A DNA stretch of 64,000 nt from Antedon bifida (lineage: Eukaryota; Echinodermata; Crinoidea; Comatulida; Antedonidae), in contig OY727094.1 in assembly GCA_963402885.1 (NCBI GenBank), positions 3,350,501 to 3,414,500 on the forward strand, in the 5' to 3' direction. Shown one piece after another: positions 1 to 64,000 of the stretch. How positions within the stretch are numbered: the first letter of the stretch is position 1; each line of letters opens with the position of its first letter. The position numbers were made by a program, and so were the translations under genes. The notes under the pieces were generated by a model. It did not search any database. It saw only the letters and a program-made list of their open reading frames with translations, and was not told where the DNA came from.

Positions 1-62
1 GGCATATTAAGCAGCAATCTTGTTAATACATTTTTTCAGGGTACAAATACATCTTTAAACAG
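1..62. repeat. Possible end fragment of a TTAA-type MITE
   Basis: The stretch around 30-60 (TTTTTTCAGGG, then ACAAATACATCTTTAAA) resembles the right end of the element at 47338-47691 (TTTTTCAGGGGGACAATACATCTTTAAA). It lies in the intron before the first visible TTC28 exon and is cut by the window edge, so only one end can be seen. Low confidence. Confidence 0.3.
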
Positions 63-134
63 CAATGCTTTTAAATGTTTATATACAACACAAAATATAT
101 AGATCTAACTTTTTTTGTTTTCGTCTTCTTTCAG

Positions 135-3100
135 GAGATCAAGAGGGAGAATGCCGAGCCCATGGCAACCTTGGTTCTGCTTATTTTTCAATACGTAACT
201 TCAAGGATGCGTTAACGCACCACCGATTCCAATTGGTGCTAGCGATGAAGTTGAAAGACCGGACTGTAGCAGCTTTAGGATTAAGTAGTTTAGGTATGTA
301 CTTAAGAGTAAGAAAAGAGTTTAATATTTAGTGAATTGGTAGTGCACAAAATCATTGAAACTTTTTTTTCAATATTTAGTCAACTGAAAATGTTGTGACT
401 TATAGAAAATCACTTTAATTTTCCACTAATACGCTACTACAATGATAATGTTCACACAATTTTTTTTTTCGTCATACACTAAAATGCTATATAACTCCAT
501 GGGTCTGAACAGGGCCTTAATTATCTTGTTTTTTTTTTCCACAGGTCATGTTTACACATCAATAGGAGATTACCCAAATGCGCTATCAAGTCACAAACAA
601 TGTGTTATGTTAACACAGCAATTAAACGACAAACAATTTGAGGCACGTGAAACGGGTGCAGTTGGCGCTGTTTACCTGGCACTCTCAGATTTTGAAAATG
701 CTCTAGAATGTCATCAAAAGCACCTTGAGATTGCGAGAACACTTGAAAACAAAAGTGAGGAAGCGAGGGCGTATAGTAACCTAGGTAGTGCGTATCATTT
801 TAATCGTGATTTTTCACGCGCGATGCAATTTCATAATAATGTTTTGGTAATCGCAAAAGAACTGCAAGATAGGACTATAGAAGCGAGGGCTTATGCTGGG
901 CTAGGCCATGCTTCAAGATGCCTGGGAGATTATTCCAGGGCTAAGGAGTGTCACGAACAGCAGTTAAACATTGCCTTGAGTACTAAGGATAAAACTATGG
1001 AAGGTAGAGCATGTTCAAATCTTGGTATTATTAATCAACAACAGAGTAATTATGAAAACGCTTTAAAGCTTCATAAAGCACATTTAACGATTGCGTCTGA
1101 GCTTAATGATAGAGCCGGTATGGGCAGAGCATTTGGAAACATGGGAAATGCATACAGTTCTCTCGGACAGTTCGAACAAGCTGTCAAATACCATAAACAA
1201 GAGTTGGCTATCTCGAAAGAGGTCAATGACCTTGGCGCAGCGGCTTGCACTCATGGTAACTTAGCGGTGGCGTATCAATCGCTGGGAATGCACGAGAAAG
1301 CTTTAGAACATTATCATTTACATTGGAGTCTTGCTCAAAAACTCAAAGATGAACCAAGCATCGGAAGAGCATTAAGCAACCTTGGGAACTACCATTGTTC
1401 ACGCGGGGAGTTTACTCACGCCATTCCATTTTACGAACAATACCTTAAAGTGTGTAAGAAATTGAAAGATTACAGTGGTGAAGGTAAAGCCTGCCATAAC
1501 TTAGGCTATTCTCATTACTCAATGGGAGATTATAAAGAAGCCGTCCAATATTATGAAAAAGACTTAGATATCGCAAAGGAATTGCATAATAAAATAAGTA
1601 TGGGTCGTGCATACTGTAATCTAGGGTTAGCGTACAGGACTTTGAGAAACTTTGATGAAGCAACGGAGTGTCAGAAATATTTTCTAACAATTGCACATCT
1701 TTTGAAAAATGCTACTGGAAAGTTTCGTGCCTTGGGGAATCTTGGAGATATCTGTATGGCACAATCGGACACAACTGGTGCTATTAAATTTTTTGAGCAG
1801 CAGTTGATTTTGGCAAAACAGGTTAAAAACAGAACACTTGAAGGAAATGCGTATGGAGCGTTAGGGGGTGCTAACAGGAAACTCAGAAAGTATGATAAGA
1901 GTTTGAGTTTTCACACGCAAGAATTGACAATTTACCAAGAGATTGGAGATGTCAAAGGTGAATGTAAAGCACAGGGTCATTTAGGTGCAGTGTATATGTT
2001 GATTTGCAAGTTCTCAAATGCTTTCAAATGCTATAGAGAACAATTAGAGCGTGGACAAGACCTTCACGATCATGCCATACAAGCTCAAGCGTATGGCAAT
2101 CTTGGAATCACAAAGATGAACATGAATCAATTCGACGAAGCTTTGGGATATTTTGAAGAACAGTTAAACACGCTCCAACACGTTGTTGGTAACACGGCGC
2201 TCGGTGATCGCGGTCGAGCTTACGGGAATATGGCCGAATGTTACGAATCTTTAGGAGATTACGACGAAGCTGTCATTAATTATGATAAGTATCTTGTGAT
2301 TGCACAGAAGACAAATAACGCAGCGGAACAAGATAAAGCATATCTAGGACTCGGTACCATCCATAGAACGGTCGGCAACCTTCAGCAAGCGCTTTTCTGT
2401 TTTGAGAAAAGGCTAATGGTTGCTCATGAGCTGGAGAATGGCACTGCTAAAGGCAGTGCATATGGTGAGCTTGGGTTCTTGCATAGTTTAATGGGGAACT
2501 TTGAACAAGCTATCTCCTGTTTAGAACATCAGTTGCAATTGGCAAAGGATACGAAAGACAAAGCTGCCGAAGCCGATGCAGCTTGTGGTCTTGGAGGAAT
2601 CTACCAACAAATGGGTGAATTTGAAAAGGCCATTGATTTCCATCAGGTTGATCTTGAGATTGCAGAACAGACCCATAATTTAGCTTGCCAAGGTCGAGCG
2701 TTTGGAAATCTTGGAGTAACAAATGAATCGCTTGGGAATTACCAGAAGGCAGTGATGTATCAAGAACAGCATCTGAGTATTGCTGCTCAGGTAAATGATC
2801 ATGTTGCCAAGTGCTTGGCTTACAGTAGTCTTGGACGAATACACCATGCACTAGGTGATTACGAGAAAGCTGTAACGTACCTCCAACAAGGTCTACAAAT
2901 TGCTGATCAATTAGGACGTAAAGAAGATGAAGCTAAGATCAGACATCGACTCGGCTTAGCACTCTGGTCCAACAAAGAACTTGAAGAAGCACAACATCAA
3001 CTTTATCGTGCTGCTGACATCTTTGAAGGCTTACGCCGTGAGATTCAAAATGGCAGCGAGTATAAAATCTCGTTATTTGACACTCAGAGTGCTTGCTACC

Positions 3101-6100
3101 AAGCCTTACAGAAAGTTCTAGTTGAGTTAAAACGCACAGACGAAGCTCTTGTAGTTGCAGAACGTGGTAAAACGCGGGCCTTCATTGACCTCCTTCTAGA
3201 GCGACAGATGGATAGTACAGAGGTAACAGACACTACTCCATTGACTAAAGATCAGATATTGGATGCAGTAAATCAACAGGAATCAGCTGTCTTGTATTAC
3301 TCCATAGCAGCTGGTCACTTGTATAGTTGGCTCATAACACCAAACAAAGGTAAGCATGTTCAGAGTTGAATACAGTAGTTTGTCAATGATTTGTCCTGTT
3401 TTATGTAGCCTTTTGCCCCTGTAATGTGCAAAGGTTTGATTTATTTGATTGTCTAGTATTTTTGGATTGAAGATTGATTTGCGACAGATCAAGTTTCCAT
3501 TAAAAGTGTAACATTTTTGTTTACATTGTAATGTAATGTAGATTTTGCCTTTCTTTCAAGAAATAAGATTAAGAATTTGTATTGCTATTAAAAAAAATTA
3601 ACTTGAAGAATTTATAGCTAGGGTTTGTTTAAATGGTTATGTATGAATGTGCTTCTTTTGTGTTTGTATTACTATTGTTATTTCTGTATTTTTTTCAACA
3701 TCATTGACATTTTATTTTCAATAATTTTAGGTATTGTAAAATTCCACAACTGCAATGTGAATGATCTTGAGCTGGACAATATAGGTGATGCAGCCGATGG
3801 TGAAGTGATGCCAGTAAACACTGCCATTGACCTCACCACAACCACCAACTTTGATCATTACATAATGCACGCAAGAGAAGCCCTTGGCGTTGATTGTCCA
3901 GGGAACCAGAACAGAACCGGTGACATCACCAGTGAAACAGAGAGCGAGGCAGACGATCTTCTCCAGCAACATCTGGATGAACTCAGTGGCAAGATCTCTG
4001 TCGATGGAGATAAAGTTGCGTTCTTGCGGATGGTGAATCGTAGCAGTAATCGCAGCATCAGCAGTATGATGTCACATTTTAGTGGTAGTCTTGGTATCAA
4101 TGGCACAGTGGTTGCTCAGTCAAAAAAGAGGTCTTGGTCTGGTCGACCTCCTCTAAGGGTGCTCTACGACATCCTTATTGGTCCAATGAATGAGGCTTTA
4201 ATGGATTCACAGAGAGAAGAAGGTGGACCGTCAAACTTGGTGCTTGTTCTAGAAGGTACTGTATAAAACATACTTTATAAATATAAACATCTATGAGCCG
4301 TACATTATATTCAGTGTGGACGTGAGCTTAGTCTGGACAGAGATGTAAAGTTTTGATAAAAGAAATGTGTAATGAGATGAATTGTATGAAGTAGCATCAA
4401 TAATAGTAAAAGAAATATTAAGTTCATAGTAACATTTAAGTTAAATTACTAAATATAAATATCTTTTTCAGGTGATCTTCATCTTGTACCATTTGCTGTC
4501 CTAAAAGGCAGTTCTCCAAGTCATTGCTTGTACCAACGATTCAATCTACGCGTCATACCGTCCCTCCGATCACTTTGCTCAAAGCCCAATGCAAGAGGTA
4601 CAACAACTAACCACACAAGTCCAGCTTTGGTTGTTGCTAACCCTATGCTGCCTCAAAATGTTACAGATAGATGGGGATGGGGGGTGCTTCCAAATGCTGA
4701 ACAGGTTAGTAGATTTACTTTTTATCAAGACTGGATTACAAATGGACAAACAATTTAAATGTAGCATGTTGCTGATTGATGAGGGCAGATAACTAATTCA
4801 GTAGAACCCTTCCTGTGGGAACACTATGGTAAACCCCTATTCAAAGGAAACCTTTTATTGAGTCCCGAAGGTGTCCCCTTAATAGGAGTTCTACTGTACA
4901 CAAATACATGGTCTTTATGAAATATATTGTATTTTCATGGCTGTTTACAGGAAGCCTTGGTAGTGTGTGAGCAAGTAGGAGTGAAGCCACTGATTGGATC
5001 ATCTGCAACTAAAGAGGCAATTCTTGAGGCAATATCAGGAGCAGAATGTATCCACTTAGCTACACATGTCTCGTGGAAGCTGTCTGCGCTTGTTCTGTCT
5101 CCTGGTGGGCAGGAGCAAAATGCTAAAACCAACAGGTAACTTTCTTTAAGATTACTCTGTGATGAAGATAGTTTAAAATTTGTAAAAGAGATTCTTATGG
5201 GTTTAATTTAAGCTTTCACCACCTAAGCTCCAAGCTGATCTTTTAATTTACCTTTTTCGTTTTTACCTGTGGATCTTGTAGATAACATTAATTCAAGGAG
5301 TATAGATTCTTTACCAGATTGTAATAGATTTAGTGCATGCTGTCCAGTTCTTGACATTTTAAGACTTAAATTGTGAAACGAAACTACAACTAAAAATTCT
5401 AAATGCCAAGATGTTTCTGTATTATAGAAATGGACAGATGTTACCTGAACGTATGGACCTGAATGACAGTGATGATAGTGATATGGAAAGTAACGCCGAC
5501 ATGCCAGCACTTTCGGAGTTCTTACTTTCTGCTGCAGACATTCTCGATCTTCAATTATCTGCCAAGCTTGTGGTGTTAAGTGCATATGGCAGTTATGGGC
5601 GCAGTGGAAAAATCAATGCTGAAGGATTAATTGGCCTAGCAAGAGCTTTCTTAGCAGCTGGAGCTCAGTGTGTCCTTGTTCCTCTCTGGTCTGTGCCAGA
5701 GCTTGCCACTAAGATCTTTATGAGGTCTCTTTATGAAGGATTGTTACGCGGCCTTAAGGTCAGCAGTGCCATGAGCGATGCAATGCAGAAGGTGCAAGAG
5801 ACGAAGCAGTTTACACATCCGTCCAATTGGGCCGGTTTTATGATCATTGGCAGTGATATTAAGATCAGTAACAAGAGCACAATGTTTGGTAATGCTCTGG
5901 CTGATCTTGTGACAACCCCTGGAAAATGCCGTGAATCTATGAGGGTACTTCTACATTTGGTAAGTCATTTCCTTTATTAAAAAAAATTAAACGCACCTGA
6001 ATCAGGTTAACCTTTGTAGTGAACTGTTGATTTATATGGCTTTTCTATTGTTGACGTACAGATTGAGAAATCTTTACAAAGAATAAATCGTGGACACAAG

Positions 6101-9100
6101 AATCCAATGTACACAACAAAACAGAGCATCATTAAGAAGGTTGGACCAGTGATTGGATGGCAGGAACTACTCAAGTCTGTTGGATTCAGGTTTGAAGAAC
6201 CAGCCAATGGCATGCCGCCATCCGTCTTTTTCCCAATGTCTGATGCTGGAGATAGACTTCTACAGGCCAGTACAAGTTTACAGGCCTTATTAGGTTAGTT
6301 TTTAAAATATGGACATTTTGTATAAGTATATCTGTAAAAATATTAATCTCATGCCTATAGCTTAGTGAACACACAATGGTATGCTGGGATTTTCCAATTA
6401 GAGGGCACAGTTGCAGACTGTCCTATTTCTATTTTCCAACTACTGTTCAATCTAAAGCTCTTTCTACACTATAAAACCAAGTTATGTGCCCATATATGGA
6501 CATGATGATGTCATATCACTACCATATTTGGGCATATCACTACCATATTTGGGCACATCACACTTTTTTAGTTTGATAGTGTAGACAGACCTTTAGACAG
6601 TGTAAAATGTTTGAGAATATCTAAAATACAGTAAATATAAAAGCATTATGTAAAACTAATTTCAAATTTGGATGGCAAATTGTCATTTATATCATTTGCT
6701 CTTATTTTTTGTTGATGATCGAATTCAAACCTATTTTTTATTCTTCCTAGGGTTATCTTCAACCTCGACGATGGCGCTGTCTAAACTTCTAGTTCACCCA
6801 GAAGCTGCTGATGAAATCATTCAAATGGTAAATGCTTAGTTTATTTGTGGATTGAAATTGAAACACTTGTCTAGTTGCTAACCTCTGATCTACCACAATC
6901 ATGGAGTTGGATAAATTAAAATATCTGACCAATCACATGCATTTAATAATGACACAAGACAGGACTGCAACTGCAGTTGTGTTATTTGTACATTTTATTT
7001 TGAACATTGCTTTTAAATCACTGGCAAACATTCTTAGAAGATTGTGTGTTGTCAAATTTACAATAAAAAGATAACAAATGGAGAATAATTATTATAATGT
7101 GTGTAGGTACTACAAACTGCCAAATTCAAACTGTATATTACAAGAAGTCATTAATTTAAGAGGCATTATATTTTGTAATGAATGTTGAGTGAAATTTAAC
7201 TTAAATCAGGAGTTGCTATAAATTCATTTGTATTATTGTTACACTTACCACACAGCAACAGTTGTAATTGTATGGTTTTTGTTAATACAGTCTACAGATG
7301 GTTTTAATATTATTGGTGATGATAAAAAAACAGGAAGAAATTAATTAAAAACTATTTGCTGTTCAATATTTACATGAAATGCATTTACCACAGGAACATT
7401 TATAGTTATACATAGCGGAAAGAATAATGTGTTTTTTATATACTGTATAATGAGCCTGTTGTAGATTATAGAAACACCTATTTAAACTTCAGTTATTACT
7501 TTACATGAACCTGTTCAATGAAATTCATATTTTAAAATTTATGTTTTAATTTTTTTCATTGTATAAGCTTTGTGATGGCTTCTTTTAATTTTGTTTTTTC
7601 ATAACCTGTGTATAATTTCTAATAACCATTATTCTAATGTATACAATACCAAAACTTTTCTGAACTGTATTTTATATTTTTATAAAGTTTACAAAAAAAT
7701 GCGTGCCCATATATGGATATGATAATGTCATATCACTAACATATTTTGGCATATCACTCTACCATATTTGGGCACATCACACTTTTTTTTGTCAAACTTT
7801 GATAGTGTAGACAGAGCTTAAGAGGCAAATAAATACATGATAAAATATATTAGTTGTGGGGCCATAGCAACATTTACAGAGACACCTGTGTTTAAGTTGT
7901 CTTTGCTAATAAATGTTTAAATACAATAAAGATTTTATCATAATCTAATTAGGATGTATTAATATTATCATGTTCATAAACAGTGTTCTTTTTATATATA
8001 CATTTTTATATATCTATAAATGCAGTTCTCAATCCCAAACCACATAGAGAATTTTTATTGTGTCCTTTATCCTCTTGTATTAAATTGATATAATGTAATT
8101 TCAACACAGATCCGACAAGTGTTAGAAAACTATTCCCGTGATAAAGAAGGGCGTGAAGTCGGCATTCAAGTTCCCATCAACACAAAGCTGTGGAGAACGC
8201 CTGGATGTCACGAACTGCTTGCGTCTCTCGGTACGTTTTATTTTAAGTGACGTTATTAATTACCTACGTGCTACGGGGATTATGCGATACCTTTGGGTAT
8301 TCTAAATTGAATGTGTCCCATCAAATATATATGTTATAATATTCAATTTCGAGTGAATATATTTCATTTAGAATGGAAACTGGATTTCAAGCATTTGAGT
8401 ATAGTAAATATTAGAATATATTTTATAAAAGAAAAATACAAAAGAATATATTGTAAAAGTATATATAAAGTTTATATATAAGACCAGACAATTCTGGCTT
8501 ATGAGTTAAAATAGTCGATTACAATTCTATTTCATCTTGTAATACGTGGTTATGAGATTGTTGTGAGTTCTATTAGAATGATATTTGAAACTGAAAATTA
8601 GAAATTTAAAATGAGGTCAACAAACCTTATGACCCACATATATATTTCAAAACATTGTTTATTTTTTTTAATTTATTTTTTATTATTTATTATGTCGTAG
8701 GGTTTGATTTGATTGATGTGGGGAAGGAAGAGGTTTTGTTGATCACTGGCAAGCAAGTTAGTCGGCGAATGCTTAATTACATTCTTCAGTCTTTGCTCGC
8801 AATATTTGGTAAGTACAACGTCGCTTGGTTTATTTTAAAACATTTTTATTATATCGTTGAAAAAAAATGTTTAAACATTTGCTCCTTTTCTGAATTAATT
8901 TGTACTTGATACTAAGTACAAAGAAAATAAGTAATTCTCAGGTGCGGACCCATGACTTCCAGAGCACTAGCCTGTTGCTCATAGCACTAGACCACCAAGC
9001 TTGCCCTGATGGCTAGGCTCAGATTTAAGCCCAGGTAGGCCTACTGCACCAACAAGATGATAATTTGCAAATTTAATTTCCCATTGTCACTAAACATCAA

Positions 9101-11594
9101 ACATTACCTTAAATAAAATATACTTAATGTTAGCTAGGAAAGAGTAAAGCTCTGTCTATACTATCAAACTTTATGTGACAAAAAAAATGTGATGTGCCCA
9201 TATATGGACATGATGATGTCATATTACTACCATATTTGGTCATATCACTACCATATTTGGTCATATCACTACCATATTTGGAACTGCCTTCACTTTCCCA
9301 CGTTGGTATCGACATGTAACAACTGTCTAAATTTAGCATTTCACCCAGGTTACTTATTCCAATTTCAGATAAAAATTCAATATTTGCAAAAGATATGCAA
9401 ACATTAGAATTCATCTGAAATAAATTTTTGTGAAAGGTTCGTATGACATGTGACAATAAAATGGATTCTTAATTTCATCGGTACTAAGATTCAATTCATT
9501 TGAGTTGACTTTCAATCTGTATTTTTTACCATAATTATGGTATTCTCCAATCCCTTTTTTTCATTTTCAAAATTATGTATACAGTATCTCCATTTTATTC
9601 TACAATTATTTTAAAATTATCAACGGTACTCTTACATCTGTATTGTTTGAATATTATTATAACTTTGTTTACACTTTTTTTACACTTTTTTGTTCTTTTA
9701 TATTGTCAAAAACAAAATATTGTTGGTGTGTTTGTCTTAATCTTATACAACTTCAAGTACAGCGCATTGACAGCCTCCTTTTGATAACACTCAACCCATC
9801 CAATCTGGTTTTTTTTTTTCAATCTCATTTTATTTTTAAGCATTTTTTTCTTAATTATATATTTCTGAATTGTAGAAAATTTTTATTTTAGAAACAATTT
9901 TATTTTATTTTATTTTTTTTTCAGATCCAGCTGCTGCTCCTACATCTCTACCACTAGAAAGATCATCATCGATGGAAAGTATCGGTTCTTCTCATTCAGG
10001 CACATCAATGTCAGGATTATCTGGAAGATCTATAGGTGCCATGTCCGGACAATCCATCATTTCCAGTCACTCCATCACTGGAACGCCACCGATGCCTCGC
10101 AAACCTGCCGTTGAACGTACCGTCAAGAGTTTGAAGGCAAAACGGAGACTGCCGATTCAAACATCCACGCCATTGAGTACAGGCTTGTACAACAGAATGC
10201 CACTAAAAGCAAATCGCAACACTCCATTGGCACCAATCACAACTCCTGTTACTAAACTCCCGGCAAAGTCGATCAAGTCTGAAAATAATCTTTCATATGA
10301 AGGGTTAAGGAAGACTCCTAATGTTCCGACAGTGGCGCCAAACATCGCATCATTGTTGTACGACGTTGATGAGAACAGTTCACAAGTGTCAGTTGGAAAA
10401 TTGGGTAGAAATGGAACTTTGGATGTTCTACCAGTGAGATCACCTTACTCGTCTAAGGAATCGCTTCTTTCAAACGGCAAGTCTTCCAAGAATATCATTG
10501 GAAATGTTAATCTTGGATTTCAGAGCGATGAGGATTTGCATACCTTGAAGCAGTCATCACCAGCAAGAAACAAACAACCCGTTACCAGACAAAGCCCTAT
10601 CGGTAGTGCTGGCCACAGGTTTATAGAAGATGAACCAAGTCTTAGAAGTACAAAGGTGCGTGGATCTGGAGACGGTGTCATGAGCACTTCAAGTCCACGT
10701 AGAAAAGGCTCAAGATCATCATCCTCCAGCGAAAGTGACTCATTTGTGATGAAAATATTGAAGGATACAATGCCACATATGCATGCTGTTGATGTCATGC
10801 AGCAGATGGGAACCAGGTCTAAAAAGCCTTCTTATGAGTCTGTGACCGCCGACATTGAAACAAGTTTTTCAGCAAAGGCTAGCGAGTCTTTAAAAAGCAT
10901 TTCTGAATCGCGAGTAAGTGATGTTGAGTATGTTGACTTAGGAGAGAGTACATCAAAACCATCGCTAAGCTCTAACCATTCCGTAAATAAGATCAACAAA
11001 TTGAATACAAAGCAGAAAGTTCAGAAAAAACTGGAGAATAGCAAGAAGATTGAAAGCAGCAAAGGAAATGTTGCTTTGAAATCAAAGCCTATGGCACCAT
11101 ATATCAAGCCGAATCCACCAAATGGATCCGGTGAAAGTCCACTCCAATATAAATCACCTCCAAACTATAAAGAAGCCATCAACAGGAATAACTCTAATGT
11201 CTCATCACCTAGGAAAGGATCCAGCGGGCCGACATCTCCACCAAACTATTATTTAAACCGTCCTGGAAGCTCACAAAGTACTAACAGCAGTATATATTCT
11301 TCCACGTCATCCATTCCAAGCGTCATCCATGTACCACCGATGACTGTAGCAAACAGGAGAGGTAGCGTAGACTCCACGTGCTCAGGTAACTCGAGCGCTC
11401 CTAGTGCGCCCTCACCAACTTGTAGTAATCACAGTGCTACAAGTGGACAATCGAGACAAAGCTCGTCCAATTATTCAACGAGCATGAATCCATTGAACGG
11501 AAGTGCAAAGATAAATGGCGTGCCTTTTAGAACAGTACGTTCACCTCGAGGGAAGCCTGTTTTACATAAGGAATTGCGATCGTCACAGTGTTAA
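135..11594 (+). CDS. TTC28: TTC28 orthologue, 3' part (TPR repeats + CHAT domain); 5' exons lie outside the window
   Basis: Eleven exons: 135-293, 545-3349, 3731-4255, 4472-4704, 4951-5135, 5428-5959, 6062-6293, 6751-6827, 8110-8230, 8701-8808, 9925-11594. All introns are GT-AG and the lengths sum to 2,215 codons including the stop plus two bases of a split codon. Exons 1-2 encode about 20 TPR units of roughly 40 residues (pattern NLG..Y...G.F..A...H..L). Exons 2-6 encode the CHAT (caspase-like) domain: LERQ end of the helical part, GDLHLVPFAVLKG, HLATHVSWKLSALVLSPGG, then LVVLSAYGSYGRSGK and HPSNWAGFMIIGSD. The HLATHVSWK, GAQCVLVPLWSVP and GFDLIDVGKEEVLL stretches match what I know of vertebrate TTC28 closely. 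The last exon gives a Ser-rich, disordered tail ending in SSQC. TTC28 is a large cytoplasmic protein linked to the midbody and cytokinesis in mammals. The usual CHAT cysteine is replaced (SAYG), so proteolysis is unlikely. Call is secure; first exon is missing. Confidence 0.93.
4800..4898. repeat. Small inverted-repeat element in a TTC28 intron
   Basis: The segment begins CAGTAGAACCC and ends GGAGTTCTACTG, so the two ends are near-inverse copies. The interior has related GGGAACAC and GGTGTCCCC motifs. A similar, more decayed sequence lies at about 54640-54790. It looks like a short MITE-like repeat with no coding capacity. Confidence 0.45.
6453..6596. repeat. Foldback MITE family 1, copy A
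   Basis: Terminal inverted repeats of the type GCTCTGTCTACACTATC / GATAGTGTAGACAGAGC enclose two or more copies of a 22-bp-like unit with TATCACTACCATATTTGGG. It lies in a TTC28 intron. The left terminus has drifted slightly. Family members recur at 7685, 9145, 43903, 44518, 45369 and 53311. Confidence 0.75.
7685..7821. repeat. Foldback MITE family 1, copy B
   Basis: It shares the CCCATATATGGA, TATCAC and ACCATATTTGGGCACATCAC core and the GATAGTGTAGACAGAGCTTA right end; the left terminal repeat is worn. It sits in the 1.28-kb intron between TTC28 exons 8 and 9. Confidence 0.7.
8938..9010 (-). repeat. Degenerate tRNA-derived SINE head
   Basis: Read on the minus strand, it carries a box A-like TGGTGGTCTAGTGCT and, about 40 bases on, a box B-like GGGTCCGCACC. 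This is the spacing of the tRNA-related head of a SINE. Neither box is perfect and no 3' tail is clear, so it is an old fragment at best. It lies in the last TTC28 intron. Confidence 0.4.
9145..9281. repeat. Foldback MITE family 1, copy C (right end missing)
   Basis: It begins TAAAGCTCTGTCTATACTATC and runs through CCCATATATGGACATGATGATG and three CATATCACTACCATATTTGG units, then stops without the right terminal inverted repeat. It is in the last TTC28 intron. Confidence 0.7.
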
Positions 11595-12642
11595 ATTGAA
11601 GACACAGTTGATAGCGATTTATTCACTTCATTTTTTATAAGCAGTTACTCAAGGGATATTTATATTACAGATTGATTTGATGAGGTGATTAGTGATTTTA
11701 ATAATATGTTTTACATTTTTTTTATAATGATTGTATACTTTTCATTAAATATTTCACTCCTAGCAGAGCTTCTGCAACTGTTGGCAAAACTTGCAGATTG
11801 TATTTCATTCCTTATAAGTGCCTATTACATTTTAATGTCATAAATTATGGGTGCTAATATGACTCTTCTAGCAATGTGCTTGTTAAGTCTTGGTGCCTCA
11901 TGACATAAAAGCCTTTGTAATTACCAAAGGTTGGTTGGTGTTTTCCATTTGTTCAACTTCCAATATATGCCAAATCTATTACGGTAGAACTGTATGTTAT
12001 TTTCCTATCTTAGTTAAGCAATACATTTTCTGAAATGTTTTCCAATTTCTTTCATATTTATAACAAATATGGATGATACACTTAATTATTAGTATGTTTG
12101 TCTTTCTTGTATATTTTTAAAATGTGTGTACCATCATTACTGATGTAAACTTGTATGTTAATATGTATATTAATGACTCGACCCGCCGAACTGTATTTTA
12201 TTAAGAGTGGTTTAAGTGTCTGGATAAAAAGACACAAATTGTACAAAAAAAAGTAATGATTTTTGTATCTTAATATGTAAATATTTAAATATAACCTTGA
12301 AATGAGATTGTTATTTTATTGTAAAAACTGTTTGTAGTGGCCATCCATGTTTTTAAAATAATTATTGCGTGTATTTTTAAAAGTATTATTATAAGTTGTT
12401 TGCTCTTAGTATCCAAGCCTTGCGTCATTTTGCCTTTTATACATTTTTTTTAATAGAACATAAATTATAATAATATTCAGAGATTACTAATTTGATATAA
12501 ATTGAAAATGTATATTACTATAACTAATAACTATTCTTCACAGACAGGCCCATATTAGGGATGTATGTTATACATTTAAATACTAACACTAGGTATAAAC
12601 ATGTGATCTGAATTGTTTTAAAAGTCAACACAACTTCTTTTC
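11595..12642 (+). other. TTC28 3'UTR and downstream spacer
   Basis: AT-rich sequence following the TTC28 stop, with no credible coding frame. An ATTAAA near 11743 could be a polyadenylation signal, but I see no perfect AATAAA close to the stop, so the transcript end is uncertain. Confidence 0.5.
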
Positions 12643-12808
12643 AAGCCGATTTTCCACTAGGCGAATTTGTTCGCCCGAATCGAAAGCATCAGCTTATACG
12701 CATGCGTAGAGAAGGAGTTGGAAGATGGAAACATGAATACGCATGCGTATAAGCTGACGCTTTCGATTTTTGTTTTCGCGCGAACAAATTCGCCTAGTGG
12801 AAACTCGT
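12643..12808. repeat. Foldback element with long inverted arms
   Basis: Left arm about 12643-12707 (TTTCCACTAGGCGAATTTG through GCTTATACGCATGCGTA) is repeated in inverse at about 12738-12806 (TACGCATGCGTATAAGC through CAAATTCGCCTAGTGGAAA), with a loop of about 30 bases. Arms of some 60 bases match with few differences and each has its own GCATGC palindrome. It looks like a non-autonomous foldback transposon. The outer CCACTAG/CTAGTGG motif is shared with the elements at 42838 and 53403. Confidence 0.8.
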
Positions 12809-12810
12809 CT

Positions 12811-13243
12811 TTAGCTTGGGTTTATAATTGATTCAACATATGCAACATTATACTTTTGCTCTCAAGTGGAAATGCATTAAACTAAATTGAAAGCCATAGA
12901 TTATGTACTCGCGAATTGATAACACATTCTGCTACTTAAATGAAATTGTTTTTATGATGATTGCTTTACGTTTAAATCTACGAAATATTTCACTTCTATG
13001 AGTAGTTTTAAAATCATTTTCTTACTGAAAATATAGTTTAATAATTATTTGTTCTGTTATGAGTTCGATTTGGGTGCTGGTTAGTAAACGGGCAAATATA
13101 GTATTAAGAAGAGATATTATATAATGTATATAATATATCGGTGAAGTTGAATATATTATTGTGAATGGACTACCTTGAGCATGTTGTATTTAAGTCTAAG
13201 AATTTGGACTATTCTTAATTAAACATCTATTTATACAGATATC
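12811..13243. other. Spacer without recognised content
   Basis: AT-rich sequence with no gene, RNA or clear repeat that I can support. Confidence 0.5.
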
Positions 13244-13920
13244 TTGATTATTTCAATCGTGTCCGTCATTTTCCTTATGACCATCGTCGTTGTGTTCTAT
13301 TTAAAGTCTTCATTATCGCCGTCGGCGCCGTTTTCTTATCGCTGTCGTCGTCGCCGTTTTCTTTATCGCCGTCGTCGCCGTTTCATTATTAATCGTCGTT
13401 TTCGTTATCGCCGTCGTCGCCGTTTCATTTATTAATCATCGTTTTCTTAATCAAAATCGTTGATATTTTTCTTCGTCGTTTTCTTTAATCGCCATCGTTG
13501 ACGTCATTATCTTAATCGTCCTTTTCATCATTATTCATATCGCCACAATTGTATTGCTTCGTCGTTTTTTTTATCGCAATCTTTATTTTCTTACGTCGTT
13601 GTATTGATACCATATACCGTCATTTGATTATTTGCCGTTTCTTTTTATCGCCAACATCGTCGTTTTATTTATCGCCATCGTCGTTCCTCATTTTATATTT
13701 GTCATCATTTTCTTAATCGTCGGTTTTTCGCCATTTTCGTCCTCATTTTCCGTCACGCCAATACTTTATCGCCATTTCTTTCACTTTAGCAATATCATAA
13801 TTATCATTATAACGTCACAGAATCGTAATATTCTTAATATGTGCTTCTCATTCATCTCCAAATACAGCTCTGACGTCATCGATATCATTTTGGTTGGATT
13901 TTTAAAACCAAATATTGTAT
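13244..13920. repeat. Degenerate ATCGCC/CGTCGT-rich low-complexity tract
   Basis: About 650 bases in which TTTATCGCC, GCCGTCGTCGCCG and TCGTCGTTTTC recur irregularly, densest at 13310-13440 and fading towards 13900. The plus strand is strongly pyrimidine-rich. Frames through it yield only repetitive Arg/Phe or Ile/Val strings, so it is treated as decayed simple-sequence DNA and not a gene. Confidence 0.65.
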
Positions 13921-14530
13921 AAATTTAGAACATAAAAAAGCCCGTAATAAGAATATCCCACGCCAAAAAGTTTAAAACCGAAAGTATAATATTACACAAA
14001 CCATTGTTATTCGCCACTGAACACTGACAAAAAAATATTATTTCCCATATTCGCCATTTTGCAATACTCTATTCTATTTTTATCATGTGTTTTCCCAATT
14101 TCAAAATAAATTTGTTTCAATTTTTTTTATCGACATACCATTCCTTGTGATTATTAAATGAATACACACGATCAATCATAATACATTTATTTTGCCATTT
14201 AAAAAACAATACAATAGATTTAATCAAACAGACGAGAACTTAATGTAAAAAATAAGGCAGACATTGAGAGGCTCTAAACATATTTGATGCATCATATTAG
14301 TATAGCCACAGGTCTGTTTATAGGAGTGTAAATGGGTACCTTCAAGGTGTAAATCCTATTGATTGGACTAAACTCATATTGAGTGCATTCAAGGTGCAAT
14401 GGAGTCGACGTGGATAAAGTTGAATGACCACGAGAACTGTCAATCCAGCGACGCAACAACATTTGTGTCGGTCGTTTGCTGGTTGTTGTCCAGGTTACCT
14501 TCCATTCCCAGGGCATCTCCAGGGTCCTAG

Positions 14531-14798
14531 TCTTTCCCGGGATCCTGGTCATTCCCAGGGTCCTGATAATTACCAAGGACCTAGTAATTCCCAGGGTCCT
14601 GGTCATTCCCAGGGTCCTGATAATTACCAAGGACCAAATCATTCCCAGGGTCCTGTTCATTCCCAGGGTCCTGATAATTACCAAGGACCTAGTCATTCCC
14701 AGGGTCCTGATAATTACCAAGGCTAGTCATTCCCAGGGTCCTGATAATTATCAAGGACCTAGTAATTCCCGGGGTCCTGGTCATTTCCAGGTTCCTGT
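14531..14798. repeat. 18-bp minisatellite (about 15 units)
   Basis: Tandem 18-base units alternate between CATTCCCAGGGTCCTGGT-like and AATTACCAAGGACCTAGT-like forms, giving a higher-order pattern of 36 and 54 bases. Because 18 is a multiple of 3, several frames on both strands stay open (for example a repeating SQGPDNYQGP peptide). One unit near 14720 has lost bases, which breaks the frame, and there is no start context, splice site or homologue, so it is most likely noncoding. Confidence 0.85.
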
Positions 14799-14799
14799 A

Positions 14800-15190
14800 T
14801 AATTAAGTTTACACCATTATAAATACTTGTTTTACAAGGAAATACATATAAATAAACAAAAGCATTCGTTTACGATAACATTGGAATACAATACAATTGT
14901 AAGTTATTTCTGTAAATGAATAGCCTAGATTTATCCACGACACTAAGAGTTAACTACTTTAACACATTGCCGGCACTAGTCATCCATAAAATATACAACA
15001 TATGTAATTTCCATCAACTAGCGCACACTTTTATTTAATTTATATATTAAAGCAAAGTAAAACACATTACAGTAATACATTCGAGTGGAAATTCTAAAAC
15101 TTATGCATAATTTAACACAATGAAAGCCTATTAGACACGCGGATGGAATTGAATGGACACTCACTAAAGCATTCGTTGCAAGTGAACATT
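14800..15190 (-). other. 3' flank of the sulfotransferase gene, with polyadenylation signal
   Basis: On the minus strand, AATAAA lies at 15030-15035, about 155 bases past the sulfotransferase stop, and is the probable polyadenylation signal. The rest shows no other feature. Confidence 0.5.
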
Positions 15191-16363
15191 TTAAAGTTTA
15201 TGTCGAATTCCTAGTTTCCGTTTTAACGCGTGAAAACGACTTTTAACAAAACTATAAAATCTGTATTCAAGATCCATCTGTTCTTTTAGTATAGCCGTCA
15301 CTTTTGGTGAAGGTTTCTCTTTAGCCTTTGTAAGAGCGGCGGTTCGGTTCGTCATTTGGCCTTCACTTGGATGCTCCAACAACTTAACACAGCCGCTGAA
15401 AACTGTCGGCCATGTTTTCTCTAAAACTAAAAACACATCGCGAAGTTCTTCTAACAAACCGACCACTTTAAAATCTTGTTTTACGTTTGCCATTGCTCGT
15501 TTTAGCGTCCATTCAGTAGGCTGTTTACATCTAGGGTCATTACCACAGAAGAACGGTACAATGTAGAATGTCCGCCGCTTAGAACACTCATACTGATCGC
15601 GAAGAACACATTCATTTATTGTCTGGTATCTTTCTCTTTCGGTTCCATTAAAAGTCCAAGTTCTTTCTTGAAATCCATCTCCAAATCTTTTATAATAATA
15701 CTGTGAGGTAAATCTTGCAATAGGATCGCGAATTATGTTTATATAACTTGGTGATTGAAGTTTGTAGTATGAAAAATTAATATGATACATGTGTCTTTGA
15801 AATAAATAAGGTGGTTGAATTTGTGATAATACATGTGCCACCATTTCTTCTTTTTCTGGTGGTAGAATTTTTTGCGTATACACCAACGATTCAATCATAT
15901 TGAACCGATTTCTTTCAGCAAGAATTCTAAATATATCGAGTACGGATCTGCTACCGCATTTACCTACTCGATTAAAAATAATCCTTGGCATATCACCAGG
16001 ATCAACATTCAATTTTTCGACGAGTGGAAGTAGTCCTTGATAGACTACAGTTTCATTCCATTCATAAATCCACTTTTGGTCGGCGGTGTCATTGTTGAAC
16101 TTCCAAGATGAGCCTAAGCTTGATGAAACGTCATCGTCTTTTTTAATTGCTAATATTTTATTACCTGATCTATCAAACTCTGAGTTTGAACTCCATTTGA
16201 TGCTGTCAGGTATATTCGGCAGCTGTGCAAGACTTAGTTTCTTTCCATGTTTTATCAACTTTTTATGCTTTATTAACGGTTTCCATTGACAGACGTACCA
16301 GACACAACAGCATACTACAATCGCTAGCGTGATGTATCTTTTAATTCCCTTTAACATCCGCAT
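15191..16363 (-). CDS. Uronyl 2-O-sulfotransferase-like enzyme (UST family), single exon
   Basis: 390 aa. Predicted type II Golgi membrane protein: short Lys/Arg-rich cytoplasmic tail, membrane anchor at about residues 10-26, basic stem, then a lumenal sulfotransferase domain. The 5'-phosphosulfate-binding loop of the cofactor PAPS is NRVGKCGSR (131-139). The 3'-phosphate-binding segment is YINIIRDPIARF (207-218), followed by YYYKRFGD. Further family marks are PYLFQRHMYHINFS, INECVL, FYIVPFFCGNDPRC and VVGLLEELRDVFLVLE. These match vertebrate UST (dermatan/chondroitin sulfate uronyl 2-O-sulfotransferase) better than heparan sulfate HS2ST, whose loop reads NRVPKTAST. UST moves sulfate from PAPS to the 2-O position of uronic acid. 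The length is near the family norm. Substrate preference is inferred. The chosen start has the membrane anchor directly behind it; M3 is an alternative. Confidence 0.88.
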   Translation of the reverse strand: MRMLKGIKRYITLAIVVCCCVWYVCQWKPLIKHKKLIKHGKKLSLAQLPNIPDSIKWSSNSEFDRSGNKILAIKKDDDVSSSLGSSWKFNNDTADQKWIYEWNETVVYQGLLPLVEKLNVDPGDMPRIIFNRVGKCGSRSVLDIFRILAERNRFNMIESLVYTQKILPPEKEEMVAHVLSQIQPPYLFQRHMYHINFSYYKLQSPSYINIIRDPIARFTSQYYYKRFGDGFQERTWTFNGTERERYQTINECVLRDQYECSKRRTFYIVPFFCGNDPRCKQPTEWTLKRAMANVKQDFKVVGLLEELRDVFLVLEKTWPTVFSGCVKLLEHPSEGQMTNRTAALTKAKEKPSPKVTAILKEQMDLEYRFYSFVKSRFHALKRKLGIRHKL

Positions 16364-17016
16364 ATTCCAGGCACGTTAGTATAATGTTTTCTAACAATTG
16401 CAACAATCGCATTTCAAAATTAGCATTATATTCAATCCGTTTGAATGACATCTGCTAGTTTGTAGGCCTAGACATTGCTGACGCACCACCCTGCTGAAAT
16501 GAACTGCTACCGTTTTGGTGCATTGCCAGTTCACAAAACAAAATACTTACGCTTGACTTAAGCCGTCTCAATTATAACTTACTGTTTGGCTAGTCACAAA
16601 TCACTCAATAGCCTCTGAACTCGAGAACAATTTCCGCCGGATTTTGTATTCATTTAAACGAGGGATCAAAGTTCATACCAGTATAATCATACAAAAATAT
16701 CGTCTGCTTGTAGATCAGTGTACTACGTCATACCTTCATCCACTTTTTTTTATCGGAACGTTAATGTCAAATCAAGGCTAATGATATATTTACTTACGTG
16801 CAATTATATAGTACTAGTATTAGTACGGAATTAAAATGTTACGGCTAAATTCACGGTCATGTTAAACTAATTTCACAATAATATATAAATATTAATATAT
16901 ATTACTAAGTACAGGTCACTAAAATTGCGGTGTAAATGTGTTACTTATAATGTTGATTTAATCATCTAACAATACTTGTTACTTACACAATACATTTTTT
17001 TCCCAAAATCATCATT
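16364..17016. other. Spacer between sulfotransferase and receptor cluster
   Basis: It holds the presumed 5' flank of the sulfotransferase gene (right of 16363) and the 3' flank of the first receptor gene. No gene, RNA or repeat recognised. Confidence 0.5.
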
Positions 17017-17886
17017 TCAATTATTTACGTTACAAATGTTTAAAAACGCGTTTCGAAAATTAGGTAAGTTATACCAGTATATTATCGGATTGGTCAAAGA
17101 ATTTATAAACACCAAACTACCGGAGAAGAAAATCAAATAAGTATATAATATACCAATGGAACATATTAGTGTTGGAAATGAAAGAAATGCATGTAACACC
17201 AGATTTGGCAACCAGAGAAAGCAATATAAGAGGGTAATTGTTAAACAGGTTTTTAGTAATTTTCTGGATTTCTTTGCGTTTGAAATATTCATTGAAGCGA
17301 GATAATGATCTGATTTGGAAATATTGTGATGAATTTTAAAATAAAGACAAACGGTTAACAATAAAAACGCCGTATTAATTGTTGATAATGCTAAATGAAA
17401 ATAATCTGTAGTAAAATAGAATAATAACGGTATTATGAAAAGTGGTCCAATAGTGATTGCAGCGCAAACGGTAAACTGACGGTTTGTAGTTACGACAACA
17501 GCGTAACGTAACGGAGCGTATACTAACGCAATATAACGATCTACAGCAACGCAATTTACGTTAAGCGATGACGTAAGAAGTATTGACGTCATTAACGAGT
17601 TTAAAACGATATTTTCACCGTAATTATTGAAATGCAAGATGACGTAAACAAAATACGTTAGTCCGTTTGCACAATCTACAAATGCCAAAGACACGATGAA
17701 AAAATTGTGTTTCTTTCGCAGTTTCTTAGATCTAAGAATCACAAATATTGCAACACCATTTAAAAGCACAATCAAAATACAAATTATTGAAACAACTGTT
17801 ACGATAGTAACTCTTGCGTTTTCAAAAAATAATTCAGAATTTCCATAAATGGAATTGTCACAAGATACGTTATCGGAGATGTTCAT
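17017..17886 (-). CDS. Class A (rhodopsin-like) orphan GPCR 1, intronless
   Basis: 289 aa with seven hydrophobic segments and the marks of class A receptors: LNG in TM1 (N43), LAFVDC in TM2 (D71), VDRYIALVYAPLRY at the end of TM3 (DRY 116-118), LWLP in TM6 and NPIIYWY in TM7. The DRYIALVYAPLRY and NPxIYWYNLPNFRNAF stretches resemble the MECA group (melanocortin/adenosine-type receptors), but the ligand cannot be told. The frame stays open to an upstream ATG at 18021; I chose the ATG at 17886 because all paralogues in the cluster begin MNIS just before a potential N-glycosylation site. It is the first and one of the more divergent members of the cluster. Single-exon, tandem, lineage-expanded receptors often serve chemoreception; that is inference here. 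Confidence 0.85.
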   Translation of the reverse strand: MNISDNVSCDNSIYGNSELFFENARVTIVTVVSIICILIVLLNGVAIFVILRSKKLRKKHNFFIVSLAFVDCANGLTYFVYVILHFNNYGENIVLNSLMTSILLTSSLNVNCVAVDRYIALVYAPLRYAVVVTTNRQFTVCAAITIGPLFIIPLLFYFTTDYFHLALSTINTAFLLLTVCLYFKIHHNISKSDHYLASMNISNAKKSRKLLKTCLTITLLYCFLWLPNLVLHAFLSFPTLICSIGILYTYLIFFSGSLVFINSLTNPIIYWYNLPNFRNAFLNICNVNN

Positions 17887-18021
17887 TGCAACACTCAAAT
17901 GTATAATAACAAAGTTTTTTTCCTCAATATTGTAGTTTGATGTTCCTTTATAAATTTCCACAGAATGTTTTGTCAGGGAGCTTCTTGCTACATACGAGCT
18001 TGTAGCATGTAGATAGTACAT

Positions 18022-18756
18022 ACTATTGCCAAAACAACGTTACCATTACTGTGCTTTCTGGTTTTTAACGAATTTGTTGAATAATTTTAGGAACAGTTTC
18101 ACAATGAATGCGCTTGGTAACTCACACAATTTAGAAAATAAATGTTCTTCTTTGAGACAATCCAAAACAAGTTAAGTCGGTACAGTACTGCTGCAGTGTA
18201 ACGTTTTGGAAAAAAATACAAATTATACCGATATGTATTTCAATAAAGTTGAAGAGCGATCTGCCAATCATTAGTCGTTCAATTACCTTTGTCTATGTGA
18301 TTTGTATCCTTATGTTTTAATAAACTCTTGATTGATAAAGTCAATATTTGCGGCAATTTGCGGCCAATCAGTCTTACATCGCTTTGGTTGTTTGTACAAT
18401 GCCAAATGAAGACTGATTGTTACGAGTACACACTTACAGTAGCGTAAGTTAGTAATACTGCAATATTTATATAGGCCTAATTAAGAAATTACGTAGCTGT
18501 AATCAATTTTTGAAAATCCTCCATCCAAGCACTGTTAGAAGACTCAAACCTTTTATATCAGGGTTTTCAGATAAAGACGTTGTCCATGAAAAAAAATGTT
18601 TAATTTGCCCAGGCGATGCATTTTCTTTTACAAACAGGAAAATGATTTAGACAAGTATCTTCGGAAATGTTCCCGTAATTTCTTCCTATCAATTCTGTAT
18701 CTTGAATCTTTACTTCAACACTTTTTTTTCCTTTCTGTATCTTGTATTTTGTAACT
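18022..18756. other. Spacer between receptors 1 and 2
   Basis: No gene recognised. A short imperfect inverted repeat (AATCAGTCTTACATCG and GAAGACTGATT near 18366-18422) is the only structure noticed. Confidence 0.45.
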
Positions 18757-19626
18757 TTAACTTCCCTTTTTTCCACAAATTTCATAAAATGCGTTTCGGA
18801 AATTAGGTAAATTATACCAATATATTAGAGGATTAGTCAAAGAATTGATAAAAACCAGACTTCCAGAAAAGAAATTTATATATGTAAGTAATACACCAAT
18901 GGAACATGTTAACCCTGGTATAAAAACAAGACAACTTGTTACAAGATACGGCAACCAGAGAATACAATACAGTATTGTTATTGTTAAGCACGTTTTTAGC
19001 AATTTTCTGGACTTCTTTGCGTTTGAAATATTCATTGAAATGAGATAATGATCTGATTTGGAAATACTGTGATAAATTTTAAAATAAAGAAGAATAGTTA
19101 TTATTAAAACTATAAGAAAAAGTACTGCAATTACCACATTAAAATAAGTTTTATTAATGTAATATAAGGCAGGTATGCTAAATATGGGTGCAACCCAAAT
19201 CGTAGCACAGACTATCATCTGACGTTTAAATGTTACGATGACGGAGTAACGTAAAGGAGCGTATACTAACGCAATGTAACGATCGACAGCAACGCAATTT
19301 ACGTTAAGCGATGACGTAAGAAGTATTGAGGCCATCATCAAGTTTGAAACAGCACTGTACTTTAAATTTAATACCACCGTGTTTATAAAATACACCAGTC
19401 CATTGGCACAATCTGCAAATGCCAAAGACACGATGAAAACATTGTGTTTCTTTCGCAGTTTCTTAGATCTAAGAATTACAAATATTGCAACACCATTTAA
19501 AAGCACAATCAAAATACAAATTACTGAAACCACTGGTATGATAGCTGTAAGTGCGTATTCATAAAACATTTCGTAATAGTAAATCCTCAAATTGGAAATA
19601 CAAGATGAATTATTGGAGATATTCAT
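18757..19626 (-). CDS. Class A orphan GPCR 2, intronless
   Basis: 289 aa. It starts MNISNNSSC with Asn-linked glycosylation motifs, followed by seven membrane segments. Landmarks: LNG at 43-45, LAFADC with D72, VDRYIALVYAPLRY (DRY 115-117), the cluster-typical intracellular loop SMNISNAKKSRKLLK, LWLPYL and NPLIYWYNLPNFRNAF. It is closely similar to receptors 3-6, and clearly of the same tandem family as receptor 1. No frame damage is seen. Ligand unknown. Confidence 0.87.
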   Translation of the reverse strand: MNISNNSSCISNLRIYYYEMFYEYALTAIIPVVSVICILIVLLNGVAIFVILRSKKLRKKHNVFIVSLAFADCANGLVYFINTVVLNLKYSAVSNLMMASILLTSSLNVNCVAVDRYIALVYAPLRYSVIVTFKRQMIVCATIWVAPIFSIPALYYINKTYFNVVIAVLFLIVLIITILLYFKIYHSISKSDHYLISMNISNAKKSRKLLKTCLTITILYCILWLPYLVTSCLVFIPGLTCSIGVLLTYINFFSGSLVFINSLTNPLIYWYNLPNFRNAFYEICGKKGS

Positions 19627-19787
19627 TTTAAAAGTTTCACTTTTGACGTACTTGCGTTATTCCTTCGAATATCCGTTGAAAGTTTTAACTTGACGTTCGT
19701 TAAACAGGTTTGACACGGGTAAATAGCGCGTTACATACAGTTTTTATTTCTCGGTACAGTTATAGTGATGACTGAGACACTCGTACG

Positions 19788-20160
19788 TTACGTTTTGTGG
19801 TGACGATTACGGCGTAACGCAATGGAGCGAAGACTAACGCGATATAACTGTCCAGCGCAACACCAGTTACGTTTAAAAGTGATATCAAGAGTGTTGTTGG
19901 CGTTATCACATTTCCCGGAGCTTCTAATGTAGTTAATAATTAATCCATTTGCACAATCCGCAAACGCCAAACACAGAAGATGAAATCAGTGCGTTTCTTT
20001 CGGAGAACTTTTGTTCGTAGAATGACAAAGATAACAACACCGTTCAGAGCTAAAATCAAAGTGCAATTTATCGAAACTACGATAATTACTGCAGTTTTAG
20101 CTCTTTCAAAAAATAGGTTAAAATAATTGTCAGAAATAGAATTGCTAGAAACATTAATTG
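19788..20160 (-). pseudogene. Truncated GPCR pseudogene related to the type-C receptor at 39421
   Basis: Two frames carry receptor pieces: first NGVVIFVILRTKVLRKK (TM1 to first loop), then, after a frame change, FADCANGL and a shifted stretch equivalent to the TM3 end and VTTKR. The LRTKVLRKK motif links it to the receptor at 39421-40299 (LKTKVLRKK). The part from TM4 onward is absent. At least two frame disruptions plus loss of the C-terminal half make it a dead copy. Confidence 0.75.
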
Positions 20161-20511
20161 ACAATGTAGCAACTATACCGCACCAGCAAAGACAAGGGGG
20201 AAAAGTACAAAAAATACAATGAACACCGTACACTTTCCAATTTTGTTGAAAATTCGGTCGGTTTAATAAGTCGATTGAATAAACTTGTAAAAGTATTCTG
20301 TCCATCAAATTTGTTGATTGTCAGAAACAGTATTGCAAGGAATAGGCCTATAACATTCATTGACAATGTAGCAACTATAACGCACCAGCAAAAACAAGGG
20401 GGAAAGTACAATGAACACCGTCACCTTCCAATTTTGTTGAAAATTCGGTCGGTTTAATAAGTCGATTGAATAAACTTGTAAAAGTATTCTGTCCATCAAA
20501 TTTGTTGATCA
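20131..20511. repeat. Local direct duplication beside the GPCR pseudogene
   Basis: A block at about 20131-20324 is repeated at about 20325-20511, both running through GACAATGTAGCAACTATA, GGTCGGTTTAATAAGTCG and ATTCTGTCCATCAAATTTG. The copies differ by a few substitutions and by a short deletion around the GGGGGAAA stretch. It includes the 5' flank and first residues of the pseudogene at 19788. Confidence 0.8.
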
Positions 20512-20820
20512 TTCCATGTTGTCTTAATTGACCAATGTTTGTCACGTTTAATGAAACTCTTGACGAATTGATATTTCATTAAAAATATACTGAACTCACT
20601 GTCATTTTGATGAAGAGCTTATTAACTCCAAGTCTCACAATAATCGATTGTTCTTGTGGTTTTATAATTACTCTAGGGCTTCTGCAGTATTATTACTATT
20701 ATAGAACCACTTCAACTTATTGCAACACGTTTGTTTTCAAATTATTAATGTCGTCTACGGCGGCGGCTTCTGACTTTTGTGCGAGAAATTCCTGTGTGCA
20801 ATCTAAAATCATCTGAAAAC

Positions 20821-21222
20821 ATGGCCGCCATTGACATAGTATCAGTTGACTTCACTGCTAGTGTACTAGAGATTTCTAAACCTCGTTTATACCATGCTAT
20901 ACACATGAAAACATGGCCGCCATTGACATAGTATCAGTTGACTTCACTGCTAGTGTACTAGAGATTTCTAAACCTCGTTTATACCATGCTATACACATGA
21001 AAACATGGCCGTCATTGGCATAGTATCAGTTGACTTCACTGCTAGTGTACTAGAGATTTCTAAACCTCGTTTATACCATGCTATACACATGAAAACATGG
21101 CCGTCATTGACATAGTATCAGTTGACTTCACTGCTAGTGTACTAGAGATTTCTAAACCTCGTTTATACCATGCTATACACATGAAAACATGCCCGTCACT
21201 GACATCGTATCAGTTGACTTCA
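20821..21222. repeat. 92-bp tandem repeat, about 4.4 copies
   Basis: Units starting ATGGCC(G)CATTGACATAG occur at 20821, 20913, 21005, 21097 and 21189 (last partial), an exact 92-base period with nearly identical units containing GCTAGTGTACTAGAG, a partial palindrome. A frame of 61 codons crosses the units, but 92 is not a multiple of 3, so it is a minisatellite and not a repeat protein. Confidence 0.9.
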
Positions 21223-21278
21223 TATGTTGACTGCTATAGACTTTTTATTTCAATTTTAACTTTTGTCGTATATTTTAA

Positions 21279-22175
21279 TTAGCATTTTCTTTTCCTTCCC
21301 CAGATATCATAAAATGAGTTTCGGAAATCAGGTAAATTATACCAATATATTAGAGGATTAGTAAAAGAATTGATAAAAACCAGACTTCCAGAAAAGAAAG
21401 TCATATAATATACAAGTAATATACCAATGGAACATGCTAACCCTGGTATAGAAACAAGACAATTTATTACAAGATACGGCAACCAGAGAAGACAATACAG
21501 TATTGTTATTGTTAAACAGGTTTTTAGTAATTTTCTGGACTTCTTTGCGTTTGAAATATTCATTGAAGCGAGATAATGATCTGATTTGGAAATACATTTA
21601 TAAATTTTAAAATAAAGACCAACAGTTATTATTAAAAACATGAGAAAAAGTACTGCTATTATTAACGGTTTAAACAAATTTGTAACAATGTACAACAAGA
21701 CACGCATAAAGCAAATTGGTCCAATCCAAATCGCAGCGCAAACGGTCAACTGACGTTTAAATGTTACGATAACAGCATAACGTAAAGGAGCGTATACTAA
21801 CGCAATATAACGATCTACAGCAACGCAATTTACGTTAAGCATTGACGTAAAAAGAATTGACATTAATAACCAGTTTAAAACCATACCGGTATTTCTACTC
21901 GGAAGATAGAAATTGATAATTACATACACACAATACCCAAGTCCATTTGCACAATCTGCAAATGCCAAAGATACGATGAAAACATTGTGTTTCTTTCGCA
22001 GTTTCTTAGATCTAAGAATTACAAATATTGCAACACCATTTAAAAGCACAATCAAAATACAAATTACTGAAACCACTGGTATGATAGCTGTAAGTGCGTA
22101 TTCATAAAACATTTTCTTATACTCAATAAGGTATCTTATAGGCCTACAAGATGAATTATTGGTGGAGATATTCAT
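21279..22175 (-). CDS. Class A orphan GPCR 3 (type A of the duplicated unit), intronless
   Basis: 298 aa from the MNISTNNSSC start at 22175 (the frame is open to an ATG ten codons further up). Seven membrane segments; LNG at 45-47, LAFADC with D74, VDRYIALVYAPLRY (DRY 121-123), SMNISNAKKSRKLLK, LWLPYL and NPLIYWYNLPDFRNSF. The 3' flank of this gene is single copy, but from codon 61 backwards and through its 5' flank the DNA is repeated twice more (26524 and 36558). The breakpoint of the local duplication therefore fell inside this gene and only this copy is whole. Ligand unknown. Confidence 0.87.
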   Translation of the reverse strand: MNISTNNSSCRPIRYLIEYKKMFYEYALTAIIPVVSVICILIVLLNGVAIFVILRSKKLRKKHNVFIVSLAFADCANGLGYCVYVIINFYLPSRNTGMVLNWLLMSILFTSMLNVNCVAVDRYIALVYAPLRYAVIVTFKRQLTVCAAIWIGPICFMRVLLYIVTNLFKPLIIAVLFLMFLIITVGLYFKIYKCISKSDHYLASMNISNAKKSRKLLKTCLTITILYCLLWLPYLVINCLVSIPGLACSIGILLVYYMTFFSGSLVFINSFTNPLIYWYNLPDFRNSFYDIWGRKRKC

Positions 22176-23246
22176 TGTATAACTTGTAGTGATGAATGGC
22201 GACAACTCACTTGTAAAACTATCGTTGAAGATACGATATTGAGTCTTTCGTAGAACCTTGAAAAGAATTGCACAAAATTGTCCTTAGCTTCAAAAGTTAT
22301 AACACAGTAATAAAGGTATTAATAATTTCCAAAATCCTCTGTATATATAACATCACATAAAGTGCAATAAATATTTTATTTTGAGGCAGAAACAAGAACG
22401 TTGTTGTTTAATTTGTATACATATGATCCTGCCTATGCAGCACCTATTTCTTTCCTAACATTACATAAGCATAATACACACAATCTGTGAATCCAACAAA
22501 ATATAGTAGGCATAGGCGCATGATCAGTATAGTAAAGTTTTCACAGTTAAAAATCAGTTTCTTCCATAAAAATGTTAATGATATTATACATGTTAGGCGG
22601 TTCTGCAATGACTGATGTACTCTGGAAAAAGACTCGCCCAACAGGAACAACACTTTGTCAAGCCTATACAGGACGACCATCAATATGAGACAATTTAGAT
22701 TTAGTTTAAACTTGATTTACTCCACGTATGAAATATACTTTCAATTCATTGCACGGTTTCAACGACATCAGTTGAAATGTTGCAACAAACACAAATGCGA
22801 ACAAAGTACATTTTACTCAGTTTTATACTTTTTCAAACCTCTTAATAATTCGATTAAAAACATGTGGTAATTATCAGTGTATCAACTATTCATAAATGTT
22901 GTTTTATTAAAACCTTGGTTGTCACACTTGATTGACGTTATTACCTTCGTTGTTGTTATTAATTTTCTCTGACATTGATGTTATTTTTATTTACATGCTA
23001 ATTTTTTGACGAGGTCTTATTATGCCTACATCAATTTTGCAGAAATTGGCCTTTTGAAAAATACTTATCTCACCTTCGAGGCCGTTTAGTTTCAAACCGC
23101 ATCTCCGTTGATCTTTAGTTAACAAAATTTAAAACGTTTCATAATAGTCATAACAAAATATAACTAAGGATATACTTACATTTATATACGCCTATTTGAA
23201 AATAAAGAAACTTTTTTAAGATTTGAGCCTTAATCTGTACATGTAC

Positions 23247-23370
23247 GGTAAATTGATTATACCAGTATATTATAGGTTTCGCCAATAATTTAAAAAAGAT
23301 ATACATCCAGAAAAAAAATAAATTTACATATATAGTTAACCAATTGAACATAATTAAACGTGGAAGGTTT
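23247..23370 (-). pseudogene. Relic of a GPCR TM6-TM7 end (unit I)
   Basis: The minus-strand frame reads KPIIYWYN in a hydrophobic context, equivalent to NPLIYWYN of the intact receptors, followed by unrelated residues. Only about 35 codons are recognisable. Equivalent relics occur in units II and III, so it pre-dates the duplication. Confidence 0.55.
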
Positions 23371-23483
23371 ATTGTGGACGTTACCAAAGCATATTAAAAT
23401 ATCGAGTTATCTGTATCTTAAAGTATTACAAATAGTGCGCCCTCTATCGCTTTGTCCATTTTGCCAAAGATCTTGGAAACTTT

Positions 23484-24371
23484 TTACTCATAGATCTTTG
23501 ATTTTCTTCCACAAATTTCATAAAATGAGTTTCGAAAAGTAGGTAAATTATACCAATATATTAGAGGATTAGTCAAAGAATTGATAAAAACCAGACTTCC
23601 AGAAAAGAAATTCATGTAAACAAGTAATATACGGAGGTAACATGCTAAACCTGGTATAAAAACAAGACAACTTGTTACAAGATACGGCAACCAGAGGAGA
23701 CAATACAGTATTGTTATTGTTAAACAGGTTTTTAGTAATTTTCTGGACTTCTTTGCGTTTGAAATATTCATTGAAGCGAGATAATGATCTGATTTAGAAA
23801 TACTGTGATAAATTTTAAAATAAAGACAAACAGTTATTATTAAAACCATGAGAACAATTACTGCTATTATTAACAGAGTAAAATAAAATGCATTAATGTA
23901 AAACAAGACAAACATAATAAACATTGGTCCAATCCAAATCGCAGCGCAAACGGTTATCTGACGTTTAAATGTTACGACTACTTCGTAACGTAAAGGAGCG
24001 TATACTAACGCAATGTAACGATCTACAGCAACGCAATTTACGTTAAGCATTGACGTAAAAATGGTCGACATCAAAAACCAATAAATAACATTATTTGTAC
24101 TCGGTCGAAATATACATAAAATAACATACACACAATATCCAAGTCCGTTTGCACAATCTGAAAATGCCAAAGATACGATGAAAACATTCTGTTTCTTTCG
24201 GAGTTTCTTAGATCTAAGAATTACAAATATTGCAACACCATTTAAAAGCACAATCAAAATACAAATTACTGAAACCACTGGTATGATAGCTGTAAGTACG
24301 TATTCATAGAACATTTCAGTATACTCAATATAAATTGATTCACAAGATGAATTAATAGTGGAGATATTCAT
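23484..24371 (-). CDS. Class A orphan GPCR 4 (type B, unit I), intronless
   Basis: 295 aa, MNISTINSSC start with glycosylation motifs, seven membrane segments. Landmarks: LNG 43-45, LAFSDC (one residue off the cluster norm FADC; D72), VDRYIALVYAPLRY (DRY 117-119), SKSDHYLASMNISNAKKSRKLLK loop, LWLPYL, NPLIYWYNLPTFRNSF. By eye it differs at about 16 positions from its unit II copy at 28042, so the two are roughly 95% identical. Frame intact. Ligand unknown. Confidence 0.87.
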   Translation of the reverse strand: MNISTINSSCESIYIEYTEMFYEYVLTAIIPVVSVICILIVLLNGVAIFVILRSKKLRKKQNVFIVSLAFSDCANGLGYCVYVILCIFRPSTNNVIYWFLMSTIFTSMLNVNCVAVDRYIALVYAPLRYEVVVTFKRQITVCAAIWIGPMFIMFVLFYINAFYFTLLIIAVIVLMVLIITVCLYFKIYHSISKSDHYLASMNISNAKKSRKLLKTCLTITILYCLLWLPYLVTSCLVFIPGLACYLRILLVYMNFFSGSLVFINSLTNPLIYWYNLPTFRNSFYEICGRKSKIYE

Positions 24372-24750
24372 TGTAAAACTTGCAGTTGTTAAAATGTCAT
24401 TGAAGTATAGAGATATTATTGTTATTTCCTAGAACCTTCAGAAGTACACCGTGAGAATTGTCTACGTCATCAGTTACAGCATACAGTGATAAAGTACAAA
24501 TATCAAAAATCTTCTGTATTGGGTTTAACAAGCAATATTTTGAGATTATCCATACTTCGTTTAGCATCAAATGTTTCTGTTAAAACACAATATTTAAAAA
24601 TTAGTTTCTCAGCAAATAGGTTTCCATAAGAATGTAAATAAGAAATGTTATCGATATCCTTGTACCTCGTGAAGTTTTCTTCACGTATGTCATCAGAAAA
24701 AAAAACGTAATTTACGTCTAAAACAGGATAGATTTAGTTGCAGAGATTGA

Positions 24751-24903
24751 AAGGTTATCGCAAATAGCTTGATTTCGGGAGGAACGTCATTGCACAATAC
24801 GTGGTGGGAAGGGATTGGGAGCAAACGTCACGATGCGTACGTGACGTTTGCTCCTAAACCTTTCCCACTATGCGCCACGCACTCGCTATTTGTGATCAAC
24901 CTT
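24751..24903. repeat. Foldback element, unit I copy
   Basis: Near-perfect inverted arms: AAGGTTATCGCAAATAGC and GGGAGCAAACGTCACG on the left answer CGTGACGTTTGCTCC and GCTATTTGTGATCAACCTT on the right, around a short GTACG-type centre. It is shared by all three units (34893, 38777), so it was there before the triplication. Confidence 0.8.
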
Positions 24904-25397
24904 ATATAGACTCACCCAACACCCAATTCTTCGTCAAGATAATTTAGTTATAAGAGAGAGAACAGGGCCATCTTTAGACAATTCCCGATGTTGTGTTCAG
25001 ATGTAGAATTTAAGCTTTTTTTACTCCTTCGTCTATATACTTTCAATACAAGCTACGGTTTCAATGACATCATACGGCACAAGCAGAGTTGCAACAAACA
25101 TTATGCGAATACGTACATTTTACTGTAATAGTGTACATGTAATAATTGGTTTGAAGTGCATTGGTACCTATCCACCAAGATTCAATGTTATTAAAAACTT
25201 CTTTGTCAATCATGGTTAATGTTATTATTAAGTCTTCGGTATTGTTATTAATGTTCTTGAGTGTTTGATTGAGTGTCAGGATTTGACGAAATAAATCGTA
25301 AATCAATTTTTGGCCCTTTTATAGAAGTTGAATCCTTTCTAAGGTTTGAATTGTTGTGACGACTAGTATGCCTTACTGTCATTGTTTATAGAATGTT

Positions 25398-26266
25398 TTA
25401 TATGTTTGTGTTTTTGGGGAAATTATTTAAAGCTACCGTGGATGGCTTTTTGTTTTTTCCACAAATTTCATAAACTGCTTCTCGAAAATTTGGTAAATTA
25501 AACCAGTAGATAACTGGATTTATCACTGTGTTTAAAAACGCTAAATTACAAGAATAGAAATATAGATTTACATATAACGAGTCCATAGAGCATATTATTT
25601 GCGGAAATGCAGTTAAGAAACTCAGGCATAAAAACGGCAGCCATGAGAAGAAGTAAACCAATGTTATAATCAAACATGTAGTTAGTAATTTCTTTGATCG
25701 CTTTAAAATGAAAACATTCATCGATAAAATATAATGATCAAATTTGCGAATACTTCGGTAAATGAGAAAATAAAGATTGATAGTAATGAATTGTAGCGTA
25801 AAACAGAGTAATGCCAAGGCTATATTAAAATATCGCGTGGTGTGAAGTAACATAGTAACGATTAAAACCGGCACAAGCCAAATTAAAGCGCCGATGATCA
25901 GTTGACGTTTTGTGGTGACGATCACGGTGTAACGCAATGGAGCGAAAACCAACGCGATGTAACGGTCCACGCAACACTCAGTAACGAAGTAAGCATCAGT
26001 GAAGGTTGCATTAAAGACAAAACGGTATTTGAATATACCGTTATTATACACGTAAAATAAATCACTCCATTTGTGCAATCTGCCAAGGCTAATGATACGA
26101 TGTAAAAATTATGTTTTTTTCGAAGCACCTTCGTTTTCAGAATAACAAAGATTATTAAACCATTGAAAGTGAGATTTAAACAACAAAGTACAGTTACAAA
26201 AATAAATCCTGTCGCAATGGTTTGTTGGAAGTTAGTAATGTAATCACAAGTTGAATTTAAAGACAT
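25398..26266 (-). pseudogene. Class A GPCR, type C, unit I copy: frameshifted
   Basis: The copy is almost identical to the intact gene at 39421-40299. It starts MSLNSTCDY at 26266 and keeps all seven membrane segments, but near 25975 it lacks ten bases present in the intact copy. The missing stretch lies between two CGCAACA repeats, so slippage is the probable cause. This shifts the frame inside TM3, just before the DRY motif, splitting the gene into an N-terminal part of about 115 codons and a C-terminal part read from another frame. I see no other major lesion. Recent inactivation is likely. Confidence 0.85.
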
Positions 26267-26508
26267 TTTAATTCTTTGAAGCAGTCTAAAGTTGTACAGA
26301 ATCAGAATGTTGTCGGTCCGTCGTGTGTACGCAAGTTTCCCATTCAGACTACACACCGTGTCAGCACGATGACATCATCACAAGACCGCTTCATTTGATG
26401 ATAATGGCAAGATATTTGAAGTCGATCAATTGGTCATCACACGTAATTCTGCATGATCTATATTTAAAATGAAATTACGTCATTACGTTACGAGACCCGG
26501 ATGGATTA

Positions 26509-26709
26509 TCAAATTGTCGCAAATTTCTTTCGCAGTTTCTTAGATCTAAGAATTACAAATATTGCAACACCATTTAAAAGCACAATCAAAATACAAATTA
26601 CTGAAACCACTGGTATGATAGCTGTAAGTGCGTATTCATAAAACATTTTCTTATATTCAATAAGGTATCTTATAGGCCTACAAGATGAATTATTGGTGGA
26701 GATATTCAT
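26509..26709 (-). pseudogene. Truncated N-terminal fragment of receptor type A at the unit I/II junction
   Basis: It reads MNISTNNSSC through TM1 to LRSKKLRKK, identical in kind to receptor 3, and then runs after codon 62 into FATI and a stop encoded by the joined sequence. The receptor part starts at 26524 and the foreign part (end of unit I) lies below 26521. It is a by-product of the duplication breakpoint. Its start and 5' flank are kept, so a 66-residue one-helix peptide could in principle be made. Confidence 0.85.
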
Positions 26710-27821
26710 TGTTTAACTTGTAGTGATGAATGGCGACACTCACTTGTAAAACTATCGTTGAAGATACGATATTGAGTCTTTCGTAGAACCTTGAAAAGAA
26801 TTGCACAAAATTGTCCTTAGCTTCAAAAGTTATAACACAGAAATAAAGGTATTAATAATTTCCAAAATCCTCTGTATATATAACATCACATAAAGTGCAA
26901 TAAATATTTTATTTTGAGGCAGAAACAAGAACTTTGTCTGTTTAATTTTTATACATAAAATGATCCTGCCTATGCAGCACCTATTTCTTTCCTAACATCA
27001 CATAAGCCTAATACACACAATCTCTGAATCCAACAAAATATAAAATAGATTATTCTTACGAACTTCGTTTAGCATCAAGGGTATAGTAGGCATAGGCGCA
27101 TGATCAGTATAGTAAAGTTTTCACAATAAAAATGTTAATGATAATACATGTTAGGCGGTTCTGCAATGACTGATGTACTCTGGAAAAAGACTCGCCCAAC
27201 AGGAACAACACTTTGTCAAGCCTAGACAGGACGACCATCAATATGAGACAATTTAGATTTAGTTTAAACTTGATTTACTCCGCGTATGAAATATACTTTC
27301 AATTTATTGCACGGTTTCAACGACATCAGGTGAAATGTTGCAACAAACACAAATGCGAACAAAGTACATTTTACTCAGTTTTATACTTTTTCAAACCTCT
27401 TTAATTAATCGATTAAAATCATGTGGTAATTAACAGTTTATCGACTAATCATAAATGTTGTTTTAGTAAAACCTTGGTTGTCACACTTGACGTTATTACC
27501 TTCGTTGTTGTTATTAATTTTCTCTGACATTGATGTTATTTTTATTTACATGCTAATTTTTTGACGAGGTCTTATTATGCCTACATCAATTTTGCAGAAA
27601 TTGGCCTTTTGAAAAATACTTATCTCACCTTCGAGGCCGTTTAGTTTCAAACCGCATCTCTGTTAGTTAACAAAATTTAAAACGTTTTATAATAGTCATA
27701 AAAACAATAATTCAAGATATACTTACATTTTATATAGGCCTATTTGAAAATACAGAAACTCAAGTATGTTTTTTAAAGATATGAGCCTTTAATCTGTGCA
27801 TGTAGGCCTACGGTAAACTGA

Positions 27822-27925
27822 TTATACCAGTATATTATACAATAATTTTAAAAAGATATACATCTAGAAAAGACAAATAAATGTACATAATAGTTTATCA
27901 ATTGAACATAACTAAATGTGAAAGG
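27822..27925 (-). pseudogene. Relic of a GPCR TM7 end (unit II)
   Basis: Copy of the relic at 23247, more damaged: the stretch corresponding to the TM7 segment is interrupted by a short deletion. Recognised through its position in the duplicated unit. Confidence 0.45.
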
Positions 27926-28041
27926 TTTATTGTGGACGTTACCAAAGCATATTAAAATATCGAGTTATCTGTATCTTAAAGTATTACAAATAGTGCGCCC
28001 TCTATCGCTTTGTCCATTTTGCCAAAGATCTTGGAAACTTT

Positions 28042-28929
28042 TTACTCATAGATCTTTGATTTTCTTCCACAAATTTCATAAAATGAGTTTCGGAAATTAG
28101 GTAAATTATACCAATATATTAGAGGATTAGTCAAAGAATTGATAAAAACCAGACTTCCAGAAAAGAAATTCATGTAAACAAGTGATCTCCCGAGGTAACA
28201 TGCTAACCCTGGTATAAAAACAAGACAACTTGTTACAAGATACGGCAACCAGAGAAGACAATACAGTATTGTTATTGTTAAACAGGTTTTTAGTAATTTT
28301 CTGGATTTCTTTGCGTTTGAAATATTCATTGAAGCGAGATAATTATCTGATTTGGAAATACATTTATAAATTTTAAAATAAAGACAAACAGTTATTATTA
28401 AAACCATGAGAACAATTACTGCTATTATTAACAGAGTAAAATAAAATGCAGTAATGTAAAACAAGACAAACATAATAAACATTGGTCCAATCCAAATCGC
28501 AGCGCAAACGGTTATCTGACGTTTAAATGTTACGACTACTTCGTAACGTAAAGGAGCGTATACTAACGCAATGTAACGATCTACAGCAACGCAATTTACG
28601 TTAAGCATTGACGTAAAAATGATCGACATCAAAAACCAATAAATAACATTATTTGTACTCGGATGAAATATATATAAAATAACATACATACAATATCCAA
28701 GTCCGTTTGCACAATCTGCAAATGCCAAAGATACGATGAAAACATTGTGTTTCTTTCGCAGTTTCTTAGATCTAAGAATTACAAATATTGCAACACCATT
28801 TAAAAGCACAATCAAAATACCAATTACTGAAACCACTGGTATGATAGCTGTAAGTACGTATTCATAGAACATTTCAGTATACTCAATATAAATTGATACA
28901 CAAGATGAATTAATAGTGGAGATATTCAT
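28042..28929 (-). CDS. Class A orphan GPCR 5 (type B, unit II), intronless
   Basis: 295 aa, MNISTINSSC start. Landmarks are LNG 43-45, LAFADC (D72), DRY 117-119 in VDRYIALVYAPLRY, LWLPYL and NPLIYWYNLPNFRNSF. Sister copy of receptor 4, with changes scattered over the extracellular start, the TM2-TM3 region (YIFHPSTN) and the third extracellular loop (CYLGRSLVYMN). The frame is intact although a LINE has landed about 315 bases upstream of its start codon, in the region where its promoter would be expected. Confidence 0.87.
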   Translation of the reverse strand: MNISTINSSCVSIYIEYTEMFYEYVLTAIIPVVSVIGILIVLLNGVAIFVILRSKKLRKKHNVFIVSLAFADCANGLGYCMYVILYIFHPSTNNVIYWFLMSIIFTSMLNVNCVAVDRYIALVYAPLRYEVVVTFKRQITVCAAIWIGPMFIMFVLFYITAFYFTLLIIAVIVLMVLIITVCLYFKIYKCISKSDNYLASMNISNAKKSRKLLKTCLTITILYCLLWLPYLVTSCLVFIPGLACYLGRSLVYMNFFSGSLVFINSLTNPLIYWYNLPNFRNSFYEICGRKSKIYE

Positions 28930-29504
28930 TGTAAAACTTGCAGTGGTTAAAATGTCATTGAAGTATAGAGATATGATTGTTATTTCCTAGAACCTTCAGA
29001 AGTGCACCGTGAGAATTGTCTACGTCATCAGTTACAGCATACAGTGATAAAGTACAAATATCAAAAATCTTCTGTATTGGGTTTAACAAGCAATATTTTG
29101 AGATTATCCATACTTCGTTTAGCATCAAATGTTTCTGTTAAAACACAATATTTAAAAATTAGTTTCTCAGCAAATAGGTTTCCATAAGAATGTAAATAAG
29201 AAATGTTATCGATATCCTTGTACCTCGTGAAGTTTTCTTCAAAAGACATTTATTTTCCTCCATAGCAATACAGTACAAAATAATAAACAAAAATGGTAAG
29301 GAATATAAAAAATGAAATAGATGTTTGTTGGATAAAACAACAGAAAAGTGAATTTAAGAAAATTGGCTATGGAGGAAGGCATAATCCCGAGAAGATGAGG
29401 AAATCTTGTGCTGGGTATGCCTATGCAAATAAAATGGATAATTGAATAAGAGTGGAAATAAAGAGAAACAAACAAGACAAAAAAACGCACAGAAAAGGAA
29501 AAAT

Positions 29505-29585
29505 AAAAAATAAATAAATAAATTAATTAATTTAAAAAAAATAAATAAAATAAATAAATAAATAAATAAATAAATTGATAAAAAA
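29505..29585. repeat. (AAAT)n-type microsatellite in the LINE 3' region
   Basis: AAATAAATAAATAAATAA runs with a few interruptions. On the LINE's coding strand it is (TTTA)n and lies about 100 bases past the ORF2 stop; the unique-looking 3' part continues beyond it to 29243. Confidence 0.8.
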
Positions 29586-29686
29586 TAGATCAATCAAATT
29601 GTAGAATCAGAAAATAAAACTCAAAAACCACAGTAGATCAATGTTCAGCAGCATAAATCAAATTGCGACATTCGATTGTTGTCTTT

Positions 29687-32600
29687 TTAATACTTTAACA
29701 TTAGGTGTTGTTTTAATTTTTTGGAAAATAAAGAAATTGAAACAGCATTTGTAATTGGGGGTGGTAAACTGTTCATCATTGATGGACCGGAGTATCTAAT
29801 ACTGTTTTGAAAATAATTGGTGTTGTGGATAGGTATGTGTATATTAGTTCTAGAACGTGTAGGGTAATTGTGAATAGAAAAATTCGGAATAAACATTTTG
29901 TTTAAATGATTTGGAGAAGTGGAATGCAGGGCGGAGAATACAAATTTGCCTTGTTGCATTATGTTTATATCAATGAGTTTGAGGAGATTAAGTTTGGAAA
30001 ATAAATGGGAAGAATGGGACCGCGGTGGAGCGCCAGATATAATCCTGATAGCCTTCTTTTGTATAATTTGCAGTTTACTGAGGTTGGATACGTAAGTATT
30101 GGCCCAGACAATGTTACAGTAGCTCAAATAGGGAAGAATGAGGGAGCAGTAAAGGGTTCGAAGAATATTAAGGGGTACAAATGAGGATAACCTAGAAATG
30201 ATACCAACGCTTTTGGAAGTTTTATTCTCTACTTCTTTAATATGATTTTTCCATGTTAGATTGCTGTCCATAACTACACCTAAAAACTTAGCTGATTGAA
30301 CACAAGGTATATCATGGTTGTCAATGGTAATTCTGTTGGCTGATAAGTCAATAGATTTTAATAGTTGTGGGGTCCCAAAGAGGATGAAGCTACATTTTTT
30401 ATGATTAAGAGAAAGTTTATTAGCTGCAAAATATTGGGACAAATTTATCAAATTGGAGTTGACTGTATTGAATAAGGATTGGACATTTTTGTTAGAATAA
30501 AGAACAGTAGTGTCGTCAGCATAAAGGAAAAAATTAAGGAGCTTTGAAGAGAAGTGAATATCATTGATGTATAGAATAAATAAGAGGGGGCCAAGTAGAG
30601 ATCCTTGAGGGACGCCGCATGTGATAGGACTAAAAGTGGATATGGAGTGAGAGTATTTGGTACATTGGGCACGATTGGAGAGGTAACTATTTAAGAGATT
30701 AATTGCAGATCCACGGATTCCATAGTGAGATAATTTGTGTAGAAGAATACTGTGGTCAATAGTATCAAAAGCCTTGGAAAGGTCTATGAAAATGCCGATT
30801 GCAAGATGGCGGTTTTCGAAAGCGTCTATAATTTTATTTGTCAGGTCGATGAGAGCCATTGACGTGTTGTGTCCCTTTCTGAAACCGTATTGTCTGTTGA
30901 AAAGTATGTTGAATTTGGTAATAAATGAAAATATTCGGTCATAAATTACTCTTTCCAGGGCTTTTGAAAAAATGGATAGAATGGAGATGGGTCGATAATT
31001 AGAAAGATCAGATTTTGGACCAGATTTGTAAATAGGGGTAACGCGCGCTAGCCTCATCCTCTCTGGGAACACACCGCTGGATAAAGCAAGATTAAAAATA
31101 TGACACAGGGGAAGGGAAATCAGGTCAGCAATGTATTTAATGGCCTTGGTATGAAAGTCATCAATACCTGGAGATTTATTATTTTCAAAAGAAGTTATTA
31201 TTTTGACTATTTCAGACTCATCAACTGGGTTAAGAAATATTGAATTTGGATTTGGATTCGGTAAGAATTCTTTGAATGATTTGGTAACACGGGGAATTTG
31301 GTTTGCAAGGGTGGGGCCAATTTCGACAAAGTATTTATTAAAGGCATTAGAAATTTTCTCCTGATCTTCGGTCAATTCGCCATCGCAGTTAAAGCGAGTA
31401 TTGGATTGTTGTTTGCTGTTGTTTTTGTTAATCAGAGAATTAATTGTCTTCCAAGTTGCCTTGATATCATTTTTATGTTTGTGAAATATATTTTGGAAGT
31501 AATTAGCTTTAGAAATTTTGATTACAGAATTCAATTTATTGCGGTATAGTTTATAAGCTTTTTCATTTATGGGAGTCGGACGGTGAAGAAATTTGGCATA
31601 TAATTTCTGCTTATATTTTATAGATTTGAGCAAGCCGTCAGACATCCATGATTTTATTTTTTTGTCTTTTTTAGTGTTGTATTGGAGGGGGAAGTTTTTG
31701 TCGTAAAGGGACTTTAGTGTGTTTTCAAAGTAATTGTATGCTATATCGGGGTCCTGGTTATAAAATACATTGGTCCACTGTTGAGAAGCCACTTCTTGAC
31801 GGAAGTGTTCTAATGTAGAGGGGTTAATTCTCCTAAAAGCCGATTTATCTTCCCTGTTTGAGCTAGTAGTAACATTGGACAAAAATGAAATATTAAACAC
31901 TGGGAGATGGTCAGAGATGTCACTGTAAAATAGTCCACTCATGTTTGGAAAGTCAATTTGATTGCTTATGATATTGTCTAACAGGGTAGCTGTAGTTTTG
32001 GTAATACGAGATGGTCTGTGAATGCGGGGAAGGTAGTGATTGCTAAATAAGGAATTAACAAAGTATTGGGCATCGTTGTCTGATTCATATTTGAGGATAT
32101 CAATATTGAAGTCTCCGAGAATGTACACAATTTTGTTTTCTCTTGATAGTTTTGATAAGACAGATTCAAGTTCGTTCGTAAATTGAAGAGGGTCAAGGGA
32201 TGGTGATCTATATACTGTACCAATGACAATGTTTTTAGAGTTAGGTCTATTAATCTCAATAAAAATGGATTCGCAAATAGAGGGATGGAGATGAAGATCA
32301 TGTCTTGTAGCAAATTGAAGACCATCACGAATATACATGGCAACCCCACCGCCGTCTTTATGAGTTCGGTGATTGGAGACAAAGTGGTAGTTAGGGAGTT
32401 GAACCAAGGGATTATCGTACTTAAGCCATGTTTCGCTTACGCCAATTACATCGAATGGTAAATCTAGTAATGTTAAAAGCTGTTTCATGTCGTCAAAATG
32501 TTTTAAAATGCTCCTTGAATTAAAATGGATAGTAGAGAAACATTCACTTGTGGTATTAACAGAAAATTCATTAGGATCGTAATATTGGGAGGTGCTCATG

Positions 32601-32791
32601 TTGCTATTTGAAAAAAATTGTGAATCAGGGTCAATATTGGAGGTAAAGTTATCTGGGTTGATTGAAGATGGAGAAAACAATAAACTTGATAATCGGTCGG
32701 AATTTGATGTGTTGCAATCTGATCTACAGTGGTTATGAGACATGATAGTACAATGCAAAAAACAAAAGTATAACAATAAAAAACAATTCAA
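29687..32791 (-). CDS. LINE ORF2 protein: apurinic-type endonuclease + reverse transcriptase
   Basis: 1,034 aa, or 1,018 from the second Met (MSHNHC), which may be the real start. Endonuclease/exonuclease/phosphatase-type domain at about 84-302 with SETW (E120), GDFN (D227) and SDHLP (H295). Reverse transcriptase at about 520-800: NYRPIS (598), FIDLSKAFDTIDH (D670), GVPQGSLLGPLLF (726) and YADDT (757-761). The C-terminal part (LSLNHKKCSFILFG, then YCNIVWANTY and PTRSR) is that of the CR1/L2/Jockey group. Endonuclease nicks the target and the RT copies the RNA in place. No RNase H domain is seen and all the catalytic residues listed are present, so the protein looks functional. Confidence 0.92.
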   Translation of the reverse strand: MNCFLLLYFCFLHCTIMSHNHCRSDCNTSNSDRLSSLLFSPSSINPDNFTSNIDPDSQFFSNSNMSTSQYYDPNEFSVNTTSECFSTIHFNSRSILKHFDDMKQLLTLLDLPFDVIGVSETWLKYDNPLVQLPNYHFVSNHRTHKDGGGVAMYIRDGLQFATRHDLHLHPSICESIFIEINRPNSKNIVIGTVYRSPSLDPLQFTNELESVLSKLSRENKIVYILGDFNIDILKYESDNDAQYFVNSLFSNHYLPRIHRPSRITKTTATLLDNIISNQIDFPNMSGLFYSDISDHLPVFNISFLSNVTTSSNREDKSAFRRINPSTLEHFRQEVASQQWTNVFYNQDPDIAYNYFENTLKSLYDKNFPLQYNTKKDKKIKSWMSDGLLKSIKYKQKLYAKFLHRPTPINEKAYKLYRNKLNSVIKISKANYFQNIFHKHKNDIKATWKTINSLINKNNSKQQSNTRFNCDGELTEDQEKISNAFNKYFVEIGPTLANQIPRVTKSFKEFLPNPNPNSIFLNPVDESEIVKIITSFENNKSPGIDDFHTKAIKYIADLISLPLCHIFNLALSSGVFPERMRLARVTPIYKSGPKSDLSNYRPISILSIFSKALERVIYDRIFSFITKFNILFNRQYGFRKGHNTSMALIDLTNKIIDAFENRHLAIGIFIDLSKAFDTIDHSILLHKLSHYGIRGSAINLLNSYLSNRAQCTKYSHSISTFSPITCGVPQGSLLGPLLFILYINDIHFSSKLLNFFLYADDTTVLYSNKNVQSLFNTVNSNLINLSQYFAANKLSLNHKKCSFILFGTPQLLKSIDLSANRITIDNHDIPCVQSAKFLGVVMDSNLTWKNHIKEVENKTSKSVGIISRLSSFVPLNILRTLYCSLILPYLSYCNIVWANTYVSNLSKLQIIQKKAIRIISGAPPRSHSSHLFSKLNLLKLIDINIMQQGKFVFSALHSTSPNHLNKMFIPNFSIHNYPTRSRTNIHIPIHNTNYFQNSIRYSGPSMMNSLPPPITNAVSISLFSKKLKQHLMLKY

Positions 32792-33775
32792 ATTGAAAAA
32801 TAAAAATTGATGTCAAGAAAAAATAATTCAAATAAGAAAAATAAATTCCTTCGGGTCTTAAGGACCGGGGTGTGCTAATGGATATAGCTCAAGACATAAG
32901 GATCGGAAAATAGGAATACATGATATTTGGAAACGTTGTTAAAAGGATTAAAGGAATTAAAATAATAATATGGTAAATAAAAATACAACTTCATAACATA
33001 ATAATGATGATATCAATAACGCCAATATAACATTAGTATCAGTGATGTTAATATCAGAGATATTGATATTTGGCCCATCAATAAAATAATAGTATCAATA
33101 AAATAGGTAATAGTAATAGTTAAGATAATAATAATGTTAATATTATGTATTATAGAACATAAACATCAGTAATAACATTAGGGATAAGATCAATAATAGA
33201 AATAATAATATAAACAATACAAACATAACATAATCAAAGTCAATAATGTCAATGAAAATATCAGTTACGTCAATCAATGAAAATATCAGTAACGTCAGTC
33301 AAAGAAAATATCAGTAACGTCAGTATCAGTGGTAATATTTGGCCCATTAAAAAAAAATGATATAAATAAAACAACAATAACACTAATAAACATATAATAA
33401 TGGTACTTATGATAACGCCAAAAACTGCCGCTAACATTAAGTCATTGACAACCTTTTTTTGACAATAGGCCTGTGTATAGGACTACGATAAATAATAATA
33501 CAAGTAATAGGCATAAAAAATAAGGGTAAAGTTTGAGTACAAAAAAAAAAATGAAGAATGAAAGTAAAAATTGCAAAAATGATAAAGGATCGATTAGCAA
33601 TGTTTATAATGAAAGTTAATTAAGGTTCAACAAAGTTTCAGAGTGTCCTGCAAAATAAGAAGTCAACGTTTGAAAGTCATTATGGAGTGATAGTTAACTT
33701 TGTTCAATAGGCAAGTTAGTGGATGTAATAAAGAGTACTTAGCTGTCGGTGCTCAAAATTAATAGAGTACTACGT
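32792..33775. other. Unusually long spacer between LINE ORF1 and ORF2
   Basis: About 985 bases of very AT-rich sequence with ATAATA-type strings and, near 33255-33325, three copies of a short GAAAATATCAGT(T/A)ACGTCA unit. No coding frame of note. In most two-ORF LINEs the ORFs overlap or are separated by a short gap, so this may be a decayed insertion or an untranslated region peculiar to this family. Confidence 0.6.
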
Positions 33776-34711
33776 CTAAAGGCGTCGGATGTCAGATTCA
33801 GACCTGATGATCACTTTTTTCTGGTTCTTCTTCAGCAAACAGGTGATTCTCCCATCCATGGACCAAGCAGCTTCTACAGCTTCGTTGCGTGATGCTTCGT
33901 GCAGCAGATGAAGGCGCTTAGATGTAAGATTCTCCGTTATTGAGTAGCCGCTATTCTTTAATGATCGTTTGTTGCGAAACACTTCATGACGCGTGCGATA
34001 AGAGGTAAACTTGATTATAATTGGTCGTGGTTTGGATTTAGGATCGGTTTTCTTTTTGCCAAGACGGTGTGTACGGTCAATATCGCGTATCTCAACATCC
34101 TCGGAGATCCTGGATGTGATTACATCAATTGCTATCGCATCGGTGTCCTCTTTAGGGTATCGTGACTCAGGGACACCGTGCAGAAGCAGACAGTTTCGTC
34201 TGCTGTATTGCTCCAGGTCGTCCAGTTTGTCCGCCAAAGCACGATTTTCTGCCTCGAATGCGTCATTTCGTCTACGAAGATTGTCAATATCGCCCGTAAT
34301 GACCTCGTTGTCCATAGCAATACTACTGTAAACAATGTCGCTTACCTGATCAAGAACGGCTTTACTAATCGCAGATATAAGTGCTTTATTAGACATTATT
34401 GCTTTGATGATTTTTTGTAATAATTCTGGAGATGACAGTACATGGGTGCTTATACTTGACGCTACAATTGAAACCAGTTCAGGGTCATCGGCTAAGATGT
34501 GTTGAATGGAGCTAGGCCCCTTAGACGGTGATAATTCGGGCAACGTTGTTGACAATGGTGTTGTCGGTTCAGGGTCGCGCGCTTCCGGGTCGACCGTATT
34601 GGGTACAGCAGCAGGTTCGAGGCCTGGGTTTTTCGTGGCCATGTCATCATTAGATTTCACGTTTGCTGATTTACCCTTTGATCTTGTTGTTCTCTTTTCG
34701 GTTGATGCCAT
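33776..34711 (-). CDS. LINE ORF1 protein (coiled coil + RRM-like nucleic-acid-binding domain)
   Basis: 311 aa from the MASTEKRTTRSKGK start at 34711; the frame is open further up to 34966, but that part lies largely outside the element. Order: basic N-terminus, Pro/Ser/Thr-rich linker, helical segment, coiled coil (IDNLRRRNDAFEAENRALA at about 145), then the L1-ORF1-like RRM region beginning DLEQYSRRNCLLLHGVPE and containing RTHRLGKK and RPIIIKFTSY. Such proteins bind the element RNA and form trimers as part of the retrotransposition particle. Frame intact. Confidence 0.85.
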   Translation of the reverse strand: MASTEKRTTRSKGKSANVKSNDDMATKNPGLEPAAVPNTVDPEARDPEPTTPLSTTLPELSPSKGPSSIQHILADDPELVSIVASSISTHVLSSPELLQKIIKAIMSNKALISAISKAVLDQVSDIVYSSIAMDNEVITGDIDNLRRRNDAFEAENRALADKLDDLEQYSRRNCLLLHGVPESRYPKEDTDAIAIDVITSRISEDVEIRDIDRTHRLGKKKTDPKSKPRPIIIKFTSYRTRHEVFRNKRSLKNSGYSITENLTSKRLHLLHEASRNEAVEAAWSMDGRITCLLKKNQKKVIIRSESDIRRL

Positions 34712-34892
34712 TGTTATTTCCTCTATGTATAATGATAGATCAGTAGGGGTTGAAATTGATGCAAATTTAAGATCCTTCTTGGAGCTAACTTCAACACGTC
34801 CTGTCAGTGTGAAGCATGTATGGCTGACATTGTCATCAGAAAAAAAACGTAATTTACGTCTAAAACAGGATAGATTTAGTTGCAGAGATTGA

Positions 34893-35045
34893 AAGGTTAT
34901 CGCAAATAGCTTGATTTCGCGAGGAACGTCATTGCACAATGCATGGTGGAAAGGGATTGGGAGCAAACGTCACGATGCGTACGTGACGTTTGCTCCTAAA
35001 CCTTTCCCACTATGCGCCACGCACTCGCTATTTGTGATCAACCTT
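34893..35045. repeat. Foldback element, unit II copy
   Basis: Same inverted arms as at 24751 (GGGAGCAAACGTCACG / CGTGACGTTTGCTCC), differing by single bases. It sits just beyond the 5' end of the LINE. Confidence 0.78.
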
Positions 35046-35539
35046 ATATAGACTCACCCAACACCCAGTTCTTCGTCAAGATAATTTAGTTATAAGAGAG
35101 AGAACAGGGCCATCTTTAGACAATTCCCGATGTTGTGTTCAGATGTAGAATTTAAGCTTGTTTTACTCCTTCGTCTATATACTTTCAATACAAGCTACGG
35201 TTTCAATGACATCATACGGCACAAGCAGAGTTGCAACAAACATTATGCGAATACGTACATTTTACTGTAATAGTGTACATGTAATAATTGGTTTGAAGTG
35301 CATTGGTACCTATCCACCAAGATTCAATGTTATTAAAAACTTCTTTGTCAATCATGGTTAACGTTATTATTAAGTCTTCGGTATTGTTATTAATTTTCTT
35401 GAGTGTTTGATTGAGTGTCAGGATTTGACGAAATAAATCGTAAATCAATTTTTGGCCCTTTTATAGAAGTTGAATCCTTTCTAAGGTTTGAATTGTTGTG
35501 ACGACTAGTATGCCTTACTGTCATTGTTTATAGAATGTT

Positions 35540-36302
35540 TTATATGTTTGTGTTTTTGGGGAAATTATTTAAAGCTACCGTGGATGGCTTTTTGTTTTTT
35601 CCACAAATTTCATAAACTGCTTCTCGAAAATTTGGTAAATTAAACCAGTAGATAACTGGATTTATCACTGTGTTTAAAAACGCTAAATTACAAGAATAGA
35701 AATATAGATTTACATATAACGAGTCCATAGAGCATATTATTTGCGGAAATGCAGTTAAGAAACTCAGGCATAAAAACGGCAGCCATGAGAAGAAGTAAAC
35801 CAATGTTATAATCAAACATGTAGTTAGTAATTTCTTTGATCGCTTTAAATTGAAAACATTCATCGATAAAATATAATGATCAGATTTGCGAATACACAAG
35901 CCAAATTAAAGCGCCGATGATCAGTTGACGTTTTGTGGTGACGATCACGGTGTAACGCAATGGAGCGAAAACCAACGCGATGTAACGGTCCAGCGCAACA
36001 CACGCAACACTCAGTAACGAAGTAAGCATCAGTGAAGGTTGCATTAAAGACAAAACGGTATTTGAATATACCGTTATTATACACGTAAAATAAATCACTC
36101 CATTTGTGCAATCTGCCAAGGCTAATGATACGATGTAAAAATTATGTTTTTTTCGAAGCACCTTCGTTTTCAGAATAACAAAGATTATTAAACCATTGAA
36201 AGTGAGATTTAAACAAACAAAGTACAGTTACAAAAATAAATCCTGTCGCAATGGTTTGTTGGAAGTTAGTAATGTAATCACAAGTTGAATTTAAAGACAT
36301 TT
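35540..36302 (-). pseudogene. Class A GPCR, type C, unit II copy: internal deletion
   Basis: Compared with the intact gene at 39421, about 119 bases are missing at 35895/35896 (the region of TM4-TM5), which removes membrane segments and shifts the frame. In addition one extra A in the TM1 region (AAACAAACAAAG for AAACAACAAAG near 36218) shifts the N-terminal frame. Two independent lesions make this a dead copy. Neither is shared with the unit I pseudogene, whose ten-base loss is absent here. Confidence 0.87.
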
Positions 36303-36557
36303 TAATTCTTTGAAGCAGTCTAAAGTTGTACAGAATCAGAATGTTGTCGGTCCGTCGTGTGTACGCAAGTTTCCCATTCAGACTACACACCGTGTCAGCA
36401 CGATGACATCATCACAAGACCGCTTCATTTGATGATAATGGCAAGATATTTGAAGTCGATCAATTGGTCATCACACGTAATTCTGCATGATCTATATTTA
36501 AAATGAAATTACGTCATTACGTTACGAGACCCGGATGGATTATCAAATTGTCGCAAA

Positions 36558-36748
36558 TTTCTTTCGCAGTTTCTTAGATCTAAGAATTACAAATATTGCA
36601 ACACCATTTAAAAGCACAATCAAAATACAAATTACTGAAACCACTGGTATGATAGCTGTAATTTAAGTGCGTATTCATAAAACATTTTCTTATACTCAAT
36701 AAGGGATCTTATAGGCCTACAAGATGAATTATTGGTGGAGATATTCAT
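36558..36748 (-). pseudogene. Truncated N-terminal fragment of receptor type A at the unit II/III junction
   Basis: Second copy of the breakpoint fragment seen at 26509. It begins at ATG 36748 and matches the receptor up to the same junction, but has a small insertion (ATTTA) near 36660 that shifts its frame. Confidence 0.8.
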
Positions 36749-37308
36749 TGTATAACTTGTTGTGATGAATGGCGACACTCACTTGTAAAACTATGAAGAT
36801 ACGATATACTTTCAATTCATTGCACGGTTTCAACGACATCAGGTGAAATGTTTCAACAAACACACATTTTACTCAGTTTTATACTTTTTCAAACCTCTTA
36901 ATAATTCGATTAAAAACATGTGGTAATTATCAGTGTATCGACTATTCATAAATGTTGTTTTATTAAAACCTTGGTTGTCACACTTGACGTTATTACCTTC
37001 GTTGTTGTTATTAATTTTCACTGACATTGATGTTATTTTTATTTACATGCTAATTTTTTGACGAGGTCTTATTATGCCTACATCAATTTTGCAGAAATTG
37101 GCCTTTTGAAAAATACTTATCTCACCTTCGAGGCCGTTTAGTTTCAAACCACATCTCCGTTGATCTTTAGTTAACAAAATTTAAAACTTTTCATAATAGT
37201 CATAAAAAAATAATTCAAGATATACTTACATTTTATATAGGCCTATTTGAAAATACAGGAACTCATGTATGTTTTTTAAAGATATGAGCCTTTAATCTGT
37301 GCATGTAC

Positions 37309-37420
37309 GGTAAATTGATTATACCAGTATATTATACAATAATTTTAAAAAGATATACATCCAGAAAAGACAAATAAATGTACATAATTGTTTATCAATT
37401 GAACATAACTAAATGTGAAA
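37309..37420 (-). pseudogene. Relic of a GPCR TM7 end (unit III)
   Basis: Third copy of the relic at 23247, with the same short deletion as the unit II copy, which suggests units II and III are the closer pair in this part. Confidence 0.45.
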
Positions 37421-37526
37421 GGTTTATTGTGAACGTTACCAAAGTTTATTATAAAAAAAAGTGTTAGCCTACAAATAGTGCGCTCTCTATCGCTTTGTCC
37501 ATTTTGCCAATGATCTCAGAAACTTT

Positions 37527-38411
37527 TTACTCATAGTTCTTTGATTTTCTTCCACAAATTTCATAAAATGAGTTTCGGAAATTAGGTAAATTATACCAAT
37601 ATATTAGAGGGTTGGTCAAAGAATTTATAAACACCAAACTCCCAGAAAAGAAATTCATATATACAATTAATATACCAAGGGAACATGCTAAACCTGGTAT
37701 AAAAACAAGACAACTTATTACAAGATACGGCAACCAGAGAAGACAATACAGCATTGTTATTGTTACACAGGTTTTTAGTAATTTTCTGGACTTCTTTGCG
37801 TTTGAAATATTCATTGAAGCGAGATAATGATCTGATTTGGAAATACATTTATAAATTTTAAAATAAAGACAAACAGTTATTATTAAAACTATGAGAACAA
37901 TTACTGCTATTATTAACGAAATAAAAGAAAATGCAGTAATGTAATACAAGACACACATAATACAAATTGGACCAATCCAAATCGCAGCGCAAATGGTCAA
38001 CTGACGTTTAAATGTTACGACAACAGCATAACGTAAAGGAGCGTATACTAACGCAATATAACGATCGACAGCAACGCAATTTACGTTAAGCATTGACGTA
38101 AAAATGATCGACGTCAAGAACCAATCACTAACATTATTTTTACTCTTATGAAATATATATAAAATGACATATATGCAATATCCAAGTCCGTTTGCACAAT
38201 CTGCAAATGCCAAAGACACGATGAAAAAATTGTGTTTCTTTCGCAGTTTCTTAGATCTAAGAATCACAAATATTGCAACACCATTTAAAAGCACAATTAA
38301 AATACAAATTACTGAAACCACTGGTATGATAGCTGTAAGTGCGTATTCATAAAACATTTCAGTATATTCAATAACGGATCTACAAGATGAATTATTGGTG
38401 GAGATATTCAT
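37527..38411 (-). CDS. Class A orphan GPCR 6 (type B, unit III), intronless
   Basis: 294 aa, MNISTNNSSC start, seven membrane segments. LNG 42-44, LAFADC (D71), DRY 116-118 within VDRYIALVYAPLRY, intracellular loop SKSDHYLASMNISNAKKSRKLLK, LWLPYL, NPLIYWYNLPNFRNSF. It is one residue shorter in the N-terminus than receptors 4 and 5 and more different from them than they are from each other. Frame intact; ligand unknown. Confidence 0.87.
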   Translation of the reverse strand: MNISTNNSSCRSVIEYTEMFYEYALTAIIPVVSVICILIVLLNGVAIFVILRSKKLRKKHNFFIVSLAFADCANGLGYCIYVILYIFHKSKNNVSDWFLTSIIFTSMLNVNCVAVDRYIALVYAPLRYAVVVTFKRQLTICAAIWIGPICIMCVLYYITAFSFISLIIAVIVLIVLIITVCLYFKIYKCISKSDHYLASMNISNAKKSRKLLKTCVTITMLYCLLWLPYLVISCLVFIPGLACSLGILIVYMNFFSGSLVFINSLTNPLIYWYNLPNFRNSFYEICGRKSKNYE

Positions 38412-38776
38412 TGTAAAACTTGATTGTTAAAATATCATTGAAGTATAGAGATATTCAGAAGTGCACCGTGAGAATTGTCTACGTCATCAGTTACAGCATA
38501 CAGTGATAAAGTACAAATATCAAAAATCTTCTGTATTGGGTTTAACAAGCAATATTTTGAGATTATCCATACTTCGTTTAGCATCAAATGGTTCTGTTAA
38601 AACACAACTTTTTAAAATTAGTTTCTCAGCAAATAGATGTTTCCATAAGAATTTAAATGATAAGACATGTTATAGATAACCCTTTAACTCTTTTTTTTCG
38701 AAGTTTTCTTCACGTATGTCATTAGAAAAAACGTAATTTTCGTCTAAAACAGGATAGATTTAGTTGCAGAGATTGG

Positions 38777-38909
38777 AAGGTTTTCGCAAATAGCTTGATT
38801 ACGCGAGGAACGTCACTGGTGGGAAAACAGATCACGTACGTACGCATCGTGACGTTTGCTCCCAAACCCTTCCCACCATGCGTCACGCACGCTATTTGTG
38901 ATCAACCTT
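38777..38909. repeat. Foldback element, unit III copy (shortened)
   Basis: The arms are recognisable (AAGGTTTTCGCAAATAGC ... CGTACGTACGCATCGTGACG ... GCTATTTGTGATCAACCTT) but part of the left arm has been lost. Confidence 0.7.
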
Positions 38910-39420
38910 ATAAACTCACCCACCACCCAATTCTTCTCAAGATAATTTAGTTATAAGAGAGAACAGGGCCATCTTTAGACAATTCCCGACGTTGTGTTCA
39001 GATGTAGAATTTAAGCTTGCTTTACTTCGTCTATATACTTTCAATACATACTAGTACTACGGTTTCAATGACATCATACGGCACAAGCAGAGTTGCAACA
39101 AACATTATGCGAATAAGTACATAATTTTATATTTATAATAACGTACATGTAATGATTAGTTTGAAGTGCATTACTATCCACCAAGATTCAATGTTTATTA
39201 AAAACCTCTTTGTCAATCATGGTTGACGTTATTATTAAGTCTTCGGTATTTTTATTAATTTTCTTGGCATCGAGTGTTTGATTGAGTGTCAGGATTTGAC
39301 GAAATAAGTCGTAAATCAATTTTTGTCTCTTTTATAGAAGTTGAATCCTTTCTTTTCGTTTAAATTGTTGTGACGTCGACTAGTAGGGCTATGCCTTACT
39401 GTCATTGCTTATAGAATGTT

Positions 39421-40299
39421 TTATATGTTCGTGTTTTTGGGGAAATTATTTAAAGCTACCGTGGATGACTTTTTGTTTTTGCCACAAATTTCATAAACTG
39501 CTTCTCGAAAATTTGGTAAATTAAACCAGTAGATAACTGGATTTATCACTGTGTTTAAAAACGCTAAATTACAAGAATAGAAATATAGATTTACATATAA
39601 CGAGTCCATAGAGCATATTATTTGCGGAAATGCAGTTAAGAAACTCAGGCATAAAAACGGCAGCCATGAGAAGAAGTAAACCAATGTTATAATCAAACAT
39701 GTAGTTAGTAATTTCTTTGATCGCTTTAAATTGAAAACATTCATCGATGAAATATAATGATCAGATTTGCGAATACTTCGGTAAATGAGAATATAAATAT
39801 TGATAGTAATGAATTGTAGCGTAAAACAGACTAATGCCAAGGCTATATTAAAATATCGCGTGGTGTGAAGTAACATAGTAACGATTAAAACCGGCACAAG
39901 CCAAATTAAAGCGCCGATGATCAGTTGACGTTTTGTGGTGACGATCACGGTGTAACGCAATGGAGCGAAAACCAACGCGATGTAACGGTCCAGCGCAACA
40001 CACGCAACACTCAGTAACGAAGTAAGCATCAGTGAAGGTTGCATTAAAGACAAAACGGTATTTGAATATACCGTTATTATACACGTAAAATAAATCACTC
40101 CATTTGTGCAATCTGCCAAGGCTAATGATACGATGTAAAAATTATGTTTTTTTCGAAGCACCTTCGTTTTCAGAATAACAAAGATTATTAAACCATTGAA
40201 AGTGAGATTTAAACAACAAAGTACAGTTACAAAAATAAATCCTGTCGCAATGGTTTGTTGGAAGTTAGTAATGTAATCACAAGTTGAATTTAAAGACAT
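39421..40299 (-). CDS. Class A orphan GPCR 7 (type C, unit III), intronless and intact
   Basis: 292 aa from MSLNSTCDY at 40299 (open upstream to 40389). Landmarks: FNG in TM1 (35-37), LALADC (D63), CVALDRYIALVFAPLRY (DRY 104-106), SMNVFNLKRSKKLLTT loop, SWLPFL in TM6 and NPVIYWFNLPNFREAVYEICG. It forms a subgroup distinct from the MNIS receptors (LKTKVLRKK in the first loop, FAPLRYTVIVTTKRQ after TM3) together with the pseudogenes at 25398, 35540 and 19788. It is the only whole member of this subgroup in the window. Confidence 0.87.
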   Translation of the reverse strand: MSLNSTCDYITNFQQTIATGFIFVTVLCCLNLTFNGLIIFVILKTKVLRKKHNFYIVSLALADCTNGVIYFTCIITVYSNTVLSLMQPSLMLTSLLSVACVALDRYIALVFAPLRYTVIVTTKRQLIIGALIWLVPVLIVTMLLHTTRYFNIALALVCFTLQFITINIYILIYRSIRKSDHYISSMNVFNLKRSKKLLTTCLIITLVYFFSWLPFLCLSFLTAFPQIICSMDSLYVNLYFYSCNLAFLNTVINPVIYWFNLPNFREAVYEICGKNKKSSTVALNNFPKNTNI

Positions 40300-40389
40300 T
40301 TTAATTCTTTGAAGCAGTCTAAAGTTGTACAGAATCAGAATGTTGTCGGTCCGTCGTGTGTACGCAAGTTTCCCATTCAGACTACACAC

Positions 40390-41085
40390 CGTGTCAGCAC
40401 GATGACATCATCACAAGACCGCTTCATTTGATGATAATGGCAAGATATTTGAAGTCGATCAATTGGTCATCACACGTAATTCTGCATGATCTATATTTAA
40501 AATGAAATTACGTCATTACGTTACGAGACCCGGATGGATTATCAAATTGTCGCCCCTGATTGGTCAATTTCGTGCTTAGCGCGTACGTCCTTGTGTTGCG
40601 TTAAACTAATGAGAGAAAAGTGTTACCGGTAAATTGATGGACCGTGAACTTTTGCACAAAGCGGCGCAAAGTGTAATAATGTGCGTTTTAAAATTATGAT
40701 CTTTTATTTAAAAATAGAGGTTAATTAGACAAGGCCAGCACAATGAACAACAAAACAATACAAGACGGCGCCGCCCTGTTTTTATTGCCGATTCGATAAA
40801 TAACATCAACGAAAACAAAATATAAATATCAACAATGAAAATCCTGTTTTTTTATTTACCGGTAAAATTAGGCTCGCGCGAATTAACAGCGTATTTTGAT
40901 ATTTCCTACTACTTTTCGCCGACGCAAAAAATGTTATAAGGAATAACCAATCATGACTCATAATATATCATAGTATTTTAATTTTGTTATTGTTATAATT
41001 TAAAAAAAAAAGGTAAAATAAATTTTAATTTCTTTAATTTAAACATTTTTTCAATAGGCGATTTAAGAATACACACTTAGCTAGA
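40390..41085. other. Spacer between receptor cluster and TRAFD1
   Basis: Single-copy DNA after 40553. A TTGGTCAATTTC ... CTTGTGTTGCGTTAA stretch (40558-40604) looks like a fragment of the foldback family at 42838/53403. A TGACTCA (AP-1-type) motif lies at 40954-40960, probably by chance. No gene seen. Confidence 0.4.
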
Positions 41086-41191
41086 CTAATATTTACTAAT
41101 AGTAAGTCTGGAATCCATCGAGCTAGGTACAGTTCCACTTATATCATCAATGATGTGTCTGAACTGGATCGGTTCGTATTTTCCACTACGC
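41086..41191 (-). CDS. Possible terminal coding exon of an unrecognised minus-strand gene
   Basis: Read on the minus strand, a good acceptor (pyrimidine-rich run ending GTTTTGTAG) at 41192-41194 is followed by a frame of 34 codons, RSGKYEPIQFRHIIDD then ISGTVPSSMDSRL, ended by a stop at 41086-41088. The composition looks like a real protein end. I do not recognise it and found no upstream exon between here and the TRAFD1 start at 41646, so the gene may be divergent, interleaved, or the call a chance frame. Confidence 0.3.
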
Positions 41192-41645
41192 CTACAAAAC
41201 ACACAAATAGACAAATCAGATAAGCGATCACAATTTTGGTTTTTCCAGTATTCTGTAATTGTCCAATATTAGGTAATTTATATGGAAAATGATGAATATT
41301 TTAAGTATATAAATGTTTGCAAAAACTGATTATAACTATTTTTCAATATAAATGCGATTGTTTGAATCTTAAGGTAGCGAAATCGTTAATATTGTGTAGC
41401 TAAGTCTAGGTAGGCTAGCAAGGCTAGGACTATTTATTTAACAAGGGGTGATACCCCGACGACGAATAGTGCTGGGCTCTACACATATAGAGAGCCTAGG
41501 CCGGCTTCAGCTTGTCCCTGTCATGGTCTCCGGTTGGTGGGTAGTCATCTCAAGTTAGGCCTACTAGAGACTTAGACTAGAACTAAAAGGATTTCTACTC
41601 TCTTTTTGATAGGTAATTGAATTGAAGTGTTGTCTCCAAAACAAG

Positions 41646-44600
41646 ATGGCTGATGAAGAAGAAACAAAACACTGCAGCAACTGGTATAGTCATTTTTTCA
41701 ATTATTTTGTAGTAAAATTGGATTTCAACAGTAGCAGTTGACTCAATGAATGAAGATTTAATATATTTAGAAAAAAAAACTTCCAGATCAAATCCTGCAG
41801 TAGAATTATTAAAATGTTAACAATCTCCTTATAATTTCATTAAACAATTTACTAAAATACTAATCTGTATTTTTTCAGCAAGCGGGATATTCCAGCCAAA
41901 AATTTCATCATGCACCAATCTCACTGCTCCAGAAATATTTCGCTCTGTAAACACTGTGGTGAAACTGTACCTCACACGCAAATGGAACAACATTTTGAAG
42001 AGGTTCACGCCAAGGTAATGTATATATGTATGTCTTTTATCTGCTATTCTGATGTCGAGCAATATTTTATTTCGCATACAACCCAACTGTGACTTTAATC
42101 TTGGTGAATATTTTCAGGTGAATTGTGAGTGTGGCGAAAGTGTTGAAAAACAAAATCTGGAAGACCACAAGGTATGCAAAATTAAAAAATATATAATTGA
42201 CTATAACTAAATATATAATACTGTATGTTTTAAGATATAAATTAAATGTATATATAATAAATATTACATGTTTTAATTACATTATTTTTTCTTAATAGAA
42301 AGATGAATGCAATCTACGTATGAAAATGTGTAAATTCTGTGAGATGGACATGGCAGTCAAAGACTTATTCTCTCATGAGGACTTCTGCGGAAGCAGAACG
42401 GAACCATGTCCAACATGCAACCGCTACATCTGCATTAAAGACAGAGAGATTCATGAGAACTCGGCTTGTTTTCTTCCGGAGCAAGCGCCCCCAGTGTCAA
42501 CAACGCACAATAAACTTCATGACGATCAGGCATTCTTGTTGGGTTACCAAGCAGATGGACGATTTGGAGCACCGCAGCATTTCGATAGTGGGTTTAACAT
42601 TACTGAAAACTTTGGTATGTTTGGTAGTCAAACAGTATCCCCTCCGGTCTTTGTTCCACGTAACACTGATGAACGGAAACATGGAAAGAATAAGTCACGG
42701 GTGCAAAATCTTTTAGGAGAAAAAACCAAGCCAGACAATAGAAAAGGTAGTGTGTTTAAAATTGTTATTCTAAGCATTTTATATTTTTTTTTTATAGGTT
42801 GAATAAATTATAATATAAATTATACACAAACATTACCAGCTAAAGCTTGCTCACTAGGATGTAGGCACAACACAAGTAAATTGACCAATGACACGCGATA
42901 GTTTAAATTGCTTGTGATTAGTCAAATTACTTCCGTTGCTCCTAAGTCCTTGCGTTGTGTCCATTCCTCAATGAAATCAATTTTCTTGCAGGTCATAGGT
43001 CACAGAACAGACTGTCCAACCCAAGTGAGATGGATTTCTTAACAAGACACCTTGCTCAGGATCTTTCAAAAGAGAGGGATGTCCAAGGAGCGGCAGTATT
43101 TGAAAGCGATATCGATACCATGTTATATAAAGGTTATACCATTCCAGACCCTCCTGTTGCGGCAGCCAGATATTTAGATGTACATGATTCAGCAGGTACG
43201 TTAGTGGCACCTCATAGCTTTTATACTTTATCATGCCACAATCATGGTGGCATCACTTGGCTTTCATACTAATGATACATACCTTCTAACGATCTAATTG
43301 AGTCATTTTATCCAATGGTATGCATTATATTCTGGAAAGTTCATTTCCCAACGGAAATAAGCTAATAAGCTTTTTTTCTGGAAAATCTTTTATCAATGCA
43401 GTTATTAGTAATGTCAGTATTTTCACTTTGTATGTTTTTTTATAATAATTTTCCAAATAAATTAAAGTCAAATCAATCTATCCAAATACAATATATTTTA
43501 CTCCGATTTCAGAGCATGATGATGGTACAAAGCTACCATGTGAGTTTTGTGGTAAACCAGTTCCAGCCCAAGACCTAATATTACACCAAGTAAGAGAATA
43601 TATAGCATATAAATAAATGCAAATAATAATAATTAATACACATGAAATGATTTATCTTGTTAACTAATAAAAATGTGTCCATCCTATATTAATTGTATGT
43701 ACCACTATTTTCTTCCTTTCAGTCTGGTTGTCAGTTTGACCAGCGTCCAAGAGAGTCGAGACAGAGTCGTGATAGATTGATCAGTAGAGGGCCTCCTCCT
43801 TTACGAATTCCATCCCCTCCACCACCTGTTAGTTTTGAACCTGATAGGTGAGTTTACTTTAATGAAACTAGCTGCTTGTGTGAATTCAATCCCATCTCTC
43901 TCTAAAGCTTTGTCTACACTATCAAACTAGTTTGACAAAAAAGTGTGCTGTGTCCAAATATGGTAATGATATGCCCAAATATGGTAGTGATATGACATCA
44001 TCATGTCCATATATGGGCACATCACATTTTTGTCACATAAAGTTTGATAGTGTAGACAGAGCTTAATGTCAATCATGTTAAGTATGTTTAAGTTCACCAA
44101 TCCATATTTGGTATATTATCTAGATTTGCCGACGAAGATGTGCCAATGTTACCTTGTGAATTTTGTAAGGTATTGTTACCAGCTGATAGTATAGCATTCC
44201 ATCAGGTAAGTATGTGCTGTAAACCATAAACAAATTTTCTTTTTCATTTAAACTAATAGTTTTTTGTTACATTCATTAAAACTAAATGTTATAATATTTC
44301 CCCAGCCTAATTGTGACAAAAGGACAACGACACCGTTACCGTCCGAACACAACAACCACCCTCTTGACCCTAGCAACATCATGACGGCAAACAGTAGGCC
44401 GAAGCTGGTCACAAAGAAAAATCCGTTTTATGATAGTAAGTAAGCTTGTGAAGTAAAAAAGAGGTTATTCATTAAGTACTATGTTTGATGGTACACATAC
44501 ACTTGTCACTTATCTTACTCTCTCAAAAAAATGTGATGTTCCCATATATGGACAAGACGATGTCATATCACTACTATATTTAAGCATATCACTACCATAT

Positions 44601-47600
44601 TTGAGCACATCACACTTTTTTGTCAAACTAGTTTGATAGCGTAGACAGAGCTTTAGCTTCGTGAAAATAAACACTTTGTTTTGTTTTTGCAGGCGTGGCA
44701 ACCAGATCCAGAAGTAATCATTTGCCATATCAACAAGATGCCAGTCTACTGCCCTCGCCTGTTAGAAAGTATTCTTCTTCAAACTTTTCATCCATGAGTG
44801 GTTCCCATATACCACACGCCTATGGAAATTCTACCAGAAAAGCTCATGAAAAGAAACAGTCATCCAGTCGTAAGTATTGTTGCATCCATTTTATGTTTAT
44901 CTTGTGTACATTACGTCTCAGTAAGTTGATTGTCTGAGCAGTAGGCCTATGTACTGTATACAGTATATACAGTATGTTTATTTATTTATTCCTTTCAGTG
45001 AAATATAAAAAGGGAACACTGAGGAGAGACGAGAGCTGTCAAAGACAACTATCGCCAAAGGGCGTGTCTCTTTTACAATGAATGAAAATTACTATATATT
45101 TTAATATTGTACTAATAACCCAAATATGTGTTTCACTGTGTAGAGTTGTCAATGCGAGCTCAGGGAAGATTTCAACCATTTCATGATGATGACATCAATT
45201 CTGAAATTCCATCGTTTAACGATGATGTTGATACATCCTGTAATTCTGAGGCATTTCCATCACCTGTACACAAGAAAACAAGTAATTATGATTGTAAGAA
45301 TTATCTCATTACACAACGTTTGGGAATTTGGGTTCTGTAGCCCTCATCACACCTCAAATGAACTTGTGTTAAGCTCTGTCTACACTATCAAACTTTATGT
45401 GACAATCAAATTTGGTGTGTCGATATATGGACATGATGATGTCATACCACTACCATATTTGGGCATATCACTAGCATATTTGGATACATCACATTTTTTT
45501 TGTCAAACTTGTTCGATAGTGTAGACAGAGCGTTAAGGCTTATGTATGTTTACTATGTTATGACATCATTTTCATCAAATGGCTAGCAATAGTCAAGTAC
45601 CATTCAGGGTATGCTAGGAAGCAGGCTTAACTAGTCTGGCCTTAGAATTCAAAAGTTGTGCCATCTAAATTTTAAAACTTTGGCCTTTGTGTTTGAAAAG
45701 GTTAATTTAAAGTGTATTACTTTTTCGATATTCCGAAATGACTAATACTATTTGAATTAAAATTATTTTAAACTGCTTAAACTTAAACTGTGATTTTTGT
45801 GTGCTTTGCTATATTTACAATGTTTTTTTAATATTAGGACCCCTTGATTTTCAGCATATGCTGTTTAAGATAAAAAAATAAATGAAAATAAATATTATAC
45901 TGACTTGATAACTATACTTGTTTATACAGTTTCATCTTCAAGAAACACTTCGCACGGAAATAAAGATCTGTATAAATCATTTGGCTCACAAGATGGACGA
46001 CAAGATCAGATTTATCAACCAAAAAATAGAAGTACTGTGCCAGCCAATAGAACTGCAGCCCCGGCTAACAGAGTGCGAGCACCAGCCAATAGGAGTGGAG
46101 GAGCAGGCGTTCGGAACGGTGCATCAGTCAATATATATGGATCTAACAGAAACGAAATACCTGCTAACTATTCAGGTAAAGAGCAAAAAGGTGAGTGCAT
46201 ATTTTCCCACAATGCATCATCATCCAGATTAAAGACCCCTTCCCTGCAATTTTGGACGTTTTTTGGAAAATAATACATATATATCACTTTAAAAACATTA
46301 AACCATGTCATTCCTTGTCTTAAATGTACGTTTTATGGTAAATTATGATAAAAAGTGAGAAACAATGCACTACCTAAGTAGCTCGCGGCGATCGACCTCT
46401 CGTGTACGGTCTTAGGCCTAGCCTAGCTAGACTTAGTTTTGTAGGCCTAGCTGGTAAACATCGGTAACGTACGAACATCGTACGCTTGATATATACCTAG
46501 CCTGTTGTTGTATAGTTCCTGCATTAATTGTCTTTCTATTTTTGCCAGACTCCGTTGATACAAATTGGGGAAAACCCGGTATTTTCGCTGAAAAGTTAGG
46601 AGTCTTCCATTTGTTTTGGCCTCACGATCGATCGAAAAGTGGGCGAATTACAGGTGAAAAACAAAAATATCAATCCGCGCGCAATGCATTTTGGGATTTA
46701 TAGCGGGCCGCTATAATTATTAGAATCGACTTATTTTTCACATTTTTAACCGTTTAAAGACGAAAAAAGTTATCGCAATAGGACCATATAGTATTATTTT
46801 TACATTAAATATAGTTTGTGATCTTAAATTAGATCTAAAAAACGTAGGGAAGGGGGCTTTAAGGTAAAAATATGAAAATTTTTAAATTGATGAAATTAAA
46901 TAACAGCTATGTTAAACATAATTAGTGCATCTATTAGTTAAATAATGTTAGTAAATGTATTTTTTGTTGATCCAAGTACAAATTTTTAAATTTTTAGTTG
47001 AGAAGAAGCCTTCAAGAACTAGAAAAATATCTTCAGAACCATACAGCCCCAGTGAAAAAACTGAAAACCATGCGGACCAAGTGAGGAGATTCACTGAAAA
47101 GGCCCAGCGGCAAAAAACAGTCAATTACACAGCTAACGGAACAAAGCCCCAAAAGGATGGTGATGTCCACCCAGTTCGTCATAGATCACATGACCAGCAT
47201 GCAAGAACGAGAACGAGGTATCTTTTGAATCTGCAGTCAATTTATCTAGTGCCGTGATTAAAATAATTAACATGAGTAAAACAATATACTGGCAATTGCA
47301 ACTTTTATAAATGTAATTAAAAAATGTTCATCTAGTTTTAAAGATGTATTGTCCCCCAAAAACATGAAAAATGAAGATTAATTAAATCAGACTTTGAATA
47401 GGTTATTTTGTAGTTTTAATAAAGTGAATTACTTCCGTAGAAAAAAAACGGAAAAAAATAATGTTTTCACCTATAAAATAACATGATAAATGGTTAAATT
47501 CAACCAAAAATCCATTGGCTGGCAGCCAATTTGACCATTTTTTGCTTTAAATTCCAGTTTTTTCAGGTAAATAAATTTTTTTTCGATCCAATTTTTGGTC

Positions 47601-48216
47601 GAAGTCAATAACTATTATGTGACATTAAAATGGCATATTCAACAAAAAAAATTGTTTTAAATTATTTTTCAGGGGGACAATACATCTTTAAATATCCATG
47701 AGTTTTTCAAAAAACCAAAAATGTATTTTTATTTATACTTTTTAGCCACCATATTAGCTCAAGATCGCTGACCCTTGACACAAATGAAGAGCCATTGTCA
47801 GTAAACGGAAGAAGGCAGACGTCGAATAAGACGCATTCAAGAGTTAAAAAGGTTAGTCTACTACAGTCACAATTCTCCTAATACTTGACTTTCGGAAACT
47901 CTACCAAAACCAGACTTTTCTCGCGGTCCAAAAGGTCCCAAATTAAGTTTTACCATCAAATATCATATTCCGAAAACCAGACAATGTTAGGCCAGCCCAA
48001 AGGTGTCTGGTATTGGGAGAGTTTATTGTACTTGTTTTAACGTAAATACAATGAAATCGGGCGTATTAACATAGGTAACATATAGTAGCTACAGTAGTAA
48101 CATTCTCTAACACTATACTATACATGTTTTATCCTAATAATAGAGTTTTTAAATATCTTAATACATTAACTGTAAAATTTGTTTTATTTTAGCCTCCTCA
48201 TTCAGACCATTACTAA
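41646..48216 (+). CDS. TRAFD1: TRAFD1 (FLN29) orthologue, TRAF-type zinc-finger protein, 743 aa
   Basis: Fifteen exons: 41646-41683, 41879-42014, 42118-42171, 42299-42746, 42992-43195, 43513-43589, 43723-43847, 44124-44205, 44306-44435, 44693-44869, 45144-45293, 45930-46190, 46998-47217, 47746-47851, 48193-48216. The summed length is 744 codons with stop, all junctions in phase. N-terminus: zinc-binding array beginning CSNCKRDIPAKNFIMHQSHC (C10, C13, H25, C29), then CKHCGETVP, CECGESV, CKFCEMDMAV and CPTCNRYI, as in vertebrate TRAFD1/XAF1. Two later fingers, LPCEFCGKPVPAQDLILHQ and LPCEFCKVLLPADSIAFHQ, match the paired PCEFC fingers of TRAFD1. The tail is disordered, with a short PANR repeat in exon 12. 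In mammals TRAFD1 dampens Toll-like receptor/NF-kB signalling in the cytoplasm; the same role here is inference. Longer than the roughly 580 aa of the human protein. An acceptor at 41611 suggests a noncoding first exon upstream. Confidence 0.9.
42838..42970. repeat. Foldback element in TRAFD1 intron 4
   Basis: GCTCACTAGGATGTAGGCACAACAC.. on the left is answered by CTTGCGTTGTGTCC on the right, with internal TTGACCAATGACACGCGA / TTGTGATTAGTCAA mirrored motifs. Same family as the element at 53403, more decayed. Confidence 0.65.
43903..44066. repeat. Foldback MITE family 1, copy D
   Basis: Complete copy in TRAFD1 intron 7, inverted relative to copies A-C: AAGCTTTGTCTACACTATC at the left, two CCAAATATGGTAGTGATATG-type units inside, GATAGTGTAGACAGAGCTTA at the right. 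Confidence 0.85.
44518..44656. repeat. Foldback MITE family 1, copy E
   Basis: In TRAFD1 intron 9. Core CCCATATATGGACAAGACGATG and CATATCACTACCATATTTGAG, right end GATAGCGTAGACAGAGCTT; the left terminal repeat has been lost. Confidence 0.75.
44999..45089 (+). other. Possible alternative terminal exon of TRAFD1
   Basis: After an acceptor (CCTTTCAG) ending at 44998, a frame in the phase left by exon 10 encodes LKYKKGTLRRDESCQRQLSP then KGVSLLQ and a stop. It would give a shorter protein ending there. The main model skips it. No donor is needed if it is terminal; no polyadenylation signal is evident close by. Confidence 0.35.
45369..45536. repeat. Foldback MITE family 1, copy F
   Basis: Complete copy in TRAFD1 intron 11: TTAAGCTCTGTCTACACTATC at the left and GATAGTGTAGACAGAGCGTTAA at the right, so both ends abut TTAA, the best view of a target duplication in this family. 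Confidence 0.85.
46229..46862. mobile_element. TTAA-flanked MITE (piggyBac-like target) in TRAFD1 intron 12
   Basis: Begins TTAA-AGACCCCTTCCCT at 46229 and ends AGGGAAGGGGGCT-TTAA at 46862, so near-inverse ends are bracketed by TTAA. About 634 bases, no open frame. TTAA duplication is known for piggyBac-type elements; the assignment to that superfamily is inference from the target site only. Confidence 0.65.
47338..47691. mobile_element. Second TTAA-flanked MITE, in TRAFD1 intron 13
   Basis: Terminal inverted repeats AAAGATGTATTGTCCCCC and GGGGGACAATACATCTTT are perfect over 18 bases, bracketed by TTAA at 47338-47341 and 47688-47691. About 354 bases, AT-rich and noncoding. A related end is seen at positions 30-60 of the window. 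Confidence 0.8.
47866..48031. repeat. Small inverted-repeat element in TRAFD1 intron 14
   Basis: Left end ACAATTCTCCTAATACTTGAC and right end GTCTGGTATTGGGAGAGTTT are approximately inverse; internal AAAACCAGAC motifs occur twice. Decayed MITE-like sequence. Confidence 0.55.
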
Positions 48217-49000
48217 GCATAACATTGATGTCTAACGCAGCTGATTTATAAGAATTCTCCATTCATCTATTTTATAACCAATCATATGAGTTGTAAGTAA
48301 TTTAGATTGTAAGATAAATTAACCAATCAAATGAGTTGTAATAACTAGTGATGGACTATTATTTTAACCAATCTCACAATCTGTAATGATTTTATGCTGT
48401 CAGATAATTTAACCTAATGAATTAAACATTAGCATTGCAAACATTCCATTATTGAAATGTGTTCAAAATATATTCTACATTTAATATATTCATAAAGTTC
48501 TGTATTTAAATTTCATGATGACAAAAAACGATAAATTCAAGCCGAAAAAACATATTTTATGTAGGAAATCAGAATTGTTGTCAACTAATTTAAATTGAAA
48601 GTATTAAAATCATGTAAATGTAGAACACAAATCTGCTATAATAGTTTATTCATAAAATAAAATACCTTGTCTGTAAAAAAAATATATAGTAGATTTAGGA
48701 AAGCATTTTAAAAGTATATATTTTTGGTATTATGGCTGTAAAAAGTTAAGTAGAAACCAAAGAACTTTTGGAAATTACCAGATAAATATAAATATGTAAA
48801 GAGACTGTTGAACAGAGTTGAACAAGCTGGCATAGTAGTGGTGCCTAGTGCTGTTCTATTACGATGTTGATAGTGAAAAAAGGGGCTGAACTGAAGAAAA
48901 ATACTACAATAGTTTGAAACATAATTCTATTTATGGTCACATTAATTATTATCGTAAAGTGATTTAGTGGTTTTCTCAATTAACAATCTTTATTATTATA
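48217..49000 (+). other. TRAFD1 3'UTR and spacer
   Basis: It holds an AATAAA at 48656-48661, a plausible polyadenylation signal about 440 bases after the stop. Two near-repeats of AACCAATCA(T/A)ATGAGTTGTAA occur at 48278 and 48321. No further gene seen. Confidence 0.5.
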
Positions 49001-49009
49001 ATGACGTCA

Positions 49010-49313
49010 GTTGTGACGGCGTGTGGCGCAGTGTGTTGGACGCTGGATTAGCGATCATGAGGTCGTGGTTCGAATCCAACTCTCGCCGTGTTGCTTGTAT
49101 CCTTAGGCAAGGCACTTTATTTATATTTGCCTCTTCCCACCCAGGTGTATTAAATGGGTACCTGGTTAGACTTTGCGCTGATTACTAGCTGCATTATGGG
49201 AGTATGTCTCCATATGTGTTTGATCCGAAAAATGTCCAGTGTAATAATTCTATGTAAAACGCCTTTGAGCATGATTACTCATTAAATGTGCGCATATAAA
49301 TGTGGTATTATAT
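49010..49313 (+). mobile_element. tRNA-derived SINE
   Basis: Box A-like TGGCGCAGTGTG and box B GGTTCGAATCC lie about 35 bases apart as in a tRNA gene, followed by a non-tRNA body (GGCAAGGCACTTTATTTATA, CACCCAGGTGTATTAAATGG) and an AT-rich tail. The head cannot fold as a normal tRNA as far as I can tell, so it is a SINE and not a tRNA gene. Confidence 0.8.
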
Positions 49314-49319
49314 TGATGC

Positions 49320-49460
49320 AGTGGATAGTGATGGGACTTCCCTTGTGTCTTTTGTCTCTACAGTTTATTTGCGTCCGTGTATCTCTTCACCCAGGTGTAT
49401 AAATGGGTACCATCCTCGCTGAGGGTTATCTGTGGAAATCTGCTGCACACTATACTTATG
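49320..49460 (+). repeat. Partial second SINE copy
   Basis: CTTCACCCAGGTGTATAAATG followed by GGTACC repeats the body of the SINE just upstream, without its tRNA-like head. Confidence 0.6.
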
Positions 49461-50759
49461 CATTAGAATTTATGAGCTGCATAACTGGGCAATGGATTTA
49501 CTATTTTAATAATTTCATAGATAAAATTGAAAAAAAAAAAGCTAACTTGACCCTTTGCTATTTCTAATATTTAGTTCTAGCATCAATATTATTTTTTCAT
49601 AAGATATTTACTTACTCTCTTCTCTTTTTTTGGGTTAATTTATCAGTTTTAATTGTACAGATTTTAGCACTTTGCACTGTGTGTTATTGAAAGTGTTTCA
49701 TTTCCATAGTAAAAAAAATTATTAATATCAACTTAAGAATTTTTTTATATTAAATGTGGTTATATATAGATTGTAGTTATTATTAATAAATGCAATATAA
49801 TAATAATATTTACTGTTTTATGAATATTTTTGAAAATTATTAAATGATATAATATACATTAAAAACACAAAGCAAAGTCGAAAAGAGATCAACACATTTG
49901 TCTTATAATACACAAAAACACGTCTCTTTATAACATTAAAAATATCTATGATAAAAAAAATGATACTAGCGAAAAAAAATTAGATGTTTCTTCTTGTAAA
50001 ACAAACAGCGTTTGTTATGGAGAATTAATAGTATTAATATACTTATCTAAGTATTCCGTAATAAAAAAAACAAGAGCATAATAAATTATGATAGGATCAA
50101 CAGAAAGACTTAGTTCCGCGGATTGATCAATAAAAGACAATGAAATCACAGGCTTCAGAATTCCCTTCAAGTGCTCAACGATGTGTATTGTCGAATCAAA
50201 ACAAAGCTATGAAAAGATACAGAGAAGTGTTATTATTTATACCGGTGTTATTGTATCGCACCGACTTGTAACGGTTCCATATGGTTTTAGTGTATTAACT
50301 TGACTGAGATTGAAAAGAACAGTTTGTCGGGATGAGTTAATGTGAAAGACTATACATTCATGTAAGTGATTTTTTAAGTTTATAATCATAGTGTAATAGT
50401 GTCCCAGTGGAAGTCTTTATGGTTTATGAAAGCAGACGTACAATAGTAAATCCATTCCGAATCTATTGGTTGTGTCACATTATTTATAGTAGGCCTATAC
50501 TTTATTAGGTATGATCATGATGCGATCTTGTAAACATTTTTAGCATATATATGTTATTTATGTGAATGTTAGTGGAGCTACCGTACATTAATTTATTAAA
50601 ATGGTGTTTTACCTCTAGTGAATTAGCTTGGAAATCACGATTTACCATTGCTATTTCAAGCCTTCTATTACACACAATAAATACATTCACGAATCAATGA
50701 GTTTTAACAATTAAATCATACCTTCAACTGAATTTCCTATAGTATTGTCATTATATGCC
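49461..50759. other. Spacer without recognised content
   Basis: AT-rich sequence with homopolymer and ATAATA strings. No gene, RNA or defined repeat found. Confidence 0.45.
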
Positions 50760-51311
50760 TATATTATTATTATCAATAAACTTCTAGGCATAGGAGTATT
50801 GGATTGAGCAAAGCGTCTTCATCATTTTTACTCAATTAGATCCATAGATACTGTATTAAGATACTGTAGCCTATTAAGATCCGACCAGGGAGTTCTAAAT
50901 AACAACCCATTGCTGCTCCAACTGTATCCCAATTTTAGCCTATATTATTATTATTATCAATAAACTTCTAGGCATAGGAGTATTGGACTGAGCAAGGCGT
51001 TTTTGTCATTGTTTTCTCCATTGGTTTTTAGATCTTGAATAAAATTAGTAGAATCATCCATGTTTAGATAGATACCGTAAGATAGCTCCGACCAGGGAGT
51101 TCTAAATAACAACCCCCTGCTGCTCCAATTGTATCCCAATTTTAACCTATATTTTTATTTATCAATAAACTTCTAGGCCTATTGGACTGAGCGAACTGGT
51201 TAGATCTTGGATAAATTAAGTAGAATACCCATGGTTAGATAGATAATAAAGTATAGCTCCGACCAGGGAGTTCTATTTAACTCCCTGCTCCATGTATAGC
51301 CTAAAATCCTA
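50760..51311. repeat. Three-copy tandem repeat upstream of the class C receptor
   Basis: Copies of about 180, 207 and 160 bases each contain TATCAATAAACTTCTAGGC, GTATTGGA(T/C)TGAGC, then TCCGACCAGGGAGTTCTA and (first two) ACTGTATCCCAATTTTA. Copy borders are near 50760, 50943 and 51150. The third copy is shortened at both ends. Confidence 0.8.
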
Positions 51312-51666
51312 GGTGTAACTGTGTCGTCATTGTCTTTATTTGGGTCCCCTTGTGAAATATTTTCACCATTCAGTAATCATATCCATAAACGACTTTGCTT
51401 GAGTATGCGAATTATTTAAAGGAGCCGCGTGATTAATGTTCTCTGTCTACCTTACTGCATCAAGTCACATTCTTTGTATTTTATTATTGTAATGTTTACA
51501 GTTTGTAGGCCTAGATTATTTCAATAGCTTCAACAAACAGAACATTGACGTTTACATTTGTATAAACACTATTATGTTTGTGTATAAATCAGCATTAACC
51601 TCTACAACCCGAGAAAGCTTCTCTTTCTGAAAAACAATCTTTTATACCGTATATTACAGGAACGAG

Positions 51667-54600
51667 ATGGAAATCGTTTTACTATTACTAAGCCTGTCTG
51701 CGAGCGTTTTAGTATCATCTTCTACATCGTCTCAGACGTGTTCATCTCCTTTGGTCGGTGTTGTAGATGGTAACGTTCGTCTAGGATTTCTCTTTCCATT
51801 TTCTGGTAAAGATGGTGACTTCTGCTCCAGCGAACCAATAGCGGAGAACATCGCTCTTGTGGAGGCTGCCATTTACGCTGTAAAGAATATACCTGATGCC
51901 TCTAAAATCCCTGGCGTTAACATAGGTGAGTGCATACTGTATATCTGATTGCATGAATCAATTGATATTTAATGGGTTGATGGGTATATAGGCCTATAAT
52001 GTTTATACAGGAATTGATTGATATTGATTGAATACGATAATAGTATAGTTTTAAAATAAATGGCCTATTATTTTAGATTCATATAAGGAAATGGCATATG
52101 TAAATAGGCCTACAGTATATTTGGAGAATGTTATTGTTTGTTGTTCAACGTTTATTTTGCAACGTAGCCAGCCATACTTGGCTGTAAGCCATGAGCTTCA
52201 TTAACTCTTTAGTAATCCTAGACGTTTTCGTCGAACAAATAAATGAAATGAAATGCGTTATAGATAATAATTGTAAAAATGGTAAGCCTCCTGCTGAATT
52301 CGATTACTTATTTATTTAACAACACCCTTACAGGAAAAATGATTAGTTTTGTAAAAAAAAATTAGATCGATATCTACCTTTGAATGAAGCAATTGTTGGG
52401 GAATATTTAATTTCAGTTTGTAGGTTATTCCATATTTTTGTGCCTGCAACTTCGATTACCACCTATCTGATAGGACAGTGATTAATTTGCTATTGGTAAT
52501 CCTTTGCTACATGTGTCTAAATATATAACATAAAATAAAAAATTACGAATTATCTTAGGGTATTGTTATAATTATTTAGGGGTTCTACTCCACGTGTTAA
52601 GTGAGTATGAATATTGCCAATCAGCTCAATTTTGCAATATAGTATTCCATTAAGGCCTATTACTGTCCAATATGTTGTCTAAAAGATCTTCAACAAAAGT
52701 AGGCCTACTGATTGATTGTCACATATCGTACTTATATAATTGTTATAATGGTTTTCTCGAGTGGATTTTTCTTTGTTTCGTCAGGTTTGGAAGCGTTTGA
52801 TTCCTGCTCATCACATAAAGTAGGAGGTCAACATGTCCTTAATTACATCGATAATCAATTATACAATGCAAATGGGTCATTATGTAGTGACGTAATACTA
52901 AGACCAGGTAAGCCAATACAAAATAAACCGCATTATGTTATCATATCAATTAGAACATGGTATCCAGCTATTAAATTTGAATTATTTGTTTTATAGGCCT
53001 AATACAAAATAAATAAAGACAAAAAGAAAAAAATAAAGTTTGATAGAGTAGACAGAGCCTTAAAATCAATTTTAGTCAAACGTGCTTGTTTCTTTTCAAC
53101 CATTCTGTTTATTTCTTCAGGTATAATTGGTCCAATGGTTGATGAAGTAACTCAATATGCATCTCCTCTCTTAGCATATCACAATATTCCTTTAATCGCC
53201 TATGGAGAAACTACCTCATCTGAATTTACTGACAACAGAGATATTCACAGTTCTTTCTTAAGTCTTGCTCCATCAGAAAAGATACAAGTTCAGGTACGAA
53301 GAAGAGTCTGTAAAGCATTGTCTACCTGTCATATCACTACCATATTTGAGTATATCTCTACCACTTTTTTGTCAAACTAGTTTGATAGCGTAGACAGAGC
53401 TTAAATCTTGGTTACCACTAGGACGTTTAGACGCAATGCAAGCGAGTTGACCAATCACACGCGACTGTTCATATAATCGATCGCCTGTGATTGGTCAAAT
53501 CACTTCGCGTTGCGTTACGTGTTTGTGTTGCGTCCTAGTGGGAACCAAGCTTTAGTTATATTTCTATGTTTCTATATATATATTTCTATTGAATATATTG
53601 TTTCCTTCACAGGTTATAGTCGATCTGCTTTGGAACATGAATTGGAACTATGTTGCTGTCATGTATTCAGAAACTATGGAGACAGCATTTGACGAACTTC
53701 TGACAAAAGCCGATGACGCTGGAATATGCCTGGCTGAAAAAGTGCGAGTTACGCCTCACATCCAGGACACATTTGAAGACGGAATTATGAAGATATTAAG
53801 GAACTCTGATATTAAAGGCAAGTACGGTTATATTAAAATATCGACACAAAAAGTGATTTTGTTATTCCATTATTATGTAAATTATTTTGTTTTGTTTTAG
53901 TGGTGGTTCTTCTGTTAGAAGATACGTCCATCTTGTCGTCTGCAATGGAAGCCATTTCAAGTGTCGGGGATTCTGCGTCCGACCTCCAGTGGGTATCTAA
54001 CGTAGAACCAACACTACAACTTCAAACCACTCATAAAGACGTCATCCGTGGACTGGTATCGATCAAATATACAAGAGAGATTAACGAAAACTTCAAAACA
54101 TATTTAAACTCACTGAACCCAAGTTTAGTGTTGACTGACGTGAATCCTTGGTTCGCGCGAGCTTGGGAAAATATTAATGAATGTGATTTAACACACGATG
54201 GCGTCTATGGTGTACCATGTAACGAGTCAACCGAATTTACCTTAGAGACGTTTAACAATGTTGACGTCATCGTGTCAAATATAATTGATGCTGTGTTTGT
54301 ATATGCTGAAGCGTTAGCAAAACTTCACCAGGAATTGTGTGGTGCAACCGTGGGAATATGTGAACGATTTGGTTCAACGGCTAGCCAGAGTTTGTCGGGT
54401 ACACTTTCAGCAGATGATTTTACAGGTGCCTTGAATCAGACGATTGTGTTTGAAGATAATGGGGAACCGAAGCGTGTCGAGTTTGATATTCACAATGTAC
54501 AATTGGATAATGATGGAAATAGTACCTTGGTTAAGGTTGGTTGATTAAAATCTAAATTTATAAAAGTAAATATCCTTATGTATTTAAGTTAGCTAAGTAT

Positions 54601-57600
54601 TTATCGTTTACTACTATATTAATAAAGATATGTACGGAACTACTGTACTCCGATTAAAAAAAAATAAATTGAGTAAAACTCTTCTTTTGGGACTCCTATT
54701 CAGGGGATACTTTTCCGTAAACTGAACGAATGGCAATACTACAGTCAGCCATTATTCAGTGGATACCCCTATTAAGACGTTGGTCCCAAATCTGTCCTTT
54801 TAATATCTATTGTTATATCTTATATTCTATTAGGTTGGTGAATGGAACACAGACACAGGAATAACACTAGGTATGAATAGCCTACAGTTATGGAATTCAT
54901 CCGCGCAGCTTGAAGACATTCCAATTTCTATTTGTCCAGACTCTTGCACAAAATGTCTTTCAAGCTCAGCTAAATCATTTATCATAGATGGTGATGTCAT
55001 TTTCGCAGGGATGTTTTCCATTCATGACGTCAATTGTAGTGTTTTCAGGACATCCGGGTACGTGCGAATGCAGGCGATGTTTTATGCTATCCAGATGATA
55101 AATAACAATGAGAACATTCTTCCAAATGTGACTATTGGTATGGCGGCCTATGACACGTGCTCCGATAGTAGAATAGCAGGTTCTCAGACGTATCAGTTCA
55201 CATCCGGGTTCCAACAAACAGAAGAACTTTTTATGAATAGAAAACAAAGTGGAAATCAGCAGTATGCAATCGGGGCTAGTGGAGCAGATAGGAATGACCT
55301 CACTAGGTCTGTCAACCAGCAGTTAGCTGCAGTTGACATGGTTCACTTTGGACAACTTTCAACTGCATCTAATGCTCAACTTGTCGACTTCTATCACGTT
55401 GTTGGCACTGACCAAAAACAAGCAAGAGTTTTGGTTGATATTCTTTTACAAGCTGAATATAAATATATTCAAATTCTAGAAGGTCAATATGCAAATGAAG
55501 CTGTGAAAACTTTGAAAGATCTTGCCGTTAAGGTAAAATAAGACTTAAATAAACAGTAAACATACCAATTGTAAAAGTTTTGCAGCACCATTTATGATCT
55601 TTTTTTACTTAGTTCTAATAACTAATTATTAATACAGTAATATTTTGTTCCAAACAGGCCGATATCTTTGTTGCAAACTCAATTGTTGTAGACGACGACA
55701 CCTCTTTTGATGACGTAATACACAGATTACTAGCGTATCCAACAGCTGACGTCATTGTTGTCTTTTTGGAGGTTCCAGAAGTAAATCAGTTCCTTAGAGC
55801 CCTTGATCGTGCCGGACTAGAGCAGAAATTTCAGATTTTGGCTTCAGACAAATGGGGCTTAGACTCATCAGCTGTAGATGGTGTTGAATCAGTTGCTAAG
55901 AGTAAATACAATATATTAATTTAAACCAGAAATAATTATTGGCCTATAGAATGGAAACTGAAAATAAGTTTAGTATTTTTAGTACGATTTGATACGATAA
56001 GAATACAATATTTTCCAATGCGTATTGTTTGGCGTCGTATTGCAATTTTATCTTTGGTTTTTCGTCACTTTCAGATTCAATAACCATCTCTCCAAAAACT
56101 CTGGCCAATTCAGAATTTGAATCTTATTTTACCGGATTACAACCAAACAATTCTGCTGATCCGTGGTTCGCAGAATTCTGGATGGGACGCTACAACTGCC
56201 AATTACCGGGTCAACCAATCCTCTATGATGAATTATGCTCAGGTTTGACATTACACACATTTCGAATGATTTTTTTATTACATGGATTAAATGTGGAGTA
56301 GCCGCGTAAATATATAAGAATATTGTAAAGTATGGTTTAAGATTTATTAATGACATTCCAAATAATTTTAAAGTAATTTACAGTTATATTTTACCTTTTT
56401 AATGAATAATAACATGTACTGTCATAGGTGTATTATTATACTTCGTCCTATACTGATGATAAGTATTTGTACATTTTTAAAGAGAAGAAGTATAGAAGTT
56501 GTATTTCAGAACAATATGATATGCTACCGTATAGTTTATGTATACTTTTACTATTTTCCATAGATTTGGATGTCTTAAGCGCAATGGATGCCCAAAGTCG
56601 CACTATTGCCAGTGTTATAGATGCTGTGTACGTTCTTGCTACAGCTTTAGATATGTTGATTCGCGACAAGTGTCCTGAAGTGGGTACTATCTGTAAAGAT
56701 TTACAATCGGTATCAATGGATGAGTGGCTCTCTTATATCAATGAAACGATGATAGAGAGTTTGAGTGGGTCAGAAGTCGCATTTGATGAAAATGGACAAG
56801 TAAATTCGGCTGTGTATGACGTAAACAGATACGAGGGACTTAATTCGGAATTTGGTTACCAGACTGTAAGTTATCACTAACTAAATACACTCGTTGTCAA
56901 CTTAAGTTTAAAATCACAACATTCAACTCATTTTCAGGGTTTTTCCTCTAAGTTTCTTTCCAATATGTAACTTTTGGTAATAAAATTTTAAATTATTAAA
57001 TTTGTGTTTATTTTGCTTTTATTAGATCGGATCCTGGAAAGATGGTGTCGGGTTAGAAGGGTTAAACGTTGCCGATTTTGAAAATGTAGCATCAGAATGT
57101 CCTTACAAAACTCTTCCATGCTCTAACGAAAACCCTAAGCTGTCGATAATTGACGGAGACATCGTTATTCCCGCTTTATTTTCAACACACACTGCTGGTT
57201 CCTCAGCTTTGAGGTGTGGCAGCCTGAACCTAGAGGAAGTTGTAGCAGTACAGGCCTTGATTTACGCGATGGATGAAATCAATGGAGACAATAACATATT
57301 ACCAGGGCTGACTCTTGGGGCAGCCGTTGCTGATTACTGCGGGAGCACATTGATGGCGTATGATCAGTTCGTGAATATTGTTGGTAATTCTAGTCGGTAC
57401 GGCCATGATTTTGCTGTCATTGGACCAGTTGATTCAGTGGTGGCTTCTGTTTTAGTTCCAAATGCTGTAAACACACTGGGCTTTACCGCCGTGAGTAAAA
57501 TATTGAAAAAACAAATTAGTATGAAGACTAAAAAAATCAGTAGGCCTACTACAGCATTGATTGTTTCAGTTCTTATGCCTATAATCAATGTCCTATATTC

Positions 57601-59914
57601 TAAATTAACCAGAATATAAAAATAAAAACGTTTAAATTTCATATCTGTAATAAAAATAAATATTTAATTGGTCATACATTTAAACCAATTTATAGTTTGT
57701 TCGTACATAGATTAACATTGAAATCTTATCATTTTTAGATCAGTCCGTCTTCGTTTGATAACGAAAGTGCATCATCATCATCAGCAGCACCGTATCATAT
57801 CTTTACCAAACAAAGCCAACTACCAACTTTCTCTACTCTGGCGGAGCTAGTGATTTACTTCAATTGGACCTACATAGCAATTGTATACACAGACTCAGAT
57901 TACGAACGATTTCAAGCTGAGCAATTCACAAAAGAAATCGAATATCTGGGTGTTTGTGTGGCAGTGAATAAGGGAATACCAGAAGATGGAAGTCGTTTGC
58001 AGTTTGATGGAATCATTTCAGAAATATCGACATCAGAAGTAGGCGTGGCAGTTGCGTTCTTGTCTGACGGCCAGTTTTCTATACTGCTTGAAAGCAGAGC
58101 TACATTTGGAACAAATGAAGCCAATGTAATGTGGGTAGGATCTTTTCCAAGCATCTATGACGTCACAGCTTTTAAGAACTCACCAATAGCAACATTATCC
58201 ACACAAAGACAATACCAGTATGATCTTACTGAATTTGAGACGTATCTGAAAAACATTGATCCACTTGACGATCATGGAAATCCTTGGTTTAAAGAATATT
58301 TTGAAATACTAGCTAATTGTAGACTTGAAGATGAATTTACGTCTCCCGTCCCGATATGTGAAGAAGGCTTGACCTTAACAAGCGTTGATGAATCTCTTCT
58401 TCGTATATCAGATCTGGTTGCTGAAACTATTAAATCTGTATATATGATTGCGCAAGTTGCTCACAACAGACTTTCTACTCTTTGTGGGGAGAATTCAATG
58501 TCGATATGCAGTGATTTTTTGGAACCTGATTCACATGGAATATACAATGCATTAGCAAATGTTGAAATTCATCCACCAATTACTGAAGAAGCTATCAAGT
58601 TTAATGAAGGAGAAGTTAAAGAAGAGATTGTTATTTTTAATCAGATAGGTGGTCAGAATGTCGAAGAAATAAAGGTACACATTTAGTTCATATAGGCCTA
58701 TTTACTCTGAACTTTGTTTAATGTTTAATATAGTTACCATTATATATTGCCATTTTATTTTAAGGTTGGAAATATACTTTCTGGAACGCTAAACATTGAT
58801 GTTTCCAAGATAAAGTCGTACGACATCAATGGCAATCTCCACGAAGGTGTAAGAACGTCGACATGTCCGGTTGGTACGTCCTGCAATTGCGAGACATCAT
58901 CGTCACCAGAAACAACTGGTGATACTGATAAACTTGATGACAGTGAAAGTATCGTCTGGAATGTTGAAGGCTACTGGGTCACCATCGTTTTGGCGGCATC
59001 TGCAACATTTACAGCATTGATGTTGTTAGTTGCCGGTTACTTATTTTACTACAGACATCACACTGTTGTCATTGAAGCTTCTCTGAACCTGAGTATCTGG
59101 CTAATTATTGGATTGATATTGATGTATGTAATGAATTTACCATTTATGGTCAAACCTACAGTAATCGTTTGTGGTATAAGACGAGTTGGTGTCAGTTTTG
59201 TGTATGCCATCATCTTCTCTGCACTATCAGTTAAAATTATCCGGATCAATAGACTACGTCGTCGTTTGGTTCCGGAAGAACCAATCGGATTTATTGGTGC
59301 TTCATCACAAACTCTATTTTTCTTTGTATTTTTAATGGCGGAAATTGTGTTGGTTGTCGAATGGCTGATTCTCGAACATCCATCAACTGTTTTAAATTCA
59401 AATAATGAGACACTGTGCTCTTTCGAAAAACTTGATTTAGTTATATCTTTATCGTACGCTTGTTTTCTAGTATTATTTTCATTAATAGCATCCTTTGGAG
59501 CTTTGGGTTCATCAAGTGTCAATAGCGAGGCGAGATTTATTTTTCTTGCGTGCTTCTCAACTATATGTTGCGTCATCGCGTGGACGTGCGTCTATGTTTT
59601 ATCAGACGATACGGATTATGAGTTACCAAGTGTTTGTGTCGGATTAACTTTAAATTCAACTCTTATTTTTATCGCCATTTTTGTACCAAAAGTAAATGTT
59701 CTTTGTAACGTGTATTCAGCAAAAAATGAAAGACCAGTTAGGAATTCGAAGATGGGACAAGCGTACGCAAACACAGGTAAGTAATGACATCATCAAGGGC
59801 ATGTGCAGTCGTTTTAGACCTACGTAATATAAACAGGAGTATTAAACGTATTTGTCACTTTTTCTTCTTTCAGCTCTTCATACAAACGAAGAAGAAGCGC
59901 TTACTAATTTATGA
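51667..59914 (+). CDS. Class C GPCR-like receptor with three tandem Venus-flytrap domains, 1,753 aa
   Basis: Thirteen exons: 51667-51925, 52785-52907, 53121-53293, 53613-53817, 53901-54535, 54834-55532, 55658-55901, 56075-56242, 56564-56865, 57026-57490, 57739-58674, 58765-59776, 59874-59914; the sum is exactly 1,754 codons. A signal peptide (1-22) is followed by flytrap domain 1 (about 30-480), domain 2 (about 514-945), domain 3 (about 976-1410), a short Cys-poor linker with TCPVGTSCNC (1436-1445) and a class C 7TM region (about 1472-1718). Flytrap marks recur in all three: FAGMF/FLFPF start, WNYVAVMYSE or WTYIAIVYTD, and NPWF/DPWF. 7TM marks: CGIRR (C1539, pairing with C1621), RINRLRRR, FVPKV. 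It would be a plasma-membrane receptor sensing small molecules; key glutamate-binding residues (GSSS) are not kept, so the ligand is unknown. Intron 4 is GC-AG. Three fused genes read as one is the alternative, but exons span the domain borders. Confidence 0.82.
53033..53063. repeat. Terminal remnant of foldback MITE family 1
   Basis: AAGTTTGATAGAGTAGACAG then AGCCTTAA, the right terminal repeat only, in intron 2 of the class C receptor gene. Confidence 0.55.
53311..53404. repeat. Foldback MITE family 1, copy G (short)
   Basis: TAAAGCATTGTCTACCTGTC .. CATATCACTACCATATTTGAG .. GATAGCGTAGACAGAGCTTAA. Both ends are present but much of the interior is deleted. In intron 3 of the class C receptor gene, directly next to another element. 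Confidence 0.75.
53403..53555. repeat. Foldback element (CTAGGACG family) in class C receptor intron 3
   Basis: Arms AATCTTGGTTACCACTAGGA and TCCTAGTGGGAACCAAGCTT are inverse, with further mirrored parts GTTGACCAATCACACGCGA / GCCTGTGATTGGTCAA. It abuts copy G of family 1, suggesting one element landed beside or in the other. Confidence 0.78.
54640..54790. repeat. Decayed repeat in class C receptor intron 5
   Basis: Motifs TGGGACTCCTATTCAGGGGA and CAGTGGATACCCCTATTAAG recall the element at 4800-4898. Borders unclear. Confidence 0.4.
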
Positions 59915-60518
59915 ATTGCCAATAGAGAGCTTTCGATTTTGGACGAAATGGTACCCACCCATGAATTTTCCTCAATATAATATGACATTTATTATTGTTT
60001 GCTTTCGATCTAATGTATATAATCAAATTTTAACGAACGAGAATAACTAAACCGCTATAATAATGTTAAAACCGGAGACCGACACATAATAACTAATTAT
60101 TTGTAAAGAAAACATGCAAAATAATATAAACAGAATATTTTAGACAGAAAACTTTATTTCATTTTTCCAATTCTTTAAACATGAACTTAAGGCCTATATT
60201 GAGGCATTCTTCTTTAGCTAATATTTAGATCAAAACTTTATTTAGTTCTTCATGATTATACAGAATATTTTATAAGATGTAATAAACACAATAAAAATGG
60301 TGTTTATTTTGACGTTTCAATCAGTTGTTTCGTTTCATTCTTCTTGATCAGTGGAATGAAGAAATACGGGTATGTGTTGTAACACTGTACAGACGCTGTT
60401 AACGAATTGTGATCATTTTACGAGAATGTTGCTGACAGATATGTCGAAGTTGTAGTTATTAAATGCCAATAGTGTAGTAAAATAGCCGGCCTAGGCCTAT
60501 AATAGAAATATAGACAAT
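59915..60518. other. Shared 3' region of class C receptor and TMEM79-like gene A
   Basis: The two genes converge here. AATAAA at 60281-60286 could end the receptor transcript. No other feature. Confidence 0.5.
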
Positions 60519-61055
60519 TTACACTGTTAGCAAGGAATACAAACAGTAAAACACGATGAAGATGGTTGGTATCTGTGTCAATGTAAATCCCAAAGCTCTC
60601 TTAAAAGGATCTTTGACGTATCCAATCCAATAAACAACCCTTCCAACCACAAACAATATCACCAGCAATGGTATAATCTTCATACAACCTGCGTCCAAGT
60701 ATGTGGAGAGGATGAGTTCCGAAGGAGCTCTGATAACAAACTGCTCCACAGTATTCTGAAGAACTCGGCAATGAACGTTGATGACGTGTGATGCTGGCAT
60801 AGGCTTGGTGGGATCTCCAACCTTTGTAAGGTCACTTCCACGAGTCATACCAACCGTCAAAATCATGACAATCAAAAGGCCAACTTCCAGTATCTGCCAT
60901 TGAGCGGTGTACACCAGACGATCCAGGACAGCATTCAGATTAGAAGTCTGGAAATTGATATAGTTCCATCCGACGTAAAAATATGCAGCCAGAAGGAAAA
61001 ATCCAATCGCACTGTCTCTCTTGATTCTGGATTCGATTTCAGATTTAAGTGTCAT
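60519..61055 (-). CDS. TMEM79/MAPEG-like membrane protein A, intronless
   Basis: 178 aa with about four membrane segments (16-33, 50-70, 110-145, 155-176). Key stretch VHCRVLQNTVEQFVIRAPS (94-112) is the MAPEG-type signature as seen in the C-terminal domain of TMEM79 (mattrin), together with FYVGWNY (26-32) and GRVVYWIGY (138-146). MAPEG proteins include glutathione-dependent membrane enzymes and leukotriene-synthesis proteins; TMEM79 itself acts in lysosome/lamellar-granule function in mammals. Catalysis is not predicted. It lacks the long N-terminal part of TMEM79 and aligns without gaps over most of its length with the gene at 62099. Confidence 0.78.
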   Translation of the reverse strand: MTLKSEIESRIKRDSAIGFFLLAAYFYVGWNYINFQTSNLNAVLDRLVYTAQWQILEVGLLIVMILTVGMTRGSDLTKVGDPTKPMPASHVINVHCRVLQNTVEQFVIRAPSELILSTYLDAGCMKIIPLLVILFVVGRVVYWIGYVKDPFKRALGFTLTQIPTIFIVFYCLYSLLTV

Positions 61056-62098
61056 ATTGACGTCAGTTGAGTTGAGTAATGCACCTTATAGTACTGTTGA
61101 ATTCCTGTTGAAGTCCTGTGTCATACGTCAAAGAGAAGGATTAGACAGTTGGCACAACCGTTACACTAGTCTTTGCAAGACGACAACGCCTTTAAAAACA
61201 ACACAAATGTACAGGGTATACAACGGAAAAGGTCAGATTTAATTGGCTACAAATATGTTCGAACTCCGAACCGCTTTTGTTCCTTTCTTTGCTTTAATAG
61301 TCCGTTGAACCAAAGAACTGTTGCTCTATTTGAACATACAATAGCACAATGGTGTAATCTGATATTAGGGTGGTGGTGCTGGATTAAATCAATACACGTT
61401 CCGTCAATTATTGATTAAAATCGTCGAGTATGATCGTGAATCAATAGATCTTTTTTTTACCCGTTGTATTGCGTGTATGGTGGCTATGCTGCAAAATGAA
61501 CGATGATGCTAATGCAATTCAATGCACTTTTCTTAATACGGTAATGATTCTTTCAAGCAGCTGTTCAAGATCAAATCAATTCAAATGCTACATCCATGAG
61601 ATAATGAAATAAAGTAAAGATTATACTCGTCTATTATTTCCTGTTATTGGGTATTCTATCCACTTTATTACATTGTTGTTTGTGCTAAAATCATCTATTT
61701 AAGCCCTTTCCGGCCATGTATCTCCCCTCTGGTCCTACTTGTAAAATCAAGTTTTTTTTTTCATTTACAATGTGCATTCACATTGCTACCCTCTCAATAT
61801 CTTCCACAGGTGAAATGACAAAACTGGTAAATTGTTTTCCTTTTTAATAACTAGCGTCAAATCATCAAATGAGGTTTAAGTAATAAAAGAAAGTGTTGCT
61901 TTAAATGATATTTCATGAGACATTCTAAAAATCTATGTGTTGAAACTCTGTCCAGAACACAGAGAGAAAGGGTGCAGTCATTGTCAGTGACGTACGGTAC
62001 CGTTTCTAATGGCGAGTTTCTAGAGTCTCTTCCATACACCAGCACAGAAGTTGACGTCATGTATTCTTAGACATGTAAAAGGGTGCTCGACGTCTAAT
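61056..62098. other. Spacer between the two TMEM79-like genes
   Basis: 5' flank of gene A and 3' flank of gene B. No gene or clear repeat recognised. Confidence 0.5.
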
Positions 62099-62662
62099 CT
62101 AAGTAGAAGACAATCCGAACGTTGCTCCTTTGGTGAAGAAGCAATACAGATTGAAAAACATCATCAAAACCGTCGGCATAAATGTCATTGAAAATCCAAG
62201 AGCTCTTTGAAATGGACCACGGGTGTATCCAACCCAGAAAGTGATCCTTGCTACCACAAAAAACGTGACCAACAACGGAATCAGTTTCATTGACGTCTGC
62301 TCGAGATATGTGGAGAGAATGAGTTCAAACGGTGCTCTCAAAGCCAATTGCTCCACAGTATTCTGGAGAACTCGAATATGCACGGTAATAATATGTGATG
62401 GTGGCATTGGTTTAGTCGGATCTCCAATTTTGTCCACACTCCTAAACCGGGTGTTGGCTACTACCATGATCATCGTGAACAGAAGGATTACCTCCAATAC
62501 TTGCCAGCGCGCGGTGAAAATCAGACGATCGAATACAGAATCCAAGCCCGTAGTATCAATAGGAAAGTAATTCCACCCGATGTATGAGTAGACGGAGAAC
62601 AGAATTAGTGCTATGATGCCGTCTTGTATTATTCCAGATTGGGTGTCCTTTTTAGGAGACAT
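62099..62662 (-). CDS. TMEM79/MAPEG-like membrane protein B, intronless
   Basis: 187 aa from MSPKKDTQSG at 62662. The frame is open twelve codons further, but this start aligns residue for residue with gene A (YIGWNY at 27-32, DPTKPMP at 81-87, VHIRVLQNTVEQLALRAP at 94-111, FWVGYTRGPFQRALGF), so I prefer it. Four membrane segments. The extra C-terminal residues (TKGATFGLSST) extend beyond gene A. Same orientation as gene A, 1 kb apart: a tandem duplication, clearly older than the receptor duplications since many residues differ. Confidence 0.78.
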   Translation of the reverse strand: MSPKKDTQSGIIQDGIIALILFSVYSYIGWNYFPIDTTGLDSVFDRLIFTARWQVLEVILLFTMIMVVANTRFRSVDKIGDPTKPMPPSHIITVHIRVLQNTVEQLALRAPFELILSTYLEQTSMKLIPLLVTFFVVARITFWVGYTRGPFQRALGFSMTFMPTVLMMFFNLYCFFTKGATFGLSST

Positions 62663-63400
62663 TTTGAGTAGGTATATCTGGATCACCTCTTTCCTCAATG
62701 ATACAGTATAATCTGAACGTCAAGCGCAAACGTGTTTGTATTTAAACCACCTTTGTTGATACAGAACAATAGTTGATTTGCTTTAAGTTTGAACATTGAC
62801 TATATATAATAACAATGTAATCAATACCACGGTATCGGCTGAAGAACTACCGGTGAACTGTGTCTATCAGATCCGGTGCAATATACAAGGGATTTAATAA
62901 CATATGTTGTTCTCTATGTACGATGTGCTTGGAATTTGACGAGAAGCGACAATGTAGGCCTATGATTCCATGATTCTTGCGGGTGCCCGTAGAACAAACG
63001 TTAATTTCAAACACTCTTTTCGCAATTTTCTATAATTATAATAAACCAATAAGTCAACATAATAATTTTAACTGATTTTGCATTGTATTTATACAAAGTT
63101 GACGTGTAACAGTATTTGAACGCGCGCGCCACTTTCTCTCTGCGTACTGTAGTGTCATTTGATAATTAGAGTTAGTCAGCGCCACCTAGGATGACTCTTT
63201 AGTAGTTATGTTTTACATCCCTGGCGAATAATCGACGAGTCCAAACACTGAAATAGAAAATAAATGGCGGTTTTCAGTTTCCGAAAAAGAATGCTACAAA
63301 AACAACACATTTGGACGTCAAATTTAATTGGAATGCACAAACTGAATAATCAAAATAAAACATTGTATTTCAGTCTCAATGGAACTGAGTGTTTGACATT
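62663..63400. other. Upstream region of TMEM79-like gene B
   Basis: Contains a GC-richer patch (GAACGCGCGCGCC near 63119) that might mark a promoter. No coding frame supported. Confidence 0.35.
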
Positions 63401-63419
63401 ATGGCAATAAAAGGAAAAG
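63401..63419 (+). CDS. Possible tiny first coding exon (MAIKGK) of a gene running off the window
   Basis: ATG at 63401 in the context GACATTATGG is followed by six codons and a donor AAAG/GTAATTT at 63420. Upstream GC-rich sequence at 63119 and divergent arrangement with the TMEM79-like gene would suit a promoter. No second exon could be found before the window ends, so this is weak. Confidence 0.25.
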
Positions 63420-63420
63420 G

Positions 63421-64000
63421 TAATTTGCACGGTATCGTAAATGTCTTCCTCGTTGTTTATGTTTGATAGATAGGCCTAGTTTAGTATACTGTAGGCCTAC
63501 TGTACCTCCTCTATAATAAAGGCTAGAGAGTAGACCTAGGGACTGCTACTACTACTAGACTAAAGGCCCACTACTTCTTCTAAGCCTAGGCCTAGTACTA
63601 CACTAGATGCACCTGGTAGTGGATGAGGGACAGCTAGCTGACCTTGACTACCCATTGAATAACAATAATAAATCCCTTTATTTTATGCCTAGGCGTTTAT
63701 TATTTCCCTTTTTTTGCAAGAACACCAATAACAATAAAATGGAAATATTGTTCATGTTTAACAGACTCAATAGCCAAGCAGATCAGCCGGGCAGGTGTAT
63801 ATATAGGCATACTAATAGTCCTAACAAATAAATGCATTAATAATATTAATAGTTTCTGGTATTAATATTTAATAAAGCCATTCCAAAGCAATTATAATAA
63901 ATTATCAATATTTTTTTCTAGTTTTTTAACAAGAAAATAAATCTTAGTACAGTATACTATATGGTCACTAAATCACATCATTGTATACTCCTTAAATAAT
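63421..64000. other. Spacer rich in TAGGCCTA words
   Basis: TAGGCCTA, TAGGCCTAC and CCTAGGCCTAG recur at 63470-63600, a word also scattered elsewhere in the window. A frame at 63607-63831 has no recognisable protein features. Confidence 0.4.

Follow-up and report, generated by a model that had tools for sequence, protein, structure and literature searches.

The window analysed here, a stretch of 64,000 nucleotides of Antedon bifida DNA (contig OY727094.1, positions 3,350,501 to 3,414,500 of the forward strand), contains at positions 51667-59914 of its + strand a gene of 13 exons for a predicted class C receptor with three consecutive Venus-flytrap (VFT) domains. Rejoined from their splice signals, the exons come to 5,262 nt or 1,754 codons with the stop counted (1,753 residues), as originally predicted, and the frame has no internal stops. 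Eleven of the 12 introns are GT-AG, the exception being intron 4, which is GC-AG. The exon junctions rest on orthology together with these splice signals.

Exon 1 (51667-51925, ending in phase 1) encodes a signal peptide of approximately residues 1-21 (51667-51729), recognised by hydropathy and by the top Met-signal score of the chain, with no prediction of the cleavage site, and the start of VFT1. This domain continues through exon 2 (52785-52907), which includes the loop cysteine of NGSLC, exon 3 (53121-53293) and exon 4 (53613-53817), which abuts the GC donor, to exon 5 (53901-54535), which holds most of its second half. Exon 6 (54834-55532) carries the last strands of VFT1, linker 1 with its cysteine cluster CPDSCTKC (residues 499-506, 54933-54956) and the first half of VFT2, and is followed by exons 7 (55658-55901), 8 (56075-56242) and 9 (56564-56865), the last of these reaching the end of VFT2. 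The end strands of VFT2 are joined to linker 2 and the start of VFT3 in exon 10 (57026-57490), and exon 11 (57739-58674) supplies the remainder of VFT3. Exon 12 (58765-59776) encodes the end strands of VFT3, a short linker and, as judged by Pfam and a fold model, the entire 7TM; the motif CPVGTSCNC (residues 1437-1445, 58864-58890) precedes the 7TM at the place of the mGluR cysteine-rich domain. Exon 13 (59874-59914) encodes the C-terminal tail, which is conserved and ends in EEEALTNL before the stop.

Introns 5 (54536-54833), 9 (56866-57025) and 11 (58675-58764) are all phase 0 and form module boundaries ahead of VGEW, IGSW and VGNI, respectively. When the three flytrap units are aligned, a single column holds the phase-0 intron before V/I-G in 3/3, which bears out the claim that each flytrap ends in this way. 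These introns are short (298, 160 and 90 bases), and between them exons 6-9 (1,413 nt) and exons 10-11 (1,401 nt) each make up a symmetrical 0-0 module. At crinoid single-VFT loci the frame continues through the module-end intron point in all 11 looked at, two of which (L004 and L010) have an AG in frame there.

The original prediction had one chain with one signal peptide, three flytraps and one 7TM of class C, and had proposed a profile search of the joined translation; that search gave three ANF_receptor stretches (Pfam, E 2.8e-92) and one 7tm_3 stretch (residues 1471-1712, 58966-59691; E 3.5e-30) covering profile positions 4-251 of 251, in agreement with the claim. The cysteine-rich domain NCD3G gave no Pfam match in the chain; its CCWxC signature is present in 8 of the 11 crinoid single-VFT loci (L001, L002, L004, L011-L014 and L016), the frames of the remaining three stopping short of that region. 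By a crude hydropathy score the top signal-like start is residue 1 (2.79), followed by residues 843 (2.14) and 244 (2.03), which sit within VFT2 and VFT1, respectively, and scores near the VFT2 and VFT3 starts are low (1.45 and 1.64) compared with that at residue 1. Upstream of the 7TM, the four windows of 19 residues at 1.60-1.94 are the signal peptide and three within flytraps. Polyadenylation words inside introns 5 or 9 had been named as a sign of adjacent genes. AATAAA/ATTAAA words do occur there, four in intron 5 (expected ~1.1) and two in intron 9 (~0.9), but they say little about a gene end, given that intron 2, within VFT1, has five (~1.0).

The same build was found in another crinoid, Anneissia japonica, whose gene model (P0002, 1,763 aa, three ANF_receptor and 7tm_3) is 62% identical over 100% of the length. 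The nearest named protein, from Antedon mediterranea (P0001), is 92% identical over 80%, its model being without the N-terminal part, and places the receptor among echinoderms, as a crinoid protein. These orthologues exclude a chance reading of the three-flytrap frame, and at the level of sequence the gene is confirmed as real. Identity between Antedon and Anneissia is even over VFT1, VFT2 and VFT3 (278/431, 265/420 and 254/423; 65, 63 and 60%), and the 7TM is the best kept domain (175/246).

The multi-flytrap build appears to be a family trait, beyond what had been noticed from this gene: a second gene of the Antedon bifida genome encodes four flytraps, and molluscan receptors have five. The four-flytrap gene (Antedon bifida C11, ~25286-25298 kb) has four VFTs in order and then a 7TM, and a single signal-peptide-like start; of its four junctions, two have phase-0 starts (AG|IG and AG|VG). 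A cluster of VFT pieces on C1 was considered as a third such gene, but the two stretches examined have weak VFT matches (E 7e-4 and 1.5e-5) and no class C 7TM.

Five flytraps followed by a 7TM were found in 29 of the 40 proteins matched by a snail query, the query included. Of these, 22 are assigned to 19 molluscan species, comprising gastropods, bivalves and one cephalopod (snails, clams, argonauts), and the other seven come from contigs 8,823-11,087 bases long, with the frame taking up ~78-98% of each. Seven fish models (P0037-P0043) resemble the Antedon bifida gene in having several VFTs in one predicted protein. They differ from it in that NCD3G is present in all seven, and in three of them a 7TM follows each of two flytraps, which looks like merged neighbours; two (P0041 and P0043) have three VFTs and a 7TM, and P0037 and P0038 have six or seven VFTs and no 7TM by profile. 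A model with three flytraps and one 7TM can thus arise by merging, as these two fish models are read. Sea urchins, starfish, hemichordates and annelids gave no match among the 7,989 and 7,983 candidates scored, those with the most words in common with the query, which is not proof of absence, and a protein search with 7TM-first alignment returned only the two known crinoid proteins, missing the molluscan ones too.

In an unrooted 7TM tree with 10 of the 30 molluscan-type 7TM rows and no GABA-B outgroup or row, all 14 multi-VFT rows form a group of their own (support 96/92), to the exclusion of the mGluR and CaSR rows and of the remaining crinoid class C receptors. Crinoid three-flytrap and molluscan rows (13 rows) group at 100/98 once four long-branch rows are left out, and at just 82/37, exclusive of the crinoid four-flytrap gene, in the full tree. 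AU tests back the multi-VFT grouping only partly. The 7TM of the three-flytrap receptor falls outside the mGluR clade in the best tree, and its placement with mGluR gave p 0.023, or 0.053 without the four long rows; the placement of the molluscan 7TM with mGluR was not rejected (p 0.073 and 0.077). The motif before the 7TM, C-x(1-3)-G-x2-C-x-C, occurs in 29 of the 33 7TM-bearing multi-VFT proteins and in none of five fish models; the pattern misses Anneissia (which has CPIDSCTC), Patella, Mercenaria-B and Nucella-B, and the motif is absent from the crinoid four-flytrap gene.

These relatives with three, four and five flytraps suggest an old, undescribed branch of class C. It is possible, though we think it doubtful, that an mGluR-like receptor instead had its VFT duplicated separately in crinoids and in molluscs, with no single old family behind these builds. 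Such independent origins would be in keeping with the VFT tree, where VFT1 and VFT2 of the three-flytrap receptor pair with VFTa and VFTb of the crinoid four-flytrap gene (94, 84) and not with molluscan VFTs, as well as with the long branches and with the mGluR placements left standing by the AU tests. Against them stand the 7TM grouping itself, the joining of crinoid VFTc to molluscan VFT2-5 in the VFT tree (SH-aLRT 97), and features common to both groups, namely cysteine linkers, the pre-7TM motif, the lack of NCD3G and a rule for the VFT1 loop cysteine. We lean, with moderate confidence, towards a bilaterian branch of class C receptors, ancient enough to predate the deuterostome/protostome split, in which tandem arrays of three, four or five flytraps grew as phase-0 exon cassettes, and in which one or two flytraps per chain would keep an amino-acid pocket while the rest would be pseudo-flytraps serving as clamps and spacers in a covalently linked dimer.

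The loop cysteine at the mGluR inter-chain place occurs in crinoid VFT1 (2/2) and in none of four crinoid VFT2 and VFT3 domains, and in nine of the 29 five-flytrap proteins it was found in VFT1 (9/9) and VFT5 (9/9) and never in VFT2-4 (0/27). Its restriction to VFT1 in the crinoid receptor is suggestive of a dimer.

The original prediction also proposed three ligand pockets per chain; three working pockets are not supported. Eight places contact the amino acid in mGluR7, and Antedon retains six in VFT2, one in VFT1 and three in VFT3; the Anneissia counts are five, one and zero. Dropping the weakly diagnostic place just before T188 (labelled S186 in our script) leaves 5/7, 1/7 and 2/7 for VFT2, VFT1 and VFT3. 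By these residue comparisons VFT2 keeps most of the amino-acid-binding residues and the pockets of VFT1 and VFT3 are degenerate. R78 is kept in VFT2 only and K409 in no VFT; in VFT2, neither Antedon nor Anneissia has the mGluR residue at the S165 or the K409 place. The binomial P for the VFT2 pocket is 0.011 in Antedon versus 0.074 in Anneissia, and since Anneissia VFT2 is missing the D208 equivalent, even this pocket is not canonical. VFTs are able to bind ligands through unlike residues, and the three domains are about equally conserved between the two crinoids, so that a receptor binding ligands with all three VFTs and integrating up to three signals is conceivable; given how few contact places VFT1 and VFT3 retain in either species, we consider it unlikely.

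We favour a receptor with one working pocket per chain. Two chains would pair in parallel, with a covalent tie between their distal VFT1 domains; VFT2 would close on an amino-acid-like ligand, and this closure would be relayed through VFT3 and the short cysteine linker to the 7TM. The pocket-poor VFT1 and VFT3 may act as scaffold, contribute to the dimer interface or be allosteric spacers. The 7TM model (mean pLDDT 70.4) has mGlu2/mGlu3 as its best structural match, and the 7TM may couple to G protein, perhaps like mGlu2/3; a trial fold of the VFT3 exon, covering part of VFT3, gave a mean pLDDT of just 36 from an alignment of three rows. The conserved tail, with its T-x-L end, could bind a PDZ scaffold, and the array itself would have expanded by duplication of the intron-bounded phase-0 cassettes.

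Two degenerate pockets, and the lack of a cysteine-rich domain for transmitting closure, could also describe a decoy or adhesion-like receptor that has lost signalling and uses its array as a rod. GABA-B receptors, however, signal. The 7TM is the domain best conserved between crinoids and matches 7tm_3 over nearly its whole profile, and the tail is conserved as well, so that we regard such a loss as improbable; nor is the missing domain peculiar to this chain, GABA-B receptors being likewise without it in the section of PMC12716839 used here.

It is most improbable that the gene model has artificially merged a conventional receptor with a single VFT and two neighbouring genes for soluble or truncated VFT proteins, for although some fish models apparently fuse neighbours and poly(A)-like words are present in introns 5 and 9, we set this fusion aside because no 7TM lies between the VFTs, signal-like scores near the VFT2 and VFT3 starts are low, the boundary introns are short, the last strands of each VFT share an exon with the start of the next part, Anneissia has the same domain order, five VFTs recur in 29 proteins (7 on contigs nearly filled by the frame), and the NCD3G of the fish models is absent here. 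This is probably a single gene whose product is a class C GPCR with three mGluR-type VFTs in tandem, short linkers, an mGluR-type 7TM and no cysteine-rich domain, a member of a family with three and four flytraps in crinoids and five in molluscs.

No receptor of three-flytrap build is named in the open-access literature that we searched, mostly by listing, which accords with the expectation that the build was undescribed. Models of class C activation have a single flytrap close and contact its partner on top of a rigid, cysteine-rich stalk. Without that stalk, a chain of three to five flytraps must pass its signal differently, and it provides a natural test of the distance from the membrane at which ligand binding can still switch a 7TM. 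It also bears on pseudo-domains in receptors and on receptor growth by exon cassettes, and the five-flytrap members in 19 molluscan species bring the question within reach of experiments on animals already reared in captivity. If the reading as an ancient branch is true, it would give the GPCRs their first class whose ectodomain has more than one flytrap; the class C builds treated in the section of PMC12716839 used here never exceed one flytrap per chain.

Several tandem VFTs ahead of one membrane-coupled output are also described for bacterial sensors such as BvgS and EvgS, whose output is unrelated and whose VFTs are of bacterial type, making the likeness an analogy only. GABA-B receptors, as described in part of PMC12716839, share the absence of a cysteine-rich domain but have one VFT, and none appears among the PDB matches listed, which are to mGluR, CaSR and T1R instead (the best 60 of 94, 87, 90 and 90, and all 45). 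The invertebrate class IV mGluRs, according to part of PMC6307864, in whose main text "tandem" and "venus" have 0 occurrences, keep the backbone contacts for the amino acid and have changed side-chain contacts, as VFT2 does; in them both Arg78 and Lys409 are replaced, whereas VFT2 retains Arg78. Among the matches listed, mGluRs are the best in the PDB for every domain: mGluR4 for VFT1 (1e-36), mGluR7 for VFT2 (6e-53), mGluR3 for VFT3 (2e-36) and mGluR2 for the 7TM (3e-21), whose fold is likewise closest to mGlu2/3. An mGluR, however, has one VFT per chain, a cysteine-rich domain (NCD3G, CCWxC), and R78 and K409 to hold the glutamate side chain, whereas the Antedon bifida receptor has three VFTs, no such domain, R78 in VFT2 only and K409 nowhere.

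The gene at 51667..59914 on the plus strand had been read in the original prediction as thirteen exons encoding a class C receptor with three consecutive Venus-flytrap domains (VFTs) ahead of a single 7TM region. The window occupies C7:3350501-3414500; the genome as a whole comprises 27 contigs totalling 315.6 Mb. Joining the exons at their splice signals gave 5,262 nt in a single open frame of 1,753 residues, as claimed, and eleven of the twelve introns are GT-AG, with one GC-AG (intron 4). A Pfam profile search of the joined translation returned three ANF_receptor stretches and one 7tm_3, and hydropathy placed one signal peptide at the front and the 7TM at the end, both as proposed; three lesser hydropathy peaks (1.60-1.94) all fell within flytraps. 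This receptor of unusual build is real, and its function is inferred.

Two adjoining MAPEG-family genes lie tail-to-tail with it on the minus strand (60522-62719), and a short word, GACCAGGGAGTTCTA, was seen by eye to recur as several separated near-copies directly upstream of its start (50860-51290). Elsewhere in the window, rhodopsin-type GPCR frames are arrayed in tandem at about ten places on the minus strand (17000-40400), highly alike by eye and some split or partial; a domain scan of one copy (18760-19656) gave 7tm_1. Within the array, again by eye, is a minus-strand LINE-like element (29687-34969) with a 1,041 aa endonuclease and reverse transcriptase-like frame and, upstream, a 397 aa first-protein-like frame. 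On the plus strand (430-11594) a TPR-repeat frame (430-3366) is followed downstream by a CHAT domain piece (5363-5977).

The predicted phase-0 intron before V/I-G was recovered at the same alignment column in all three VFT units, and the unit alignment revealed no other intron position common to them. Exons 6-9 (1,413 nt) and exons 10-11 (1,401 nt) are symmetrical modules. At all eleven single-VFT crinoid loci examined the frame continues through the module-intron point, with an in-frame AG there in two, and crinoid-4, a putative second multi-VFT gene in the same genome, has phase-0-type V/I-G starts at two of four junctions. On these sequence comparisons, the simplest reading of the intron pattern would be duplication of cassettes.

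A protein search with the receptor gave five matches: one protein each from Antedon mediterranea (P0001) and Anneissia japonica (P0002), two gastropod proteins (2,872 and 3,067 aa) and one distant algal protein. The closest named protein was P0001 (92% identity), which points to a crinoid source, probably of the same genus; it is a 1,408 aa model without most of VFT1, annotated metabotropic glutamate receptor 3-like; P0002 (1,763 aa, annotated uncharacterized) carries three ANF_receptor stretches and a 7tm_3 by Pfam, and the Littorina protein P0003 carries five and a 7tm_3. Antedon and Anneissia share 65% identity in VFT1, 63% in VFT2, 60% in VFT3 and 71% in the 7TM; a C-terminal tail stretch, KMGQAYANTALHTNEEEALT, is identical between them, and the chains end in T-N-L or T-T-L. 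A Y-x-N word, resembling a Grb2 SH2 site, occurs in the last 140 residues of 3/3 crinoid (YANTA) and 28/33 molluscan-type (often YDN) multi-VFT receptors, and also in 5/7 fish models, so that it may be due to chance.

A search with P0003 gave 40 proteins including itself, of which 29 have five VFTs and a 7TM by domain count. Four are shorter models (P0030 and P0036, four VFTs and a 7TM; P0031, three and a 7TM; P0032, three VFTs), and seven are fish models: three of alternating build (VFT-7TM-VFT-7TM), two with three VFTs and a 7TM, and two with six or seven VFTs, in which the profile used found no 7TM. The three-VFT fish models (P0041, P0043) also have NCD3G and are probably merged neighbours. 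Among the 29 five-VFT proteins, 22 are molluscan and represent 19 species, which are gastropods, bivalves and one cephalopod, Argonauta; P0033, P0034 and P0035 represent a second molluscan paralogue (B), and in Mercenaria paralogues A and B have adjacent locus numbers. The remaining seven (source label lgn) lie on contigs of 8,823-11,087 bases, and since the frame fills some 78-98% of each, these contigs would appear to be transcripts.

Pfam found no NCD3G in the receptor. Its linkers include a cysteine cluster, CPDSCTKC (CPRPCVEC in Littorina), and linker 2 did not match the cluster pattern. Before the 7TM stands CPVGTSCNC (CPVGVDCNC in Sinanodonta-B, CPTGSTCEC in Argonauta), a pattern present in 29/33 multi-VFT proteins with a 7TM and 0/5 fish, and not found in crinoid-4. 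As modelled, the 7TM shows seven helices at a mean pLDDT of 70.4, with mGlu2 and mGlu3 as first matches.

Profile matches in the genome comprised at least 39 pieces of 7tm_3 and at least 77 of ANF_receptor. Among the matches listed and loci fetched, several VFTs precede a 7TM, besides the receptor, only in crinoid-4 (L015, L019; C11:25286-25298 kb, plus strand), which has a signal-like start, MYRLIFHIGLLCWMVTQSHSQTC, four VFTs (VFTa onward) and a much more diverged 7TM (end branch 2.64 in the 7TM tree). At C1:114799-222675 five VFT pieces lie at intervals along a single strand; the two fetched were weak VFT matches without a class C 7TM.

The 7TM tree joined 14 multi-VFT rows (three crinoid-3, the receptor's type; one crinoid-4; 10 of 30 molluscan-type) in one group (96/92), apart from 20 others (mGluR2, three fish CaSR-like and 16 crinoid single-VFT). 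Within it, crinoid-3 with molluscs had support of 82/37, rising to 100/98 when four long-branch rows were removed. In AU tests, placing crinoid-3 with CaSR-like rows gave p 0.027; crinoid-4 with mGluR, 0.019; crinoid-3 with mGluR, 0.023 (0.053 without long rows, 0.028 with four mGluR-like rows added); molluscs with mGluR, 0.073 (0.077 without long rows); and crinoid-3 with crinoid-4, 0.448. Together, supports and tests favour, and do not prove, a single origin of multi-VFT receptors, in a 7TM tree of long branches without a GABA-B root. A quick VFT tree (SH-aLRT only; 62 of 68 rows, leaving out five Patella rows and Nucella-B VFT5) made every mollusc VFT position its own group spanning both paralogues. 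It paired crinoid-3 VFT1 with crinoid-4 VFTa (94) and VFT2 with VFTb (84), grouped VFTc with mollusc VFT2-5 (97), and gave crinoid-3 VFT3 no clear partner.

Eight ligand-pocket places were compared with mGluR7. Six are retained in Antedon VFT2 (R78, T188 and the serine preceding it, D208, Y236, D318) against 30% overall identity (binomial P 0.011, a guide only, several domains having been tested), one in VFT1 and three in VFT3; Anneissia VFT2 keeps five (P 0.074, likewise a guide), VFT1 one and VFT3 none. Without that serine (script label S186), a weakly diagnostic place, VFT2, VFT1 and VFT3 keep 5, 1 and 2 of seven in Antedon and 4, 1 and 0 in Anneissia. At five backbone places crinoid-4 VFTc reads S, T, D, Y, E, as do fish CaSR rows, and in mollusc paralogue A both VFT1 and VFT5 keep four to five in 5/6 species (Argonauta VFT1, one; Littorina VFT5, two). 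All nine molluscan proteins examined carry the loop cysteine, at the mGluR inter-chain place, in both VFT1 and VFT5, and the two crinoids carry it in VFT1; it occurs in 0/27 mollusc VFT2-4 and 0/4 crinoid VFT2-3 units. In crinoid-4 VFTa, the stretch lacking in the extracted sequence reads, by eye, DDGTACSSTS.

The receptor belongs to a multi-phylum family of which we found no description in the literature searched: search listings from an open-access library that covers few subscription papers named no multi-VFT GPCR. The tandem VFTs encountered there belong to bacterial sensor proteins only, and the builds that one account gives for metazoan class C receptors are ANF with NCD3G, ANF, or Cache with EGF (PMC12716839).
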